Assembly (NCBI RefSeq): GCF_041468085.1
Contig: NZ_CP121015.1
Span: 186,001 to 250,000, forward strand
Source of the DNA: Tistrella mobilis
GTDB taxonomy: Bacteria; Pseudomonadota; Alphaproteobacteria; Tistrellales; Tistrellaceae
Length of the DNA: 64,000 bases
Direction of reading: 5' to 3'
Below the pieces are notes generated by a model. That model was given only the letters and a program-made list of their open reading frames with translations. It had not been told where the DNA came from and made no database searches. This document shows positions 1-64,000 of the stretch, piece after piece (position 1 is the first letter of the stretch; each line of letters begins with the position of its first letter). Both the position numbers and the translations under genes were made by a program.

Positions 1-105
1 GTCGCCGAGCGGCTGGGCATCAGCCGGAACATGGTGGAGAAGCACGTCATCCGCGCCATGCGCCATTTCCGCGACCGCCTGGACGCCGCCGGCCATGACG
101 GCTGA
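1..105 (+). CDS. fecI: FecI-type ECF sigma factor, C-terminal fragment
   Basis: Only the last 34 codons lie in the window; the gene enters from the left edge in frame 1 and stops with TGA at 103-105. The readable tail (VAERLGISRNMVEKHVIRAM and on) is the sigma-4 helix-turn-helix recognition segment typical of FecI-like extracytoplasmic-function sigma factors, which direct RNA polymerase to TonB-receptor promoters. FecR follows 116 bp downstream on the same strand, which is the usual regulator/anti-sigma pairing. The family assignment is known from this motif and the neighbour; the target promoter was not identified. Confidence 0.85.
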   Translation, partial: VAERLGISRNMVEKHVIRAMRHFRDRLDAAGHDG

Positions 106-221
106 GCCGGTGCCACCCGCCGGTTGCTTGCGGTGATCCGGACCTTCCGCTAGAACTTGGAGCCGCCGGACCCGCGCCCCTGCGCCGGGTCCGCCACCAG
201 AAGGGCGGCGACGACGAGGGC

Positions 222-1259
222 ATGGCCGGCGAGCATTCCTCTTCCCAAGGCGACGGACATGACGGCCGGCCCGCTCCTGTCGACGAGGAGCAGGGATGGG
301 AACTCTATGCCCGCGCAACGTCCGGCGACGACCCCGACGGTGCGGCGGCCCGCGCCTGGGCCGGCTGGCGACGCCTTTCCCCCGATCATGAAGCCATTGC
401 CCGCCGGATCGAGAGCGTGTGGTCCGATGCCGACGCCCTGGCGGTGGAGGTGGCCGGCCGGCCGGCGGCGATGCGCACACCCGGCCGGCCGCGGCCGCAG
501 CGCCGGCGATCGGCGCTGAAGGCGCTGGCCGCCTCTGTGCTGATGGCGGCGGTGATCGGCTATGGCGCCCTCGCCACCCGCGGCCACTGGCAGGGGGCGA
601 TCCTGAACCTGACCCACGACGTGGCGACCGGGGTGGGGGAGCGCCGCGAACTGCTGCTGGCCGATGGCAGCCGGATGGTTCTGGACGCCGCCTCGGCGGT
701 GGATCTTGCCATGGCGGGCGACCGGCGCGACGTGATCCTGGCCCGCGGCCGGCTGCTGGTCGAGGTGGCGCGCGATCCCGACCGCCCCTTCACCGTGACC
801 GCGGGCACCGTCCGCGCCCTGGTGCTGGGCACCGGTTTCACGGTGGAGCGCCGGCCGAGCGGGACGGTCTCGGTCGCGGTTCTGCACGGCCGGGTGCAGG
901 TGGCGGTTCCCCATGAGCCACGGCAGGACCCCGGCCGCTATCAGCTGGGGCCGGGCGACCGGCTGACCTTCGGCCATGGCGAGATGGCGCTGGACCGGAT
1001 CGATCCCGACCGCATCGCCGCCTGGACCCGCGGCGTGCTGCTGATCGACGGCCGCCGGCTGGAGGATGCGGTGGCGATGATCGATGCCCATCGCGGCGGC
1101 GCCAGCTTCATCCCCGATCCGGATCTTGCGGCAATGCGGGTGAGCGCCAGCCTCAACCTGGATGGCGGCGGTGATGCCGCGCTCGATCGCCTGGCGGCGG
1201 CGCTGGGCCTGGCCGTGCACCGCCTGCCGGGCGGGCCGGTGGTGATCACGCGGCGCTGA
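222..1259 (+). CDS. fecR: FecR-family anti-sigma / transmembrane signal transducer
   Basis: A 345-aa protein with the FecR layout. The cytoplasmic N-terminus contains the DUF4880-like stretch with ARAWAGWRRLSPDHEAIARR near residues 45-65. One transmembrane helix lies at about 102-124 (ALKALAASVLMAAVIGYGAL). A periplasmic FecR domain at about 135-235 carries GVGERRELLLADGSRMVLDA and the characteristic VRALVLGTGFTVERR. The C-terminal region, about 275-345, resembles an STN fold and should contact the N-terminal signalling domain of a TonB receptor. Family role: holds or activates FecI according to whether the receptor is loaded with ferric siderophore. ATG 222 is the first plausible start but has only a weak ribosome-binding site (GAGGGC). 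The cognate receptor is not next door; the nearest STN-bearing receptor is about 12.7 kb downstream. Confidence 0.93.
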   Translation: MAGEHSSSQGDGHDGRPAPVDEEQGWELYARATSGDDPDGAAARAWAGWRRLSPDHEAIARRIESVWSDADALAVEVAGRPAAMRTPGRPRPQRRRSALKALAASVLMAAVIGYGALATRGHWQGAILNLTHDVATGVGERRELLLADGSRMVLDAASAVDLAMAGDRRDVILARGRLLVEVARDPDRPFTVTAGTVRALVLGTGFTVERRPSGTVSVAVLHGRVQVAVPHEPRQDPGRYQLGPGDRLTFGHGEMALDRIDPDRIAAWTRGVLLIDGRRLEDAVAMIDAHRGGASFIPDPDLAAMRVSASLNLDGGGDAALDRLAAALGLAVHRLPGGPVVITRR

Positions 1260-1566
1260 GCGGCGCCATCGGTCTCCATTTCTCTCACTAAAATAATGAG
1301 CACGTTTAAACATGAAGCACGGGCAAGGGCTTGCGCGTTGTTATTCATACGCTCTATAAGGGTGTCAAACTTTCATTATGCCCCGATAAAGAGATAAAGC
1401 ATGATGAAAAAGATGTCATGCGGCGCAGATTTTTCTCCCGACGATTGATTACGATAGTATGTATAAGTGATGACGTGAGAATGTGCGTGCATGACGTGGG
1501 TTTTCAAAACTCTCGTTTCAGGCCATCATTCTTGCACCTACCAATAGGCTGGGGCGAAGGTTGCCG
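1260..1566 (+). promoter_or_regulatory. AT-rich leader between fecR and the tubulin-like operon
   Basis: Roughly 300 bp without a convincing gene. From about 1290 to 1555 the composition is visibly richer in A and T than anything else in the first 20 kb, with runs such as aaaataatgagcacgttt and gatgaaaaagatgt. A short reading frame crosses the region but has no Shine-Dalgarno sequence, has atypical composition and overlaps the next gene's start, so it is not called. The stretch ends with GAAGG at 1556-1560, the ribosome-binding site of the tubulin-like gene. It must hold the promoter of the eight-gene operon and possibly a junction left by insertion of that operon. Confidence 0.6.
1331..1360 (+). 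promoter_or_regulatory. Candidate sigma-70-like promoter
   Basis: TTGCGC at 1331-1336 and TATAAG at 1355-1360 are separated by 18 bp inside the AT-rich leader. This is the best spaced -35/-10 pair I could find upstream of the tubulin-like operon. It would leave a 5' untranslated region of about 200 nt. The -35 match is only partial, so this is a suggestion from spacing and composition. Confidence 0.3.
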
Positions 1567-4566
1567 ATGGCTAATCATTTCGTAATCGGTATCGGTGGTA
1601 CCGGCGGTCGCGTTATCAGATCGTTACGTAAGCGAATCTTCCAGGATTTCGGCGGCCACCGGATCCCGGATATCGGCCTGGAGTACCTGTATGTCGACTC
1701 CAGCGACGAGATGATGAGCCTGAACGACAGGAGCTGGGAGGTACTGGGCACCAATGTCCAGCTGCCGCCGGCCAGTCAGTTGAGGATCGGGCAGCAGGAG
1801 CTGCAGGCCCGCCTGAACAACATTCAGAACTATCCGGGGCTTCAGCCGTGGATCGGCGAGCGCAAGGTGTGGCGGCTGGTTCCGGCCAATGTGGTCAATG
1901 CCGGCGCCGGCGGCCAGCGCCGGCGGCTGGGGCGGTTTCTCTTCGCCTGCAACGGCGAAGCTTTCCGCGAGAAGGTCAGGCATCTGACCCGCGAACTGAC
2001 CCAGCGCCACCAGCAGACCGGCGTGACCTATCATGTGGTCTGCGGCCTGGCCGGCGGCACCGGCGGTGGTGCCATCGTCGACGTGATCGCCCAGCTGATC
2101 GCCAATTCCGCCAGCCACCACGACCGGGTGATCGTCTATGCGATTCTGCCCGATGCCAATCCGCCCGCCAACTGGGACAGCGGTTCCTATCATGCCAACG
2201 GCTATGCCGCGCTGATGGAGCTGAACGCGATGATGCTGGGCCAGTACCAGCCCTATGACGTCTGCGGGTCCGGCCGGCGGATCAACTGTCGGGACAGCCG
2301 CTTCAAGGGCGTCTACGTCGTCACCAACGAGAACGAGCAGGGCCGGACGATCAATGTCCAGCATGAACTGCCCGTGATCGTGTCGGACTATCTGTTCGAC
2401 AAGATCACCTCGGTGGGCGAATCGCCCGTCGAATCGCTGGAAAATCACGGGGCCAATCCCGAAACCATTCCGGGAAGCGACGTCCCCGCGCGGGCACGGA
2501 ATTTCTATGCCTTCGGCATCAAGCGCGTGGCGGTGCCCGAGGAAGAGATCACCGAATATCTCAGCTATCGCTTTGCCCTGAGCGCCCTGAACCAGCTGGT
2601 CTACAACAACTGGAGCGACACGGCCGGCTATCGCAACGAAGCGCGGGCGCTGAATTACGACCAGATCGTGCGCGACCCCGACAATCAGGGCCGCTGGCGG
2701 ATCACCAGCGATCATTTCGCCGGCGTGGCCCCCGTGCTGGCACAGGATTTCGAAGCCAAGCGCACCCGCCACTGGCAGGACACCATCCCCGACGAATGGC
2801 AGCAGTTCAGCGCCCGGGTGGCGCCGGTCGTGGCCGAGCTGGACCATGCCGAAACCTTCGGCGAACTTCGGACGCAGTTCGAGGCCCATTACCGCCTGGG
2901 ATATCGCCGCGAAGGTGTGGGGGGCTATTACGAGGTCCGCGGCAACGGCCGGATGGAAACGGCGCGTCTGCTGGTCCGGGATATCGAGCGCGAGCTGCTG
3001 GACAACTGGCACAGCGGTTTGTATTCGCTGACCGAGATCCTGACGATCGTTCAGCGCCTGCGGGCCGATATCGACGATCGGTTGTCGCGCAGTGACGGCG
3101 TGATTGTGCAGATCCGCGGCGATGTCGGCGACGCCGAGGCGGCCTGTGCGGCCGAGCTGACGGCCTGGGGCCGGCTGGGGCTGATCGGCCGGCGGCTGCA
3201 GTGGCGGGGCATCTTCGAGCGCTACACCCAAAGCTGCATCGATCTTTACACCGCCCGGACCAAGCTGGAGGCGACGCGGTATGCGCAGGATCTGATGCGG
3301 CAGACCATCAACGAACTGAACGCGCTGGAAGGCAGCCTGCGCCGTGTCCGGACCCGGTTCGACGACGAGATGGAGCAGCTGGGCAGGGAAATCGCCGCCC
3401 GTCTGAACGATCCGCAGGCCGGCGACCTGAAGAACATCTTCGTGAAGTTCTACGAGCCCGAGCCGGTGAGGGAGGTCGTGAGGCGGCTGTGCATCAACCA
3501 GGCCACCATGAATGTGCTGGCGCAGGCGGTGCGGGAAGCCCTTCTGGGCGTCGAGCGCCTGGGCGAGGATCCGCGGCTGGAACGTCTGAACGAGGCGCTG
3601 GCCCACGGTGCCCTGTCGGGTGTGGTGCGCCAGGTGGCCGCCAGCCAGGCCAAGGCCGCCCACGACCTGAACGTGGCACTGGATCGTGACCGGATCCTGA
3701 ACGTCTCGCTGATCCGGCGGCTGCGCGACCGGTTCGGCAACAGAGGAGATGAGGGGCTGACCCGGTTCTGTGTCGATCTGGTCAATGCCGCCGGGGTGTT
3801 CGCCCCCTTCAGCCTGGTGGAACGCGGCAAGGTGGGCCGGGATGCCGGCGCCGAGGATGGGGAGAGGATGGTGACCAGCACCATCATCGTCAACCGACCC
3901 GACGAGCCCGATCATGCCGAATTCCTGGCCCGGCTGGACGCGGCGTTCCGCGCGGCGAGCACCAGCGTGCTGCCGCCGCAAGCCTACAGCGCCCGGCCGC
4001 ACGAATTGTCGATCGTGTCGTTCATCGGCAATTTCCCCGTGCGGCATCTGGCGATTCTACCGCTGCTGCGCGATCGCTATCGGGACCGGCTGAGGGCACA
4101 GGGCGATCTGGGCCGGCTGGAGCTGCACACCGAAGATGCGGCGGCGGACCTGCCCGATCTGTTCATTGCAGGTGCGGGCGGCTTGAACAGCCTGCCCTGG
4201 CTGATCACCGCCTGGCAGCTGGGGGTGTTGAGAGAGATCACCAACGGCCGCGGCGTCAGGGAGGTGGTGGCGGAGACCACCCGTGACGACGGCCTGCCCA
4301 ATGACGACATCGTGCTGGGCCGCAACCGTTTTACCGCCCACGAGCTGATCCGCCCCCGTGAACTGGTGCAGCTTCGTAATCACTGCCAGCGGCTGCTGGC
4401 CCGTGACTATCGTCATGTCGATGCGCGGCAGGAGCTGCGCGACGGCGTGCTGACCTGGCTGGAAGAGCTTGAAGCCGCTGAACCCGACGGCCGGCGCAGC
4501 GACGCCTATATCCTTCACCGCGCCGCGGCGACGGAGATCTTCGACCGGATTCTGACGGTGGAGTGA
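1567..4566 (+). CDS. Tubulin-like GTPase-domain protein (Tubulin_2 type, about 1000 aa)
   Basis: A 999-aa protein starting at ATG 1567, placed 6 nt after GAAGG; a TTG two codons earlier is less likely. The N-terminus opens with a beta strand and glycine loop, VIGIGGTGGRVIRSLRK (residues 6-22). The tubulin/FtsZ signature loop follows at about 160-170 as GLAGGTGGGAIVDV, the equivalent of GGGTGTG. Acidic VDSSDE around 45 fits the next nucleotide-contacting loop. The remaining ~700 residues are largely helical and charged and unlike FtsZ. This matches the large bacterial Tubulin_2 family (Pfam PF13809), whose function is essentially unknown. It lacks a signal peptide, so it is cytoplasmic. It is the first gene of an operon that otherwise encodes membrane, periplasmic and lipoprotein parts, suggesting a cytoplasmic GTP-dependent scaffold or switch for an envelope complex (inference). 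Confidence 0.85.
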   Translation: MANHFVIGIGGTGGRVIRSLRKRIFQDFGGHRIPDIGLEYLYVDSSDEMMSLNDRSWEVLGTNVQLPPASQLRIGQQELQARLNNIQNYPGLQPWIGERKVWRLVPANVVNAGAGGQRRRLGRFLFACNGEAFREKVRHLTRELTQRHQQTGVTYHVVCGLAGGTGGGAIVDVIAQLIANSASHHDRVIVYAILPDANPPANWDSGSYHANGYAALMELNAMMLGQYQPYDVCGSGRRINCRDSRFKGVYVVTNENEQGRTINVQHELPVIVSDYLFDKITSVGESPVESLENHGANPETIPGSDVPARARNFYAFGIKRVAVPEEEITEYLSYRFALSALNQLVYNNWSDTAGYRNEARALNYDQIVRDPDNQGRWRITSDHFAGVAPVLAQDFEAKRTRHWQDTIPDEWQQFSARVAPVVAELDHAETFGELRTQFEAHYRLGYRREGVGGYYEVRGNGRMETARLLVRDIERELLDNWHSGLYSLTEILTIVQRLRADIDDRLSRSDGVIVQIRGDVGDAEAACAAELTAWGRLGLIGRRLQWRGIFERYTQSCIDLYTARTKLEATRYAQDLMRQTINELNALEGSLRRVRTRFDDEMEQLGREIAARLNDPQAGDLKNIFVKFYEPEPVREVVRRLCINQATMNVLAQAVREALLGVERLGEDPRLERLNEALAHGALSGVVRQVAASQAKAAHDLNVALDRDRILNVSLIRRLRDRFGNRGDEGLTRFCVDLVNAAGVFAPFSLVERGKVGRDAGAEDGERMVTSTIIVNRPDEPDHAEFLARLDAAFRAASTSVLPPQAYSARPHELSIVSFIGNFPVRHLAILPLLRDRYRDRLRAQGDLGRLELHTEDAAADLPDLFIAGAGGLNSLPWLITAWQLGVLREITNGRGVREVVAETTRDDGLPNDDIVLGRNRFTAHELIRPRELVQLRNHCQRLLARDYRHVDARQELRDGVLTWLEELEAAEPDGRRSDAYILHRAAATEIFDRILTVE

Positions 4567-4569
4567 CGC

Positions 4570-5367
4570 ATGGCGCGGGGTCCGAGTAAGTGGGTGAAGT
4601 GTGTTAACCCGAATCCATTGCCTTCGGGCGCCCTATGCCAGAAGGCCTCATCAGGCAAGCCGTTCCAGACCAGCGCCGACAGTGATTTCTGCCCCGACTG
4701 TGGCGATTACCTGATCCCGGCACCCCAGAAGAACGACCCGCTGCAGATTATGCGGCGGTTTCTGAAGGGGGCAGGCCTGATTTATGCCCTGGGAGGGCTG
4801 ATCGCCGCAACGACGATCGTCGGCGGGGTGCTGCTGTGGCGTGGGGGTCTGGGGCAGCTGTGCCTGTTCGATTGCGGGCCGCCGCCCCTGACCTGCAAGA
4901 CCCCCCTGGAAGAACGTGGCGTCGCCATCGCCGCCCTGGCGAAGAGGCCGGATCTGGACGCTGCGGACGCCCGCCGCACCGCGCTCCTGCTCAGGGACGA
5001 GTGCGGCGATCCGGGATCGGCGATGCACTTGCTGTGGATCGCGGCCAGACATGGCGACACGGCGGCGGTGCTGGACGTCGCCCAGACCTATGATCCGACC
5101 CGGACCGGGAGCAGCGGCGTGCCTAAAGCCGAGCCGGCCTATCTCTGGTATCGCTGCGCCCTGAACTATCCCGAGCAGGCCGCCGCGGCTGCCCGAGGGC
5201 TGGCCAATCTCAAGGCATGGGTGACCGCGCATGTGAACAATCCGGAAGGCAAGAGTGCGGTCCTGCCGCAGGCCGCGGCTTATGACCTGCTGGACGGATG
5301 GAAGGACACGTCCGCTCCGCCCGATGCGTGCATATCTGCCCATGACCAGGCCGATCGAGGGGAGTGA
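4570..5367 (+). CDS. Zinc-ribbon, single-TM, Sel1-like repeat protein
   Basis: A 265-aa protein starting 3 nt after the tubulin-like gene stops, with GGAG 8 nt upstream of the ATG. The N-terminus has a metal-ribbon pattern: Cys11, Cys23, then FCPDC near 41-44. A basic stretch precedes one transmembrane helix at about 62-90 (LIYALGGLIAATTIVGGVLL). The rest is a helical, presumably periplasmic domain with a Sel1-like repeat (AMHLLWIAARHGDTAAVLDV, then AYLWYRCALN). The likely topology is cytoplasmic ribbon and periplasmic helical repeats, which would let it join the cytoplasmic tubulin-like protein to the exported vWA protein encoded next (inference). I do not recognise it as a named family. Confidence 0.8.
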   Translation: MARGPSKWVKCVNPNPLPSGALCQKASSGKPFQTSADSDFCPDCGDYLIPAPQKNDPLQIMRRFLKGAGLIYALGGLIAATTIVGGVLLWRGGLGQLCLFDCGPPPLTCKTPLEERGVAIAALAKRPDLDAADARRTALLLRDECGDPGSAMHLLWIAARHGDTAAVLDVAQTYDPTRTGSSGVPKAEPAYLWYRCALNYPEQAAAAARGLANLKAWVTAHVNNPEGKSAVLPQAAAYDLLDGWKDTSAPPDACISAHDQADRGE

Positions 5368-5374
5368 CCGGCGC

Positions 5375-7507
5375 ATGACGATGATCCGTTCGGCCCCCGC
5401 GGCCGCGCCGGTGCGCCATCTGACCCTGGTCCATCTGGCTCTGGCTCATCTGGCCCTGGCTCATCTGGCCCTGGCCCTGTTCGTGATCGCCCTGCTGTCG
5501 CCCGAGATCGCCCGGGCACAATCTGCGACGGCGGGCGGGCCACTGACCGAGATTGAAGGCTCGGATTTCTATCAGCGGGTGCTGTCCCTGCCCGGTGCCG
5601 AACTGCATCGCAGCCCGGATACCGCGACGACCACTGGCCGCCGCCCGCCGGTGTTCTCGGTCTATTACGTCTATGGGCACAGCCAGGTCCGCGGGCAGGA
5701 CTGGGTAGAGGTGGCGGACAATATCTATGGTGACGGACGGGCCTGGCTGCCGGCGGACCTGACCGTGCCCTGGTCGACCATGCTGGTGATGGAATACGCC
5801 CCGGTCGGCCAGCGGGGCCCGTTGCTGTTCTTCGAAGAGCCCGAAGCGGTGAACGCGGTGCTGAGGGCCCGTGACAGGGAGAGGATCGTAAACAATCTGA
5901 TCGAGGCCGCGCGCCAGGGGCGTGGCGAAGACGGCGTTCTGTCCTTCGAGGAAACCGGCGGTGTTGTGGGTGGCGCCCGGGCCACCGAGGCGGGCTATCT
6001 GATGCCGGTGCTGAGCTTCCAGCGCAGCAGAAAACTCGGCGTCCAGCTGTTGGAGATCGCCAGCCTGAACCGTCACGCCGGCCCCCCACCGCCGCCGCCC
6101 TCGGTGAAAACCTGCGACGGAACCCTTATACCGACGACGGACGAAAGGGCGGCGCTTCGCCATATCCGGACCGGCATCGTGTTCGTGGTCGACACCACCA
6201 TCTCGATGGGCCCCTATATCGAGCGGCTGAGAGAAGCGGTGCAGATCGCCCATGACGAGCTGAAGGCGGTCGGCCTTCTTGACCGGACCAGTTTCGGGCT
6301 GATCGCCTATCGCAACGATATGAGCCGCGAGCCGCAGAAATCGCAGCTGGAATATGTCACCCGGGTGTTCCAGCCGTTGACATGCGGCGCAGAGCCGGGC
6401 CGCCTGCTGGATCGGATGGGGGCCGTGAAGCCGGCGCGCGTATCCACCCGCAGCTTCAGCGAGGACGCCATCGCCGGCCTTTACGAGGCGCTGGGTGGGC
6501 AGAATGCCGATCTCGGACCCGCGGAGCGGATGGTCTGGGAGGATGCCGACGCCCGGTTCATCTTCCTGATCACCGATGCCGGCGCCCTGCCGGCGGGCGA
6601 TCCGCAGTCGAAGTATCCGGGCGTCGATCTGGCCGCCATCCACGCCGATGCCGCCGGGAAGGATGTGACCATCTTTCCGATTCACCTGATCTCGAAAGAG
6701 GCCCAGGCCCGGAACAATGTCGGGCCTGCAACCGAGCAGTACCGTCTTCTCGCCATGGATCAGGGGCAGACGAACAACTACAAATCCGTCGCGGCCGACG
6801 ATGTCGAGATGTACGACAAGATCATTCGAGAGGCCATCGGCGAGGTCATCACGACCGTGAAAAAGTGGGAGAGGGGAGAGAAGCTGACGCAGCTTTCCGT
6901 GCCGCTGAACCCCGATCCCGAGACCCAGCCGATCGGCGATCTGATCGTCAACAAGATGTTCAATGTTCAGCAGCGCTTCCTGGGGCGGGTTCAGGGGGGC
7001 AGGGCCCCGCAGTTCTTCGAGGCCTGGGCGGCGGACCAGGATCTGGCCAATCCCGACCGGATGGCCTTAAGGGCATCGGTCTTTCTGACCCGCAACCAGC
7101 TGAACGCGCTGGGGCAGGAGCTGGAAGCCGTTGTTCTGGAGGCGCAGGCCGGGGGTGCCGACCCCAGCCAAGTGCTCGATGCCATACAAAGCGTGAGCGC
7201 CAGAACCGCGGTGGACCCCAATCTGAACGGGCAGCCCAAGCTTTCACGCGAGAAGCTGCAGGCCTTTCTGAATCGGCTGCCCTACACACCCCAGCTGCTG
7301 AACCTGACGCTGCAGGACTGGCTGAATATGGGGACGCAGCCCCAGACGGCGATTCTCGGCAGCATCAAGTATAAGTTGAACGCCTATCGCGAACTGAGCG
7401 CATCGGACTGCTGGACAGATATGACGCCGCGGATCCCCGGCCAGCCGTTCAGGCGGGGCGACCCAGGGCTGGAGGTCTGCGCCGTCAGCCTGGAGCGGTT
7501 GCCCTGA
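5375..7507 (+). CDS. Exported von Willebrand factor A protein with SH3-like region
   Basis: A 710-aa protein. ATG 5375 was chosen because GAGGGGAGT lies just upstream and the previous gene stops at 5367. Residues about 14-45 form a signal peptide or anchor ending in PEIARAQ. An SH3-like region follows (about 55-140: WVEVADNIYGDGRAWLPADL). The vWA domain spans about 265-470. Its metal site begins VFVVDTTISMG with Asp273, a DxTxS variant of DxSxS, and later strands FGLIAYRNDM and FIFLITDAGA fit the fold. The C-terminal ~200 residues are helical and unassigned. The domain resembles the periplasmic vWA half of the T6SS kinase PpkA, but no kinase domain is present. The gene overlaps the ABC ATPase start by 1 nt (TGATG), so production is coupled. 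Confidence 0.85.
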   Translation: MTMIRSAPAAAPVRHLTLVHLALAHLALAHLALALFVIALLSPEIARAQSATAGGPLTEIEGSDFYQRVLSLPGAELHRSPDTATTTGRRPPVFSVYYVYGHSQVRGQDWVEVADNIYGDGRAWLPADLTVPWSTMLVMEYAPVGQRGPLLFFEEPEAVNAVLRARDRERIVNNLIEAARQGRGEDGVLSFEETGGVVGGARATEAGYLMPVLSFQRSRKLGVQLLEIASLNRHAGPPPPPPSVKTCDGTLIPTTDERAALRHIRTGIVFVVDTTISMGPYIERLREAVQIAHDELKAVGLLDRTSFGLIAYRNDMSREPQKSQLEYVTRVFQPLTCGAEPGRLLDRMGAVKPARVSTRSFSEDAIAGLYEALGGQNADLGPAERMVWEDADARFIFLITDAGALPAGDPQSKYPGVDLAAIHADAAGKDVTIFPIHLISKEAQARNNVGPATEQYRLLAMDQGQTNNYKSVAADDVEMYDKIIREAIGEVITTVKKWERGEKLTQLSVPLNPDPETQPIGDLIVNKMFNVQQRFLGRVQGGRAPQFFEAWAADQDLANPDRMALRASVFLTRNQLNALGQELEAVVLEAQAGGADPSQVLDAIQSVSARTAVDPNLNGQPKLSREKLQAFLNRLPYTPQLLNLTLQDWLNMGTQPQTAILGSIKYKLNAYRELSASDCWTDMTPRIPGQPFRRGDPGLEVCAVSLERLP
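5417..5476 (+). repeat. 15-bp minisatellite in the vWA signal peptide, four copies
   Basis: Four adjacent 15-bp units, each a variant of catctggccctggct, encode HLTLV-HLALA-HLALA-HLALA in the hydrophobic core of the signal sequence. The period is a multiple of three, so copy-number change would lengthen or shorten the hydrophobic core without a frameshift. Confidence 0.9.
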
Positions 7508-8241
7508 TGTCGGCTGCGCCGGTGTTCCACCTGCAGGGTGTGGTTGCAGAGCGTCGCTCGGGCCGGGCGGTGTTCGAGGTGGAGATCGCTGAGATGTCGC
7601 TGGCCCCGGGAGAGGTGGTGGCGGTCACCGGCGCCAGCGGCTGCGGCAAGAGCACGCTGCTCGACATCCTGGCCTTCATTCTGCCGCCGCTGAGGGTGGA
7701 GACGGGCTTCGTGTTCAGGCCGCGCGTCGGCCCGCCGGTCGATGTCGCCGCCCTGGCCCGTCGCCGGGGGCTGGACCGGTTGACCGCCCTGCGCCGGCGC
7801 CATGTCGGATATGTGCCGCAGGTGGGCGGCCTGCTGCCCTATCTGGACGTGCGCCGCAATGTGATGCTGAGCCCGGCCCTGCTGGGCCAGCGGCGCGTGG
7901 CCGAGGTTCTGGCCCTGATCGACCGGTTGGGCATCACCCCGCAGCTGGACAAGTGCCCGGCCGACCTGTCGGTGGGGGAACGCCAGCGCGTGGCGATCGC
8001 CCGGGCACTGGCCCATGGCCCGGATGTGGTGATCGCCGACGAGCCGACGGCGGCGCTGGACCCCGAGAATGCCGATCTGGTGTTGAGCCTGTTCGTCGAC
8101 GAGGCGCGCCGCAACGGCGTGACCGCGATTATCGCCACCCATGACTGGGATCGCGTGGACCGGTTGGGGCTGCGGCGCATTCCACATGCCATGGTCCCCA
8201 CCGAACGGGAGGGGGTGGTGCGCGCCCGGTTCGGAACATGA
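7507..8241 (+). CDS. LolD/MacB-type ABC transporter ATPase (TagT-like)
   Basis: A 244-aa stand-alone ATPase with all motifs: Walker A GASGCGKST (about 42-50), Q-loop region YVPQVGG, signature LSVGERQRVAIARAL, Walker B VVIADEPTAALDP and the H-loop IIATHDWD. Length and the VGERQR signature fit the LolD/MacB/FtsE group, which powers mechanotransmission through FtsX-like permeases rather than classical solute transport. It overlaps the vWA gene by 1 nt and the permease gene by 4 nt. Beside a SUMF-fold protein and a lipoprotein it matches the TagT position in TagQRST systems (inference from context). Confidence 0.92.
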   Translation: MSAAPVFHLQGVVAERRSGRAVFEVEIAEMSLAPGEVVAVTGASGCGKSTLLDILAFILPPLRVETGFVFRPRVGPPVDVAALARRRGLDRLTALRRRHVGYVPQVGGLLPYLDVRRNVMLSPALLGQRRVAEVLALIDRLGITPQLDKCPADLSVGERQRVAIARALAHGPDVVIADEPTAALDPENADLVLSLFVDEARRNGVTAIIATHDWDRVDRLGLRRIPHAMVPTEREGVVRARFGT

Positions 8242-9512
8242 TGGCGGCGGCCATGCTGCGGTCTCTGGTCGGGCGGCCGTCCGGCCGGGTGTGGACGGCG
8301 CTGCGCATGGGCGGGCTGGCGATCGGCCTGGCGCTGCGCGACATCCGCATGGATCGGCGCCTGGTGCTGTGCATGGTGCTGGCCATGGCGGCGGTGCTGG
8401 CCCCGCTGCTGGTGCTGTTCGGGCTGAAATTCGGCATCGTCAGCGGCCTGCGTGAGCAGTTGCGCAGCCACCCGCAGATGCGCGAACTGCGCCCGGTGGG
8501 TCAGTTCCGGCTGGACGACGCCTGGTTCGACCGGCTGCGCGACCGTGACGATGTGGCCTTTCTGGTGCCCAATACCCGCTATCTGACCGCCACCATCCGG
8601 CTTGGCGACGGCGGGCGCGTGGCGCCGTTGGACACCGAGATGATCCCCACCGCCCCCGGCGACCCGCTGTTTCCGGCCGGGATTCCCATCCCCGAGACGC
8701 TGACGAAAGTGGTGTTGAGCCGGCGCGCGGCCGAGAAACTGGGGCTTGCCGCCGGCGACACGGTACCGGGGGAGATCGGACGGAGCGTGGACGACCGGCG
8801 CGAGACGCTGGCGCTTGATCTGACGGTGGTGGGGGTGCTGCCCACCGAGGCCTTCGAACGTGATGCGGCCTTTGTGCCGCTTGACCTGCTGCTGGAAACC
8901 GAACGCTATCGCGAGGGCATGGCGGCGCCGCTGATCGGCGGCACCGGCACCGCACCGCCCGAGGACCCGCGCACCTTCGCCAGCTTCCGGATCTATGCGG
9001 GGGACGTCGATCAGGTAGAGGGGCTGCGCGATCATCTGGCGGCGGAACATATCGACACCCTGACGCGGCTGAGCGACATCCGGCTGATCCAGCGTTTCGA
9101 CACCGGGTTGACCTTCGTGTTCCTGATCATCGCCGTTCTGGGCGGCGGCGGCTATCTGGTCAGCCTGGCCGTGAGCCTTGCGGCGACGATGGAAACCAGA
9201 ACCCGGCAGTTCGGGCTGCTGCGTCTGGTCGGTTTTCAGTCGCTCAGCATCGGCCTGTTCCCCCTGGTGCATGCGCTGATCACCGCCCTGGCCGGATCGG
9301 CCGTGGCGATCGGGGTCTATTACGCGCTGGAGCCGGCGATCAACGCGGTGTTTCAGCAGCAGCTGGGCTTCAGTGACGTGGTATCCCGCCTGACCTGGGA
9401 ACATCTGGCGATCGCGATCGCGGGGTCGACCGGGGCGGCGGTTCTGGCCTCGTTTTTTGCGGCCTGGCGGGCCATGCGGGTGTCGCCGGCACAGGGGCTG
9501 CGCGATCAATGA
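8238..9512 (+). CDS. FtsX/MacB-like ABC permease (TagS-like)
   Basis: A 424-aa membrane protein with the LolC/MacB layout. The first transmembrane helix is at about 35-60 (LVLCMVLAMAAVLAPLLVLF). A large periplasmic domain of about 220 residues follows. Three helices in the C-terminal half start at TFVFLIIAVLGGGGYLVSLA and end near HLAIAIAGSTGAAVLASFF. The FtsX-like motif region METRTRQFGLLRLVGF sits between helices 2 and 3, and RVSPAQGLRDQ near the end is the familiar ADALR-type C-terminus. Start ATG overlaps the ATPase stop (ATGA). The partner ATPase is the preceding gene. Such permeases usually couple ATP hydrolysis to periplasmic or lipoprotein partners; the next two genes supply exactly those. 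Confidence 0.9.
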   Translation: MMAAAMLRSLVGRPSGRVWTALRMGGLAIGLALRDIRMDRRLVLCMVLAMAAVLAPLLVLFGLKFGIVSGLREQLRSHPQMRELRPVGQFRLDDAWFDRLRDRDDVAFLVPNTRYLTATIRLGDGGRVAPLDTEMIPTAPGDPLFPAGIPIPETLTKVVLSRRAAEKLGLAAGDTVPGEIGRSVDDRRETLALDLTVVGVLPTEAFERDAAFVPLDLLLETERYREGMAAPLIGGTGTAPPEDPRTFASFRIYAGDVDQVEGLRDHLAAEHIDTLTRLSDIRLIQRFDTGLTFVFLIIAVLGGGGYLVSLAVSLAATMETRTRQFGLLRLVGFQSLSIGLFPLVHALITALAGSAVAIGVYYALEPAINAVFQQQLGFSDVVSRLTWEHLAIAIAGSTGAAVLASFFAAWRAMRVSPAQGLRDQ

Positions 9513-9526
9513 CGAAAGGAGCGGCC

Positions 9527-12169
9527 ATGGCAGGGGTATTCGGGTCGGGCGCGCGACCGGCGCGCCATGCACGCCGCCTGATCGGAGCCGCGGCGATCCT
9601 GGGGGTGGCGGCACAGGCGATTCCACCGGCCACCGCCGAAGAGACGACGGCGCTTCCACCGTCGGCCGACGCGGCCTGGTGCGGCTATGACGACCCGGCC
9701 TGGATGCGGGAAGAGGATATCTATGCCGATGACCTGGGCCGGACCGTTCAATGCCCCGAACCGGCATCGGCCCAGACCCTGCCCGTGGAGCTGGTTCTGC
9801 CGATGCCCTGTCATCGGCGGATGGTGTTCCGCAAGGTATCGGTGTTGCAGGACAACATTCTGGACTACCCGGTGGCCAGGCTGGGCATGGTGACCGAGCC
9901 GGTGGACAACGCCGTTCTGAGCACGCTGGTGACGGCTGCTTCGTCGGAAGCCGGTGGTTCGGCGGCAACCGGCAAGGAAGATATCCGGCAGGATACAGGG
10001 CTGAGCATGAGCCTGGCCGCGGTTGTGAATCAGGCGGCAAACGGCGCCTGGACGGCACCGATCGGGGGCGGTTTCACCGATCCCGCCTCTGACAAAGCCG
10101 GCATGGAACGGGTGTATTATATCGGCAAATACGAGGTGACCGCGCCGCAATATGCCGCCTTCGCCCCAGGCGGTGCCGTGGATTGCGATGCCTCTTACAA
10201 GGCCGCTCTCTCGGTGTCGGTCGATGCGGATGCGGCGAAGAAAGATGCCATCCGCCTGGAGCCGGGCGAGGTGCTTGCGGCGAATAAAATTAACTGGTTC
10301 GACGCGGTCAACTTCGCTAACGCCTATTCCCTGTGGCTGTTGAAGGAGAATGCCGACAAGATCGCGAAAGGCGGCATCCCCCTGCTGCCCTATGAGCAGT
10401 CGGCCCCCGGATTTCTGCGCCTGCCGACCGAGGCCGAGTGGGAATTCGCCGCCCGCGGCGGGATTGCAGATCAGGCCACGCAGAACAGCCTGATGCCGCA
10501 GACGGCCAAGGGCATCGCCGCCACCCCGGACAATCTGGTCAACCGGGTTCAGCCGATAAGAGGTGGACCTCCGCTGTTTCTGGTCGGCAGTAAGATGCCC
10601 AATCTTCTGGGCCTGTACGACGTGGTCGGCAATGTGGAAGAGATCGTGCTCGATCTGTTCCGGCCGGTCGGGCCCGGGATGATGGGCGGCCAGTCCGGCG
10701 GTTTCCTCACCAGGGGCGGCAACAGCCTGATTACCGGCGCGTACTCCAGAGCGGCGGTCGGCACGCGCACGGAAAGCCGGTTCTATGTCAACGGGAGCGC
10801 GACCAGGAGCAACACGGTCGGCTTTCGGCTGGTGCTGTCGGCACACTTCTTCGTGAATGATCGTCAGAAGACGGGCTGGGGGGAGGATTCCACAAGCTGG
10901 GTCCGGGGCGGACAGCTGGCCCGGGCGCGCCTGGCGGCGGCCCGCATGCCCGAGGACGTTCCGGGCGGTGCCCGTCAGGCGGATGCCGACCGGCAGCTTG
11001 CCGGGCTGCAGACGCAGGTGGAGAGCCTGCAGGCGAAGGCGGCCACCGCGGCGCAGGAGATCGACAGGCTGAACGCGGCCAACGCCGCCTATCAGGCCCG
11101 GATCGCGGCGCTGCAGGACGATCTTGCGCCCAAGTCTGCCGCCCCTGCCGAGGACACCGCCGCCACGGCGGCTGCGCGTGAGCAACTGGCCCGGTTGCAG
11201 GCCGGGCATGAGCAGGCGCAGATGGAGATCGCCCGGCTTCAGATGGAACTGCAAGCCGAACGCGCGGCCAGCGGTGGTCGGGCGGCTGCCGCCGATGCGG
11301 CCAACCGCCTGCAGGGCGAGCTGGAGCGGGCGCAGGCGGAAGCCAAGAGGTTGCAGACCGCCTTGCAGGCGCAGCTGGTGCAGCTTGCGGCTGAACGCGA
11401 CCAGGCCCGACAGAGGGCGGTGCAGCTTGAGACGGACCTTAACCGCGCCATGGCGGCCGCCGACGACGGCCGGGCCGTCGAAGCGCGCCTTGCCGGGCTG
11501 CTGAGGGAACGCGATCAGGTCCGGCAGGAGAACGACCGGCTGCGCATGGCGCTGGCGGATGCGCAAGAGGCGGCGGATCGCCAGGGCGAACTGGACCGGC
11601 AGCTGAACAGGCTGCAGGCCGATGTCCGGCAGGCGCAGGCCGATAATGCCGAAATCACCGGCAATCTGGGTGTGGCGCGCCAGCATCTGGCGGCGGCCTC
11701 TGCCGAGGCGCGGCGCGGCGCGCGCGATGTCCGCCAGGAACGGGTGCGATCGGCCATGCTGACCGTTTCGGCGATCAACATGACCGAGCGCATGATCCGC
11801 TCTGCCGCTGCCCTCGCCGATCGGGCGCGGGGCAATCTGGCGGGGCTGCCGGCGGCAGAGCGCGCCACGGCCGAGGCCAGCCTCGCCGAGATCGCCCGCC
11901 GCATCGACATTCTGGAAACGACCAATACCGCGCAGTTCCGTTTCTATCTGGGCACGGTGCTGGCATTGGGTCGTGGTGCCACCGAGGACGTGACGGCGGC
12001 GGTGGCGGCGATACGGGCGGATCTGGCGGCCCAGGGGATCGTGGTTCTGGAGCAGGCCCTCGCCCTGGTGGAGCGGCATCTGGGGGTGGCGCTTCAGGCG
12101 GGCGGGGCCGTGCCTGAAACCGTGACCCGTGGCTGGCGGGACGACATCACGGCGGTGGGGCGGATATGA
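9527..12169 (+). CDS. Periplasmic SUMF1/FGE-fold protein fused to a long coiled coil (TagR-like)
   Basis: An 880-aa protein. ATG 9527 follows GAAAGGAG with good spacing; an ATG at 9509 overlapping the permease stop is the alternative. A signal peptide covers about 10-37, ending PATAEE. A formylglycine-generating-enzyme (sulfatase-modifying factor) fold covers about 180-440: YYIGKYEVTAPQYAAF, KINWFDAVNFANAYS, LRLPTEAEWEFAARGG, LGLYDVVGNVEEIV, TRGGNSL and VGFRLVLS. The two catalytic cysteines expected near the end of the domain are absent, so oxidase activity is unlikely. Residues about 485-735 form a long heptad-rich, Ala/Gln/Arg coiled coil, then a helical C-terminal domain. TagR of the T6SS phosphorylation pathway has the same non-enzymatic fold next to the same ABC pair, but the coiled coil is an addition. 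Confidence 0.88.
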   Translation: MAGVFGSGARPARHARRLIGAAAILGVAAQAIPPATAEETTALPPSADAAWCGYDDPAWMREEDIYADDLGRTVQCPEPASAQTLPVELVLPMPCHRRMVFRKVSVLQDNILDYPVARLGMVTEPVDNAVLSTLVTAASSEAGGSAATGKEDIRQDTGLSMSLAAVVNQAANGAWTAPIGGGFTDPASDKAGMERVYYIGKYEVTAPQYAAFAPGGAVDCDASYKAALSVSVDADAAKKDAIRLEPGEVLAANKINWFDAVNFANAYSLWLLKENADKIAKGGIPLLPYEQSAPGFLRLPTEAEWEFAARGGIADQATQNSLMPQTAKGIAATPDNLVNRVQPIRGGPPLFLVGSKMPNLLGLYDVVGNVEEIVLDLFRPVGPGMMGGQSGGFLTRGGNSLITGAYSRAAVGTRTESRFYVNGSATRSNTVGFRLVLSAHFFVNDRQKTGWGEDSTSWVRGGQLARARLAAARMPEDVPGGARQADADRQLAGLQTQVESLQAKAATAAQEIDRLNAANAAYQARIAALQDDLAPKSAAPAEDTAATAAAREQLARLQAGHEQAQMEIARLQMELQAERAASGGRAAAADAANRLQGELERAQAEAKRLQTALQAQLVQLAAERDQARQRAVQLETDLNRAMAAADDGRAVEARLAGLLRERDQVRQENDRLRMALADAQEAADRQGELDRQLNRLQADVRQAQADNAEITGNLGVARQHLAAASAEARRGARDVRQERVRSAMLTVSAINMTERMIRSAAALADRARGNLAGLPAAERATAEASLAEIARRIDILETTNTAQFRFYLGTVLALGRGATEDVTAAVAAIRADLAAQGIVVLEQALALVERHLGVALQAGGAVPETVTRGWRDDITAVGRI

Positions 12170-12258
12170 CGCCGGTCACGGACGACGCAGAGCGACGGCC
12201 GGCGGCCTGACCCGGTGTGGCATCAGCTGCTCTTGCGGCAGAAATGGGGGGACGGGGA

Positions 12259-13422
12259 ATGAAGCGACGCAGTCAGACGAAGTGGATGGGGCGGACGGGC
12301 GCCGCGGGGCGCGCCGGCCTGGTGGCGGTGACGGTTGCCGCCCTGGCGATGCAGGGCTGCGTGACCACGGGGGTGCGCAGCACCTATAGCGACCCGGCCG
12401 ATGCCTGTTCGGCACGGCGCGAGCCGTTGATTCAGATGGTCGAGCAGTTCAACGAGCCGATCGTGAAGGGGGCACTGATCGGGGCCGGCACCGGTGCGGC
12501 GGCGGGTGCCGGCCTCTCCTATGCCAATACCGGCAAGGTCAATCCGCTGGCCATGGCGGGTGGTGCTTTGGCCGGCGCGGTGCTCGGCGCCGGGGCCGGA
12601 TATCTGGAGGCCAGGCGGCAGCAGGTGAAGACCGCGAGCGAGCTGCAGGCGGCGGTGGATGCCGATGCCCGGGAATACGGGGCGCGCAGCAATGCGCTGC
12701 GCAACGCCATCACCACGCTCTACGACTGTCGGCGCAGCCAGATTGCAAAGGTCGCCGATCAGTTCCGCACGGGCGTGATGGCCGGACCGCAGGCGAGGGG
12801 AGAGCTGGAGCGCATCCGCCAGGCCATCGCGGCCGATGACGAGCTGCTGAACAAGGCGCTGGGCACCTCGGCCTCGCGGGTGGATGAGATCGCCTCGGCC
12901 CGCGCCAGTGCCGGCGGCTATGCCAGTACCGATGCCTATCTGGGCCAGGCGGCCAGCTGGACGCCGGTGGTGGAATGGGTCGATCCCGATGCGGCGACCC
13001 CGATGGCTGCGACCACCATGTATGCCCGCGGCAGCGTGAATGTCCGCAGCGGCCCGTCGACCGGCCATGGCGTGATCGCCGGCCTGAGCCAGGGCCAGCA
13101 GGTGCGGGTGACCGGCCGTGCCGGCAAGGGCGGCAGCTGGGCCGAAGTGCAGACCGGCGGCCAGACCGGCTATGTCCTGGCCTCGCTTCTGGCCGACCGG
13201 CCGGTGGTCTCGGCCCCGGTGCAGGCCCCGGCCGTGAAGGAGGTCGAGGCCCCCGCAGCCTCGCTGACCCCCGCCAGGGCGGTGATCGTGAACGCCCCGC
13301 CGGTGGCCGAGAATCCCGCCCAGGCGATGGTTCTTGAACAGCGGCAGACCGAGGGGATGGCCCGGAGCGAGGTGGCACGCACCATGGAGGATCTCAACCA
13401 TGCGATGAATCTCGTCTCCTGA
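12259..13422 (+). CDS. Glycine-zipper, SH3-domain lipoprotein (TagQ-like)
   Basis: A 387-aa lipoprotein. ATG 12259 was chosen because GGGGA precedes it and because it gives a proper type II signal peptide with lipobox LAMQGC (cleavage before Cys of CVTTGV). A glycine zipper at about residues 70-115 (GALIGAGTGAAAGAGLSYAN and GGALAGAVLGAGAGY) fits outer-membrane or lipid association. A helical segment follows, then a bacterial SH3 domain at about 255-310 (GSVNVRSGPSTGHGVI, GSWAEVQTGGQTGYVLASLL), then a proline-rich tail. It would sit at the outer end of the complex, like TagQ. It is separated from the SUMF gene by 89 bp. Confidence 0.88.
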   Translation: MKRRSQTKWMGRTGAAGRAGLVAVTVAALAMQGCVTTGVRSTYSDPADACSARREPLIQMVEQFNEPIVKGALIGAGTGAAAGAGLSYANTGKVNPLAMAGGALAGAVLGAGAGYLEARRQQVKTASELQAAVDADAREYGARSNALRNAITTLYDCRRSQIAKVADQFRTGVMAGPQARGELERIRQAIAADDELLNKALGTSASRVDEIASARASAGGYASTDAYLGQAASWTPVVEWVDPDAATPMAATTMYARGSVNVRSGPSTGHGVIAGLSQGQQVRVTGRAGKGGSWAEVQTGGQTGYVLASLLADRPVVSAPVQAPAVKEVEAPAASLTPARAVIVNAPPVAENPAQAMVLEQRQTEGMARSEVARTMEDLNHAMNLVS

Positions 13423-13514
13423 TCGACGGTGCCCGCCGTTGCGGGTGTGGGCGCGCGCACCGTCCGTCCGGCGATGCCGCCTGATGCCGGGAACAAGACA
13501 GGCGGAGGTGTGTG

Positions 13515-13823
13515 ATGATCGTCTTTCTGCGATGGCTGTTCCTGGTCCCCGGGATCGTCATCCTGGCATCGGCGCTGTTTTTGTGGATCGTGTCGATGTT
13601 CCTGATCGACATGCTGCCACCGATCCTGGGGCTGCGCATGGCGTCCGTGGCGCCGCTGGTGCTGGTGGGGCTGGCGCTGCTGGTGCCGGGTCTGCTGCTC
13701 TGCCTTGTGCCGACCCGTCGCCGACAGCCGGTCCTGTCTGCGGGCCGCGGCCGCGCTGGTGGCCGGCCCCGCCCGCCGGTCGGCGGTGGCCGCAGCCCGA
13801 GGGGGCGTCTCGACCGGCTCTGA
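13515..13823 (+). CDS. Small two-helix membrane protein
   Basis: A 102-aa protein beginning at ATG 13515, 6 nt after a GGAGG box; a GTG one codon earlier is possible. Two strongly hydrophobic segments (VFLRWLFLVPGIVILASALF, then SVAPLVLVGLALLVPGLLLC) are followed by a basic, Arg/Gly-rich cytoplasmic tail. It has no recognised family. Its position, 92 bp after the lipoprotein gene and just before a strong hairpin, makes it the likely last gene of the tubulin-like operon. It could be an accessory subunit of the permease or an unrelated small membrane protein. Confidence 0.65.
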   Translation: MIVFLRWLFLVPGIVILASALFLWIVSMFLIDMLPPILGLRMASVAPLVLVGLALLVPGLLLCLVPTRRRQPVLSAGRGRAGGRPRPPVGGGRSPRGRLDRL

Positions 13824-13857
13824 CCGGCGGGGGCATGGGACCGCATGCCCCTGCCGG
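13824..13857 (+). terminator. Strong stem-loop at the end of the tubulin-like operon
   Basis: Immediately after the small membrane protein stops, a 14-bp arm (ccggcgggggcatg) pairs with catgcccctgccgg around a 6-nt loop; a single G-U replaces a Watson-Crick pair. No T-run follows, so it may stop transcription with Rho or protect the 3' end rather than act as a classic intrinsic terminator. Confidence 0.55.
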
Positions 13858-13949
13858 AAATCCCGGCCGCCCGATGTCAGGGTTCCCACCCCGCCGGACG
13901 TCTTTCCCTTCAGATGGGATGACGATCCGGGAAAGGGACCAGCGGGATC

Positions 13950-16406
13950 ATGGACAGCCAGAGGGACAGGGGTCGCCAGAGGGACGGGGGCCGCCAAGGT
14001 GATGGGGGCAGGCCGTCGAAGGCCGGCGCGGCGGGTGTGATGCGCCCGATCGTGGTCGGGATCTGGGCCGCGACGGCCGTGATGGCCGGCGGTCCGGCGG
14101 CGATGCCGGCGCAGGCGCAGGCGCTGGCCGATCCCGCGGCGGCCCGGCCCCTGAACTTTCCGGCCCGGCCGCTGGGCGAGGCGCTGGCCGATCTGGGGGC
14201 ACAGACCGGTTTCGAGGTGGTCTATCCCACAGACCTCGTCGCCGGCCGGGTCTCGGCGGCCGTGCAGGGGGTGATGACCCCCGCCGAGGCCCTTGAACGC
14301 ATGCTGGCCGGCACCGGGCTTGAAGCGGTGGCGGTTGCCGGCGGCGGCACCACCCTCAGGCCGGTGAGCGGCGGCACGCCCGCGGCGGTGACGCTGGAGG
14401 CGCTGACCGTGACCGCCCAGAAACGGGAGCAGACCCCCGACGAGGTGCCCTTCGCCATGACCGTGCTGCCGCGGGTGGAGCTGGAAGAGGCCGGGGTCGA
14501 AGCCGTCGGCGACCTGTCGCGGGTGGTTCCGGGCGTCGAGATTGCCGACAATGTGCAATCGCGGCGCTACAGCACCTTCACCATCCGTGGCCTGGGCGAC
14601 CGCACCTTCAACCCGGATTCCGCCTCGGTCGGCGTCTATGTCGACGAGGTGTTCCGGCCGGTGACCGCGGCGGAAATGGACCTGCTGGATGTCGAGCAGG
14701 TCGAGGTGCTGAAAGGGCCGCAGGGCACGCTTTACGGCCGCAATTCGATCGGCGGCGCGATCAACGTCACCACCCGCGCCCCGTCGATGACCGGCACCGA
14801 AGCCGAGATGGAGCTGGGCGTCGGCGATTATGCGGCAAAGGAGGCGCGGCTCTATCTGGGGGCGCCGCTGGTCCGCGACAGGCTGGCCGGCAGCGTGACC
14901 GTGGCGATGCGCGATCGCGACGGCTATGTCGACAACATCGCGCCGGGCAAGGGCGAACTTGATCCGCTGCGCAGCGAAGCGGTGCGCCTGAAGCTGGTCG
15001 CCACCCCCAATGACCGGCTGCGGCTGGAACCGGTGATCGCCTACACCAACGAGACCGGCGGCTCGCCCCTGCCGCTGCTGTCGACGGGCCTGCCCGGCCG
15101 GCGCGAGATCTATGACGAGGGGGATTTCCGCTCGGTCAGGGAGCGGACCGATCTGTCGCTGCGGGCGTCCTGGCAGGCGAGCGACGATCTGGAGCTGACC
15201 TCGATCACCGCCTTCGCCCGCACCCGCGACGTGCTGGAGACATCCAACGCCACCGCCGGTTTCGGCCGGCTGCCCGGCTCTTACGGCGACGAGGCGGAGC
15301 GGACGAAGGAAGTCTCGCAGGAAATCCGGCTCGCCACCCCCGATGACGGCCGGCCGGTCTACTGGACGCTGGGCGGCACCTGGTACCGGACCAGCTATGA
15401 CAACCGGTACGACTATTACGACGTCTTCGACACCTATACCAGCCAGACGATCACCGCGGCCGATTACGACATCGAAGGCTATGCCGCCTTCGCCGATGTC
15501 GCCTGGCGGGCGACGGAGCGGCTGACCTTCACCCTGGGCGGGCGCTACACCCACGAGGAGAAGGAGCTGACCCTGGACGATTACGGCAGCTATTTCGGCC
15601 TGGAAGGCCGGGCGATCGAGCATCAGCAGGGCAGTTTCGTCGCTTTCAGCCCCGCGGTTTCGGCGCGCTATGCCGTCACCTCCGACATCACCGCCTATGC
15701 CCGCATCGCCCATGGCTTCAAGCCGGGCGGCTTCGTGGTCTACGGGCTGGGCGATCCCATCGCCGGCACGAAGAACACCGGCTTCGCCTCGGAGAGCGCG
15801 GTCACCTATGAAATCGGCATGAAGAGCCATCTTCTCGACCAGCGGCTGGATCTGGATGTGGCGCTCTATCACAGCGACGTCTCGGACCAGCAGTACCAGA
15901 CCTATGACGGCGCCACGCTGCAATTCCTCTACGACAATGCCGATGTCCGGATCTGGGGTGCCGAGGTTCAGGCCCGCGCCTGGATCACCGACCGGTTCGA
16001 CGTTTCGGCGTCGCTGGGGCTGATCGATGCCGAATACACCGCCGAGGAGGTGTCGGGCATCCGGGCCAAGGGCAAGAAGGTTCAGCAGGTGCCGGATTAC
16101 GACCTGAACCTGGCGGCCCGCTATGTCCAGCCGCTGGAAGACGGGATGGATCTGGTCGGCCGGGCCGAATGGGCGCTGACGGGGCAGAGCTATTTCGATG
16201 TCGGCAACACCATCTCGCAGGCGCCCTATTCGGTGGTCAATCTGCGGCTTGGGCTTGAAACCCCGCGCTGGGACCTGTCGGCCTGGGTCCGCAACGTCTT
16301 CGACGAGGATTACGCCCAGTGGGGCTATGTCGAGGCGTCGCCCCGCGCGGCCTGGTATATGGGCCCGCCCCGGACCTTCGGTGTCCGCGGCCGGCTGAAG
16401 TTCTGA
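13950..16406 (+). CDS. FecA-type TonB-dependent receptor with STN signalling domain
   Basis: An 818-aa outer-membrane receptor. After an odd 30-residue Arg/Gly/Asp-rich extension comes a signal peptide (about 31-58, ending PAQAQA). An STN domain follows at about 65-135 (LNFPARPLGEALADLGAQTG, then a VQGVMTPAEALERMLAGTGL stretch). The plug begins at about 145 with LEALTVTAQKREQ (TonB-box region) and contains TIRGLGDR and VEVLKGPQGTLYGRNSIGGA. The 22-strand barrel ends in GVRGRLKF with the terminal Phe. The STN domain means this receptor signals to a FecR, and the fecI-fecR pair at the left edge is the obvious partner. Translation may instead start at ATG 14040, which would leave the repeat-bearing extension untranslated; 13950 has the better ribosome-binding site (GAAAGGGA). 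Two IrtAB-like transporters follow. Confidence 0.93.
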   Translation: MDSQRDRGRQRDGGRQGDGGRPSKAGAAGVMRPIVVGIWAATAVMAGGPAAMPAQAQALADPAAARPLNFPARPLGEALADLGAQTGFEVVYPTDLVAGRVSAAVQGVMTPAEALERMLAGTGLEAVAVAGGGTTLRPVSGGTPAAVTLEALTVTAQKREQTPDEVPFAMTVLPRVELEEAGVEAVGDLSRVVPGVEIADNVQSRRYSTFTIRGLGDRTFNPDSASVGVYVDEVFRPVTAAEMDLLDVEQVEVLKGPQGTLYGRNSIGGAINVTTRAPSMTGTEAEMELGVGDYAAKEARLYLGAPLVRDRLAGSVTVAMRDRDGYVDNIAPGKGELDPLRSEAVRLKLVATPNDRLRLEPVIAYTNETGGSPLPLLSTGLPGRREIYDEGDFRSVRERTDLSLRASWQASDDLELTSITAFARTRDVLETSNATAGFGRLPGSYGDEAERTKEVSQEIRLATPDDGRPVYWTLGGTWYRTSYDNRYDYYDVFDTYTSQTITAADYDIEGYAAFADVAWRATERLTFTLGGRYTHEEKELTLDDYGSYFGLEGRAIEHQQGSFVAFSPAVSARYAVTSDITAYARIAHGFKPGGFVVYGLGDPIAGTKNTGFASESAVTYEIGMKSHLLDQRLDLDVALYHSDVSDQQYQTYDGATLQFLYDNADVRIWGAEVQARAWITDRFDVSASLGLIDAEYTAEEVSGIRAKGKKVQQVPDYDLNLAARYVQPLEDGMDLVGRAEWALTGQSYFDVGNTISQAPYSVVNLRLGLETPRWDLSAWVRNVFDEDYAQWGYVEASPRAAWYMGPPRTFGVRGRLKF
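13959..14012 (+). repeat. 18-bp tandem repeat at the start of the receptor gene
   Basis: Two near-identical 18-bp units (cagagggacaggggtcgc and cagagggacgggggccgc, 13959-13994) plus a diverged third copy encode QRDRGR-QRDGGR-QGDGGR ahead of the signal peptide. The frame is preserved whatever the copy number. Confidence 0.8.
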
Positions 16407-16415
16407 GGCCGGCCG

Positions 16416-18284
16416 ATGGGCGCGGTGACGCATGCGTTCCGGCTGCTCCGCCGCCTGCTGGCTTTTGCCGGCGGGCGGCGCTATCGGTTGTGGCTGGCGG
16501 TGGGGCTGGCGGCCCTGGCCGCGATCACCGGGCTTGCGCCCGCGGTCGCGGTGGGCCGGGCGGTGGCGATCGCGGCAGACCCTGACGCCATGGCCGCGAC
16601 CGGCCTGGCCGGCCCGGTGCTGCTGTTGATCCTGGCCATGCCCGCGCGCTGGATCCTGATGCTGGCGGCAAGCGGCCTGTCGCATGCCGTCGCCTATGAC
16701 GTGATCCACGGCTTCCGGCTGGCGGTGGTCGAGGCGCTGGGCCGGCTGCCGCTGGCCCGGATCGGCGCCGAGGGCTCGGGCGCCCTGCGCAAGGCGCTGC
16801 ACGAGGATCTGGACCGGATCGAGCTGGTGGTCGGCCATCAGACGGTCGACGCGGCCGGCGCCGTTGCCGCCCCCCTGGCGGCGGTGGCGCTGATCGCCTG
16901 GATCGACCCGGTGATGGCGCTGGCCGCCGTGGTCACCCTGCCGGTGGCCGTCTGGTTCCAGAAGGCGATGTGGCGCGGCATCGACGATGTGGTGCTGCGC
17001 TATGTGATGGCGGCCGCGGCGATGAACGGCGCCGTGGTCGAACATATCCGCGGCATGGCGGTGGTGAAATCGGTCGCCGGGCGGGGCGGTTCGGTGGGCG
17101 GGACCGCCGCGAAGGTGCGAGCTTATGGCGCGGCCATGACCGCCATGGGGGCCGCGATCACCGGCCGCTGGACCGGCTTTCGCGTGGCGCTGGGGGCCGG
17201 GCTTGCGGTCATGCTGCCGGTGGCGCTGTGGCGCCATGCGGCGGGCGCCATCACCCTGCCCGACATGGTGCTGGTGCTGATGGCCGGGATCGGCATCGCG
17301 CAGCCGCTGCTGGCCCTGACCACGCTCGCCTCTCTGCTCAAGCTGCTGGAGGCGGGGCTGGCGGCACCGCTGGCGCTGATCGACACGCCGGTCGCCGCCG
17401 GGCGGCGCGACCTGCCGGCGGGGCTGGAGCCGCGGCTCCGCTACCAGTCGGTCGGGCTGGACCGGGGCGGACGGGCGGTGCTCGACGATGTCTGCGTCGA
17501 GGTGCCGCCCGGCGGTTTCGTGGCCCTGGTGGGGCCGAGCGGCGCCGGCAAGACCAGCCTGGCCGAAATGGCCGCGCGCTTCACCGACCCCGATCGCGGC
17601 CGGGTGACGATCGGCGGCGTGGATCTGGCCGGGCTGGAGCCCGAGGCGGTGGGGCAGCTGGTGTCGATCCTGACCCAGGAGGTGCAGCTGCTGAACGACA
17701 GTGCCGCCGGCAATCTGCGCCTGGCCCGCCCGGAGGCGACCCCGGCGGAGATGGCCGCGGCCGCGCGCGCCGCCGGCATTCACGAGGTGATCATGCGCCT
17801 GCCCGAGGGCTACGACACGCCGCTGGGCGAACGCGGCCAGCGGCTGTCGGGCGGAGAGCGCCAGCGCCTGGCGCTGGCCCGGGCCCTGCTGCGCGAGGCA
17901 CCGGTGCTGGTGCTGGACGAGGCGACGGCCCATGCCGACCCCGAGACCGAGGCGGCGATCCTGGCGGCGCTTCGCCGCCTGCGCGGGCGCACGACCATCC
18001 TTGTGGTCGCCCATCGCCTGGCCACCATCGCCGATGCCGACCGGATCGTGGTGCTGGCGGGCGGCCGGGTGGCCGATCAGGGCCGGCATGACGAATTGCT
18101 GGCGCGCTGCCCGCTTTATGCGGAGATGTGGCGGACGGAGACGGCGGCGCGCGGCTGGCGGTTGCGGGCCAGAGACGGGATGGCCAGAGACGGGATGGCC
18201 AGAGACGGGGCGGCCAGCGACGGGATGGCCAGAGACGGGGCGGCCAGCGACGGGATGGCCGGAGAGGGGGAGGGCCGGCCATGA
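16416..18284 (+). CDS. ABC transporter half, IrtA/YbtP-like (siderophore import, exporter fold)
   Basis: A 622-aa protein with an N-terminal six-helix exporter-type membrane domain (about 15-315) and an ABC domain (about 340-575): Walker A GPSGAGKTS, Q-loop SILTQEVQLL, signature LSGGERQRLALARAL, Walker B VLVLDEATAHADPE, H-loop VVAHRL. The ATAHADPE D-loop is the form seen in IrtA/YbtP halves. These form heterodimers that, despite the exporter fold, import ferric thiazoline or mycobactin-type siderophores. It starts 10 bp after the TonB receptor and overlaps the second half by ATGA, so receptor and transporter form one operon. The last ~35 residues are a repeat-encoded MARDG/AASDG tail absent from the family and are probably dispensable. 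Confidence 0.88.
   Translation: MGAVTHAFRLLRRLLAFAGGRRYRLWLAVGLAALAAITGLAPAVAVGRAVAIAADPDAMAATGLAGPVLLLILAMPARWILMLAASGLSHAVAYDVIHGFRLAVVEALGRLPLARIGAEGSGALRKALHEDLDRIELVVGHQTVDAAGAVAAPLAAVALIAWIDPVMALAAVVTLPVAVWFQKAMWRGIDDVVLRYVMAAAAMNGAVVEHIRGMAVVKSVAGRGGSVGGTAAKVRAYGAAMTAMGAAITGRWTGFRVALGAGLAVMLPVALWRHAAGAITLPDMVLVLMAGIGIAQPLLALTTLASLLKLLEAGLAAPLALIDTPVAAGRRDLPAGLEPRLRYQSVGLDRGGRAVLDDVCVEVPPGGFVALVGPSGAGKTSLAEMAARFTDPDRGRVTIGGVDLAGLEPEAVGQLVSILTQEVQLLNDSAAGNLRLARPEATPAEMAAAARAAGIHEVIMRLPEGYDTPLGERGQRLSGGERQRLALARALLREAPVLVLDEATAHADPETEAAILAALRRLRGRTTILVVAHRLATIADADRIVVLAGGRVADQGRHDELLARCPLYAEMWRTETAARGWRLRARDGMARDGMARDGAASDGMARDGAASDGMAGEGEGRP
18167..18271 (+). repeat. 15-bp minisatellite at the 3' end of the first ABC gene, about 6.5 copies
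   Basis: Consecutive 15-bp units of the type ggccagagacgggat and ggccagcgacgggat run from 18167 to the last, diverged copy at 18257-18271. They encode the pentapeptides MARDG and AASDG. The array sits directly before the overlapping start codon of the next gene, so copy number changes the tail of the first subunit without touching the reading frame. Confidence 0.9.
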
Positions 18285-20056
18285 TGTTTGCGGCGGTGAA
18301 ACTGGTGCTCGATCAGGCCCCGGCGGCCGACCGCCGGCGGCTCTGGCGCGGCATCGCCTGGACGGTGGCCGAGGGGCTGGCCGCGGCGGTTCCCTTCCTG
18401 GTGCTCTACCAGGCGGTTGCGGATGCCGTGGCCGGCCCCCTGGAGGGGGCGGAGATCGCGGGCGTCGCCGCGGCGATGGTGGCGGCACTGGCCGTGCAGT
18501 GGATCTGCGGCCGGCACGCCGGCCACGAGGTTCACGGCGCGGTCTATGCGATGACCGCAGAGCTGCGCCTGCGGCTGCTCGACCATCTGGGCCGGCTGCC
18601 TCTGGGCCTGTTCGTCGACCGGCGGGTGGGCGATCTGGCCGATGCCGCCACCGACAAGGTCCAGCTGCTGGAACAGATGCTGACCCAGGCGCTGGGGCAG
18701 CTGGTGGCGATGATCGCGGTGCCGGCTGTGGTGCTGGCCCTGGTGCTGGCGATCGATCCGCTTTCGGCGCTGATCCTGGCGGCGGGGCCGCCGGCCGGCC
18801 TGATCGCCAGCCGCTGGCTGGAACGCGCCTTTACCGGCGGGGCCACGCGCCGCCTGGCGGTGGCCGCAGAGGCCGGCGCCCTGCTGGTGGAACATGTCCA
18901 GGCGCTGAAGGCGATCCGGATCTTTGCCGCCGGCCGCGCCCGCGAAGGCCGGGTCGCCGCCGCTTTCGGCCGGCTGCGCGACCTGTCGATCGGGGTGGAG
19001 ATGCGGGCCGGCATCGCCCTCGGCCTGTTCGCGGTGATGACGGAGCTTGCCTTCGTCGTGCTGGTGGCGGTGGATCTGGAGCGCAGGCTGGCGGGCGGTC
19101 TCGGCCTCGCCGGTTTTGCGACCCTGATGATCCTGGCGATGCGCTGGTATGACGCGCTGACCCGGGCCGCGGTCCATCGGGTGCAGATGCTCTATATGGG
19201 CCGGGGGGCCGAACGGGTGCAGGCGCTGCTGGCGCTGCCGCCGATGCCGGTTCTGCCGGGCCCCGGCGCGGCGGGTGGCGCCCTGCCGGTGCTGCCCGAC
19301 CGGCCGGACATCCGGCTGGAGGCGGTGTGTTTCGGTTATGCCGGCCCCCGGGGACCGATGGTGCTGGAGGACGTCTCGCTCACCGTGCCGGCCGGCAGTT
19401 TCACGGCCCTGGTCGGCGCCTCGGGGGCCGGGAAGTCGACGCTGGTGGAGCTGATCGCCCGCTTCCACGACGTCACCGCCGGCCGGATCCTGCTTGGCGG
19501 CGTCGATATCCGCCATCTGCCGCCCGAAAGCCTGGCGGCGCGGATCTCCATGGTGTTTCAGGACGTCTGGCTGTTCGATCTCAGCATCCGCGACAATATT
19601 CGTCTGGGTCGCCCCGGCGCGACGGATGCCGAGGTGGAAGGCGCCGCCCGCGCAGCCGCGGCCCACGACTTCATCGCGGCCCTGCCCGAAGGTTATGACA
19701 CACGGGCGGGCGAGGGCGGCCAGCGCCTCTCGGGCGGGGAGCGTCAGCGGATCTCGATCGCCCGTGCCCTGCTGGCCGATGCGCCGGTCCTGCTGCTCGA
19801 CGAGGCGACGGCGGCGCTCGACGCCGCCAACGCCGCCGCGGTGCAGGCCGGGCTCGACAGCCTGGTGCGGGACCGCACGCTGGTGGTGATCGCCCACAGC
19901 CTGGCCAGCGTCACCGCCGCCGACCAGATCGTGGTCCTGGACCAGGGCCGCATCGTGGAGCGCGGCCGCCACCAGGAGCTTCTGGCCCTCGGCGGCCGCT
20001 ATGCGGCACTCTGGCGGGCGGAGCGGGTGGCCGCGGAACGGGCGGCGGCGGAATAG
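18281..20056 (+). CDS. ABC transporter half, IrtB/YbtQ-like
   Basis: A 591-aa partner of the preceding gene. ATG 18281 overlaps its stop as ATGA. The exporter-type membrane domain covers about 15-310 and the ABC domain about 345-575: Walker A GASGAGKST, the Q-loop stretch ISMVFQDVWLFDLSIRDNIR, signature LSGGERQRISIARAL, Walker B VLLLDEATAALD, H-loop VIAHSL. The VFQDVWLFD and GERQRISIARALL signatures are typical of IrtB/YbtQ halves. Function by family: heterodimeric import of ferric siderophore across the inner membrane, with iron sometimes released by a partner. The gene ends flush against the convergent maleate isomerase with no spacer. Confidence 0.88.
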   Translation: MMFAAVKLVLDQAPAADRRRLWRGIAWTVAEGLAAAVPFLVLYQAVADAVAGPLEGAEIAGVAAAMVAALAVQWICGRHAGHEVHGAVYAMTAELRLRLLDHLGRLPLGLFVDRRVGDLADAATDKVQLLEQMLTQALGQLVAMIAVPAVVLALVLAIDPLSALILAAGPPAGLIASRWLERAFTGGATRRLAVAAEAGALLVEHVQALKAIRIFAAGRAREGRVAAAFGRLRDLSIGVEMRAGIALGLFAVMTELAFVVLVAVDLERRLAGGLGLAGFATLMILAMRWYDALTRAAVHRVQMLYMGRGAERVQALLALPPMPVLPGPGAAGGALPVLPDRPDIRLEAVCFGYAGPRGPMVLEDVSLTVPAGSFTALVGASGAGKSTLVELIARFHDVTAGRILLGGVDIRHLPPESLAARISMVFQDVWLFDLSIRDNIRLGRPGATDAEVEGAARAAAAHDFIAALPEGYDTRAGEGGQRLSGGERQRISIARALLADAPVLLLDEATAALDAANAAAVQAGLDSLVRDRTLVVIAHSLASVTAADQIVVLDQGRIVERGRHQELLALGGRYAALWRAERVAAERAAAE

Positions 20057-20809
20057 TCAGCCGGCCGCGGCCTCTGCGACGAGCGGCCCCGGCTCGTAAC
20101 CGAGCCGGCGGAGCATGCTGCGTGCGGTGCATTCGGCGGTGGAGGTGACCGGCTTGCCGAGCCTGCGCCCTGCCGCCGCCAGCACGTCGAAACTGGGCAT
20201 CTGGACACAGGCCGACATCACCACGCAGTCGGCCGCCCGGGTGTCGAGCCCGTCGAGGGCGGCAAGCAGCCGCTCGCCCGGGATGCGGCCGACCTCCTGA
20301 TTGTCGGTCACGCCGAAATTGCGGTAGTCGATCACCTCGATGCCCTCGGCCGCGACATAATCGGCGACGATCCGGGCCAGGCCGTCGGCATAGGGCATCA
20401 GCAGCGACACCCGCCGATGGCCCAGGCGGGTGAGTTCGTCGCACAGCGCGCCGGCCGAGGTCACCACCGGAAAGGGCCGGCCGCCTTCGGCGGCAATGGC
20501 GCCGAGGGCGGCCTCGGAACTGCGGTGATAGCCCGGACCCATCGCCATGATCGCGACCAGGCAGGCATAGCCGGCGACGTCGATCGGTGCGTCGGAGAGT
20601 TCCGCGGCGCAGCGGCGGCTGTCGGCATCCATCGCCGCCAGCTCGTCGAGGGTGACATGCTTCATGCGCATGCGCGAGGCGTGGAACGTGAAGCGCAGAT
20701 CGTCGCGCGCCGCCGACCAGCGGTTCAGGAAGGCGGGGATCTCGGTCTCCATGGTGGTGTTGGAGCTTGGCACGATCTGGCCGATCCGGTGGATCCTGGA
20801 GGTGGTCAT
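20057..20809 (-). CDS. Maleate cis-trans isomerase (Asp/Glu racemase superfamily)
   Basis: A 250-aa cytosolic enzyme. The N-terminal IVPSSNTTMETEIP loop, with Asn and Thr flanking where the first catalytic Cys would be in racemases, and the later SACVQMPS with the catalytic Cys, are hallmarks of maleate isomerases and related arylmalonate decarboxylases. Reaction by family: maleate to fumarate through a covalent cysteine adduct. This would be the last step of a gentisate- or nicotinate-type ring-cleavage pathway. It is divergent from the TetR gene at 20952, separated by 142 bp. The conserved N-terminal Asn-Thr and the single Cys motif favour isomerase over decarboxylase, but the substrate is not proven. 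Confidence 0.82.
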   Translation of the reverse strand: MTTSRIHRIGQIVPSSNTTMETEIPAFLNRWSAARDDLRFTFHASRMRMKHVTLDELAAMDADSRRCAAELSDAPIDVAGYACLVAIMAMGPGYHRSSEAALGAIAAEGGRPFPVVTSAGALCDELTRLGHRRVSLLMPYADGLARIVADYVAAEGIEVIDYRNFGVTDNQEVGRIPGERLLAALDGLDTRAADCVVMSACVQMPSFDVLAAAGRRLGKPVTSTAECTARSMLRRLGYEPGPLVAEAAAG

Positions 20810-20951
20810 CGGTCATCCTTCACAGGCTGAGGGTGGCGGAAGGTCAGACATCGCCGCAGGGTTTCTGACGCAGATGCAGGAAAGGCGATGCGTGTGTGCG
20901 GCGCGGCGTGATAGGAAGGAAGCAGTCATCGAAGAGGAGAGAGGCAGGCGT
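20810..20951. promoter_or_regulatory. Divergent control region, maleate isomerase / TetR
   Basis: A 142-bp spacer between divergent starts. GAGGAGAGAGG at 20933-20943 is the ribosome-binding site for the TetR gene. No convincing -35/-10 pair or clean palindrome was visible. Autoregulation by the adjacent TetR protein is the usual arrangement and is inferred only from layout. Confidence 0.5.
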
Positions 20952-21710
20952 ATGGCCAGGACGGCGAAGGCCGGGACGAACGGGACGCCCGAGGCGCCTG
21001 AGACGCAGACAACCGATGCGCCGCGCGACATGCGCAAGGCGCTGGTCGAGAAGCAGATCATGGAGCAGGCCTGCATCCTGTTCGCCCGCAAGGGCTTCGA
21101 CGGCACCACGCTGACCGATGTCGCCGATGCCGTCGGCCTGACCCGCGCTGCGGTCTATTACTACTTCCGCAACAAGGAGGCGCTGCTGGAGGCGATCGTG
21201 GTCGAGGCGACCGCGGCGCCGCTGGCGGAAAGCGCCGCCTGGCGCGAAACCGCGCCCGAAGATCCGGTCGAACGGCTGCGCAGCTTCGTCGAGATGCGGG
21301 TGCGGGGCGTGCTCGCCCGCCAGCTCAAGATGCGGATGATCCAGGTGACCGAGGCCGTGCTGCCGCCCGACATGGCCGAACGCCATACCGAGGCCAGACG
21401 GCGGGTGCTGGCGGAATACCGCGCCATCCTGCGCGAGGGCATGGAGGCGGGGGCATTCCGGGCGCAGGACGAACGTGTGGCGGCACTCGCGATCATCGGC
21501 ATGGTGAACTGGACGGTGAACTGGTTCTCTCCCGGCCGCGGGGCCGAGCTTGCGGCGGTGGCGCGCCAGATCGCCGACATGGCGGTCCAGTCGGTGATCT
21601 CGCCGCGCAGCGAGCGCAACCGGCTGTCGGATCCGAAAACCGCGCTGGCGGCGCTGCGCGACGATGTCGAACAGCTGGCCCTGCTGCTTGCCACCGATCA
21701 AAAGGCCTGA
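20952..21710 (+). CDS. TetR-family regulator (first of two paralogs)
   Basis: A 252-aa regulator. ATG 20952 follows a purine-rich GAGGAGAGAGGCAGG. The N-terminal helix-turn-helix is clear: ACILFARKGFDGTTLTDVAD, then VGLTRAAVYYYFRNKEALLEA (residues about 40-80), followed by a helical ligand domain. It is a close relative of the TetR protein at 27566, sharing FARKGFDGT, LTD-ADAVGL, RAA-YYYF and NKEALLEAIV. It is divergent from the maleate isomerase and convergent with the catabolic operon, so it probably represses one of these until an aromatic acid or CoA ester binds. The ligand is unknown. Confidence 0.88.
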   Translation: MARTAKAGTNGTPEAPETQTTDAPRDMRKALVEKQIMEQACILFARKGFDGTTLTDVADAVGLTRAAVYYYFRNKEALLEAIVVEATAAPLAESAAWRETAPEDPVERLRSFVEMRVRGVLARQLKMRMIQVTEAVLPPDMAERHTEARRRVLAEYRAILREGMEAGAFRAQDERVAALAIIGMVNWTVNWFSPGRGAELAAVARQIADMAVQSVISPRSERNRLSDPKTALAALRDDVEQLALLLATDQKA

Positions 21711-21738
21711 CGCCGGGGGGAGGGACCGGCGCCAGGCA

Positions 21739-21761
21739 CCCCCTTCCGGGATGGAAGGGGG
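21739..21761. terminator. Hairpin between convergent TetR gene and catabolic operon
   Basis: A 9-bp perfect stem (cccccttcc / ggaaggggg) with a 5-nt loop lies between the converging stop codons at 21710 and 21770. It can serve both strands. There is no T-run on either side, so efficiency is uncertain. Confidence 0.5.
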
Positions 21762-21769
21762 AAGAGGTG

Positions 21770-22030
21770 TCAGAGCGGCTGGTTGGTGCCGATGACCGTG
21801 ACGGTGTCGCGGCCCCATTCGACGACTTCGCCGTCCAGGCCGCCGGTGAACATCCCGTACCAGAGAGCGGGCTTCATCCCCAATGCCTTGCGTTCGAACG
21901 TCATCGGACCATCGGTTTCGATCATCCAGTAGCCCTTGCGGGGCTCGGAGATGCGATAGCCGTCACGGCCGCGCGACACGTCGACCAGCGGCCTGAATTC
22001 AGGCACATCCACAACATAAAGACGGGGCAT
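21770..22030 (-). CDS. 86-aa protein of unknown function, last gene of the catabolic operon
   Basis: It starts MPRLYVVDVPEFRPLVDVSR and its start codon overlaps the stop of the VOC gene by one base (TGATG), so it is translated in the same operon. It is not hydrophobic and has no signal peptide. It is rich in Tyr, Trp and Gly and ends VIGTNQPL. Predicted mixed beta strands could form a small barrel. I do not recognise a family. Strict coupling to the ring-cleavage-type enzyme suggests a small subunit, ferredoxin-free accessory or stabiliser of that enzyme (inference). Confidence 0.7.
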   Translation of the reverse strand: MPRLYVVDVPEFRPLVDVSRGRDGYRISEPRKGYWMIETDGPMTFERKALGMKPALWYGMFTGGLDGEVVEWGRDTVTVIGTNQPL

Positions 22031-22734
22031 CACGCTTCCTCCAGCCAGGCGTCGACCAGGGCGGCCTTGCGCCGCCACACGGCATCGATATCGGTCATCC
22101 GCGTGCCGGAGGCGCGGGCGGCGTCTTCAAGCTCGATGGCGGCACGCAATGTCAGCTCGGCGTCCTCGGCATCGATCCGTTCGATCGCGCGCAGACGCAG
22201 CGTCACCTCCAGCGGATAACCGTTCGGGTCGAGGAAATAGATCGATTCGATACCTTCATGCCGGGTATAGGGCGAAACGATGATGCCCCGGGCCTCCAGC
22301 GTATTCTTCCAGCGCTCCAGCTCCTCGCGGCTCTCCACCCCCCATGCGGTGTGGGTGGCCGCATAGAAATAGTGGTCTTCGGACATGTACTTCTCGGGCC
22401 GGTCGGTCCCGATATAGTAGAAGAAGGCGATGGTCGCACCATTGCCGGCATCGAAGAAGAAGTGCAGGAAGTCGGGATGGTTCTGCTGGCCCCAGCCGCG
22501 GGCGCTGATCGTGTGGATCAGCTTCAGGCCCAGGATGTCGCGGTAGAAGGTCACCGTCTCGCGCAGCTTCCAGGTGGGGCGGGCGGTGTGGTCGACACCG
22601 TGCAGGCAGAGCTGCACCCCGTCTTCCGCGGCAGGCTTCAGGGCCGAGACCTGGATGCCCTCGGTCCGGAAGGCGCGGTTCGTTGAGAAGGCCGTGTCCT
22701 GACGTGCCTTCTTGTGGATGATGTCAGCGGTCAT
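22030..22734 (-). CDS. VOC-fold protein, probable extradiol-type dioxygenase
   Basis: A 234-aa protein. ATG 22734 follows AGAGGACC; a longer frame upstream lacks a ribosome-binding site. Core residues 35-160 show the vicinal-oxygen-chelate pattern: LHGVDHTA opening strand with His, ETVTFYRDILGLKLIHTISA, a second histidine in AATHTAWGVES, and a C-terminal glutamate in NGYPLEVTLR. The His-His-Glu set is what extradiol dioxygenases and glyoxalases use to bind iron or another divalent metal. A helical extension follows. Placed beside a CoA-thioester hydroxylase and thioesterase, it is the most likely ring-cleaving enzyme of the operon. Its substrate, possibly gentisate-like, is inference. Confidence 0.75.
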   Translation of the reverse strand: MTADIIHKKARQDTAFSTNRAFRTEGIQVSALKPAAEDGVQLCLHGVDHTARPTWKLRETVTFYRDILGLKLIHTISARGWGQQNHPDFLHFFFDAGNGATIAFFYYIGTDRPEKYMSEDHYFYAATHTAWGVESREELERWKNTLEARGIIVSPYTRHEGIESIYFLDPNGYPLEVTLRLRAIERIDAEDAELTLRAAIELEDAARASGTRMTDIDAVWRRKAALVDAWLEEA

Positions 22735-22759
22735 CTGAACGGTCCTCTTCTGGACGGGG

Positions 22760-24028
22760 TCAGGCAAAGCCCTTGTCGGACAGCCATGCCGCGATGGCAT
22801 CGCCGGCCACGATCTGCCCGTTGGGCCGGGCCGGATCGACGGCGCGCCCGTGATGGTTGCCGTGAACGCGCAGCCTGGATTTGTCGTCGCTGCCGATCAG
22901 GCCGAACAGATGTCCGGCATCGGCCGGGAACACGCTGTTGTCGCCGGTGTATTCCACCATCAGCACCGGTTGGCCGATATCGGGCGCGCAGGCCTCCATC
23001 GAGGCGTTGGTGGAAAAGGCCGACCAGTTCGACAGCCAGCTTTCCGGCGTGCAGACCCGGGCGAAGCCGACCGAGCCGTAATTGCTGACCACCTGATTGG
23101 CGCCCCAGAGCGTGCCATAGGCGCGGTCGGACGGGTCGAGCGACAGGTCGAAACAGCGCGGATCGGCATCGGTGCGCCAGACCTGGAAGATCGGCGAGAA
23201 GGCGGCGAGGATGGCGTCCGCGCGTCCGCCGCCGGCCTTGGCGGCGCTGCGCGCCGCGGCCTTGCGGGCAAGCAGCGCCCTGGCCCTCTCGTCGATGCGC
23301 CGCACCCGCGCCGCCTGGGCCGCACGATACCGGGACAGAAATTCCGGGCTGTAGGACGATGAGTCCGGTGCCGGCCGGAAGCCGTTGTCGGGGGAGAAGG
23401 GATCGAGCGCCGGATCGATCGAGAGGGGATCGTCCTCGTCGGTCACCGACGGGTCGATGCAGGCGAGCAGCAGCGCCCCCTGGCCCAGATGCGACGAGAC
23501 CAGGATCACGCCGTCGGGCGGCGGCATCGACGCCCGGTCCAGACCGGTGGGCCGGCCGGCGGGCGAACGGGCGATGCGGTCTTCGGGGGCGCGGGCGGAT
23601 TGCTGGCAGTAATAGGCGGCAAGCGGTCCGCCCCCTGAGATGCCGAGCAGCACGGTCTGCGCGTAGCCGGCCTGGCGGCGCAGGAAATCCTGGCCGGCCG
23701 CCATGTCGTGCAGCGCGGTTTCGTGCTCCAGCCGGATGTCGTTGCCCGGGCTGCGCGACCCTTGGACCCAGACCGCGACACCGGCCGCGAGCAGGTCGGG
23801 CACGATGTACTGGGTGACGCCCATTTCCCGCGGATGCATCAGGCAGACCACGCTCCGCTCGGCCCCGCGGCGGAACAGGAAGCCGGTGACGGGCGCGCCG
23901 TCGGCGGTGGTGAGCGCATGGGCGGTCATCTGCGTGCCGGCCGGCAGCCGCGCCGGATCCCATGTGGTGCCGCGCAGCCCGGCCGTGGTGGTGGCCTGGC
24001 GGCGGAGAGCCGTGTCGGGACTGGTCAT
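22760..24028 (-). CDS. Alpha/beta-hydrolase of about 420 aa
   Basis: A 422-aa protein starting MTSPDTALRR. The fold is indicated by the oxyanion/strand region SVVCLMHPREMG, the nucleophile elbow LLGISGGGPLAAYYC (Ser in G-I-S-G-G) and, near the C-terminus, VLMVEYTGDNSVFPADAGH (acid) and VHGNHHGRA (histidine). It is longer than typical C-C hydrolases because of a helical lid around 190-320. No signal peptide. Neighbours suggest that it cleaves a ring-opened product or an ester/thioester intermediate; the exact reaction cannot be read from sequence. It is 25 bp upstream of the VOC gene and 7 bp downstream of the thioesterase. Confidence 0.78.
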   Translation of the reverse strand: MTSPDTALRRQATTTAGLRGTTWDPARLPAGTQMTAHALTTADGAPVTGFLFRRGAERSVVCLMHPREMGVTQYIVPDLLAAGVAVWVQGSRSPGNDIRLEHETALHDMAAGQDFLRRQAGYAQTVLLGISGGGPLAAYYCQQSARAPEDRIARSPAGRPTGLDRASMPPPDGVILVSSHLGQGALLLACIDPSVTDEDDPLSIDPALDPFSPDNGFRPAPDSSSYSPEFLSRYRAAQAARVRRIDERARALLARKAAARSAAKAGGGRADAILAAFSPIFQVWRTDADPRCFDLSLDPSDRAYGTLWGANQVVSNYGSVGFARVCTPESWLSNWSAFSTNASMEACAPDIGQPVLMVEYTGDNSVFPADAGHLFGLIGSDDKSRLRVHGNHHGRAVDPARPNGQIVAGDAIAAWLSDKGFA

Positions 24029-24035
24029 GCGGGGA

Positions 24036-24557
24036 TCATCCCTTCGCGAACCGCGTGGCGGGGGAAAGCTTGTGCAGGATTCCGGGAATCGGGCTGGAGC
24101 GCGCGGCATAGGCGTCGAGCGCGGCACGGATCTCCGGCGGCACCGGCACGGCGATGGTGCGGTCGTCTGCCGAAACATGAATCGACGTCATCCGGCCGAG
24201 GAAGACCGGGCGGGCGTCGTCGACCCGCCGGGCGGCGATCAGCAGATGCACGGTATGGGCGCCCGTGCCCGCCGGATGAACTTCCATGTCGAACTGGTCG
24301 CCGGGCCAGAGCGAACTCAGAAACTCCAGCTCCAGCCCCTTGCCGGGGGCGCGGTGGCTGATGCCCGGCGGCAGGGCCGGCTTCAGCACGTGCTCGCCGA
24401 ACAGGTGACAGGCATCCAGCATGTAGAGCGGGAAATGGCCGGCATAGACCACGCCGGCCGGGTCACAATCCGACCAGCGGGCGGCGCGGCGGACGACGAA
24501 GGGTCGCAGAGAGACGACACCTTCCTGGGCCGGGGGGACGGTCTCATGGGCGGTCAT
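24036..24557 (-). CDS. 4-hydroxybenzoyl-CoA-type hotdog thioesterase
   Basis: A 173-aa single hotdog domain. The active-site stretch RWSDCDPAGVVYAGHFPLYM has the Asp of the 4HBT family (D-x-x-G-x-V-Y). The remaining strands (LELEFLSSLWPGDQFDMEV, VHLLIAARRV, RPVFLGRMTSIHV) complete the fold. Family reaction: hydrolysis of an aryl-CoA or acyl-CoA to the free acid and CoA. It overlaps the upstream monooxygenase stop by ATGA, so it is made with that enzyme and presumably releases its hydroxylated aryl-CoA product. Confidence 0.85.
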   Translation of the reverse strand: MTAHETVPPAQEGVVSLRPFVVRRAARWSDCDPAGVVYAGHFPLYMLDACHLFGEHVLKPALPPGISHRAPGKGLELEFLSSLWPGDQFDMEVHPAGTGAHTVHLLIAARRVDDARPVFLGRMTSIHVSADDRTIAVPVPPEIRAALDAYAARSSPIPGILHKLSPATRFAKG

Positions 24558-25711
24558 GCGGTCAGTCCCAGTTCTGCGTCCTGCGCGCGGCGCGGGGCGA
24601 TGTGGCGGACATAGAATTCGGGCGCATAGTCCTTCAGCCGGTGGTCATCGACCCGGCCGGTGCGGGTGAGGAAGTCGTGGACGAAGCTGACCAGATCGGT
24701 CTGCATGGCCTGACGCACGCCTTCATACCAGTCGTAGCTGCGGACGGTGGCGTCGGTGAACAGGTCGCGCACCGGCCGGCGGGCCGCCACATAGCGGTCC
24801 AGTGCCACGGCCACCGGCCCCCCCTTCATCAGCGCGTCATGCAGGGCCACGGCGTCGTCCATGGCAAGCCGGGTGCCGGAGCCGATCGAGAAATGCGCGA
24901 CGCGGAGCGCATCGCCGATCAGCACCGCGCGCCCATCGGTCCAGCGCTCGGCGATCTGGGCGTCGAAGCGCCGCCAGATCGACTTGTTCTCAAGCAGGCG
25001 GCCGCCATCCAGCACGTCGGCATAGATGTCTTCCATCAGGGCCTTGCGCTGCCCGTCGGTCATGCGGTCCAGGCCGCAGGTCTCCCAGGTCCGGGCATCG
25101 CATTCCGCCACGAAGGTGCTGAGCCCGTCGGCATAGGTGTAGTAATGGGCGATGAAGCAGCCGCCGCGATGATAGCGGAACATCAGCGCATTGGGTTTCA
25201 GCGCGCGGTCGACGCCGTACCAGGCATAACGATTGCCGAGCAGGCGGGATTTGACGGGAAAGGCGTCGGGCCAGAGCGTGCGGACCACGGAATTGGCGCC
25301 GTCGGCGCCGACGATGAGATCGTAGCCGTCGAGATCCGTCACCGTGGTGATCCGGCGGTCGTGCACCACCTCCACCCCGACTTCGTCGCAGAGCCGGCCC
25401 AGGATCTGCAGCAGGGTCAGCCGGGCGATGGCGCCCGAACTGCCCGGATAGTTCAGCAGCAGGGTGTCGCCGTTCAGCCCGATCTGCTGGCTGCTGCCGA
25501 TCACCATCGCGTCGGCAAGGGCGTCGACGCTTTCAGGGTCCACGTCCCGCAGACGATCCCGGGCCGGGCCGGCAAGGACCACCCCGAAGCCATAGGTCGC
25601 GTCACGCGGGTTCTGTTCAAACACCCGGACCTCCGCGCCCGGCTGGCTGCGCTTGATCAGCCGGGCAAAGAACAGGCCGGCGGGTCCGCCGCCAACGATG
25701 GCGATCTTCAT
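24554..25711 (-). CDS. FAD-dependent aryl-CoA monooxygenase (salicylyl-CoA 5-hydroxylase-like)
   Basis: A 385-aa class A flavoprotein monooxygenase. It has the GxGxxG dinucleotide fold MKIAIVGGGPAGLFFARLIK, the DG motif VGADGANSVVR (about 150-160) and the second FAD motif GRAVLIGDALRVAHFSIGSG (about 275-295). The opening IAIVGGGPAGLFFA...QPGAEVRVFEQN and YGFGVVLAG stretches are characteristic of salicylyl-CoA 5-hydroxylase and 2-aminobenzoyl-CoA monooxygenase relatives, which act on CoA thioesters. Together with the upstream ligase and downstream thioesterase it makes a CoA-dependent ring hydroxylation unit. Whether the substrate carries 2-hydroxy or 2-amino is unresolved. Confidence 0.85.
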   Translation of the reverse strand: MKIAIVGGGPAGLFFARLIKRSQPGAEVRVFEQNPRDATYGFGVVLAGPARDRLRDVDPESVDALADAMVIGSSQQIGLNGDTLLLNYPGSSGAIARLTLLQILGRLCDEVGVEVVHDRRITTVTDLDGYDLIVGADGANSVVRTLWPDAFPVKSRLLGNRYAWYGVDRALKPNALMFRYHRGGCFIAHYYTYADGLSTFVAECDARTWETCGLDRMTDGQRKALMEDIYADVLDGGRLLENKSIWRRFDAQIAERWTDGRAVLIGDALRVAHFSIGSGTRLAMDDAVALHDALMKGGPVAVALDRYVAARRPVRDLFTDATVRSYDWYEGVRQAMQTDLVSFVHDFLTRTGRVDDHRLKDYAPEFYVRHIAPRRAQDAELGLTA

Positions 25712-25771
25712 GTCTGAGGCTCCTTCACGCTCGTAACGGGCGCCATGGCACCGGGCAGTTTCGGGCCGGGA

Positions 25772-27454
25772 TCAGGCCGAAGCAGCGGCGGAGGCACGCT
25801 CTTCGCGCAGAATCGCGGCAATGCGATCACACAACAGGGGTTTGGAGGGCTTGCCCGAGCCGGTCATCGGGAATTCGGTCACGGTCTCGATCCGCTCAGG
25901 CCATTTGAACTTGGCCATGCCGAGGGATTCCAGGAAGGCGCCGGCTTCGCGTATATCGGGCGCGGTGGCACCGGGTGCCGGGATCACGAAGGCGCACATC
26001 CGCTCGCTGTAGATCGGATCGGGCATCGGCACGCACAGCACCGAGGCGATGGCCGGATGGTCCATCAGGGCCCGTTCCACCTCGGAGCAGTTGATCTTTT
26101 CGCCGCCGCGGTTGACGACGTCCTTCACCCGGCCATCAAAGGTGACATAGGCGACGCCGTCGATACGCCGGATGCTCATCAGGTCGCCGGAGCGGACATA
26201 GCCGTCGGCAGTGAAGGCCTCGCGGTTGCGGTCCTCGGCGTCATAATAGCCCCGTGTGGAACTGGGGCCGCGGAAAACCATCTCCCCGACCTCGCCCTCG
26301 GGCAAGGGCTCGCCCGACTCCGGATCCTGAATACGGATGTCGGTATGGGGATCGATCGGCCGGCCGACCGTGTCGCACAGGACGTCGAGCGGGGCGCCGA
26401 CGGCGGTGTAGCAGATGATCCCCTCGGTCATGCCATAAAGGTTGACGATCGGGGCGCCGGTCTTTTCGGCCATCAGGCGCGGGAAGCCGGGGGCAATCTG
26501 CACGGCCTGGCGCAGATCCTCGGCCGACAGCAGGTCATCCGCCAGCAACCGGTACATCAGCGGTGCCGGCACCGCCATCAGGTTCGGACGGCGCGCCCGG
26601 ATCAGTGCGGCCATCCCTTCGGGCGTCGGCGCCGGCGTACACACCACCTCGCCGCCTGCCCAGAATGTCGACCCCCAATAGCACACGATCGGCGCGTTGT
26701 GCATCATCGGCGCGGCCGAGAACGAAATCGTCTCGTGGCTCAGATTCTGGAACGCCCCGGCCGTCCTGATCTGCCACAGATACTCGTTGTGGAAGCGCGG
26801 GATGATCTTGGGGATGCCGCTGGTGCCGCCCGAGAGCTGGAAGACCGCCACCTGGGCCGGATCGCGCTCAACCTCCGCCAGCAGGTCGCGCGCCGCGGCG
26901 AGGTCGATACCGTCGATCAACCCCTTGAGCTCCCGGAAGCCGGGCCGGTCGTTCGCCGGGCCACGGGCGACGATGACATGTTCGAGCCCGGGTGCCGCCT
27001 GCTGCATGTCCTGCGCGAAGGCGGCGAAGTCGAATCTGGCCTCGTCCGTGCAGATGAAATGCGCCCGGGCGCCGGAATGCCGCGCCAGATAACCGATCTC
27101 CAGCGCCCGGTGTGCGGTCAGCGTGCAGACCGGGATCACGCCCGCCTTCAGGCAGGCGAGCAGAGAGAGCACCAGTTCGCGGCTGTTGGAGATCTGGAAG
27201 ATCGCCCGGTCGAGCGGCCGCAGGCCCAGGGCGAGCAGGGCGCCGCCGAGACGGGTCGACAGCACATCCAGCTCACCGAGGGTCCAGGTCCCGTCGGGAT
27301 CGGTCACCGACGGCCGGTCGGGATGGCGCGCCGCCAGCTGTTCCCAGGCTTCGGGCATGGTGAGGGTATCGAAGAGGCCGAGCGCGTCATAGCGGGCGGT
27401 ATCTGCCGCCGACGGGTAGACGACACCCGGGATCGGGGTCCGGACGCTGGGCAT
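25772..27454 (-). CDS. Aryl acid AMP ligase / CoA ligase (DhbE-EntE-like)
   Basis: A 560-aa adenylate-forming enzyme. ATG 27454 follows a near-perfect AGGAGGAAACA. Motifs: P-loop LSGGTSGIPKIIPR, A5 VNLYGMTEG, the hinge SGDLMSIR and catalytic Lys in MTGSGKPSKP. LSGGTSGIPKIIPRFHNEYLW is the DhbE/EntE/salicylate-ligase signature. In the aryl pocket, MMHNAPIVC aligns with HNYPLSS of DhbE. It keeps the Asn that binds the 2-hydroxyl but has Cys where DhbE has Ser for the 3-hydroxyl, as in salicylate enzymes, and Ala for Tyr. A 2-hydroxybenzoate-like substrate is therefore likely. There is no isochorismatase or aryl-carrier fusion. First gene of the catabolic operon. Confidence 0.85.
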   Translation of the reverse strand: MPSVRTPIPGVVYPSAADTARYDALGLFDTLTMPEAWEQLAARHPDRPSVTDPDGTWTLGELDVLSTRLGGALLALGLRPLDRAIFQISNSRELVLSLLACLKAGVIPVCTLTAHRALEIGYLARHSGARAHFICTDEARFDFAAFAQDMQQAAPGLEHVIVARGPANDRPGFRELKGLIDGIDLAAARDLLAEVERDPAQVAVFQLSGGTSGIPKIIPRFHNEYLWQIRTAGAFQNLSHETISFSAAPMMHNAPIVCYWGSTFWAGGEVVCTPAPTPEGMAALIRARRPNLMAVPAPLMYRLLADDLLSAEDLRQAVQIAPGFPRLMAEKTGAPIVNLYGMTEGIICYTAVGAPLDVLCDTVGRPIDPHTDIRIQDPESGEPLPEGEVGEMVFRGPSSTRGYYDAEDRNREAFTADGYVRSGDLMSIRRIDGVAYVTFDGRVKDVVNRGGEKINCSEVERALMDHPAIASVLCVPMPDPIYSERMCAFVIPAPGATAPDIREAGAFLESLGMAKFKWPERIETVTEFPMTGSGKPSKPLLCDRIAAILREERASAAASA

Positions 27455-27565
27455 TGTTTCCTCCTGTGTCTGTTCTTTGACCAGACCATAGCGCCGTCCG
27501 GCGGGAGGAATCAACGACAACGTCGATTATTCTTCATTGGCGTCGAATTTTTTTGCGCCCTCGAT
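27455..27565 (-). promoter_or_regulatory. Promoter/operator region of the catabolic operon
   Basis: A 111-bp, locally AT-rich spacer. On the minus strand TTGATT (27514-27509) and TATGGT (27490-27485) are 18 bp apart, a fair sigma-70-type pair leading into the ligase. Upstream, CGTCGA occurs twice exactly 20 bp apart (27521 and 27541 on the + strand), two helical turns, which could be regulator half-sites. The TetR gene lies immediately upstream. Confidence 0.5.
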
Positions 27566-28267
27566 TCAAAGCATCCGCTCCAGCCGTGCGATCTGGTCGC
27601 GCATGCCCTCAAGCAGGGCCTCGACCGAGGCAGCGGGGGCTTCGCCACGGTCGGCTTCAAGCGTGCGAACCGCCATGTCGCCGATGATGTCGGCCAGTTC
27701 CGCCGCAGCCGGGGGACGGTCGGGGCTGTACCACTGCGCCGTCCAGGCCGCCATGCCGATCACGGCGAGCGCCGCCACCCGATCGTCGACCGGGCGGAAC
27801 ACGCCGGCCCGGATGCCGTCGCGGATGATCCGGCGGCAATCTTCAAGATAACGGCGCTTCGAGGCGATGTGACGCGCGGCCAGGGCGGGCGGCAGGGCGG
27901 CTTCGGTTACCGCGATCATCTGCATCAGCACCTGGCGCTCCAGCGTGCCGACCACCTGGCGGCGCACCGCCTGGCGAAGTTCCGCCACCGGGTCGTCCGA
28001 GGCCGTGTCGCGGGATGCAAGCAGGGTCTGGACCGGGCGCTCCGACACTTCGGTCACGATCGCTTCCAGCAGGGCTTCCTTGTTCTCGAAATAGTAGTAG
28101 ATCGCCGCCCGGCTCAGCCCCACCGCATCGGCGATGTCGGTGAGGCTGGTCCCGTCGAAGCCCTTGCGTGCAAACAGCGTGCACGCCTTGTCCTTGATTT
28201 CACGCTCCAGCAGGGCCTTGCGCCGCTCCCGCACCGTGCCGGATCCGGTTCCGTCCGTCGCGTTCAT
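27566..28267 (-). CDS. TetR-family regulator (second paralog)
   Basis: A 233-aa regulator. ATG 28267 with GAGGAA upstream was preferred over a longer frame. The DNA-binding domain at about 20-70 reads CTLFARKGFDGTSLTDIADA then VGLSRAAIYYYFENKEALLE. The C-terminal domain carries IAVTEAALPPALAARHI and VAALAVIGMAAWTAQWYSPD, closely matching the TetR protein at 20952 (VTEAVLPPDMAERHTEA, ALAIIGMVNWTVNWFSPG). It is transcribed in the direction of the catabolic operon and divergent from the TRAP transporter, so it is placed to control both. Confidence 0.88.
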   Translation of the reverse strand: MNATDGTGSGTVRERRKALLEREIKDKACTLFARKGFDGTSLTDIADAVGLSRAAIYYYFENKEALLEAIVTEVSERPVQTLLASRDTASDDPVAELRQAVRRQVVGTLERQVLMQMIAVTEAALPPALAARHIASKRRYLEDCRRIIRDGIRAGVFRPVDDRVAALAVIGMAAWTAQWYSPDRPPAAAELADIIGDMAVRTLEADRGEAPAASVEALLEGMRDQIARLERML

Positions 28268-28409
28268 GCCTGTTCCTCGTCCTTGCCCCGTCCTTCGGGA
28301 AATTGCGCCGCGCCCCGTCGCGGCTGTTGACATCTTCGCAGATTTTAAACGAGATAGTTAAAAGTTTCACGCGGACGTAGATTCGCGGAACTGACGGGAG
28401 AAAACGGAC
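28268..28409. promoter_or_regulatory. Divergent control region, TetR / TRAP transporter
   Basis: TTGACA at 28327-28332 is a perfect -35 pointing toward dctP. The best -10 (GATAGT, 28353) is 20 bp away, longer than ideal. Overlapping it is an AT-rich imperfect palindrome, TTTTAAAC (28343-28350) and GTTAAAAG (28357-28364), in an otherwise GC-rich neighbourhood. A palindrome sitting on the promoter is the expected position for a TetR operator. GGGAG at 28396-28400 serves dctP. Confidence 0.55.
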
Positions 28410-29453
28410 ATGATGGGCACATTCCAACGCCTCCGCAGCATTGCGGTGGTGACGGCCGGACTCGCTCTTGCGACGCCGGCGATGGCCGGCCAGACGCTCA
28501 CCTACAGCGAATATGGTCCGGAACGCGCAATCCTGGGGACGACCCTCAACAAATTCGCTCAGGACCTGCGGGACGCGACCGATGGCGATCTTACGGTCAG
28601 GATCACCTATGGCGGCGCGCTGATCGCCTTGCGCGACGTCCTGCGCGGTCTCGGCGATGGTGTCGCCGATATGGGCACGGTGGTCGCGGTCAGCACACCG
28701 GTCGAACTGTTCAACTTCCGGGTCGGCGATCTGCCGATGGGCAGTTCCGACCCCTGGGTCGGCATGAAGGTGATGCAGGAACTGGCCGCGACCAACCCGA
28801 CGATCCGGCGGGAGTTCGCCGATCAGAATCTCCGGCTGATCGCCAATTTCACCACCACGGCCGTGGTGCTGATCTGTACCGAGCCACTGAAAACCCTGGC
28901 CGATCTCAAAGGGCGGAAGGTCCGGTCCAATCCGCCTCACTCTTTCGCATTCGAGCATTTCGGGGCGATCTCGACCTCGGTCGCCTTTACCGATGTCTAC
29001 CAGTCGCTGGACCGCGGGCTGATCGACTGCGCCCAGACCTATATCCCCTCGATCATTCCCTATCGCCATTTCGAGGTCGCCAAACACGTCACCCTGCTGG
29101 ATTTCGGCCAGAATCTGGGTCTCGCCACGGCGATCAACGAACGCCGCTTCCAGCGGCTGACCGCCGATCAGCAGGCGAAGCTGCTCGACGCCGCAGACCG
29201 GCTTTCGGTAAACACCGCCCGCCTGAATATCGACACCATCGCCTCTGCCCGGGCACAGCTTGAGAACAGCTATGGCGTGACCTTCCATACGCTGTCGCCC
29301 GAAGATCACGCCCGCCTGCTCGATGCCGGCAAGATCACCGTCGATGCCTTCCTGGAGAAGGGGGATCCGGCGGTGCTCGACCAGTTCATGGCGCTTCAGG
29401 CGAAGTATCGGGCCGAGCTGGAAACGGAGGGTTATCCGTGGACGCGCAAGTGA
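28410..29453 (+). CDS. dctP: TRAP transporter periplasmic solute-binding protein (DctP family)
   Basis: A 347-aa secreted binding protein with a signal peptide ending ATPAMAGQ (about residue 26). The DctP fold shows in YGGALIALRDVLRGLGDGVADMG, LADLKGRKVRSNPPHSFAFEHFG (the conserved Arg that pairs with a ligand carboxylate is in KVRSN), and VAFTDVYQSLDRGLIDCAQT. It captures a carboxylate in the periplasm and hands it to the DctQM permease. Given the neighbouring operon, the ligand is probably an aromatic acid (inference). It overlaps dctQ by 16 nt. Confidence 0.92.
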   Translation: MMGTFQRLRSIAVVTAGLALATPAMAGQTLTYSEYGPERAILGTTLNKFAQDLRDATDGDLTVRITYGGALIALRDVLRGLGDGVADMGTVVAVSTPVELFNFRVGDLPMGSSDPWVGMKVMQELAATNPTIRREFADQNLRLIANFTTTAVVLICTEPLKTLADLKGRKVRSNPPHSFAFEHFGAISTSVAFTDVYQSLDRGLIDCAQTYIPSIIPYRHFEVAKHVTLLDFGQNLGLATAINERRFQRLTADQQAKLLDAADRLSVNTARLNIDTIASARAQLENSYGVTFHTLSPEDHARLLDAGKITVDAFLEKGDPAVLDQFMALQAKYRAELETEGYPWTRK

Positions 29454-29953
29454 GCGCGGCCACCGCCCGGCCGGTCCCCTGGCTTCGCCTCGCCGAACGG
29501 GCGCTGGCTGCGGTCGGGGTCGCAGCTCTGGCCTTCAGCGTGATCTATGTCGGCAGTGCGGTGCTCGGCACGCTGCTGGGCGTGGTACCGCCGGACGAGG
29601 ATCTGCTGGTCGCAGAGGCCATGGTGGTCGTGGCCTTCCTGCCGCAATGGCTGCTGGTCCGCCGCCGCCGCCATGTGGCGGTAGAGGCGCTGACCCGCAG
29701 CCTGCCCGCGGGGCTTCAGCGGGGGCTCGACGTCTTCGCGGCGCTTTGCGGTGTGCTGGCCTATGGGGTGCTGGGCTGGGCGGCCTGGATCGCCTTCGGC
29801 CGGGCCTGGCTCAGCGGCGCGCTTTACATCGGTGAGCTTGAACTCATGACCTGGCCCGGCCGGCTGCTGGTGGTGGTCGGCCTGGCGGGCGGCTTTGCCG
29901 CCTGTCTGCTGGATCTGATCCGTGCCCTGACCGCACGGGCCGAAGACCGGTAG
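29438..29953 (+). CDS. dctQ: TRAP transporter small permease (DctQ family)
   Basis: A 171-aa four-helix membrane protein starting with GTG 29438, supported by GGAGG 7 nt upstream inside dctP. Helices: ALAAVGVAALAFSVIYVGSA, AEAMVVVAFLPQWLLV, GVLAYGVLGWAAWIAFG and LLVVVGLAGGFAACLLDLI. The RRRRHVAVEALTRSLP loop corresponds to the conserved histidine-bearing cytoplasmic loop of DctQ proteins. It forms the membrane complex with the DctM protein encoded two genes later. Confidence 0.88.
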   Translation: MDAQVSAATARPVPWLRLAERALAAVGVAALAFSVIYVGSAVLGTLLGVVPPDEDLLVAEAMVVVAFLPQWLLVRRRRHVAVEALTRSLPAGLQRGLDVFAALCGVLAYGVLGWAAWIAFGRAWLSGALYIGELELMTWPGRLLVVVGLAGGFAACLLDLIRALTARAEDR

Positions 29954-29983
29954 ACACAAGACTCCACATCAGGGGAAAATCAG

Positions 29984-30874
29984 ATGACGGAACAGCTTAT
30001 CCCGGCCCGCAAGGTGGCCGACGGACTGGTCTTCGGCGAAGGTATCCGCTGGCAGGGCGACAGGATCGTTCTGTCCGACATGATCGGCCGCCGCGTGGTG
30101 AGGGTGGATCCGGCGGATGGGCGGATCGAGACCCTGCTTGAGGTTTCGGGCCAGCCGAACGGACTGGCCGTCGCAGAGACTATGGATGTCTTCATCCTGT
30201 CGATGTTCGACGGCAAGGTCCTGCGCTACGGCAATGACGGGGCGGTTTCCGTCCATGCGGACCTGTCGTCGGTCGTGACGGGTTATCTTGGCGATGCCGT
30301 GCTCGATGCCGGTGGCACGCTCTATGTCGACGATGTCGGCAGCCGCATCCTTCATGGCGAACCGCCATCGGCCAACGGCCGGGTCATTCGCATCACCGCG
30401 GATGGACGGGTGGACACGCTGCTGACCGGGCTGTCCTTCCCGAACGGCATCGTCATTTCCGCCGATGGCCGGCGGCTCTATCTGGCACAGAGCCTGTCGC
30501 AGCCGCCGTCGATCCGCAGCTACAGCATCGGCGAGGACGGCAGTCTTGCCGACGAACAATTGTTCGTCGTTCCGCCGGCTCCGACGGATGGCATGGGCAT
30601 CGATGATGACGACGGCGTCTGGGCATGCGTCGCCGCCGGCGATGCGGGTGTCTACCGGTACGACCGGACCGGTCGGCTGACACATCGTGTGGTGATCGAA
30701 GGCTATGAGCCGATCTCGTGCTCCATCGGCGGCCCGGACGGCCGGACCATGGCGATCACCGCCATCCAGGCGCTGCACGGAAAAAGCATTTTCGACGAAA
30801 TGCGTGCCGGACGGGTGCAGGCCGCCGTCTTCCTGGCCGACGTGCCGTTCGAGAAGCGGATGGCGCGTCCCTGA
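29984..30874 (+). CDS. SMP-30/gluconolactonase-family lactonase
   Basis: A 296-aa six-bladed propeller. The metal-site and blade motifs are FGEGIRWQGDRIVLSDMIGR (first glutamate ligand in GEG), a blade around GQPNGLAVAET, SFPNGIVISADGRRLYLAQS (Asn ligand) and PTDGMGIDDDDGVWACVA (Asp ligand). Family members hydrolyse lactones in a calcium- or zinc-dependent manner. No signal peptide. AGGGGAAAATCAG precedes the ATG. It lies between dctQ and dctM, splitting the transporter genes, so the imported compound or a downstream intermediate may be a lactone. Confidence 0.85.
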   Translation: MTEQLIPARKVADGLVFGEGIRWQGDRIVLSDMIGRRVVRVDPADGRIETLLEVSGQPNGLAVAETMDVFILSMFDGKVLRYGNDGAVSVHADLSSVVTGYLGDAVLDAGGTLYVDDVGSRILHGEPPSANGRVIRITADGRVDTLLTGLSFPNGIVISADGRRLYLAQSLSQPPSIRSYSIGEDGSLADEQLFVVPPAPTDGMGIDDDDGVWACVAAGDAGVYRYDRTGRLTHRVVIEGYEPISCSIGGPDGRTMAITAIQALHGKSIFDEMRAGRVQAAVFLADVPFEKRMARP

Positions 30875-30898
30875 CGCCGGAAACGTTCCCCGGACATT

Positions 30899-30934
30899 CC
30901 CGGAGCCCGTGTGCGTGGTCGCGCACGCTCCGGG
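30899..30934 (+). terminator. Stem-loop between the lactonase and dctM genes
   Basis: cccggagc followed by gtgtgcg pairs with cgcgcac and gctccggg through a 2-nt bulge, in the 169-bp gap before dctM. There is no T-run. It could reduce read-through or process the message so that the subunits are made in different amounts. Confidence 0.35.
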
Positions 30935-31043
30935 GCGGGCATGGCGTCCGGCCGATGCCGCCGGGGCCTGAACAGACGGTCGCGAACATGTTCGACCGCT
31001 TACGCCACACGGCATGTCCGACAGCCCTGCGGAAGGAAACCGA

Positions 31044-32390
31044 ATGACGCCGGCCTATGCCATTGGTGCAACCCTCGTCGCCGTGCTCGGCTTCGTGGGC
31101 CTGCGCGTGCCGATCGCCTTCGCCCTGATCCTGGGGGCGGCAATCGGGCTGCTTTTCGTCTATGGCTGGTATCCGGGCGAAGCTTTCGATCCCGAAGCCG
31201 CCTTCCGGCCGATGATGTCGGTTCTGGCCGACGTTCCGTTCCAGTTCGTCCACAGCTATGAACTCAGCACCATCCCGCTCTATATCCTGCTCGGTGCCGT
31301 GGCGCACAAGGCGGGAATCACCACCGACGTCTTCCGGTCGATGCGGGTGCTGCTCGGGCGGATGCCGGGCGGGCTGGCGGTCGCCTGCATCTTCGGCTGC
31401 GGCGGTTTTTCGGCGCTGTCGGGATCCAGCCTCGCCTGTGCCGCGGCCATGGGCCGGATCTCGATCCCCGAGATGATCGACAACGGCTATGACCGGCGGC
31501 TGGCCGCCGGCACGGTGGCGATGGGCGGCACGGTCGGCTCGATGATTCCGCCCTCGATCCCCTTTCTGCTGTTCGCGATCCTGGCCGAGGTGTCGGTGGG
31601 GCAGCTGCTGCTGGCGGGCATCCTGCCGGGGCTGCTCACCCTGCTCGGCTATGTGATCACGGTGCAGATCTGGGTGCGGCTGCGCCCCGAAGCGGCCCCC
31701 GGGCGCATGGCGCGGGTGTCGGCCCGCGACATGCTGGGGGCGGTCCTCGGCCTCTGGCCGGCGACCCTGCTGTTCGCGATCATCGCGATCGGCATCTTCA
31801 CCGGCCTGTTCACCACCATTCAGTCGGCGGCGGTGAGCGTGATTGCCGCCACCCTGATCGGCATCGCCCGCGGCGCGCTACGCCTGCGTGACATGTACGA
31901 GGCGCTGGAGGATGCCGTCTCGCAATCGGCCCAGCTTTTCGTCATGGCCTTCGGCGCCAAGGTGCTGATCACGCTGGTTGCGGCGTCCGACCTGACCTCC
32001 GGCCTGGTGGGCTGGACACAGCATGCCGGGCTGGAGCCCTGGCAGGTGATGGCGGCGATCATCGTGCTGTTCCTGATCCTGGGCATGTTCCTCGACCCGT
32101 CGGGCATCCTGCTGCTGATGGTGCCGATCACCCTGCCGATCGTGTCGGGCCTTGGCTACGACCTGATCTGGTATGCGGTGATCGTGGTGAAACTGCTGGA
32201 GATCGGGCTGGTGACGCCGCCCATGGGGTTGAACGCCTTCATGGTCAATGCCGCCGTGCCGCGCAGCCATGCGGTGGATCTGCGCGAGGTCTTCGCCGGC
32301 ATCGCGCCCTTCCTGGTGCTGGAAGCGGTGGTGACGGGGCTGCTGCTCGGCTTTCCGATCATCTCGCTGCTGATCCCCGGCATGATGTAA
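31044..32390 (+). CDS. dctM: TRAP transporter large permease (DctM family)
   Basis: A 448-aa membrane protein with about 12 helices. ATG 31044 follows GGAAGG; an in-frame ATG ten codons earlier lacks a ribosome-binding site. DctM landmarks are visible: LGFVGLRVPIAFALILGA at the N-terminus, the sodium/substrate loop GFSALSGSSLACAAAMGRIS, GGTVGSMIPPSIPFLLFAIL, and LGMFLDPSGILLLMVPITLP. It transports the DctP ligand with sodium. Its last 32 bp overlap the 3' end of the opposing thioesterase gene. Confidence 0.92.
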   Translation: MTPAYAIGATLVAVLGFVGLRVPIAFALILGAAIGLLFVYGWYPGEAFDPEAAFRPMMSVLADVPFQFVHSYELSTIPLYILLGAVAHKAGITTDVFRSMRVLLGRMPGGLAVACIFGCGGFSALSGSSLACAAAMGRISIPEMIDNGYDRRLAAGTVAMGGTVGSMIPPSIPFLLFAILAEVSVGQLLLAGILPGLLTLLGYVITVQIWVRLRPEAAPGRMARVSARDMLGAVLGLWPATLLFAIIAIGIFTGLFTTIQSAAVSVIAATLIGIARGALRLRDMYEALEDAVSQSAQLFVMAFGAKVLITLVAASDLTSGLVGWTQHAGLEPWQVMAAIIVLFLILGMFLDPSGILLLMVPITLPIVSGLGYDLIWYAVIVVKLLEIGLVTPPMGLNAFMVNAAVPRSHAVDLREVFAGIAPFLVLEAVVTGLLLGFPIISLLIPGMM

Positions 32391-33180
32391 GGCGGGATGT
32401 AAGGCGGGCATTGCCGGCCATGGCCGCGAATGCCTGCCGGAGCGGGGCCTGCATGGCCGGGCCCTGATCCAGGATCTGGAAATGACCGCCGGGGATCCGC
32501 ACCACGTCGACCGGGCCGGTGGTGACCTCGGACCACGCGGCCAGGCGGGCCGGGGTGGCATCGGCATCCGCCAGCCCCGCGATCGCCAGGATCGGGCAGG
32601 CGAGCGGCGGGGTGGGGTCGACCCGGTGGGTTTCGAGCAGCCGGTAATCGGCCCGCAGCACCGGCAGCACCCAGTCGAGCAGTTCGGCATGCTCGAAGAC
32701 CTCGGGCGGGGTGCCGCCCAGGCGGCGCATCTCGGCCACCAGCCCGTCGCGGGGCAGAAGGTGGCGGCCCTCCGGTGCCGGAAGATGGGGCGCCTGACGG
32801 CCGCTCATGATCGCGAGCACCGGCCCCCGGCCCGCCGCCTCCAGACGGCGGGCCAGCTCGAAGGCGAGCACCGTGCCCATGCTGTGGCCCATCACCACCA
32901 GCGGCAGATCGGCCAGCGGCAGCACCTCGCGGCTGAGGTCGGCGGCAAGCCCGGCCATCGTGTCCGCCGGCGGTTCGGCGAAACGCATGCCCCGGCCGGG
33001 CAGTTCGACCGGCCAGATTTCGACGTCGTCGGGCACGCCGGCCGTCCAATGGGCGGCCGGATCGCCGGTCGGGCGGCAGAGATCCGCCGTGCCGCCCGCA
33101 TGATGGAGAACCACCATGCGGGCGGACGCGGCGGCGTGGCGGCGGATATGGCGGAACCAGGCCATGGGATCGTCTCTCAT
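32359..33180 (-). CDS. Type II thioesterase of the NRPS/PKS cluster
   Basis: A 273-aa alpha/beta hydrolase. ATG 33180 overlaps the upstream NRPS stop (ATGA); a second ATG five codons on is also possible. GrsT-like features: LHHAGGTADLC opening, WPVELPGRGMRFAEPP, nucleophile VVMGHSMGTVLAFELARRL (Ser about 98), acid in IAGLADADATP and histidine in IPGGHFQIL. Family role: clears misloaded or stalled acyl groups from carrier proteins. It is the last gene of the assembly line and converges on dctM, overlapping it by 32 bp. It is a separate protein, so it does not supply the missing release TE in cis. Confidence 0.92.
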   Translation of the reverse strand: MRDDPMAWFRHIRRHAAASARMVVLHHAGGTADLCRPTGDPAAHWTAGVPDDVEIWPVELPGRGMRFAEPPADTMAGLAADLSREVLPLADLPLVVMGHSMGTVLAFELARRLEAAGRGPVLAIMSGRQAPHLPAPEGRHLLPRDGLVAEMRRLGGTPPEVFEHAELLDWVLPVLRADYRLLETHRVDPTPPLACPILAIAGLADADATPARLAAWSEVTTGPVDVVRIPGGHFQILDQGPAMQAPLRQAFAAMAGNARLTSRLTSCRGSAAR

Positions 33181-36100
33181 TCGGCGGCACGGATGCCGGC
33201 CGCGGGCAGAAGCCCGGCATCGGCAAGCGCATCGAGGCACAGGCGGAGGCCGGCCCGGTCCAGGGCCGGAAGGCCAAGGCCCAGCGCGGCCAGCCGGGCA
33301 TGGGTGCGGGTCGCGTCGACCGGCCGCTGCCGGGCGATGTGGTCGGTTTCGGCCAGCAGCGGCACCAATGCGGCCAGGTCGGCATCCTCCGGCCGGGTCG
33401 CCGCCAGCCGGCGGACCCGGCCGGTCCAGTCGGCGGTGGCGATGCGCGGCAGGGCGAAGCCCCGGCCCCGCAGCACCTCTGCGACATCATCCCAGTCGAG
33501 CGGCGCGCCGCCCGACAGATGGGTGATGCGGCCGGCCTGCGCGTCGCCGCCGCCGCCCGGGCCGGCCTTGGCCAGCGCCAGGAAGGCGTCGGCAAGATCG
33601 TCGGGACGGACCAGATCCAGCACCCGGCCGGTTTCCGGCATGGCATCGACCAGCGCCATGGCCCGGATCAGCCGCCAGGTCATCTCCCCCGCATCGACCC
33701 GATGATGCAGGCGGTCGCCGGCAATGGTGGTGGCGCGGTGCAGCATCACCGGCCAGCCGCGGGCGATTGCCCGGCAGAGCAGGCGGTCCGCCGCCCAGCG
33801 GCTGGCCAGATAGCCCGTGCCGAGCCCGTCGGGGCCGCCCGGGTCGCCGGCCTCGTCGAAGGGGGGCGCATCGGCGGCGGTATGGTCGACGATGCCGAAA
33901 CTGCCCAGATAATGCACCGGTTTTGCCCGGCCCCCGGCCGCGAAGGCCAGCACCTCGCGGATGCCCTGGACATTGGCGGTGCGCAGGCGCGCATAGTCTT
34001 CGGCGAAATGGATGCGCGCGCCGGTGTGCAGCACGACATCGATCTCCCGGGAAAGCGCCGCCCATCTGCCGGGGGCAAGGCCAAGCGCCGGCCGGTCGAG
34101 GCGGCCCGCGATCACCGTCAGCCGCCGGGCGCGGTCGGGGGTCCAGAGGCCCCAGGCCCCGAGCCGGGCGGTGAGGGCGCGCAGGGCGGCCGCATCATCC
34201 GCGGCCTCTTCGATCACCGTTACCCGTGCCGCCGGATCATCGAGGGCGCGGGCCAGGATCCAGCCCGCGACCAGCGCGGGAACCCCGGTCATCAGGAGTG
34301 CGGCCGGACCGTCCGGCCAGGACGGAACCGGCCCCGGCGGGGGCGAGAGGTCATCCACGAGCGAGAGGTCGTCGCGCGGATCGGCAGCGGTACCGGCAGC
34401 GGCACCGGCTGCGACATCGCCGCCGTGGCCGGCCGCCAGGCGGTCGATCAGGGCGGCCTGGTCGGCCAGAACCGGGCTTGCATAGGCGGTCTTCAGCGGG
34501 AAATCGATGCCGAAGGCCCGGCCGACGCTGAAGGCCAGCTGGGTGGCGAGCAGGGAATTGCCGCCCAGCGCCAGGAAATCATCCTCCCGCGCAACGCCGG
34601 CGGTCTTGAGCAGCCCCGACCAGATGCCGGCCAGCCGGCGTTCGGTGGCGGTGGCGGGCGGCGTGCCGGCCCCGCCGCGGCGGCGGATCGCGCTGCGGGC
34701 GGCACCGTCCAGCGCCTGACGGTCGATCTTGCCCGTGGGGGTGCGCGGCCAGTCGTCGTGCAGCAGCACCAGATCCGGCACCATGGCCGGCGGCAACACC
34801 GCCTCCAGATGGCTGCGGAGCGCAAGGGTCAGCCGTTCCGCCGCAGCCAGGCGTTCGGGATGGCTGACCAGATCATCGAGCGGACGGGCGTCTTCCCCCG
34901 CCGGCCAGACGACCGGCGGCCCGGCCGGCCCCCGCCGGAACACCGCCCGGAAGCCGAGGCCATCGGCATCGAGCTGGAGATCGAGCGTATATCCCGCCCG
35001 GTCGGCCAGATCGTACAGTTGTTCGGGATCCGCACCACAGCCGGCGGGATCGGCATCCGCCGCTGCGACCCGGCGCCGCCAGTCGCCGGCATCCGCCGCC
35101 TGATCCAGCAGCTGCGCGGCCAGATGCGGCCGGAAGAGGCGGCGATGGGGAATGCCGGTCACCGCCAGCATCTCCGGTCCGGCCGCCAGGGCTGCGGCCA
35201 GGGCATCCGGCCCGACCCAGGGAATGGCGGCGGGCAGCGCCGCCGTGGCGGTGACGCCCTGCCGGATCAGCGCGTCGAAACGGCAGGCGGTGAGTTCATT
35301 GTCGGCGAAACCCCGCCGGGGCATGGTCTGCACCGCCGCCCCGGGCAGGATGCCGGCCGCAAGCCGCGCCACCGCCGACGGATGCAGCACGAGTTCGGTT
35401 TCGGCCGCAAGCGCCGCCCCGATCCGGTCGCGGATCGCCGCCCGGTCGAGGGCATCGGGCGCGGTGCGGAACAGAATGTCGGTCCTGAGCGCCGGATTGG
35501 CGGCCAGATTGCGCAGATCGCCCAGAAACACCCGGCCATCCGGCGCCAGGACCGGTTTCAGGGCGGCGAGCATGCGCGCCAGATGGCCGATATCCGGCAG
35601 GTACTGCACCACCGAATTCACCACCACCAGATCGAAACCGCCCGGGGGCACCAGCGCCGCCGGCAGCACGGCCGTCGCCTCGCAGAGCGCCAGGCGGACA
35701 TGGCCGAGATCCGGCCGGCGGGCCTGAAGCCCGCGGATGGTGTCGAGGGCTGCGGCCGAGATGTCGGTGCCGAGAAAGGCCTCGGTGCCGGGGGCGATGC
35801 GGGCCAGCAGGAAGCCCTGGCCGCAGCCGATTTCCAGCACCCGGCGCGGTGCCAGCGCCCGGATGCGGGCAACGGTCGTCTCCACCCATTCGGCCATCTG
35901 ATCCGCCGGGATCGGGCTGCCGTCATGGCTGTTGCGCCAGATGCGGTAATCGGCCAGCGGGTCGGCGCCGTCGCGGGCGATGCCGGCATATTCGCCGTCA
36001 TAGACCGTGCGCCAGCGGGCAACGGCAAGTTCCGGATCGCCGGCCGGCCCGCCACCGGTCGTGACATGGGCGATCAGCCGGCGGTCGGGCAGGTCGGTGC

Positions 36101-38792
36101 CGCCGCAATCGATCGCCGCCGCCACGGCGTCCTGCACCTCGGGATGGTCACGCAGCCGGGACTCGATCTCGCCCGGTTCGATCCGCATGCCGCGGATCTT
36201 GATCTGGCCGTCACGGCGGCCGCGATGGATCAGCCGGCCCTGGCCGTCCAGTGCCACCAGATCACCGGTGGCGTGGCGGGGGCCGTCATCCGCGGGCTGG
36301 AAGGCGTGGGCGGTGCGGTCGGCATCGCCATGATAGCCGAGGGCGAGCACCGTGCCCCGGACGTGCAGCTCCCCCACAGCCCCCACCGGCACCGGCCGGC
36401 CGGCCGGATCCAGCACCGCCAGCCGGGCGCCGGGCAGCGGCCGGCCGATCGGCACCGGCCCGTCATCGCCGCGGGACAGGCGGGTTGCGGTCACATCGGC
36501 GGTCACCTCGCTCGATCCGTAGAGATTGAGCAGCAGGGCGTCGGGAGCGAGGCGGCTATACAGTTGTTGGACGAGTGATCGGGACAATGCTTCGCCGCTG
36601 AGATGTAGAACCCGGAGCGGCCAGGATGTCTCCGGCGCCGGATCGGCGGCGAGCATGACGGCGGCCACCGAGGGTGTGAGCACCAGGCGGGTGACGCCCT
36701 GCCGGCGGATTTCCGCCAGCAGGGCCGCCGGATCGCGCGCGACCGCGGGCGCCGGGACCAGGGCGGGGAAACCGGCCGCCAGCGGGTGGAGCAGTTCGGC
36801 CAGTGCATCGACGAAGGCGGGGGAGGTCTTCAGGCAGGCAAGGTCGCCGGCCGCCGCGGGCAGGCTGTCCATCGCCCAGCGCAGCCGGTTGAGCAGCGCG
36901 TCGCGGGCAAGCAGCACGCCCTTGGGCCGGCCGGTCGAACCCGAGGTGTGGATCAGCACGGCGGGGGCGCGGGCCGCCAGGCGCGCCGGAGCCGCGGCGC
37001 GGGCGGCGAATGCCGGCCGGCCGGCCAGGACGGTCGCGGGATCGAGCCGGGCGAGGCCCGGCACATCCCCGGTGCCGGCCAGCACCCGGATGCCGGCGCC
37101 CCGGGCAAGCTCTGCGATCGACGCCGTCGGTCGGGCCGGGTCGAGCGGGGCGGCGACCACCCCCCGGCGCAGGGCACCGAGCAGGGCGCCGGCCAGCGCC
37201 CGGCCGGGCGGCAGGGCCAGCGCCAGGATGTCGCCGGCTTTCAGCCCGGCCTCGGCCATGGCGGCATCCCAGGCCGCGGCGTCGGCCAGCAGATCCGCCG
37301 CGGCGACGGTGCCGTCGGCCCCGATCAGCGCCGGAGCGGCCCCCCTTGCGCCGAGGCCGCGGGCCAGCTCGTCGAAGAGGTCATCCTCTGCCCGCAGCAG
37401 CGCCGGCCCGCCGTCGACGACCGCGGCGCCGTCGGTCTCAAGCCCGATCGCGGCCATCCGGCGGTCGGGATCGGCGGTGAGCGCCCGGATCAACCCGACC
37501 AGCCGGTCGAGCAGCAGGCCGGCCTCGGCGCCGGTGATCCGGCGCGGGTCGTGGGCAAGGCGCAGCCGGATTTCCGCGCCGGGGAAGCCGGCCAGCATCA
37601 GCGGATAGCTGGTCTTCTCGAAGGTCGCCCGTTCGGTGAAGCGGATGCCGCGGGTGGCGAAGGGGTCCAGGGAGGCGAGCGGCATGTTCTCCCACACCGT
37701 CATCGACGTCAGCAGCTCGATGCCCGGGGCGATGCCGGCGGCGGCGCGGATCCCGGTCAGCGGCAGATGGTCGTGCTGGCGGGCCTCTACCAGCAGCGCC
37801 TGGACCCGGCGCAGCCAGTCCGCCGCCGTCGCCTCGTCGTCGATCGTGACCGCCACCGGCAGAATGGCGAGCAGGGGGCCGAAGATCTGTTCGACACCCG
37901 GAATCTCTGCCGGCCGGCTGGTCGATGTCGTGGCGAAGAGCGCCCGGGGCTGGGCGTCGTGGCGGGCGAGCAGCAGGCCCCAGGCGGCCTGGAACAGGCT
38001 GGCCTCGGTGATGCCGATCCGGCGCGCGGCAGCCTGGATGGCGGCGGTCTGGTCGCGCGGCAGCACCCGTTCCACCAGGCCGTGATCCTGGGGCCCGGCA
38101 TCGGCGGCGGCCGGGCCGCGGTCGAACGGCAGGCGGGCGGGGGCTGCACCGTCGAGCGTGCGCGCCCAGAAATCGCGCGCGGCGGCGGTGTCGCGGCCGG
38201 CCAGCCAGTCGACATAGTGCCTGAGCGGCGGGGCGGGCGGCAGGGCGGGCGCCGTACCGCCGCCCGCATAGACCCGCGCGACATCGCCGAAGGCGAGGCC
38301 GAGCGACCAGCCGTCGGCGACGACGTGATGCAGCGTCGTCACCACCGCATGGGTTCCGGCCCCCAGGCGCGCAATGGTGAGGCGGATGAGGGGGGCCCGG
38401 TCCAGGGCGAAGCCGCGCGCCCGATCCTCGGCCAGGAAGGCATCGAGCCGGGCGAGCGGGTCGGCCTCGCCGGACCAGTCGGCGATGGTGACCGGCAGCA
38501 CCGCCTTGCGGCGCACCACCTGAAGCGCCCGGTCGAAACCCTGCCAGTGGAAAGAGGCGCGCAGGGCGGCATGGCGATCGACCGCTTCCTGCCAGCCGCC
38601 GGCATAGAGCGCCGGATCGAACGGCCCCGTGACCAGGGCGGCGTATTGCTGCAGATACATCGCAGCCCCCGGTTCCCGGAGCACATGATGCAGCATGCCC
38701 TGTTGCAGGGGCGTGACCGGGTGGATGTCTTCGACATCCGGACGGCCTGCGGGGGGGATGGTGGCGGTTGGGGCGGCGGGTGTCGTCGACAT
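33177..38792 (-). CDS. NRPS: C-A(MT)-T-TD, terminal module with degenerate reductase
   Basis: An 1871-aa protein; ATG 38792 (MSTTPAAP) lies 8 nt after the previous stop, and a longer frame gives a basic nonsense extension. Domains: C about 20-445 (HHVVADG 155-161); A from about 465 (HTSGSTGRPK, FVDALAELL 660-668, NLYGSSEVTAD); methyltransferase inserted between A8 and A9 at about 920-1290 (VLEIGCGQG 985-993); A10 TPTGKIDRQAL; T with GGNS (Ser1413); reductase-like domain about 1490-1871. The pocket read by alignment to GrsA is V-D-A-V-H-S-L-A-D, close to the beta-alanine code. In the reductase, TGxxGxxG reads TGVPALVAG (1502-1510) and YxxxK reads YLASR (Tyr1661, Arg1665), so reductive release may be impaired. 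Confidence 0.9.
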   Translation of the reverse strand: MSTTPAAPTATIPPAGRPDVEDIHPVTPLQQGMLHHVLREPGAAMYLQQYAALVTGPFDPALYAGGWQEAVDRHAALRASFHWQGFDRALQVVRRKAVLPVTIADWSGEADPLARLDAFLAEDRARGFALDRAPLIRLTIARLGAGTHAVVTTLHHVVADGWSLGLAFGDVARVYAGGGTAPALPPAPPLRHYVDWLAGRDTAAARDFWARTLDGAAPARLPFDRGPAAADAGPQDHGLVERVLPRDQTAAIQAAARRIGITEASLFQAAWGLLLARHDAQPRALFATTSTSRPAEIPGVEQIFGPLLAILPVAVTIDDEATAADWLRRVQALLVEARQHDHLPLTGIRAAAGIAPGIELLTSMTVWENMPLASLDPFATRGIRFTERATFEKTSYPLMLAGFPGAEIRLRLAHDPRRITGAEAGLLLDRLVGLIRALTADPDRRMAAIGLETDGAAVVDGGPALLRAEDDLFDELARGLGARGAAPALIGADGTVAAADLLADAAAWDAAMAEAGLKAGDILALALPPGRALAGALLGALRRGVVAAPLDPARPTASIAELARGAGIRVLAGTGDVPGLARLDPATVLAGRPAFAARAAAPARLAARAPAVLIHTSGSTGRPKGVLLARDALLNRLRWAMDSLPAAAGDLACLKTSPAFVDALAELLHPLAAGFPALVPAPAVARDPAALLAEIRRQGVTRLVLTPSVAAVMLAADPAPETSWPLRVLHLSGEALSRSLVQQLYSRLAPDALLLNLYGSSEVTADVTATRLSRGDDGPVPIGRPLPGARLAVLDPAGRPVPVGAVGELHVRGTVLALGYHGDADRTAHAFQPADDGPRHATGDLVALDGQGRLIHRGRRDGQIKIRGMRIEPGEIESRLRDHPEVQDAVAAAIDCGGTDLPDRRLIAHVTTGGGPAGDPELAVARWRTVYDGEYAGIARDGADPLADYRIWRNSHDGSPIPADQMAEWVETTVARIRALAPRRVLEIGCGQGFLLARIAPGTEAFLGTDISAAALDTIRGLQARRPDLGHVRLALCEATAVLPAALVPPGGFDLVVVNSVVQYLPDIGHLARMLAALKPVLAPDGRVFLGDLRNLAANPALRTDILFRTAPDALDRAAIRDRIGAALAAETELVLHPSAVARLAAGILPGAAVQTMPRRGFADNELTACRFDALIRQGVTATAALPAAIPWVGPDALAAALAAGPEMLAVTGIPHRRLFRPHLAAQLLDQAADAGDWRRRVAAADADPAGCGADPEQLYDLADRAGYTLDLQLDADGLGFRAVFRRGPAGPPVVWPAGEDARPLDDLVSHPERLAAAERLTLALRSHLEAVLPPAMVPDLVLLHDDWPRTPTGKIDRQALDGAARSAIRRRGGAGTPPATATERRLAGIWSGLLKTAGVAREDDFLALGGNSLLATQLAFSVGRAFGIDFPLKTAYASPVLADQAALIDRLAAGHGGDVAAGAAAGTAADPRDDLSLVDDLSPPPGPVPSWPDGPAALLMTGVPALVAGWILARALDDPAARVTVIEEAADDAAALRALTARLGAWGLWTPDRARRLTVIAGRLDRPALGLAPGRWAALSREIDVVLHTGARIHFAEDYARLRTANVQGIREVLAFAAGGRAKPVHYLGSFGIVDHTAADAPPFDEAGDPGGPDGLGTGYLASRWAADRLLCRAIARGWPVMLHRATTIAGDRLHHRVDAGEMTWRLIRAMALVDAMPETGRVLDLVRPDDLADAFLALAKAGPGGGGDAQAGRITHLSGGAPLDWDDVAEVLRGRGFALPRIATADWTGRVRRLAATRPEDADLAALVPLLAETDHIARQRPVDATRTHARLAALGLGLPALDRAGLRLCLDALADAGLLPAAGIRAAE

Positions 38793-38800
38793 GATGCGGC

Positions 38801-41800
38801 TCACTCGGCAAGGCTGGCGAGAAGGTCGTCGAGACCGGACTGATCGAGCCCGGCCGACGCGAAATCCGAGGGGGTGAGGCGGCCGGCGGCGGGATCCAGG
38901 CAATGGGCGACCAGACCGGCCAGCCGGTCGAGGATCTGCCGGCCGAGCGCCGTCAGCGCCGCGGCGTCGCGGTCGGTGGCCGCCAGCCTGAGATGCAGCC
39001 GCCCCCCGGCGAACCAGGCGAGCAGTTCCAGCGCATGGCCGCCCGGGGCGCCGGGGGCGCGGACCAGATCGGCGGCCGTGGCGGTGACGATCCGGCCGGG
39101 CGGGGCGGTATCGAGCGGCCCCAGATAGGACAGCCGCGGATCGGACTGCCGCCCGGCCGGCGACAGCCGCGGCGGCAGGTCGTCCAGCAGATCCATGGCG
39201 CCGAGCCGCGCGCGGGCGGTGCGCAGCGCCTCTTTGGCGGCCGGGATGGCGTTGTCGGGGCCGGCGGCAATCCCGGCCGGAACCGCCACGGCGACGCTGG
39301 CGGCAAAGGGCCCGACGGCGCGGGAGAGGTCGAACCCCGCCTCGCGGCCCGACGAGGCGACCCAGAGCAGATCACCGGCCAGCACCGATGCGGCGGCGGC
39401 CCAGACCAGTTCTTCGGTGGTGGTGCGATAGGCCTGCGCGGCCGGGCCGGCCAGGCTGGCGCTGATATCGGCATCGAGGGCCAGATCGGCCACGGCCTGC
39501 GGCCCCGCCGCTGCCGGCCGGGCCGGGCCGGCAGCGGCGGCCAGCCTGTCGAGCGCGGCGCGCAGTGCCGCATCCTGCCGGGCGGCCGGCATGGCCGCGG
39601 CGGCCCAGGCCGGGAAGCCCGGCCCGGCCGGGGGCAGGGCGGCGTCGGGCCGGTCGAGCAGCCGGTCGAGACCGGTCGCCAGCAGATCGGCCGAGGCGGC
39701 ATCGGCTATGGCGGCATCCACCGCCAGCCAGAGCCGGTCGGGCCGGTCGGTGAGGGCAAGACATACCGGCCCGCCCGCCGCCCGAAGGGCATCGGCCACG
39801 GTGGCGGCGTCGTCGGCCAGCGGACCGGCCAGCAGCCGTGCTGCCGGCGGCGGATCGGCCGCGATCACCGGCCGCCCGCCCGGGCGGGTCAGGCGCAGCA
39901 TGGGATGATGGCGGGCAAGCGCGGTCATCGCCTGGGCGGCGGTGGCCCGATCAACCGGTCGGGCAAGATCCAGCCGGCGCAGATGCAGCGTGGCGGGCGC
40001 CGCCTCTGCCGCCCAGGCGGCAAGGCCTGGGGTTGCGGTGACCGGGCCGTCGGCGGGCGTCTCGTCCGGGTCGCCGATCGGCTGCACCATCCGGGCGAGG
40101 CCGGCGACGGTGCGGGCCTCGAAGACCGATTTGGCGGTGAGCGCCAGCCCGGCTTCGGCGGCGAGGCGGACCATGCGCAGCACCATGATCGAATTGCCGC
40201 CGAGTTCGACGAAATCGTCGTCGCGGCCGATCGGGGCGATGTAGAGCAGTTCGGACCAGATGGCGGCCAGCGCGGTTTCGACCGGGCCTTCGGGTGCCGC
40301 CCAGGCGCTGGCGAGATCGGGGCGCGGCTGGGCCGGGATGGCGGCGGGGCCGGCCGCCGGCGCCGCGGCCTCCGCGGCCGCAGGGGCGGCTGCGCGCCCG
40401 CCCGCGTCCAGTGCGGCGATGGCGGCGTCTTCGGGCGTCGGCAGCCAGTGGCGGGTGCGGGCGAAGGGATAGCCCGGCAGTGAAACCGGCCGCGGCCCGG
40501 CCGCATCTTCGGCCGGGTCGAGGGCGATGTCGTGGCCGGCGACCCAGAGCCGGGCTGCGGCCGAGAGCAGGGCCGTGCGGTCGGCGAGCGGATCGCCGGC
40601 CGCGGCCCGGGCCGGCGGCAGCAGGGTGACGACCGGGGCGAGGCCGGCCGCGGCGGCGAAGGCGGCGACACCCGAGGGCGGGCCCGTTTCGACCAGCAGG
40701 CAGGCATCGCCGAGTGCCGCAAGGGCTGCGGCGAAGCGCACCGGCCGGCGGATCTGCCCCGCCCACCAGCCGGGATCGGTGGCATCTGCGGCAGTGAGCG
40801 GCCGGCCGTCGACCGATGAGATCAACACCCGCAGCGGTGCCTGGCGCGGGGTCGCCGCGACCGCCGCCGCCATCACGTCGAGCGCGGGCGCCATCAGCGC
40901 GGTGTGGAAGGCGCGGCTGGTGCGCAGCCGGGTGGTATCGATCCCGGCCGCGCGGGCGGCCTCGTCCAGCGCCGCGATCGCCGCGGGGCTGCCGCCGGCG
41001 ACCACGGCATCGGGCGCGTTGATCACCGCAATTTCCAGCACCGCGGCCGGCCCCAGGGGCCGGCGGACGCCGTCGATCAGCGCCTGCACCCGGGCATCGG
41101 ATGCGGCCAGATGCAGCATCGCTCCTTCGGGCGTCGCGGCCATGGCGCGGCCCCGCACAACCGCCAGCCGGCAGGCATCGGCATCGGTGAAGATGCCGGC
41201 CAGGGCGGCGGCGGCCAGCTCGCCGATGCTGTGGCCGGCCAGGCGTTCGGGCCTGAGCCCGCGCGCGTCCAGCAGCCGGGCGAGGGTGAGTTCCACCGCG
41301 ACCAGCAGCGGCTGGGTGTTGCGGGTATCGGCCAGAACCGCGGCATCGCCTTCGGCGATCAGCCGGGCCAGATCCGGCCCGCCGGCTGCCCGCACCGCCT
41401 CGGCAAGCGGCCGGAAGATCCGGGCGGCCTGGGGATCGGTGGCGAGCAGGCCGCGCATCAGCCCGGGATACTGGCTGCCCTGGCCGGGCAGGATCAGGGC
41501 GACCGGGCTTCCGGTCGCCGTGCCGGCGATTACCCGGCCGGCGGCAAGCGCCTCGGCGGCCGCGGCCCGGTCATGGGCGACCACGGCGCGGCGGTGGCGG
41601 AAGGTCTTGCGGCCATGGCGGAGCGTCCAGGCCGCGTCGGCGAGCGGCAGATCCGGCCGCTCGGCCAGCCAGGCGCCCAGGCGGGCAACGGCCGCATCGG
41701 CGGCGCGGGCATCGGCGCCCGAAACCGCGAGCAGCTGGACGGGCGAGGCGGCCGGCCGGCCGGCCGGCAGCGGCGCCTCTTCCAGCACGACATGGGCATT

Positions 41801-43099
41801 GGTGCCGCCGACACCGAAGCTCGACACCGCGGCACGGCGCGGCATCCGCCCGCGCGGCCAGGGGATCGGCTGCGACACCAGCCGGAAGGGCCGGCGGTCG
41901 AGATCGAGCGCCGGATTTGGCCGGTTGGTGTGCGGCGTCGCCGGGATCAGCCCGCGATCGAGCACCAGCGCGGTCTTGATCAGCCCCGCCAGCCCCGCCA
42001 CCGTATCCATATGGCCCAGATTGCCCTTGAGCGCGCCGACCGGAACCAGCCCCGGAACCAGCGCCCGCGGGTCGGCCGCCGCCGCCCGCCAGGCCTGGTC
42101 GAGGGCGGCGATTTCGATCGGATCGCCCAGCCGGGTGGCGGTGCCATGGGCTTCGACATAGCCGATCGCGGTGGGGTCGACGCCTGCGACCGCCAGGGCC
42201 TCGGCGATCACGGCGGCCTGGCCGTCGACGCCCGGGGCTGCGAAACCGACCCGGGTGGCGCCGTCATTGTTGACCGCACTGCCGCGGATCACCGCGATGA
42301 TCCGGTCGCCGGCCGCCAGCGCGTCGTCGAGCCGGCGGAGCATCACCGCCGCGACGCCGCTTGCGAAGATGGTGCCGTCGCCGGCCGCATCGAAGGGCCG
42401 GCACAGACCGTCGGGCGACCGGATCCCGCCCTCGGTATAAAGATAGCCCAGCCGGTTGGGGATCAGCACCGTGCAGGCCCCGACCAGGGCACGGTCGCAA
42501 TCGCGTGAGAGCAGGCTCTGGCAGGCGAGATGGGTGGCGACCAGAGAGGAGGAACAGGCGGTCTGCACGGTGATCGCCGGGCCGTTCAGGCCGAATTCAT
42601 AGGCGATGCGGGTGGCGGCGTAATCCTTGTCGTTGGCGATGACCACCTCGACCGGATCGATGCTGCCGTCATGGACCCGCGGCATGACGTTGGCGATCAG
42701 ATAGCCCGAGATGTTGACGCTGGCGAAGACGCCGGTGCGGATACCGTCGCGGTCGCCGGGGATGATCGCGGCATCCTCGAACGCCGCCCAGGCGGTTTCC
42801 AGCAGCAGGCGCTGCTGCGGGTCCATGAAGGCGGCATCACGCGGGGGCATGCGGAAGAAGCCGGCATCGAAACAGTCGGGATCGTCCAGCCCCGACATCA
42901 TCGGCACATAGCCCGGGCGATCGTGGATGCGGGCATGGATCGAGCGGGCGAGCACATCGGCCGGCACCGGCTTCATCGCCGTGCCGCCGGTTTCGAGCAG
43001 CCGCCACAGCGCCTCGATATCGCAGGCCGCAGGGAAGCGGCCGGCCATGCCGATGATCGCGATGGCCTCGGGGCCGGCGCCGTCGGTGGTTTCGGTCAT
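38801..43099 (-). CDS. PKS: KS-AT-ACP followed by a dead epimerase-like domain
   Basis: A 1432-aa protein; ATG overlaps the upstream NRPS stop (ATGA). KS 10-440 has all three catalytic residues: Cys182 in TACSSSL, His in EAHGTATR (318) and His in GNLGHMDT (363). AT about 530-850 has GHSIGE (622-627) and RAFH at 729-732, of the HAFH malonyl type. ACP about 940-1005 with GGNS (Ser970). No KR, DH or ER, so it should add an unreduced two-carbon unit. The last ~370 residues resemble an NRPS epimerization/condensation domain (LARHHPMLRL, TEELVWAAAASVL, PRLSYLGPLDTAP), but HHxxxDG has become DAAIADA (1128-1134). Catalysis is therefore not expected. Confidence 0.9.
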   Translation of the reverse strand: MTETTDGAGPEAIAIIGMAGRFPAACDIEALWRLLETGGTAMKPVPADVLARSIHARIHDRPGYVPMMSGLDDPDCFDAGFFRMPPRDAAFMDPQQRLLLETAWAAFEDAAIIPGDRDGIRTGVFASVNISGYLIANVMPRVHDGSIDPVEVVIANDKDYAATRIAYEFGLNGPAITVQTACSSSLVATHLACQSLLSRDCDRALVGACTVLIPNRLGYLYTEGGIRSPDGLCRPFDAAGDGTIFASGVAAVMLRRLDDALAAGDRIIAVIRGSAVNNDGATRVGFAAPGVDGQAAVIAEALAVAGVDPTAIGYVEAHGTATRLGDPIEIAALDQAWRAAAADPRALVPGLVPVGALKGNLGHMDTVAGLAGLIKTALVLDRGLIPATPHTNRPNPALDLDRRPFRLVSQPIPWPRGRMPRRAAVSSFGVGGTNAHVVLEEAPLPAGRPAASPVQLLAVSGADARAADAAVARLGAWLAERPDLPLADAAWTLRHGRKTFRHRRAVVAHDRAAAAEALAAGRVIAGTATGSPVALILPGQGSQYPGLMRGLLATDPQAARIFRPLAEAVRAAGGPDLARLIAEGDAAVLADTRNTQPLLVAVELTLARLLDARGLRPERLAGHSIGELAAAALAGIFTDADACRLAVVRGRAMAATPEGAMLHLAASDARVQALIDGVRRPLGPAAVLEIAVINAPDAVVAGGSPAAIAALDEAARAAGIDTTRLRTSRAFHTALMAPALDVMAAAVAATPRQAPLRVLISSVDGRPLTAADATDPGWWAGQIRRPVRFAAALAALGDACLLVETGPPSGVAAFAAAAGLAPVVTLLPPARAAAGDPLADRTALLSAAARLWVAGHDIALDPAEDAAGPRPVSLPGYPFARTRHWLPTPEDAAIAALDAGGRAAAPAAAEAAAPAAGPAAIPAQPRPDLASAWAAPEGPVETALAAIWSELLYIAPIGRDDDFVELGGNSIMVLRMVRLAAEAGLALTAKSVFEARTVAGLARMVQPIGDPDETPADGPVTATPGLAAWAAEAAPATLHLRRLDLARPVDRATAAQAMTALARHHPMLRLTRPGGRPVIAADPPPAARLLAGPLADDAATVADALRAAGGPVCLALTDRPDRLWLAVDAAIADAASADLLATGLDRLLDRPDAALPPAGPGFPAWAAAAMPAARQDAALRAALDRLAAAAGPARPAAAGPQAVADLALDADISASLAGPAAQAYRTTTEELVWAAAASVLAGDLLWVASSGREAGFDLSRAVGPFAASVAVAVPAGIAAGPDNAIPAAKEALRTARARLGAMDLLDDLPPRLSPAGRQSDPRLSYLGPLDTAPPGRIVTATAADLVRAPGAPGGHALELLAWFAGGRLHLRLAATDRDAAALTALGRQILDRLAGLVAHCLDPAAGRLTPSDFASAGLDQSGLDDLLASLAE

Positions 43100-46000
43100 C
43101 GGGTGGCTCCGCGGTGCGGGGTGGGGCGCAGCCGGACGGCCCGCCTGGCGCGGGCGCGGGCCATGGCGTCGTCGGTCGCGGTATCGGCGGGCGGGCCGCT
43201 GCGATCCAGATGGGCGGCGAGCGAACGAATGTCCGGATATCGGAAAAGAACGACCAGAGGCAGGTCCTGGCCGGTTTCCCGTGCGATGCGCGCCTGCACC
43301 TCTGCCAGCAGCAGGGAATTGCCGCCCAGCCCGAAGAAATTGTCGTCGATGCCGACCTCGTCGAGGCCCAGAACGGCGCGCCAGATCGCCGCCAGCCGCT
43401 TCTCGGTGGTGGAGCCCGCTTCGACCAGGCGGCCGGTGGCGGCATGGGCGCGGGCGGTGGGCGGCGGCAGGCGGCGCCGGTCGATCTTGCCCGTGGCCGT
43501 GCGTGGCCAGGCATCCAGCAGCACCACCACATCGGGCACCATGGCCGGCGGCAGCGTACGCGCCAGATGGTCGCGCAAGGCAAGCTTCAGATCGGCGGCA
43601 TCGGCCAGCCGCTCGGGATGGCTGGCCAGATCGTCGAGCGCGGGCGACGCCTCCGGCCGGATCGCTGCATGAGCGACCGGCTGGAGATCGCCGTCCGGCC
43701 GGCCGTTGCCGACGGCCCGCCGGAACATGGCGGTGAAGCGGGTGCCGTCCGCCCCCTCGCCATGATCGAGATGCAGATCCAGCTGCCAGCCGTGGCGGGC
43801 GGCCAGATCGTGCAGGGTTTCGGGATCGGTGCCGGCCTCGGTGTCCGGCAGGGCGTCGCAGGCAGCCGCCACCGCCTGCCGCCAGTCGGCGGCATCGGCC
43901 GGCAGGCCGGCGGGATCCCGGGCGGGATCGACCAGATCGCGCGCGATCCGCCCGGCGGCAAGGCGGCGATGGGGGATGCCGGTCACGGTCAGCCCGCCCG
44001 CCCCGGTTTCTGTGGCCAGGGCGGATTCAAGCGCATCCAGACCCGCCCAGGAGGCGGCCTCCGCCACCGGGGCTGCGGTGGCGGCGGCGTTCAGATGGAT
44101 GATCGCGTCGTAGCGATGGGCGGTGAGTTCGTTGCAGGCCCGGCCCCGCCGCGGCAGGGTGGCGACCGCAGACCCGGGCCAGTGGCGGCCGGCCAGCACC
44201 GGCACCGCCCGCGGATGCAGCACCAGTTCGGGCTCGGCGGCGATCCGCGCCGCAACCCGGTCGCGCAGGGCGGGGCCGTCGAGCCGGTCTTCGGCGCGGC
44301 GGTGCAGCACCTCGGCATGGAAGGCGGGCAGGCTGCCCAGGTTGCGCAGATCGCCGAGCAGGATGCGGGCATCCGGGGCGAGCACCGGCACCAGCGCCGC
44401 CAGCACCCGGTCCAGATGCGTGATCGAGGGCAGGTACTGCACGACCGAGTTCAGCACCACCACGTCGAAGCCGCCCGGCGGCACGGCCCCGGCCGGCAGG
44501 GGATCGGCGGCCTCGGCCTCGATCAGCTGCAGATGGCCGAGACCGGGGCGGCTGCCGGCCAGGCCGCGCAGCAGCTCCAGCGCCGGCCGGCTGACATCGG
44601 TGCCGACATAGCAGGGCACGTCCGGCGCCAGCCGTGCGGCCAGAAAGCCCTGGCCGACGCCGATCTCCAGCACCCGCGAGGGGTTGAGCGCGCGGATGCG
44701 GGCGACGGTCGCCGCCACCCATTCCGCCATCTCGGCAGCCGGGATCGGCCGGCCGTCATAGCTGCTTTCCCAGATCCGGTAATCGTCGAGCACGGCGGTG
44801 CCGGCATCGCGAACGGCGCCGTAGAGATCGTCATAGACCTGACGCCAGCGGTCGACCGCGCGGCCCGCGGTATCGGCATCGCCGCCCTTGTCCGCAGGCA
44901 CGACATAGGCCACCAGCCGCCGGTCGGGGGCTGCGCTGTCGGCCTCGGCCTCGCGCCGCACCTCGACCGCGGCGACCAGCGCTTCGCGCACCCGGGGATG
45001 ATCGGCCAGCCGGGCCTCGATTTCGCCGGGTTCGATCCGCACGCCGCGGATCTTGATCTGCAGGTCGCGCCGACCGCGGTGGACCAGCTGCCCGTCGGGG
45101 CGCCGGCTGACCAGATCGCCGGTGGCCAGTTCCACGCCATGGGGGCCGTTGCGGAACAGGGCCGCCCTGCGCGCGGCATCGCCGTGATAGCCGAGCGCCA
45201 GCACCCGGCCCGAGAGATGCAGTTCCCCCACCATGCCCGGCGGCACCGGCCGGCCTTCGGGATCCAGGATCCGGGCGATGCAGCCGGGCAGGGGCAGGCC
45301 GATCGGAATGTCGGTATCGTCCGCGGCCGGGTCGATCCGGGCCACGGTCGCATCGGCGGTGACTTCGCTTGACCCGTAAAGGTTGAGAATTACGGTATTA
45401 TCCGCAAGTGTTGGACGTAGACGTCGGAGCAGCGGCCGGTCGAGCGGCTCACCGCTGACATGCAGCAGCCTGAGCGGCCAGGGCGCCGCGCCGTCGCGGG
45501 CGGCCCCGTCGGCATCGATCATCGCCGCCAGCACCGACGGGGTCACGACTAGCCGGGTGACCCCGTGCCGGCGGATGAGGGCGAGCAGCGCCGCCGGATC
45601 GCGGGCCTCGTCGGGCGCGGGCACCAGGGCCGGAAAGCCGCCGAGCAGCGGGTGGAGCACCTCGGCCAGGCCGTCGACGAAGGCGGGCGAGGTCTTGAGG
45701 CAGGCAAGGTCGCCGGGGCGGGCCGGCCAGGCCGTCACCGCCCAGACCAGACGGTTGAGCAGGGCGCCGCGGGCCAGTGCCACCGCCTTCGGCCGGCCGG
45801 TGGAGCCGGAGGTGTGGATCAGCACCGCCGGGGCATCGGGATGGATGGCGACCGGCGCGCCATCCTGAACCGGCGGCAGATCCGCCGGATCGAGATGGAC
45901 GAGACCGGGCAGCGCCGCGGCGACGGCAGGGGGGGCCACCAGGGCGCGGATCCCGGTGTCGGCCGCGATGTCGCGCACCGACAGGGGCGGCCGGCGCGGG

Positions 46001-47745
46001 TCGAGCGGGGCGGCCACCACCCCGGCGCGCAGGCAGCCGAGCAGGGCCGCCAGATAGGCCCGGCCGGGATCGAGCATCAGGGCCACCACCTCGCCCGCGG
46101 CGATCCCCGCCCGGTCGAGCGCCGCGGCCCAGCGCGCGGCATCTGCCCGCAGACGGGCCGCGCTCACCTCGCCCCCGGCACCGGTCAGCGCCGGGGCATC
46201 GCCTCGGGCGGCAAGCGCGGCATCGATCCGGGCGAACAGGTCGTCATCTGCCGCATCGCCCGCCAGCGCCGGGCCGCCATCGATGGTGGCGGCGGCCGCG
46301 GCCTCGGCCGGGTCGGCCAGCGCCAGGCCGGCCAGGGGGGCGGCCGGGTCGGCCAGGCCCGCCTCCAGCAGCCGGACCACGGCCGCGCCGATCCGCTGCA
46401 CGGTCGTCTCGCGGAACAGATCGGTCGAATAGATCACATGGCACCAGATCCCGTCGGCCTCGGGCCAGGCCAGGATCTCCAGGTCCATATGGGTCGCGGC
46501 CGCCGGCACCGGCAGCGGGGTCAGACGGAGCGGCCCGTCTTCCGCCCGGTCGAGCGGGGCGTTCTGGAAGGTGAAGGCGACCTGATAGAGGGGGTTGCGA
46601 TCCAGATCGCGCTCGGGAGCCAGCGCCTCGACCAGGTTCTGGAACGGCACCGCCTGATGGTCCAGGGCCTGAAGCACCTCGTCGCGCATGGCCTCCACCT
46701 GGCCGGCGAAGCTGCCGGCGCCGGCCAGGTCGGTGCGGATCAGCAGATTGTTGACGAAGAAGCCGATCAGCTCTTCGGCCTCGGGCCGCGTGCGGCCGGC
46801 GACCGAGGCGCCGATGACGAAACGCTCCAGCCCCTCGATCCGGCCCAGCGCCGCCGTGACGGCGGCGAGCAGCACCATGTTCAGGCTGGCGCCGCAGGCG
46901 CGGCCGAACCGGTCGGCCGCGGCGGTCAGGGCGGCGGGGATGCGGAAGCCGGTGGCCGCACCGGCGAAGCTCTGTTCCGCCGGGCGCGGCCGGTCGCCGC
47001 GGGGCGAGAGCGGCGGCAGATCGGCCAGCCGGTCGCGCCACCAGCGGATGTCGTCATCGAGCCGGCCGGCCGGCAGGGCCTGGGCCGCCGCAACGGCGGC
47101 ATAGCGCGCGACCGGCGCGAAGGCGGGGGCGGTGCCGCGGCTGCGGGCGTCCAGTGCGGTGGCGAGGTCGCGGTTGAAGATGCCGATCGACCAGCCGTCG
47201 AAGGCGATGTGGTGGAAGCCATAGACCAGGATGTGATCGTCCGGGCCGCGGCGCAGCAGCCGGGCGCGCATCACCGGCCCGCGGGCCAGATCGAAGGGGG
47301 TGGCGGCCTCGGCCGCGATCGCGGCCCGGATGCGGGCCTCCGCCACTTCCGGCGCCGCATCGGTCAGATCCTCGACCGGCAGCTGGACGGCGGCGGGCGG
47401 CAGGATGCGCTGGCAGGCACCCCGGCCCGGATCGTGCGGGAAGATGGTGCGGAGCGGTTCGTGACGGGCGATCACGTCGCCGATCGCGGATTCCAGCGCG
47501 CCCGTGTCGAGCGGCCCGCGGATGCCGAGGGCGAAGGGCAGGTTGTAGGAGGCGCTGTCTGGCGCCAGCCGGTCCATGAACCACAGCCGTTCCTGCGCTG
47601 CCGACAGCGGCGGCGAGACCGGATCGACCTCGGGCAGGGCAGCGGCGGGGCCACCGCCGCCCGAGAGCCGGGCCAGATCGTCCACCGACAGGGCGGCGAG
47701 CCGCTGCTTCAGCGTGTCGAGGGAGACGGGGGAGAGCAGGGTCAT
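43096..47745 (-). CDS. NRPS: C-A(MT)-T module, beta-amino-acid-type A domain
   Basis: A 1549-aa protein overlapping both neighbours by ATGA. C about 45-470 (HHIAFDG 178-184); A about 500-945 (HTSGSTGRPK, FVDGLAEVL 689-697, NLYGSSEVTAD); embedded methyltransferase about 960-1345 (VLEIGVGQG 1025-1033, preceded by SSYDGRPIP); A10 TATGKIDRRRL about 1416; T with GGNS (Ser1477). The pocket reads V-D-A-V-H-S-L-A-D, identical to that of the terminal module. Embedded methyltransferases between A8 and A9 usually N-methylate the tethered amino acid. The A-MT half is a clear duplicate of the one at 33177-38792. The first ~40 residues form a helical linker that may dock with the upstream subunit. Confidence 0.9.
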   Translation of the reverse strand: MTLLSPVSLDTLKQRLAALSVDDLARLSGGGGPAAALPEVDPVSPPLSAAQERLWFMDRLAPDSASYNLPFALGIRGPLDTGALESAIGDVIARHEPLRTIFPHDPGRGACQRILPPAAVQLPVEDLTDAAPEVAEARIRAAIAAEAATPFDLARGPVMRARLLRRGPDDHILVYGFHHIAFDGWSIGIFNRDLATALDARSRGTAPAFAPVARYAAVAAAQALPAGRLDDDIRWWRDRLADLPPLSPRGDRPRPAEQSFAGAATGFRIPAALTAAADRFGRACGASLNMVLLAAVTAALGRIEGLERFVIGASVAGRTRPEAEELIGFFVNNLLIRTDLAGAGSFAGQVEAMRDEVLQALDHQAVPFQNLVEALAPERDLDRNPLYQVAFTFQNAPLDRAEDGPLRLTPLPVPAAATHMDLEILAWPEADGIWCHVIYSTDLFRETTVQRIGAAVVRLLEAGLADPAAPLAGLALADPAEAAAAATIDGGPALAGDAADDDLFARIDAALAARGDAPALTGAGGEVSAARLRADAARWAAALDRAGIAAGEVVALMLDPGRAYLAALLGCLRAGVVAAPLDPRRPPLSVRDIAADTGIRALVAPPAVAAALPGLVHLDPADLPPVQDGAPVAIHPDAPAVLIHTSGSTGRPKAVALARGALLNRLVWAVTAWPARPGDLACLKTSPAFVDGLAEVLHPLLGGFPALVPAPDEARDPAALLALIRRHGVTRLVVTPSVLAAMIDADGAARDGAAPWPLRLLHVSGEPLDRPLLRRLRPTLADNTVILNLYGSSEVTADATVARIDPAADDTDIPIGLPLPGCIARILDPEGRPVPPGMVGELHLSGRVLALGYHGDAARRAALFRNGPHGVELATGDLVSRRPDGQLVHRGRRDLQIKIRGVRIEPGEIEARLADHPRVREALVAAVEVRREAEADSAAPDRRLVAYVVPADKGGDADTAGRAVDRWRQVYDDLYGAVRDAGTAVLDDYRIWESSYDGRPIPAAEMAEWVAATVARIRALNPSRVLEIGVGQGFLAARLAPDVPCYVGTDVSRPALELLRGLAGSRPGLGHLQLIEAEAADPLPAGAVPPGGFDVVVLNSVVQYLPSITHLDRVLAALVPVLAPDARILLGDLRNLGSLPAFHAEVLHRRAEDRLDGPALRDRVAARIAAEPELVLHPRAVPVLAGRHWPGSAVATLPRRGRACNELTAHRYDAIIHLNAAATAAPVAEAASWAGLDALESALATETGAGGLTVTGIPHRRLAAGRIARDLVDPARDPAGLPADAADWRQAVAAACDALPDTEAGTDPETLHDLAARHGWQLDLHLDHGEGADGTRFTAMFRRAVGNGRPDGDLQPVAHAAIRPEASPALDDLASHPERLADAADLKLALRDHLARTLPPAMVPDVVVLLDAWPRTATGKIDRRRLPPPTARAHAATGRLVEAGSTTEKRLAAIWRAVLGLDEVGIDDNFFGLGGNSLLLAEVQARIARETGQDLPLVVLFRYPDIRSLAAHLDRSGPPADTATDDAMARARARRAVRLRPTPHRGATR

Positions 47746-50700
47746 GAGGCGGTTCCTTCGGCGACGCGGCGGGCGAGATCGGTCAGCACGGCATCGGCGA
47801 TGCCGGCGATGGTGGGGTCGGCGAAGACCGCCGCCAGCGAGGGTTTCACCCCGATCCGCGCCTCAAGCCGCAGCGCGACGCGGGTGGCGGCAAGACTGTC
47901 GGCCCCCAGCGTGAACAGATTGGCCCCGGCATCGGTGACCGGGGTGCCGAGGGTTTCGGCCCACAGCCCCGCGATCAGCTGTTCGAGCGGGGTTTCGGGC
48001 GCCCGGCCGGCGGTTGCGGCGGTTGCGGTGAGCGGCCCGCCGGTCAACGCCTTGCGGTCGAGCTTGCCGTTGGCCGTGAGCGGCCAGTGCGCCGCCACCT
48101 CCCACAGCCGGGGGGTCAGCGCCCGGGGCAGCCGGCCGCGCAGGAAGGCGTCGAGGCCGGCCGCATCGGGGATGTCGCTGCCGGGCACGGGACGGATCCA
48201 GGCCACCAGAATCTCGGCCGGATCATCGGGACGCAGCCGGCGGGCGGCGACGGCGGCCTCGGCCACGCCGGGATGGGCGGCGATGGCGGCCTCGATCTCG
48301 GCCGGGTCGGCACGGGTGCCGCCGATGTTCAGCTGGAAATCCACCCGGCCCAGGAATTCGATCCGGCCGTCGGGCAGCCAGCGGCCGCGATCGCCGGTGC
48401 GATAGAGCCGCAGCCCCGTGGCGGGGTGGGTGATGAAGCGCTCTGCCGTGCGGGCCGGATCACCCAGATAGCCGTCGGCCAGGCAGACGCCCCCGCAATA
48501 CATCTCGCCCGGAACCAGATCCGGGCGCTCTGCCAGAACGTCGTCGAGGATGTGATAGCTGCAATTGGCGATCGGCCGGCCATAGGGCAGGCTGGGGCCG
48601 GTGACCGGGCCGTCGGGCACATCGTCCATGATGTTCCAGACGGTCGTCTCGGTCGGCCCGCCGATGGTGGTGACGACGGCCCCCGGCGCCAGCGCCTTCA
48701 GCCGCGCCGGCAGCCCGACCGGCACCCAGTCGCCGCCCAGCACGAAGCGGCGGACCGGCAGGGATGCGCCCGCGGCTTCGGCCTCGGCGGCCAGCATTCC
48801 GGCCAGCCGCGGCACGCTGTTCCAGATCGTGGCGCCGGCATCGCGGATCCGGCGCAGCCAGTGGCCGGGGTCGAGGGCGCCGTCCTCGTCGAGGCAGACG
48901 ATGCCGCCACCGGCGGCGAGCGGACCGAACAGGTCGTAGACCGAGAGATCGTGATGGAGCGCGGTGACCGCCAGCGCGCGGTCATCGGGCCCGATGCCGA
49001 AACGCTGGTTGGTCACCGCCACCATATTGGCCAGCGCCCGGTGACCGACGACCACCCCCTTCGGCGTGCCGGTGGAGCCCGAGGTATAGATGACATAGGC
49101 CGCCGCATCCGGGCCGGGCATGGATGTGGGGTCGAGCGGCGCCGCGCCGGGGCCGATGTCTTCAAGTGCGATCAGCGGCAGGCCGCCGGCCGCCTGGCGC
49201 GCGGCTTCGGCGCCGGCATCGACCAGCACGGCCCGCGGCCGGGCATCGGCCAGGATGGTGGCGAGACGTGCGGCCGGGCTGCCGCGGTCGAGCGGCAGAT
49301 ACGCCGCCCCCGCGGCCTGGATACCCAGCACCGCCGCGGCCTGATCGGGCCCGCGGGCGACCGACAGCGCCACCCGGTCACCGGCTTCGACACCCGCGGC
49401 GGCGAGCGCGTCGGCGATCGCCCGGGCGCGTGCCGAGAGCGCACCGGCGGTGAGCGGTGCGCCGCTGCCGAAAATCACGGGCCGGCCGGGGGCGGCCGCA
49501 AGGGCATCGGCGATCATTGCCGGGACGCAGCGATGGGGGATCGGGGCGGTCGCGCCGTTGGCGGCGGCACGCCGCGCGGCCTGGGCCGGCGGCAGCCTGA
49601 CCGGATCGGCCAGCGTCCAGGCGGTCTCGCCATCGGCCAGGCGGTGGACCAGATCGGCGAAGGCCTGGAACATGTCGGCGATCATGCCCTGGGGGAAGCG
49701 GTCTTCCACCGCATCCCAGTTGAACATCAGCCCGCCGTCGAGTTCGAAATACTGGGCGTCGAGCCAGACCTGCGGCGTGCTGGTCAGGCTCTGTTCCAGC
49801 CGGCCGAAGACCCGGAAGGCGTCTTCCAGCGCATCGGCTTCGGTAGAGACGCGGTCGGGCATGGTGGTGAAGACGATCGGCATGGCACCCGCCGCCATCT
49901 CGCCACGCAGCCGGCCGAGTTCGCGCAGCTGGCGCACGCCCGAGACGGCCTGATGTTCCAGATCGGACCACAGCCGCTGCTGCACCGCCTGGGCGCGGGA
50001 CAGGAAGTCCTGCCCGCGGCGGAGGTCGATTTCAAGCAGGCTGAACGAGGCGAATTCGCCGACCATGCGCGGGATGTCGCCATGCCAGTCGGGCCGGTTG
50101 AAGCGCGGCACGTTCAGCGTGAAGTGCCGGCTGTCGGACCAGCGGGCCAGCACCTCGGCATAGGCGGTGGCCATCACCGCCGGCAGACCCAGGCCACGAT
50201 CGCGCGCCATGCGCTTCAACCGGGCGGTGGCCAGCACGTCCAGCCGGTCGACATGGCGGCGGAAGCGATGGGATGACGGCGCCCCGCCGGGGGTTTGCCT
50301 CTGCCCTGCGTCCCCCTGCCCTGCCTCCCCCTGTCCGGCGCCCCCGTCCCCGTCCCCGGCTTCGGCCGGCCGTGCCTGCGGCAGGGCGGGGGGCGGCGGC
50401 AGCGTCGCCAGCCGGTCGCGCCACCAGGCCAGCGCACGGGCGAAGGCCGGTGTCCGTTCCGAGCAGGCAAGCGCCGCCACATAGTCGCGGAAGCAGATTT
50501 CCAGCGGCTGAAGCACCGCCTCGGGATCGCGGTAGAGGGTGGCCAGTTCGCCCACCACCACCTGGAAGCTGCGGCCGTCGAAACACCACATGTCGAAGCG
50601 CATGAACAGCCGGCCGGCCTCGGGCCGGGCCGGATCAGTCCGCACGAAGCGCAGCTCCGACTGCGGCCAGCGGTCGAGCGGCTTCACCTCGGCATGCAGC

Positions 50701-51119
50701 CGCCGGCGCAGCGCCTCGATCTCCGCCTCCCGCGCGGCAGGGGAAAGGGCGGTGACATCGTCGACGATCAGCGGCTGACGGGGGGCGGGTTCGATCACCC
50801 GCTGCCGGCCTTCGGCATCGACCACCGCGCGCAGCATGTCGTGGCGGCGGATCAGCGCATTCCAGGCCCGTTCCAGCCGGGCCGTGTCCAGCCGGTCGGT
50901 GACGAATTCGACCAGCATCTGCATGGCGCCGCCATCCTGGAGCCCGTCCTGCCGGCCGGCCCAATAGGCATACTGCATGTCGGTCAACGGAAAGGGCTGG
51001 AAGCGGCCGGCGGCGTCATGGGTGATCCGCGGCGCGGGGCGGCGGCGCAGGGCGATCCGGCGGGCGATGCGGGCGCGGTCGGATCCGGCATCGGCCGGCG
51101 GGGTCAGGGTCTCGGTCAT
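47742..51119 (-). CDS. NRPS: heterocyclization (Cy)-A-T module, Cys-type
   Basis: An 1125-aa protein. The N-terminal domain has Cy features instead of HHxxxDG: FPLTDMQYAYWAGRQ (about 43-57) and the DxxxxDxxS motif in FDMWCFDGRS (Asp176, Asp181, Ser184). Cy domains condense and cyclise Cys, Ser or Thr into thiazoline or oxazoline. The A domain (about 525-1025) has YTSGSTGTPKG, HHDLSVYDLFG, IWNSVP and GGPTETTVWN. The aligned pocket is D-L-Y-N-V-G-I-V-W, nearest to the Cys code. T with GADS (Ser1075). There is no oxidase domain, so a thiazoline rather than a thiazole is expected. Residues 254-280 are a Gly/Gln/Asp low-complexity insert between the two lobes of Cy. Confidence 0.9.
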   Translation of the reverse strand: MTETLTPPADAGSDRARIARRIALRRRPAPRITHDAAGRFQPFPLTDMQYAYWAGRQDGLQDGGAMQMLVEFVTDRLDTARLERAWNALIRRHDMLRAVVDAEGRQRVIEPAPRQPLIVDDVTALSPAAREAEIEALRRRLHAEVKPLDRWPQSELRFVRTDPARPEAGRLFMRFDMWCFDGRSFQVVVGELATLYRDPEAVLQPLEICFRDYVAALACSERTPAFARALAWWRDRLATLPPPPALPQARPAEAGDGDGGAGQGEAGQGDAGQRQTPGGAPSSHRFRRHVDRLDVLATARLKRMARDRGLGLPAVMATAYAEVLARWSDSRHFTLNVPRFNRPDWHGDIPRMVGEFASFSLLEIDLRRGQDFLSRAQAVQQRLWSDLEHQAVSGVRQLRELGRLRGEMAAGAMPIVFTTMPDRVSTEADALEDAFRVFGRLEQSLTSTPQVWLDAQYFELDGGLMFNWDAVEDRFPQGMIADMFQAFADLVHRLADGETAWTLADPVRLPPAQAARRAAANGATAPIPHRCVPAMIADALAAAPGRPVIFGSGAPLTAGALSARARAIADALAAAGVEAGDRVALSVARGPDQAAAVLGIQAAGAAYLPLDRGSPAARLATILADARPRAVLVDAGAEAARQAAGGLPLIALEDIGPGAAPLDPTSMPGPDAAAYVIYTSGSTGTPKGVVVGHRALANMVAVTNQRFGIGPDDRALAVTALHHDLSVYDLFGPLAAGGGIVCLDEDGALDPGHWLRRIRDAGATIWNSVPRLAGMLAAEAEAAGASLPVRRFVLGGDWVPVGLPARLKALAPGAVVTTIGGPTETTVWNIMDDVPDGPVTGPSLPYGRPIANCSYHILDDVLAERPDLVPGEMYCGGVCLADGYLGDPARTAERFITHPATGLRLYRTGDRGRWLPDGRIEFLGRVDFQLNIGGTRADPAEIEAAIAAHPGVAEAAVAARRLRPDDPAEILVAWIRPVPGSDIPDAAGLDAFLRGRLPRALTPRLWEVAAHWPLTANGKLDRKALTGGPLTATAATAGRAPETPLEQLIAGLWAETLGTPVTDAGANLFTLGADSLAATRVALRLEARIGVKPSLAAVFADPTIAGIADAVLTDLARRVAEGTAS
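50301..50360 (-). repeat. 15-bp repeat inside the Cy domain coding region
   Basis: Two good copies (ctgccctgcgtcccc, ctgccctgcctcccc) and two diverged ones in register every 15 bp, encoding GQGEA/GQGDA-like pentapeptides in the linker between Cy lobes. In frame, so length changes are tolerated. Confidence 0.7.
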
Positions 51120-54100
51120 GCGGTCGCTCCGATCATGTCGTCTCCGGCGAGCGCCGCCAGCCGGTCGGCCAGGGCGCGCGGTGTCCGGCCTTCGGCGATG
51201 GCACCCAGCGGCGGGCGCAGCCCCGCCGCCTCTTCGATGGCATTCAGGATCTGAAGGGCGGCAAGCGAGGTGCCGCCCAGGCGGAAGAAGTCGTCATCGG
51301 CCCCGACCGCGGGCAGGCCCAGCCGCTCGGCCCAGATCTCGCAGACCACCGCCAGCAGGGGATCTTCCGCCGCATCCGCCGCGGGCAGGGCCGTGTGGGT
51401 GGGCGGTGTGCGGGCGGCCGGCAGGGCCGCGGGGCCGGGCGACGGCAGGGCCGGGGCGGCCGTGCGGGCCGGCAGCGGCACCTCGTGGATGTCGCGGGCG
51501 AAGGGATAGGCGGGCAGACCGCCCGATCGCGGGGCGGGGGCCGCGCCGACAGGCTCGTGGCCTGCCAGGAAGGCGGTGGCCCCGATCCGGGCGAGCAGGG
51601 CTTCCGCATCCCGGCCGTCGGCCGTTTCGTCGTCGAACAGGGTGACCCAGGCGGCCGCCCGTATCGCGGCGCGGCCGGCCTGGGCCAGTACCGGGCGCGG
51701 CGAGAGTTCGAGGAAGGTGGTGGCGCCTTCGGCCTCTGCCGCCGCCACGGCTTCGGCGAAGCGCACCGGCCGGGTCAGCTGGTCCGTCCAGTGTGCGGCC
51801 CGGCCGACCGCCGCATCGGCCAGGCCGCCGGTGACGGTGGACACCAGCATCACCCCGCCGGGCGCCCGCAGATCCATCCCGGACAGCGCCGCGGCCAGCC
51901 GCGGCACGCAGCCGGCCATCAGCGGGGTATGGGCCGGGCGGGGCACCGCCACCATCCGGTGCGGCACGCCGTCTGCGGCCATGCGTGCGGCCAGGCGGCG
52001 CACGGCATCGGGCCGGCCGGCCACCACCGATTGCCCCGGGCCGTTCAGCCCCGCCAGCCACAGCTCCGGCCCGGCTTCCGCCATCAGCGGCGCCAGCGCC
52101 CCGGCCGCGAGCGCGACGGCGAGCATCAGCCCCTGGGGCGCATCGTCGCGGAAAGCGCGGGCGCGGGCATCCAGCAGCCGCACCGCATCACCGGTATCGA
52201 TGACGCCGGCTGCCGCGGCGGCGGTGATCTCGCCCACCGAATGGCCGAGCACCAGATCGGGGGGGAGCCCCAGCGTCTCCAGCAGGCGGGCCAGGGCCAG
52301 GCCGAAGGCGAAACCGGCGATCTGGCTGCGATCGGCCTCGACCGGATCGATATCCGCGCGCTCGGGATCGCTCAGCCAGGTTGAGACGGCCGGCCGGCCG
52401 AGGGCGGCGAGGGCGGCATCGCAATCGTCGAGCACCGCCCCGACGGCGGCATGATCGCGGGCAAGCGCCCCCAGGATCCGGCCGGTCGGCACCCCCTGGC
52501 CGGGGAAGACCAGGGCCAGACGCGGCCGGTGCGGTGCCAGGCGGCCATGGATCTGCGGGCTCTGGCGGGCCAGATCGGCCGCCAGCGCCGCGGCATCGCC
52601 GCCGATGGCGGCAAGCCGCCAGGGCAGGCGGGCGCGGCCGTCGCGCAGCGTGGCCGCGGCCACGGCCGGATCGGGGGCATCCGGGGCGCGAAGGCGGTCG
52701 ATCCAGGCCAGACGCAGCCGGTCGAGCGCCGCGGGATCGGCGGCGGCAAGCGGCAGGCAGATCTGGCCCGGCCGCGGCAGCGGCGCGGGCCGGGGTGCGG
52801 CGGGCGCCTCTTCGACGATCACATGCACATTGGTGCCGCCGAAGCCGAAGGCGCTGACCCCGGCCCGGGCCGGCCGGCCGCGATCCGGGATCGGCTGTGC
52901 CCGGGCGGCGACCCGGAACGGCGTCTCGTCCAGTTTCAGCAGCGGGTTCGGCTGCGTGAAGCCGGGTACCGGCGGGACCAGCCGGGCCTGAAGGCCCAGC
53001 ACCGCCCGGATCAGCCCGGCCATGCCGGCGGCGGTTTCCAGATGGCCGATCGCGGCCTTGGCCGCCGTCAGCGCGATGGGGGCCGCCGCCCTGGCGTGGA
53101 CACGTGCAAGGGCTGCGACCTCGATCGGATCGCCCAGCCGGGTACCGGTGCCGTGGGCCTCGATGAAGTCGAGATCGCCGGGGGCGATGCCGGCCAGCGC
53201 CGCCGCCTCGGCCAGCACCTCGGCCTGGCCGTCGATCGAGGGGGCCGAATAGCCGGCCTTGCGGCCGCCGTCGTTGTTGATCGCAAAGCCCCGGATCACC
53301 GCGCGGATCGGGTCGCCGTCGGCCCGGGCATCCTCCAGCCGGCGGAGCAGCACCGCGCCGACGCCGTCGCCGCTGACCGTGCCGTCGGCTGCGGCATCGA
53401 AGGGCCGGCAGCGGCCCGAGGGTGAATGGATGCTGTCGCCTTCGGCCCGATAGCCGCGCCCCTGGGGAAAGGCGATCGAGCCTGCAACCGCAAGCGCCCG
53501 GTCGGCGCTGTAGTCGCTGAGTGCCTGGCAGGCGGTGGCCACCACCGCAAGCCCGCTGGAACAGGCGGTGAGCACGTTCAGCGCCGGCCCGGTCAGGCCC
53601 AGCCGGTGGGCGATCCAGGTGGCGGGATAGTCCTGGCCGTTGCCGATCAGATCCGCGATCAGCCCGGCCGGGTCGTCATCGTCATAGCGCGCGGCCAGAT
53701 GCGCCAGCCACCAGGTGGAGAGGTTGGCGGCGGCATAGACGGCGGTGCGGCTTGCCGCACGGCGCGGATCGGTGGCGGCATCTTCGAAGGCATGCCAGGC
53801 GATTTCGGCCATGTTGCGCAGCTGCGGGTCCAGCCGCGCCGCTTCCCGCGGCGGGACGTTGAAGAAGCCGGCATCGAAGGCGAGCGGCTGATCGATCGGC
53901 GCCTCGACCGCGACGAAACCTGGCCGGACCGGATCTTCCGGGCGGCGGCCGGCGGCGGCCAGGCGGGCGGGCGTGACCGGCCGGATGCCGGTGCCGCCAT
54001 CGCGGATCATCCGGGCGAAGGCGGCGAGGTCGCCGGCGCCGGGAAAGCGGCCGGCCATGCCGATGATCGCGATCGCCGGCCCCTCTGCGGCCTCCATCGA

Positions 54101-54139
54101 TGCGGTCATGTCGTCGGGCGGGTTCATCCTGTGCGTCAC
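51116..54139 (-). CDS. PKS: KS-AT-ACP, non-reducing
   Basis: A 1007-aa protein overlapping both neighbours. KS about 20-445 with Cys193 (LTACSSGL), His329 (EAHGTGTR) and His366 (AAIGHLET). AT about 540-860 with GHSVGE (632-637), but the substrate motif that is HAFH (malonyl) or YASH (methylmalonyl) reads RPAH (734-737), so the extender unit cannot be assigned. ACP about 925-990 with GGTS (Ser958). There are no reducing or methylating domains. It follows the KR-containing module and precedes the Cy module, so it should place a beta-keto extension beside a thiazoline. Several start codons lie within the first 15 residues; the ATGA-overlapping one is chosen. Confidence 0.9.
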   Translation of the reverse strand: MTHRMNPPDDMTASMEAAEGPAIAIIGMAGRFPGAGDLAAFARMIRDGGTGIRPVTPARLAAAGRRPEDPVRPGFVAVEAPIDQPLAFDAGFFNVPPREAARLDPQLRNMAEIAWHAFEDAATDPRRAASRTAVYAAANLSTWWLAHLAARYDDDDPAGLIADLIGNGQDYPATWIAHRLGLTGPALNVLTACSSGLAVVATACQALSDYSADRALAVAGSIAFPQGRGYRAEGDSIHSPSGRCRPFDAAADGTVSGDGVGAVLLRRLEDARADGDPIRAVIRGFAINNDGGRKAGYSAPSIDGQAEVLAEAAALAGIAPGDLDFIEAHGTGTRLGDPIEVAALARVHARAAAPIALTAAKAAIGHLETAAGMAGLIRAVLGLQARLVPPVPGFTQPNPLLKLDETPFRVAARAQPIPDRGRPARAGVSAFGFGGTNVHVIVEEAPAAPRPAPLPRPGQICLPLAAADPAALDRLRLAWIDRLRAPDAPDPAVAAATLRDGRARLPWRLAAIGGDAAALAADLARQSPQIHGRLAPHRPRLALVFPGQGVPTGRILGALARDHAAVGAVLDDCDAALAALGRPAVSTWLSDPERADIDPVEADRSQIAGFAFGLALARLLETLGLPPDLVLGHSVGEITAAAAAGVIDTGDAVRLLDARARAFRDDAPQGLMLAVALAAGALAPLMAEAGPELWLAGLNGPGQSVVAGRPDAVRRLAARMAADGVPHRMVAVPRPAHTPLMAGCVPRLAAALSGMDLRAPGGVMLVSTVTGGLADAAVGRAAHWTDQLTRPVRFAEAVAAAEAEGATTFLELSPRPVLAQAGRAAIRAAAWVTLFDDETADGRDAEALLARIGATAFLAGHEPVGAAPAPRSGGLPAYPFARDIHEVPLPARTAAPALPSPGPAALPAARTPPTHTALPAADAAEDPLLAVVCEIWAERLGLPAVGADDDFFRLGGTSLAALQILNAIEEAAGLRPPLGAIAEGRTPRALADRLAALAGDDMIGATA

Positions 54140-57100
54140 GGCTGTCTCTCCACGGCTGGTCCCGCCTGGACCCTGCGCCGGCGGTTCAGGGCGGCGGCGG
54201 CCCGGCGCCGGTTGGCGGCATCGGCGGCGACACCGGCGGCGGCCTCTGTGGCCGACGGCGCGGCGGCGGCTTCGGCCGCGGCGATCAGGGCGGCCTGCGC
54301 CCTCTGGGTGGGGTGGCCGAAGATCGCGACCAGGTCGAAGCCGACCCCCAGATCACGCACCAGCCGGTCGTGCAGCTGGGCGGCCAGAATCGAGGTGCCG
54401 CCGGCCTCGAAGAAGCTGCGATCGGGATCGTCCGGGGCGTCGGGGCCGAGCACGGCGCGCCAATGGCCGGCAATGGCGCGTTCGATCGCGCCGAGCCGGG
54501 CGCCGCCACTGCCGAAATCCCGGCCCGCGCCGCCATCCAGCCGCCGCACCGGCAGGCCGGCCGTGCGGGCACGGTCGATGGCCGCGGCGACGGCGGCGTC
54601 GGGGCCGTCGATGCCGATCACCTCCAGCGGTGCAGGACGGGTGGCGGCACGGGCCGCGACCTCGGGCGCCGCCGGGTCCAGCCCGACCAGCAGATGCGGC
54701 AGATCGCGGGTGAGCGCGGCCAGGATCACCGCCGCGCCGCGGCGGCCGTCGATTTCGGCGAAACCGCGTTCGGCCAGCCAGGCCCCCAGCGGATCGGCCA
54801 GCCCGTCCGGGTCGCGCCAGCGGCTGAAGCCGAGCGAGACCCGGCGCAGCCCCGGGCGGTCATCGGCCATGGCCGCCGCCCGTGCCATCGCCGAGGCGAT
54901 GGCGTAGCCGGCATAATCCCGGCTGGCGAAACGGCCGAGCACGGAATCCGCCTGGACCAGCACCCCGCCGCCGCGGGCGAGCAGGGCCGCGGCCAGCGCC
55001 TCGCCCGCGGCCAGACGCCGGGCGGCGGGGGCGAGCAGCAGGTCGGCCGGGGTATCGGCGAGGGGGGTGGCCGTCACCTCGCCCGCCAGATGCAACACCC
55101 CGAAGGGCCGCGCGCCGGCGGCGGCCTGAAGCCGGTCGAGCGCCGCATCCAGTGCCACGGGGTCGGTGACGTCGGCCGTGGCATAGGCGATGCGGTCGCC
55201 GCCGCCGAGCCGCGCCAGGGCCTGGGCCGCGGCATCGGCCGGGCGCCGGCCCAGGATGGCGATGCGCCAGCCGGTCCAGGCCAGCAGATGCGGCAGCACC
55301 GCCCGCCCGACCCGGCCCAGCCCGCCCGCCACGACCAGCAGGGGCGGGGCGCCGTCGGCCCCGATCCGGGGGCCGATCACCGCCGGGGCGGCGCGGGCGG
55401 GATCCACCGCCACCAGCCGGTCGACCGGGCCGCCGTTCAGGATCAGCCCGGCCGTTCCGGCCGGGCCGTGGCCGCGGGCATCGACGACGCGGGCGGCGAT
55501 TCCCTCGCATTCGACCGCGACGGTTTCGGCGAGCGCGGCAAGCGCCGCCTGAACCGGCGCATCACCGGTGCCGAGCAGCACCAGCCGGGCCGGGCGCAGC
55601 TCGCCCGCGGCCAGCCGCGCCACCAGGGCGACCAGCGGCGCAAGGCCGGCCTGATCATCCGCACGGGCGACCAGGGTCCAGGCTGACAGGGCCGGGGCAG
55701 CCAGGGCCGGGGCATCGTCGTCGCGGGCCGGCCCGTGGGGGAGCCGGTCCAGGATCGTGGCTCCGGCGGCGGCAAGCGCCCGGGCCAGTGCCGGATCGTG
55801 GCCGAGGAGCGCGACAGGCCCCGCCGCGGCCGGCGTTTCGTCCGGCCGGGGCGCGGTCGTCTCGCGGAAGAACCAGGCCGGCAGGCTGCGCGGCCCGGCC
55901 AGGGCCAGATCCATGCGCCGGATCAGCGGATCGAAATCACCCGCCTCGAAACGCCGTCTCAGAATGCTGCGCTGCAGCTTGCCGAGCCCCGTCTTCGGGA
56001 TCTCGTCCACGGCCAGGGGCAGGACGTGGTCGGGGGCGGCGCCATAGCGGGCGGCGAGTTCGGCATGGATGGCGCCGGCCACCTTCAGCACCTGCGACCA
56101 GGGCATGTCGGCCGGGTCGGGGGCAAAGAACACCACCACCACCTCGCGCCCGCTCCGCCGGTCGCGGCTGGCGGTGAGGGCGGTATGGGCGGGCAGGACA
56201 CCCGCCAGCGCGTTCAGCCGGTCTTCGATCTCCACCTGCGACAGGTTCTGGCCGTTCAGGATCATGATCTCTTTCTCGCGGCCGCAGATCACGATGCGGC
56301 CGCGGTCGATCACCGCCAGATCGCCGGTGGCCATCCAGCCCCCGGCGTCGTGCACGATCTCGGGCGTGCCCAGGGCGACATAGCCCTTGAAGACCGACGG
56401 GCCGCGCATCTCGAACCGGCCGATCCGGCCTTCGGGCAGCGGCCGGCCGGCGGCATCCACCACCCGCGCCTCGGTTCCAGGCACCGGCCCGCCATTGTCG
56501 AGCACCCCCGCCCGCACGGCATGGGCGCCCCGGCCGTCCCAGGCGGCCGAGAGCGTGGTGAGCGAGGTGGTCTCCGACATCCCCCACGAGGTGTGGAAGG
56601 CGGTGGCGGCGCCATGGCGGGCGAAGGCGCGGCTGGCGCGGGCGAAGGTCTGGTCCAGCCCGCATTCGCCGGCCGAGAACACGGCGGTGAGCGCGGACAG
56701 ATCCAGGCTGCCGGCGGGTGCCGCATCGGCCGCGGCGGCAAGCAGGCCCCAGGCGAAATCGGGCGCCCAGCTGCGCGCCACCCGCCAGCCGGCCATGCGG
56801 GCGAGCAGGGCGGCCGGATCGGCCAGGAACACCTCTACCGGCACCAGGGCCAGATCGGCCCCGGCCCTGAGTGCCGAGCCGCAGAACCCGAACAGCGAGG
56901 CGACATGGTCGAGGGCGGTGAAGTTGAGACAGACCTCGCCCGCGCGGAAGCCGAAGGCCGGCCCGAAGGCATGGGGCGTCGCCCAGAGATTGCCGGCGGT
57001 GAGCGGCACGCCCTTGGGCACGCCGGTCGAGCCCGAGGTGAAGGCCATCAGCGCGACCTCGTCGCGGCCCCAGCGCCGTCCGGGGCCGTCGAACGGGGCA

Positions 57101-59562
57101 TTGCCTGCCAGGGCGTCGATGTCGAGCGCAGGGCAGCCGGCCGCGGCAGCGAAGCCGGCGGCATCATGCCCCGCCACCAGACCGGCTGCGGCACCGGTCA
57201 GCCGGGCGACATGGGCAAGGCGCTGCATGGCCGGATCGTCGTCGGTGAAGCGCCGCGGCGGCAGGATCGGGGCTGCGACCAGCCCGGCCAGCATCGCGGC
57301 GGTGAGGCCGGCCAGCATGTCGTCGGGCCGGCGCGGCGACAGCATCACCGCCTGGCCGGGTTCGAGACCGGCGGCGCGCAGCCCCTGCGCGATCCGCCGG
57401 GCGCGATCCATCAGGGCGGCGGCGGGGATGCGGCGCCAGGCGACCGGATCGTCGCCGACCAGGATCACCCGGGCGGGATCGGCCGCCACCCCGGCCAGAA
57501 GATCGGCGGGGGACCAGCCCCGGGGCGGATAGACCGCATCGAGCGGTCCGCCCGACAGGATCACACCCGGCGCTGCGACAGGGGCCGCCTGCGCGTCTGC
57601 GGGCCCTGCGACGTCGTCGAGCCCGATCGGTGCCCAGTCGGGCGCGACATGCACACCGGCTGCGGCATCGTCGCGGACGAGGTCGGTCAGATGCAGCCGC
57701 GGCGGCGGGCTGATCCGGGCAGGCACCGGCCGGGCGGTGACGCCCCGGCCGGCAAGCCGCGCCGCGGCGGCCGGCGTCACCGCCGGCAGCAGGGCCAGGG
57801 CGTCGCGATCCACCCGGCCGTCGCGCCGGCGCGGGATGGCGGTGACGGTTGCGACCGGACCCGGCCAGAGGCTGTTCAGCGCCCGTGCCATCCGATCGGC
57901 GGGCAGGCGGCGGCGCGGCACCACGAAGGCGACCGGGCCGTCGTCTCGCGCATCGATCGCGGCATCGGCGATCCCGGCATGGCCGCGCAGCGCCGTTTCG
58001 ATCCGCCGCAGCCGGAGGGTTTCGGGCGCGACCGCCGGCAACGGCCCGGCCGCAGCTGCGGCGGGATCGGCGATCCAGGCGCGGATGCGGGCGCAGAGGG
58101 CATCGGCCAGACCGGCCATGCGGGCCTCGCCGTAAAGGGCGGCGTCGTAGTCCAGCTCCAGTTCCAGTTCCGGCGCCGGCTCAAGCCCGGCCGCGCCGTC
58201 GTCGGCGGCGCGGAACTGAAGCGAAAGATCGTGACAGGCAAGCGGCAGCGGCCGCTGATCGACCCGGATGTCGGTGCCGGCCAGGGCGAGCGGCGCCGGC
58301 GCGTTCTGAAGCGCGAAGAAGATCTGGGCGAGCGGCGGCACCCCCGGCAGCCGCGGCGGCTCCAGGATGTCGACCAGATCGTCGAAGGCGATCTCGGCCC
58401 GGCTGAGCGCCGCCGCCGTGGCGGCCCTGACCGTGGCGATCACCGCCGCGGCCGGGGCTGCGGGATCGATGCTGCCGGCCAGAAGCACGGTATTGGCGAA
58501 GCAGCCGACCATCGCCCCGGTACCGGCGGAGCGGTTGGCGACGGGGGTTGCCAGGGCCAGCAGGGATTCGCCGGTCAACCCGGCAATGGTGGCGCGGAAG
58601 GCGGCTTCCAGCGCCATGAAGCGCGTGGCGCCGGCGGCGGCGGCCAGCCGGTCGAGCCCGGCCACGAGATCGGCGGCCAGCCGGCGGGTCAGGCGGGCCG
58701 GGACGCGCGACCCGCCGCGGGGCAGATCGGGGGTGAACGGCTGAAGCAGGGGCAGGCCGGTGCAGGCCTCGGCCCGCGCCTCTGCCCGCACCCGCGCCTG
58801 CACCCTGAGCGGCGGCGCCGCAAGGCGCCGGGCCTCGGCCAGGAACGAGGGGGCGGGGTCCGGCAGATCTGCATCCTGCGCGAAGCCCCGGGCCAGATCG
58901 GCCAGCATCACCCCGATCGACCAGCCATCCGCCGCCAGATGATGCACCACCAGGATCAGCCGGTGATGGCGATCGCCGTCGGTGACCAGATGCAGGCGCA
59001 ATGGCGGTTCCGTGGCCAGATCGAAGCGCCGCCCGGCGAGCGCTGCGGCGCGGAAGCGGGCGATGGCTGCCACCTCGGCCGTGGTCTCGACCGTCAGCGC
59101 CGGGCCGGGGGCGGGTTCGGTGCGCATCATCGCGACACCGTCGGCGCCGGTCGCGATCCGCAGGCGCAGCGCATCATGGCGGGCGACCAGCCGGTCGGCG
59201 GCCCGGCCCAGACGCACGGGATCGAGCGGGCCGGTGATCGCGAACACCGCGGCCGGGTGCAGCGTGCCGGGATCGGCGTCGCCGCGCGCCTGCAGCGACC
59301 AGAGCCCGCGCTGGCAGGCGGTGAGCGGCACGGCCTCGCCGGGTTCGACGGCAGGGTCGGCGCTTTCGGCGACGAGCAGGTCGTGAAGCGGCCGGCGCAG
59401 ACGAAGCAGGGCGGCGCGCAGGGCGGCATCGGTGACCGGGCTGGCCGAGGCGAGCTTCAGCCGGCCGTCGGCCGCGGGCATCAGATCGATGCCGAGGCTG
59501 CGGCAGCGATCGAGCAGGGCGGCCGCCTCGGCCATGTCCCGGGGATCATATGCATGCGCCAT
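54136..59562 (-). CDS. NRPS-like: TubC dock-C-(A-sub remnant)-acyl ligase-KR-T
   Basis: An 1808-aa protein. Residues about 12-63 resemble the TubC N-terminal docking domain (LLDRCRSLGIDLMPAADGRL). C about 75-500 with HHLAADG (207-213). Residues about 515-595 look like the C-terminal subdomain of an A domain, ending DGRVDRDALALLP. A complete adenylate-forming domain at about 680-1205 has TSGSTGVPKG (842-851) and GREKEIMILNGQNLSQ, resembling fatty-acyl/aryl-AMP ligases more than amino-acid A domains. KR about 1245-1650 has GGLGRVG (1413-1419) and Tyr1553, with Asn of the KR set replaced by Ser. T with GGTS (Ser1724). C-A-KR-T order is that of modules that load an alpha-keto acid and reduce it to an alpha-hydroxy acid, giving an ester bond (inference). 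Confidence 0.88.
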   Translation of the reverse strand: MAHAYDPRDMAEAAALLDRCRSLGIDLMPAADGRLKLASASPVTDAALRAALLRLRRPLHDLLVAESADPAVEPGEAVPLTACQRGLWSLQARGDADPGTLHPAAVFAITGPLDPVRLGRAADRLVARHDALRLRIATGADGVAMMRTEPAPGPALTVETTAEVAAIARFRAAALAGRRFDLATEPPLRLHLVTDGDRHHRLILVVHHLAADGWSIGVMLADLARGFAQDADLPDPAPSFLAEARRLAAPPLRVQARVRAEARAEACTGLPLLQPFTPDLPRGGSRVPARLTRRLAADLVAGLDRLAAAAGATRFMALEAAFRATIAGLTGESLLALATPVANRSAGTGAMVGCFANTVLLAGSIDPAAPAAAVIATVRAATAAALSRAEIAFDDLVDILEPPRLPGVPPLAQIFFALQNAPAPLALAGTDIRVDQRPLPLACHDLSLQFRAADDGAAGLEPAPELELELDYDAALYGEARMAGLADALCARIRAWIADPAAAAAGPLPAVAPETLRLRRIETALRGHAGIADAAIDARDDGPVAFVVPRRRLPADRMARALNSLWPGPVATVTAIPRRRDGRVDRDALALLPAVTPAAAARLAGRGVTARPVPARISPPPRLHLTDLVRDDAAAGVHVAPDWAPIGLDDVAGPADAQAAPVAAPGVILSGGPLDAVYPPRGWSPADLLAGVAADPARVILVGDDPVAWRRIPAAALMDRARRIAQGLRAAGLEPGQAVMLSPRRPDDMLAGLTAAMLAGLVAAPILPPRRFTDDDPAMQRLAHVARLTGAAAGLVAGHDAAGFAAAAGCPALDIDALAGNAPFDGPGRRWGRDEVALMAFTSGSTGVPKGVPLTAGNLWATPHAFGPAFGFRAGEVCLNFTALDHVASLFGFCGSALRAGADLALVPVEVFLADPAALLARMAGWRVARSWAPDFAWGLLAAAADAAPAGSLDLSALTAVFSAGECGLDQTFARASRAFARHGAATAFHTSWGMSETTSLTTLSAAWDGRGAHAVRAGVLDNGGPVPGTEARVVDAAGRPLPEGRIGRFEMRGPSVFKGYVALGTPEIVHDAGGWMATGDLAVIDRGRIVICGREKEIMILNGQNLSQVEIEDRLNALAGVLPAHTALTASRDRRSGREVVVVFFAPDPADMPWSQVLKVAGAIHAELAARYGAAPDHVLPLAVDEIPKTGLGKLQRSILRRRFEAGDFDPLIRRMDLALAGPRSLPAWFFRETTAPRPDETPAAAGPVALLGHDPALARALAAAGATILDRLPHGPARDDDAPALAAPALSAWTLVARADDQAGLAPLVALVARLAAGELRPARLVLLGTGDAPVQAALAALAETVAVECEGIAARVVDARGHGPAGTAGLILNGGPVDRLVAVDPARAAPAVIGPRIGADGAPPLLVVAGGLGRVGRAVLPHLLAWTGWRIAILGRRPADAAAQALARLGGGDRIAYATADVTDPVALDAALDRLQAAAGARPFGVLHLAGEVTATPLADTPADLLLAPAARRLAAGEALAAALLARGGGVLVQADSVLGRFASRDYAGYAIASAMARAAAMADDRPGLRRVSLGFSRWRDPDGLADPLGAWLAERGFAEIDGRRGAAVILAALTRDLPHLLVGLDPAAPEVAARAATRPAPLEVIGIDGPDAAVAAAIDRARTAGLPVRRLDGGAGRDFGSGGARLGAIERAIAGHWRAVLGPDAPDDPDRSFFEAGGTSILAAQLHDRLVRDLGVGFDLVAIFGHPTQRAQAALIAAAEAAAAPSATEAAAGVAADAANRRRAAAALNRRRRVQAGPAVERQP

Positions 59563-62500
59563 CAGATCAACTCCTCGACCACGGGGGTGCGGGCATCGAG
59601 TGCGGCCGCCTGGGCGGCGAGGGTCGGGTGGGTGAAGACGAAGCCGGCATCGGGCGCGCCTGAGAGCACCGCCAGCCGGGCGGCAGCCAGCGAATGGCCG
59701 CCCAGGCCGAAAAAGTCCGAATGCCGGCCGATCGGGACCGCTGCGCCGGTGGCCGGCAGAACCTCGCGCCAGAGCGCGGCGAGGCGCCGTTCGGTCGGCG
59801 TTCGGGGCTGTGTCTGGGGCGGCGCCCCGGGCGATGTCGTCGGGGGGGCGGCGGCCAGCAGCGCCGCCAGCGCCGGGCGGTCGAGCTTGCCGGCCGGGCC
59901 GCGCGGCAGGGCATCGACCGGGACGATCCGCGCCGGCAGCGCCGCCGGGGTCAGCCGGCCGGCAAGAGCGGCGCGCACCGCCGCCGGATCGACGGGCCCG
60001 CCGGTGACGGCGGCGACCAGAACGCCGTCGAGGGCGATCACCGCGGCCTCGCGCCCGGGCAGAACCTCACGCAGGGCCGACAGGGTTTCGGCCGGATCGA
60101 CCCGCTGGCCGCGGATCTTGACCACGCCGTCGGCGCGGCCCAGCACCACCAGCCGGCCGGCGGCATCGATCAGCCCGCGATCGCCGGTAAGGCAGAGGCG
60201 GGTGCCGTCTTCGGCGACCGGGAAACGGGCGGCGGTGGCGCCGGGATCGGCGTCGTAGCCGATGGCGAGCACGCCGCCGCTGATCGCAACCCGCCCGGCC
60301 ATGCCCCGGGGCAGGACACGGCCGCCGCCGTCCAGGATGCGGAAACCGGCCCCGGCCACGGGCCGGCCGGCCGGAACCGGATCGGCGGTGACCTCCGTTG
60401 CATCGAACCAGGCGGCATCGGCGGTGACTTCGGCGGCGCCGTAGATGTTGATCAGCCGCGCCCCGGGCGCCGCCAGCCGGCGCCAGCGGCCGATCAGACC
60501 GGCGGGCAGGGCCTCGCCGCTGCTGGTCCAGAGGCGGACGGTGCCGAGATCCGCCGGATCGGCGGCATCGCAGAGCGCGTCGAGCAGCGAGGGTACCACC
60601 AGCAGCCGGGTGGCGGCGGTGGCCCTGACCCGTGCCGCCAGCCGGCGCGGATCGCGCCCGTCTTCCGGCGGGCAGAGGGCGAGGGGCGTGCCCGTCATCA
60701 GCGGCGAGAGCAGTTCGGCGGCGACGTCGACGAAATCGACCGCACTGCGGGCCAGAACCCTGTCGTCGGCGGCCGGGGGGAAGGTCGCCCGGCCCCAGGC
60801 CAGGCGGCGGGCGATCGCGCCGTGGGAGAGCACCACGCCCCGGGGCGTGCCGGTGGAGCCGGAGGTATGGATGATCATGGCCGGGGCATCGGCGCCGATG
60901 CGGACGGGCGCCGGCGCCGGCGCAGCCGGGACGAGCGCGGCCGGATCTTCCGCCACCAGTGACGGCCGCAGACGGTCCAGGATCGCCGCCCGCCGGGCCG
61001 GCGGCTGGTCGGGGCCGATCGGCACCACCACCGCGCCCAGCCGCCAGAGGCCGAGCCAGAGGGCGAGCATGTCGGCCGAGGGCGCCAGCGGCACCACCAC
61101 CCGGTCGCCCGCACCCACCCCCGCTGCGGCAAGGCCCGCGGCCAGGCGTTCCGCCCGGGCATCCAGGGCGGCGGCATCGAGCAGCGGCCGGCCGTCGCCG
61201 TCGAGAAGGGCCGTGCCGGGCCTGGTGGCGCAGCGCCCGGCCCAGAGGCCGAACAGGCCGCCGGCCCCCATGTCGGGCGTCTCTCCGGGCGTCTCTCCGG
61301 CCGTCTCTGCCGGAACCAGCGCCGGCCGGCCGGGATCGAGTGCCGAGACCGGCCGCGCCGGATCGGCCACCGCCGCCGTCAGCAGGGCGGCCAGATGGTC
61401 GAGCAGCAGCCGCGCGGTGGCGCCGTCGATCACGGCCGGGGCATGGGTGACCCCCAGCCGCCAGCCGCCGCCGGGGGCCGGGCGGACCGCGATGTCGAGA
61501 TCGAGATGGGCGCGCGCGACCAGCGGCCGGGCGATGCCGAGGGTCAGCCCGCCGGCCCGGCGCACCGTTTCCGCCAGACCCTCCTGCGCCAGAGAGATGT
61601 CGAACAGCGGGTGGCGGCGCGGGTCGCGGCCGGCGCCGGTTTCGGCCACCACCCGCTCGAAGGGGGCAAGGCCATGGCTCCAGGCTTCGGCGAGGATGCG
61701 CCCGGTGCGTGCGACCAGGGTGGCGAAATCGGGGTCGTCGCCGGTGTCGATCGCCAGCACCAGATTGTTGACCATCAGCCCCGAGGCGCCGTCGAGTTCG
61801 GGCCGGTCGCGCAGGCCCAGATGGGTGCCGATCACCACCCGATCCGCCAGCGGTGCCGCATCTGCCGTCCAGCGGGCGAGCAGGGCGGCGAGCCCGGCCG
61901 TGACCGCGGCATAGGGGGTGGCATGAACCCGGCGGGCGATGGCGCCCAGCCCCTCGATCACCGCGGCATCGAGCGGCCGGTCGATATGGCGGCCGTCGAG
62001 CCCGCGGCGCGGCGGGCGCGGGCGGCCGGTTTCGATCGCGGCGGCAGGCGGCACCGCCGCACCGCGGCCGAGCCGGTCGGCCCACCAGCCGACATCGCGG
62101 TCCTGCGCCGCCCGGACCGCGGGCAGGGCTTCCCAGGCGGCATAGTCGAGCGGCTGGATGGCGGGGGCCGCGACCGGCCGGCCGTCCAGCGCCGCGGCCA
62201 GGCGGTCGAAGGTCGCCTCCACCCCCATGCCGTCGATGGCGGCATGATGGACCGAAAAGACCAGCAGCCCGCGATCCCGGCCGGTCAGGATCAGCCGCAG
62301 ACGCGCGGGGCGATCGCGGCCCAGGGCAAAGCCGGTGGCGGCATCCTGCCGGGCAAGCGCCTCTGCCGCCGCACCGGGATCTGCCGCGGCCGAGACGTCG
62401 TCGACGAACAGCGCGGTCGCAGGCGCCGGATCGACATGCTGTTCGGGGCGGCCCTGATGATCGGCGAGGATGCGGGTGCGCAGCGCCTCGTCGGCGGCGA

Positions 62501-64000
62501 GCACCGCGCACCAGGCGCGGTCGATGGCGGCGGGGTCGATGATCGCCCCGGCGGAGACCGGCATGGCGAAGGCCAGCACATAGGCGGTGGTGTCGCCGGT
62601 CGCCAGTTCCTCCAGCCAGAGCCGGGCCTGGGCGGTGGTGGCGGGGCCGCGATCCGGGCGCGGGGCGGGCAGGGCCGTCACCGGCGGCAGGGCGTGATCC
62701 TCTCCCGCCCCGTCGCGGCCGGCCGTGATCAGCCGGGCGAGCGCACGGGGGGTGCCGGCGCGGAACACGCTCATCACGCTGGCCCCCGCCACCTTGCCCG
62801 CCACCAGCCGGCCATAGAGGCGGATGGCGGCCAGGCTGTCGCCGCCGGCATCGAACAGGCTCCGTTCGGGATCGGCCGGCGGTGCGCCCAGGATTTCGGT
62901 CCAGGCGGCATCGACCGCGCGTTCGGCGGCGGTGGCCGGCCAGCCGCCGGTGCAGGCGGGGATGGCTGCGGCCGCACCATCCGTGATCAGGGCCGTCAGC
63001 GCGGCACGATCGATCTTGCCGTTGGCGGTGAGCGGCAGCCGCGCCACCACCCGGATCGGCGCCGGGATCACCTGCCGGGGCAGCCGGCCGGCCAGCCAGG
63101 CGGCCAGGGCCTGCGGGTCGGGAGCCGCACCGGGGGCAGCCGTCACCACGGCCGCCAGCCGGCCGATCCGCCGCCCGTCGCCCGTGGCGATCGGCAGGGC
63201 GACGGCCCGGCCCACGGTTTCATGGGCGGTGAGCTGGGCCTCGATCTCGCCCAGTTCGATGCGGATGCCGTTGAGCTTCACCTGTCCGTCGGCACGGCCG
63301 ACGAATTCGATCCGCCCGTCGGGCCGCCAGCGGCCGAGATCGCCGGTGCGCATCATCCGCTCGCCGGTCACCGGATGGGGCACGAAGACCCGGGCGGTGC
63401 GTTCGGGATCGTTCAGATAGCCGGGCGACAGGCCGGCGCCGGTGGCGCACAACTCGCCGGTGACATGGTCGGGACAGTCGCGGCCGGCATCGTCCAGCAC
63501 GTGATAGCCCGAATTCCGGGCCGGCCGGCCGTAGGGGATGCTGGTCCAGGCGGGATCGACTGCGTCGACCGGCTGGAACAGGTTCCAGATGGTGGTCTCG
63601 GTGGGGCCGCCACTGCCTTGCAGCCGGCAGCGCGGCGCCAGGCGCGCCAGCCGGGCGGGGGTGTCGAGGGGGATCCAGTCGCCCGAGAGCACGGCGACGC
63701 GCAGATCGGGGAAGGGCGCCGGCAGCCCAAGTGCCGCGGCGTGATCGGCCAGCATGGTGACCATGGCCGGCACGCTGTTCCAGAAGGTGATCCGGTGGCG
63801 GGCGGCAAGTTCGATCCAGTGGTCCGGATCGCGGGCCCGGTCGGGATCGGGGAAGACCACGGCCACGCCGATCCGGGGCATCAGCAGGGCCTCGACCAGG
63901 CCCAGATCGTGATGGAGCGGGGCAAGCGCAATGGCGGTGTCGTCGGGGCCGAGGGCAAAGCGGTCGCGGATGTCGGTCGCCAGGTTGAACAGCCCCTCCC
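59562..64000 (-). CDS. NRPS: A(partial)-T-C-A-T, 5' end beyond the window
   Basis: The frame stays open to the right edge, so 1478 residues of the C-terminal part are visible. The first A domain is cut but shows LAPLHHDLGLVEALL, FWNSVP and GGPTETTIWN. Its pocket reads D-L-V-N-V-S-S-I-W, Cys/Ser-like, and such A domains usually follow Cy. Next come T (GGDS), C (HHAAIDG), a second A (HTSGSTGTPRG, AVDFVDVAAELL, NIYGAAEVTAD; pocket V-D-A-L-T-S-I-A-D, beta-amino-acid-type, no methyltransferase) and T (GGHS). The C-terminus, RTPVVEELI, is a plausible partner strand for the TubC-type dock of the next protein. Stop and next start overlap by one base. Confidence 0.88.
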   Translation of the reverse strand, partial: EGLFNLATDIRDRFALGPDDTAIALAPLHHDLGLVEALLMPRIGVAVVFPDPDRARDPDHWIELAARHRITFWNSVPAMVTMLADHAAALGLPAPFPDLRVAVLSGDWIPLDTPARLARLAPRCRLQGSGGPTETTIWNLFQPVDAVDPAWTSIPYGRPARNSGYHVLDDAGRDCPDHVTGELCATGAGLSPGYLNDPERTARVFVPHPVTGERMMRTGDLGRWRPDGRIEFVGRADGQVKLNGIRIELGEIEAQLTAHETVGRAVALPIATGDGRRIGRLAAVVTAAPGAAPDPQALAAWLAGRLPRQVIPAPIRVVARLPLTANGKIDRAALTALITDGAAAAIPACTGGWPATAAERAVDAAWTEILGAPPADPERSLFDAGGDSLAAIRLYGRLVAGKVAGASVMSVFRAGTPRALARLITAGRDGAGEDHALPPVTALPAPRPDRGPATTAQARLWLEELATGDTTAYVLAFAMPVSAGAIIDPAAIDRAWCAVLAADEALRTRILADHQGRPEQHVDPAPATALFVDDVSAAADPGAAAEALARQDAATGFALGRDRPARLRLILTGRDRGLLVFSVHHAAIDGMGVEATFDRLAAALDGRPVAAPAIQPLDYAAWEALPAVRAAQDRDVGWWADRLGRGAAVPPAAAIETGRPRPPRRGLDGRHIDRPLDAAVIEGLGAIARRVHATPYAAVTAGLAALLARWTADAAPLADRVVIGTHLGLRDRPELDGASGLMVNNLVLAIDTGDDPDFATLVARTGRILAEAWSHGLAPFERVVAETGAGRDPRRHPLFDISLAQEGLAETVRRAGGLTLGIARPLVARAHLDLDIAVRPAPGGGWRLGVTHAPAVIDGATARLLLDHLAALLTAAVADPARPVSALDPGRPALVPAETAGETPGETPDMGAGGLFGLWAGRCATRPGTALLDGDGRPLLDAAALDARAERLAAGLAAAGVGAGDRVVVPLAPSADMLALWLGLWRLGAVVVPIGPDQPPARRAAILDRLRPSLVAEDPAALVPAAPAPAPVRIGADAPAMIIHTSGSTGTPRGVVLSHGAIARRLAWGRATFPPAADDRVLARSAVDFVDVAAELLSPLMTGTPLALCPPEDGRDPRRLAARVRATAATRLLVVPSLLDALCDAADPADLGTVRLWTSSGEALPAGLIGRWRRLAAPGARLINIYGAAEVTADAAWFDATEVTADPVPAGRPVAGAGFRILDGGGRVLPRGMAGRVAISGGVLAIGYDADPGATAARFPVAEDGTRLCLTGDRGLIDAAGRLVVLGRADGVVKIRGQRVDPAETLSALREVLPGREAAVIALDGVLVAAVTGGPVDPAAVRAALAGRLTPAALPARIVPVDALPRGPAGKLDRPALAALLAAAPPTTSPGAPPQTQPRTPTERRLAALWREVLPATGAAVPIGRHSDFFGLGGHSLAAARLAVLSGAPDAGFVFTHPTLAAQAAALDARTPVVEELI

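Follow-up and report, generated by a model that had tools for sequence, protein, structure and literature searches.

In fungal CpaS and EqiS, the terminal reductase-like (R*) domain acts without reduction, and fungal R* domains form tetramates without a cofactor, according to the available excerpts of two reports (PMC3202784, PMC4979870). A third source, in the part available, defines R domains by a Ser/Thr-Tyr-Lys triad and takes loss of the catalytic Tyr as the mark of the fungal-type R* (PMC8949500). The bacterial Dieckmann offloaders described in the literature are, as far as the excerpts extend, mainly thioesterase-like; the NcmC/TrdC type has an alpha/beta-hydrolase fold with Cys-Asp-His (excerpt of PMC10956176), and KirHI is a Dieckmann cyclase that makes six-membered rings from a beta-alanyl thioester (excerpt of PMC4979870). 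For the bacterial ChmP R0 domain (chalkophomycin), a non-reducing role near pyrrolinone formation is proposed in the accessible part of PMC11085572, and the R domain of BurF (malleicyprol) reduces, a Dieckmann product having been sought and not found (excerpt of PMC12304814). Among the matches listed in the open-licence literature, we found no description of a bacterial R* Dieckmann domain.

Here, we analyzed a window, i.e., the whole stretch of 64,000 nucleotides from Tistrella mobilis (contig NZ_CP121015.1, positions 186,001 to 250,000), which holds an assembly line ending in such a reductase-like domain. We suggest, with moderate confidence, that this R* is a non-reducing domain derived from bacterial PKS/NRPS thioester reductases and that it releases the chain through an intramolecular Dieckmann condensation. 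The parts of the line that bear on this reading are:

43096..47745, minus strand: C-A-MT-T module, its A code identical to that of the terminal module (Pfam, code extraction)
40085..43099, minus strand: PKS module KS-AT-ACP without KR (Pfam, motifs)
38801..40084, minus strand: E-like (epimerization-type) domain that follows the ACP and has lost the catalytic His motif (similarity to PvdL and to gramicidin and tyrocidine synthetases)
38903..33177, minus strand: terminal-module gene, 1908 aa counted from the first TTG
37440..38732, minus strand: condensation domain, HHVVADG intact (Pfam, motif)
36114..37343, minus strand: terminal A domain, code VDAVHSLAD (Pfam, code extraction)
35490..35843, minus strand: methyltransferase domain inside the A domain, with VLEIGCGQG (Pfam, motif)
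34446..34637, minus strand: T (carrier) domain, LGGNS, residues 1423-1486 (Pfam PF00550)
33180..34301, minus strand: R* domain, thioester-reductase fold without the redox signature, gene residues 1535-1908
32359..33168, minus strand: discrete type II-like thioesterase, GHSMG (Pfam, motif)

The terminal-module gene more likely starts at the ATG of residue 38 than at the first TTG. Active-site motifs are intact in the C, A, MT and T domains of this gene, and the methyltransferase inside the A domain is presumed to be an N-MT. Downstream of the T domain, the translation of the minus-strand gene contains ...LLMTGVPALVAGWIL...VLHTGARIHFAEDYARLRTANVQG...HYLGSFGIVDH...TGYLASRWAADRLL... The sequence-only reading had assigned this region to the thioester-reductase fold, and the assignment is borne out by Pfam NAD_binding_4 (PF07993; 103 bits, E 2e-29, cut-off 20.1) and by Foldseek, in which 8v1x and MxaA R (4u7w) were the best matches, along with 5msp and others. 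The TIGR01746 thioester reductase score of 156 bits is below the 213-bit cut-off of that model. In the predicted models of R* (best mean pLDDT 60 and 59), the C-terminal half is poor. By profile score, the nearest solved relatives are the Streptomyces coelicolor PKS thioreductase domain (8v1x, 250 bits) and MxaA R (4u7w/4w4t, 236 bits), which have fold, length and terminal place in common with R*. The fungal PsoA is more distant (73 bits); the trees described below (42 and 61 rows) contain no fungal rows.

The redox signature was compared in a motif census of five R* rows and 56 other R domains; these 56 are search-derived homologues, among which there are some near-copies. Repeats and copies were omitted (L059 and L060, which are copies of L037 and L038; L039; L040; L084-L086; L001; L002), as were L003-L008, which are weaker matches of the TIGR01746 search. 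The sites concerned in the window are:

34260..34289, minus strand: TGVPALVAGW replacing TGxxGxxGxx, residues 1539-1548
34206..34208, minus strand: Glu1566 at the CLVR Arg position (motif census)
33900..33905, minus strand: Gly1667-Ser1668 replacing Ser-Thr/Ser (motif census)
33882..33887, minus strand: Asp1673-His1674 dyad, candidate base (D and H in 5/5 R*)
33798..33812, minus strand: YLASR replacing YxxxK, Tyr1698 and Arg1702 (motif census)
33702..33704, minus strand: His1734, invariant in R* (H in 5/5 R*, G in 28/37 canonical rows)

Four redox-linked positions are changed jointly in 5/5 R* and kept in 55-56 of the 56 other R domains: (i) the third Gly of GxxGxxG, which is G in 56/56 others and A or N in R* (A in the window); (ii) the Arg of CLVR, presumably the contact to the NADP phosphate, which is R in 55/56 others (Q in the remaining one) and E, D or P in R*; (iii) the Ser preceding the catalytic Thr/Ser, which is S in 56/56 others and G in R*; and (iv) the catalytic Lys, which is K in 56/56 others and R in R*. 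The altered loop, TGVPALVAG, and the altered YxxxK, YLASR, had been read from the letters before, and both readings were verified; (ii) and (iii) are losses beyond them. The catalytic Tyr is kept in all five R* rows, and the catalytic Thr position is Ser in all five, as it also is in 11/56 other R domains. In the window, the cofactor loop and the NADP-phosphate Arg that characterize R domains are both absent, and of the Ser/Thr-Tyr-Lys triad Ser and Tyr are present, with Arg in place of Lys. The Lys-to-Arg change is a conservative one. TGxxGxxG, CLVR, ST and YxxxK are all present in MxaA R and 8v1x, whereas each of the four is lost or altered in the window's R*. R* appears to have lost NADPH binding.

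In CpaS, EqiS and PsoA, a beta-ketoacyl module is followed by C-A-T and then by the reductase-like domain, and the same arrangement is found in the window. In CpaS R*, the Tyr is replaced by Leu, whereas the window R* keeps Tyr1698 and has lost the Lys, the NADP Arg and the Gly loop; the Tyr loss that marks the fungal type is thus not seen here. PsoA likewise keeps its Tyr, and in the aligned part it also retains ST and Lys, where the window R* has GS and Arg. ChmP R0 is, like R*, a bacterial reductase-like domain proposed to work without the usual reduction, but its place is within a PKS, between AT and ACP, whereas R* follows the terminal NRPS T domain. BurF resembles the window line in layout, being a bacterial PKS-NRPS hybrid that has a C domain and ends in an R domain, but this R domain reduces, whereas R* is predicted not to. 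The reaction predicted for R* is that of TrdC, NcmC, BpdE, KirHI and TE domains; compared to the alpha/beta-hydrolase fold of the NcmC/TrdC type, R* has a Rossmann/SDR fold, and the adjacent thioesterase has a Ser (GHSMG) rather than the Cys of Cys-Asp-His.

The four losses are all found again in a same-genus orthologue, which is 83% identical, and in three distant bacteria (32-36% identity). Chance or sequencing error as their source was rejected, the same pattern in four other genomes making it very unlikely. The five R* rows form one clade with support of 100/100 in the tree of 42 rows. In the tree of 61 rows, from which 59 signature columns were removed, they still group as a single clade (SH-aLRT 91, no star). 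A pattern search built on the single window sequence found no relative, whereas a search with a three-row alignment was successful. A near-DNA search of plasmids found no relative either, and protein searches of plasmids found no close one: all 87 and all 37 matching records were below 60% identity, and the best 25 of 87 and 25 of 37 were at most 36% identical.

R* has also gained residues. Thirty-one residues are invariant across R* yet occur in at most 15% of the 37 canonical rows; one of these (1482) is in the T domain. In the columns of the Asp1673-His1674 dyad, the canonical rows have His in 0/37 and Asp in about 3%. The column neighbouring His1734, counted as H(GDRxxH), holds H in 2/5 R*.

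The modules that load R* are of one kind. KS-AT-ACP without KR lies directly before C-A-(MT)-T-R* in 4/4 lines with readable context, which represent three independent lineages, two of the lines being from one genus. A PKS module without KR implies that a beta-keto group is supplied to the chain, and we take its AT in the window to be malonyl-type from the motif. In Cupriavidus, the PKS and NRPS genes upstream are in split, overlapping frames, so that line may be misassembled or decaying. As a context control, a motif scan of 19 canonical R loci found the KS motif in 0/19 and the AT motif in 1/19 (L078), the scan being insensitive, since Pfam on four of the 19 (L066, L067, L069, L078) showed a missed KS in L067. 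The PKS gene of L078 carries KR and DH. L067 has KS-ACP-C-ACP followed by a canonical R domain; because L067 and BurF pair a like layout with a canonical or reducing R, the KR-less context alone is not proof of Dieckmann release.

For the terminal A domain, the extracted code is VDAVHSLAD in the window and in G001, VDCVQSLAD in Cupriavidus and VDCVQSVAD in G401; the truncated contig of Verminephrobacter shows the portion VQSLAD. These codes were compared with the beta-Ala code VDATVSIADK, itself a predicted assignment in the available part of PMC3777966, and the code mapping was checked on an Alteromonas A domain against the table of that source. A literature search for six specificity codes as letter strings gave no match. 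From its code, which is of the beta-Ala type, the terminal A domain most likely loads beta-alanine, which makes a tetramate less likely than a six-membered ring; the predicted product ring is thus six-membered.

Based on these observations, the following course is proposed. The malonyl module without KR would leave a beta-ketoacyl chain, which the terminal module would couple to an (N-methylated) beta-amino acid, most likely beta-alanine, so that the substrate at release would be an N-(beta-ketoacyl)-beta-aminoacyl thioester. Within the pocket of R*, a base, for which the Asp1673-His1674 dyad and His1734 are candidates, would take a proton from the acidic CH2 flanked by two carbonyls. Arg1702, Tyr1698 and Ser1668 would stabilize the resulting enolate, which would attack the thioester and expel the phosphopantetheine thiol, giving an N-methyl-3-acylpiperidine-2,4-dione. 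An alpha-amino acid in place of the beta-amino acid would give the five-ring tetramate. The product of the window line is probably a 3-acylpiperidine-2,4-dione. The same losses in distant bacteria, behind the same kind of loading modules, make ring-closing release most likely, rather than reduction, and we infer that its chemistry is Dieckmann. The sequence-only reading had offered Dieckmann-type cyclization as one route of release; this part gains from the KR-less module in the four readable lines, and the tetramate is now the less likely ring.

A further-reaching reading is tentative, possible rather than probable: R* would be a rare bacterial clade of four family-level lineages, in which NADPH chemistry was lost with the gain of the Asp-His/His base set and of a beta-alanine-loading module, and whose release step is the closure of six-membered 3-acylpiperidine-2,4-diones (N-methylated in the window line). 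R* would then have been invented twice, the second time independently and outside fungi, with another ring size. The release mode of an assembly line determines the head group of the product; automatic annotation would call R* a reductase and predict an aldehyde or alcohol, whereas the evidence favours a cyclic dione. If this reading is correct, an R-derived offloader joins the bacterial Dieckmann catalysts, an SDR-type enzyme can shed its cofactor yet stay a chain releaser, and the search signature would be GS for ST, YxxxR, no CLVR Arg, the DH dyad, a KR-less PKS upstream and a beta-Ala-type A domain.

The main rival, which we consider rather unlikely, is that the discrete neighbouring thioesterase releases the chain, by hydrolysis or cyclization, and that R* serves the T domain as a scaffold or chaperone without catalysing anything. 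Both the window and G001 have the thioesterase gene after R* (dN/dS 0.19 between the orthologues), and the G401 locus has a thioesterase on the opposite strand, 38% identical to that of the window. Conversely, tblastn at E 1e-3 found no match to the window thioesterase in the Cupriavidus stretches L037 and L082, both of which hold R*, although a more distant or more diverged thioesterase may exist; the separate-thioesterase release suggested earlier is weakened. The enzyme has the usual GHSxG serine, presumably like editing type II thioesterases. Moreover, the invariant residues gained by R* lie near active-site motifs, and a bare scaffold would hardly need them.

That R* is still a reductase, using Arg in place of Lys and binding the cofactor via an altered loop, is improbable: the retained Tyr and Ser/Thr, the mildness of the Lys-to-Arg change and a Rossmann core predicted with fair confidence in the first half would suit it, but the Gly loop, the NADP Arg, the Ser before Thr/Ser and the Lys changed together in every R* row. 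Another non-redox release by R*, i.e., macrocyclization, lactonization onto the hydroxy acid of an A-KR module, or hydrolysis, is very improbable. The window's line does contain an A-KR-T module, which makes a hydroxyl or ester unit likely, and we know of no product or activity for any of the five R* lines. Against this, what the four readable lines have in common is the module without KR ahead of the last residue, and no A-KR module was seen in the scanned genes of G401 and Cupriavidus, which cover part of each locus.

Decay of the reductase, an option of the sequence-only reading to which the several lost family residues, the split Cupriavidus frames and the preceding E-like domain without catalytic motif might point, is scarcely credible, since purifying selection acts on R* (dN/dS 0.28 in comparison with the same-genus orthologue, one pair of genomes; 0.27 for the A+MT region), the other domains of the gene have intact motifs, and the identical changes are conserved in the distant genomes. 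The E-like domain, to which Pfam gave no match, is possibly a docking relic, and its dN/dS is 0.35.

R* (33180..34301, minus strand), a terminal reductase-like domain without the redox signature, occupies the 3' end of a gene of 1908 codons (38903..33177, minus strand), to which Pfam assigns the following domains:

residues 58-488: C domain
residues 521-858 and on: A domain
residues 1021-1138: methyltransferase (MT) nested in A
residues 1423-1486: T domain
residues 1539-1757: NAD_binding_4

The active-site motifs of this gene are intact (C, HHVVADG; A, TSGSTGRPKG and GKIDR; MT, VLEIGCGQG; T, LGGNS). By sequence, the last domain is consistent with the thioester-reductase family, although its TIGR01746 score of 156 bits is below the 213-bit cut-off. 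The best predicted structure has a mean pLDDT of 60 (36-45 for the other four models) and is fair over the first 170 residues; searched against known structures, it retrieved 8v1x and MxaA R at the top, along with other NRPS and CAR reductase domains. The thioester-reductase fold assigned in the sequence-only reading is thus borne out by NAD_binding_4 and by these matches, and the motif letters quoted there proved correct when the gene translation was re-read.

An alignment of 61 distinct R domains, collected by homology search, was used to compare residues at the key positions, whose roles (cofactor loop, NADP Arg, triad) we take to be those generally assumed for the family. The R* set consists of five rows: the window (L009), an orthologue from the same genus (L010, genome G001), L020 (genome G401, of the window's phylum but a different class), Cupriavidus basilensis OR16 (L037) and Verminephrobacter aporrectodeae At4 (L038). 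The other 56 rows are search homologues, not a random sample; some are near-copies of one another, and most are not known to come from lines with characterised products. Compared to them, all five R* rows have A or N at the third Gly of GxxGxxG (G in 56/56 others), E, D or P at the CLVR Arg (R in 55, Q in one), Gly before the catalytic Thr/Ser (Ser in 56/56) and Arg at the catalytic Lys position (K in 56/56). All five R* rows retain the catalytic Tyr, as do 55/56 others (the remaining one has F). At the Thr/Ser position all five have Ser, a residue shared by 11 of the others; the other 45 have T. The Ser/Thr-Tyr-Lys triad of R domains is also given in PMC8949500.

The gene directly upstream (43099..38801, minus strand) is KS-AT-ACP without KR by Pfam, with an AT-ACP gap of ~150 residues. 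Its KS Cys/His motifs and AT motifs (GHSIGE, RAFH) are intact, the latter of malonyl type. A KR-less KS-AT-ACP followed by C-A-(MT)-T-R* was found in 4/4 R* lines with context, from three independent lineages: the window; G001, organized likewise; G401, with a KR-less PKS and a 1456-aa gene in which a C start motif, an A motif and R* were read by motif; and Cupriavidus, with the PKS in two frames, then C-A-T-R* (Pfam). The Verminephrobacter contig ends inside the A domain, hence upstream order is readable in the other four lines only. As a weak control, an insensitive motif scan tagged KS in 0/19 canonical R loci; Pfam, applied to four of these, found KS in one that the scan had missed (L067, genome G071), a KS-ACP-C-ACP-R gene with a canonical R domain. 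BurF has a similar layout, and its R domain reduces (PMC12304814); therefore, context alone is not decisive. Taken together with the lost redox residues, the KR-less context carries the case for a putative non-reducing release.

In Cupriavidus, the PKS and upstream NRPS genes are in overlapping split frames (L037 3622-4602/4434-6818; L082 1758-5327/5147-8239), which reflects either errors in the draft or damage to the line. In the window, an E-like domain with a typical C-terminal end follows the ACP of the KR-less PKS (38801-40084, minus strand); it has VDAAIADAA in place of HHxxxDG and a dN/dS of 0.35, and is possibly a docking piece.

We lean slightly toward Dieckmann release by R*. The KR-less module would leave a beta-keto thioester, as its architecture suggests, and, by colinearity, the C domain would join the beta-ketoacyl chain to an (N-methyl) beta-aminoacyl-T. 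The T-linked chain would be bound by R* at the site used in other R domains, as expected from the fold; a new base, with His1674 and Asp1673, or His1734, as candidates, would take the acidic proton, and enolate attack on the thioester would release the ring. The terminal A code is VDAVHSLAD in the window and G001, VDCVQSLAD in Cupriavidus and VDCVQSVAD in G401; the part remaining in Verminephrobacter reads VQSLAD. The other A-MT module of the window (g5) has the same code as the window's terminal A, and the second A domain of g1 has a similar one, VDALTSIAD. The mapping was checked on an A domain from an Alteromonas mediterranea plasmid (L105); likewise read by eye, it gave VDATVSIAD, tabulated for an Alteromonas macleodii plasmid as a beta-Ala code that is itself a prediction (PMC3777966). 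With a beta-amino acid as the last residue, Dieckmann closure would yield a six-membered dione rather than a tetramate; such a closure is described for KirHI in kirromycin biosynthesis (PMC4979870). The G401 locus contains a pyridoxal-dependent decarboxylase gene (L036 2759-4345, minus strand), which, if acting on aspartate, could make beta-alanine, suiting the beta-Ala code.

The fungal R* domains for equisetin and cyclopiazonic acid catalyse no reduction (PMC4979870, PMC3202784), and the CpaS R* requires an Asp and a His outside the usual triad (PMC3202784). The candidate residues in the window R* are also Asp and His outside the triad, a likeness by residue kind. We propose that the window domain works like an R*. 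However, the fungal group is defined by loss of Tyr, whereas the window domain retains it and falls outside that group. The R* profile scores bacterial 8v1x and MxaA at 250 and 236 bits and fungal PsoA at 73 bits; therefore, an origin independent of fungal R* is likely. The joint claim of six-ring release by R* and independent bacterial origin is more doubtful, and we advance it tentatively. In bacteria, Dieckmann offloading is described as usually the work of TE domains or of free-standing cyclases resembling them (PMC10956176). The window, G001 and G401 each have a discrete thioesterase, which could instead be the release catalyst. A C-terminal condensation-like domain is proposed for epifadin and malonomycin (PMC11310079), and the introduction of PMC10161427 lists C-terminal R among tetramate offloaders, stating there no restriction to fungi.

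Between the window and G001, a single genome pair, dN/dS (Nei-Gojobori) for R* is 0.28, close to the 0.27 of A+MT; C has 0.20 and T has 0.09. R* rows from outside the genus share 32-36% identity with that of the window. Common to the R* set are 31 residues, none of them present in more than 15% of the 37 canonical rows; they include a DH pair shortly after Gly-Ser and a His at a position where 28/37 have Gly. R* forms a single clade in a tree of 42 rows (support 100/100) and again in a tree of 61 rows with 59 signature columns removed (SH-aLRT 91, no star). Decay of the line, the other possibility raised from sequence alone, is contradicted by the dN/dS, the residues conserved at this identity and the single clade.

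R* is rare: in overlapping draws with differing thresholds, each counting its centre genome, matches read as R* were found in at least 2/398 genomes (phylum), 2/385 (class), 2/3 (window's genus), 1/3, 1/399 and 1/360 (G401's family, order and class), 1/60 (Cupriavidus genus) and 1/299 (Verminephrobacter family), all lower bounds because few candidates per genome were scored in large draws.

An MFS gene follows R* in Cupriavidus (L037 11164-12471, Pfam), and the gene after R* in Verminephrobacter (L038 2314-3612) starts similarly by eye; the MFS gene is a candidate for export or self-protection. In the window, a condensation-type domain (47742-51119, minus strand) has the DxxxxD motif DMWCFD, of the heterocyclisation kind. 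The A code of this module, DLYNVGIVW, resembles DLYNLSLIW, which PMC3777966 gives for Cys. Thiazoline formation by this module appears likely. A C-A-KR-T module (54136-59562, minus strand) has the A code VAFSTASSL, without the amino-group-binding Asp, as is the case in keto-acid-activating A domains, and is predicted to add a hydroxy-acid unit; another KS-AT-ACP gene without KR follows it.
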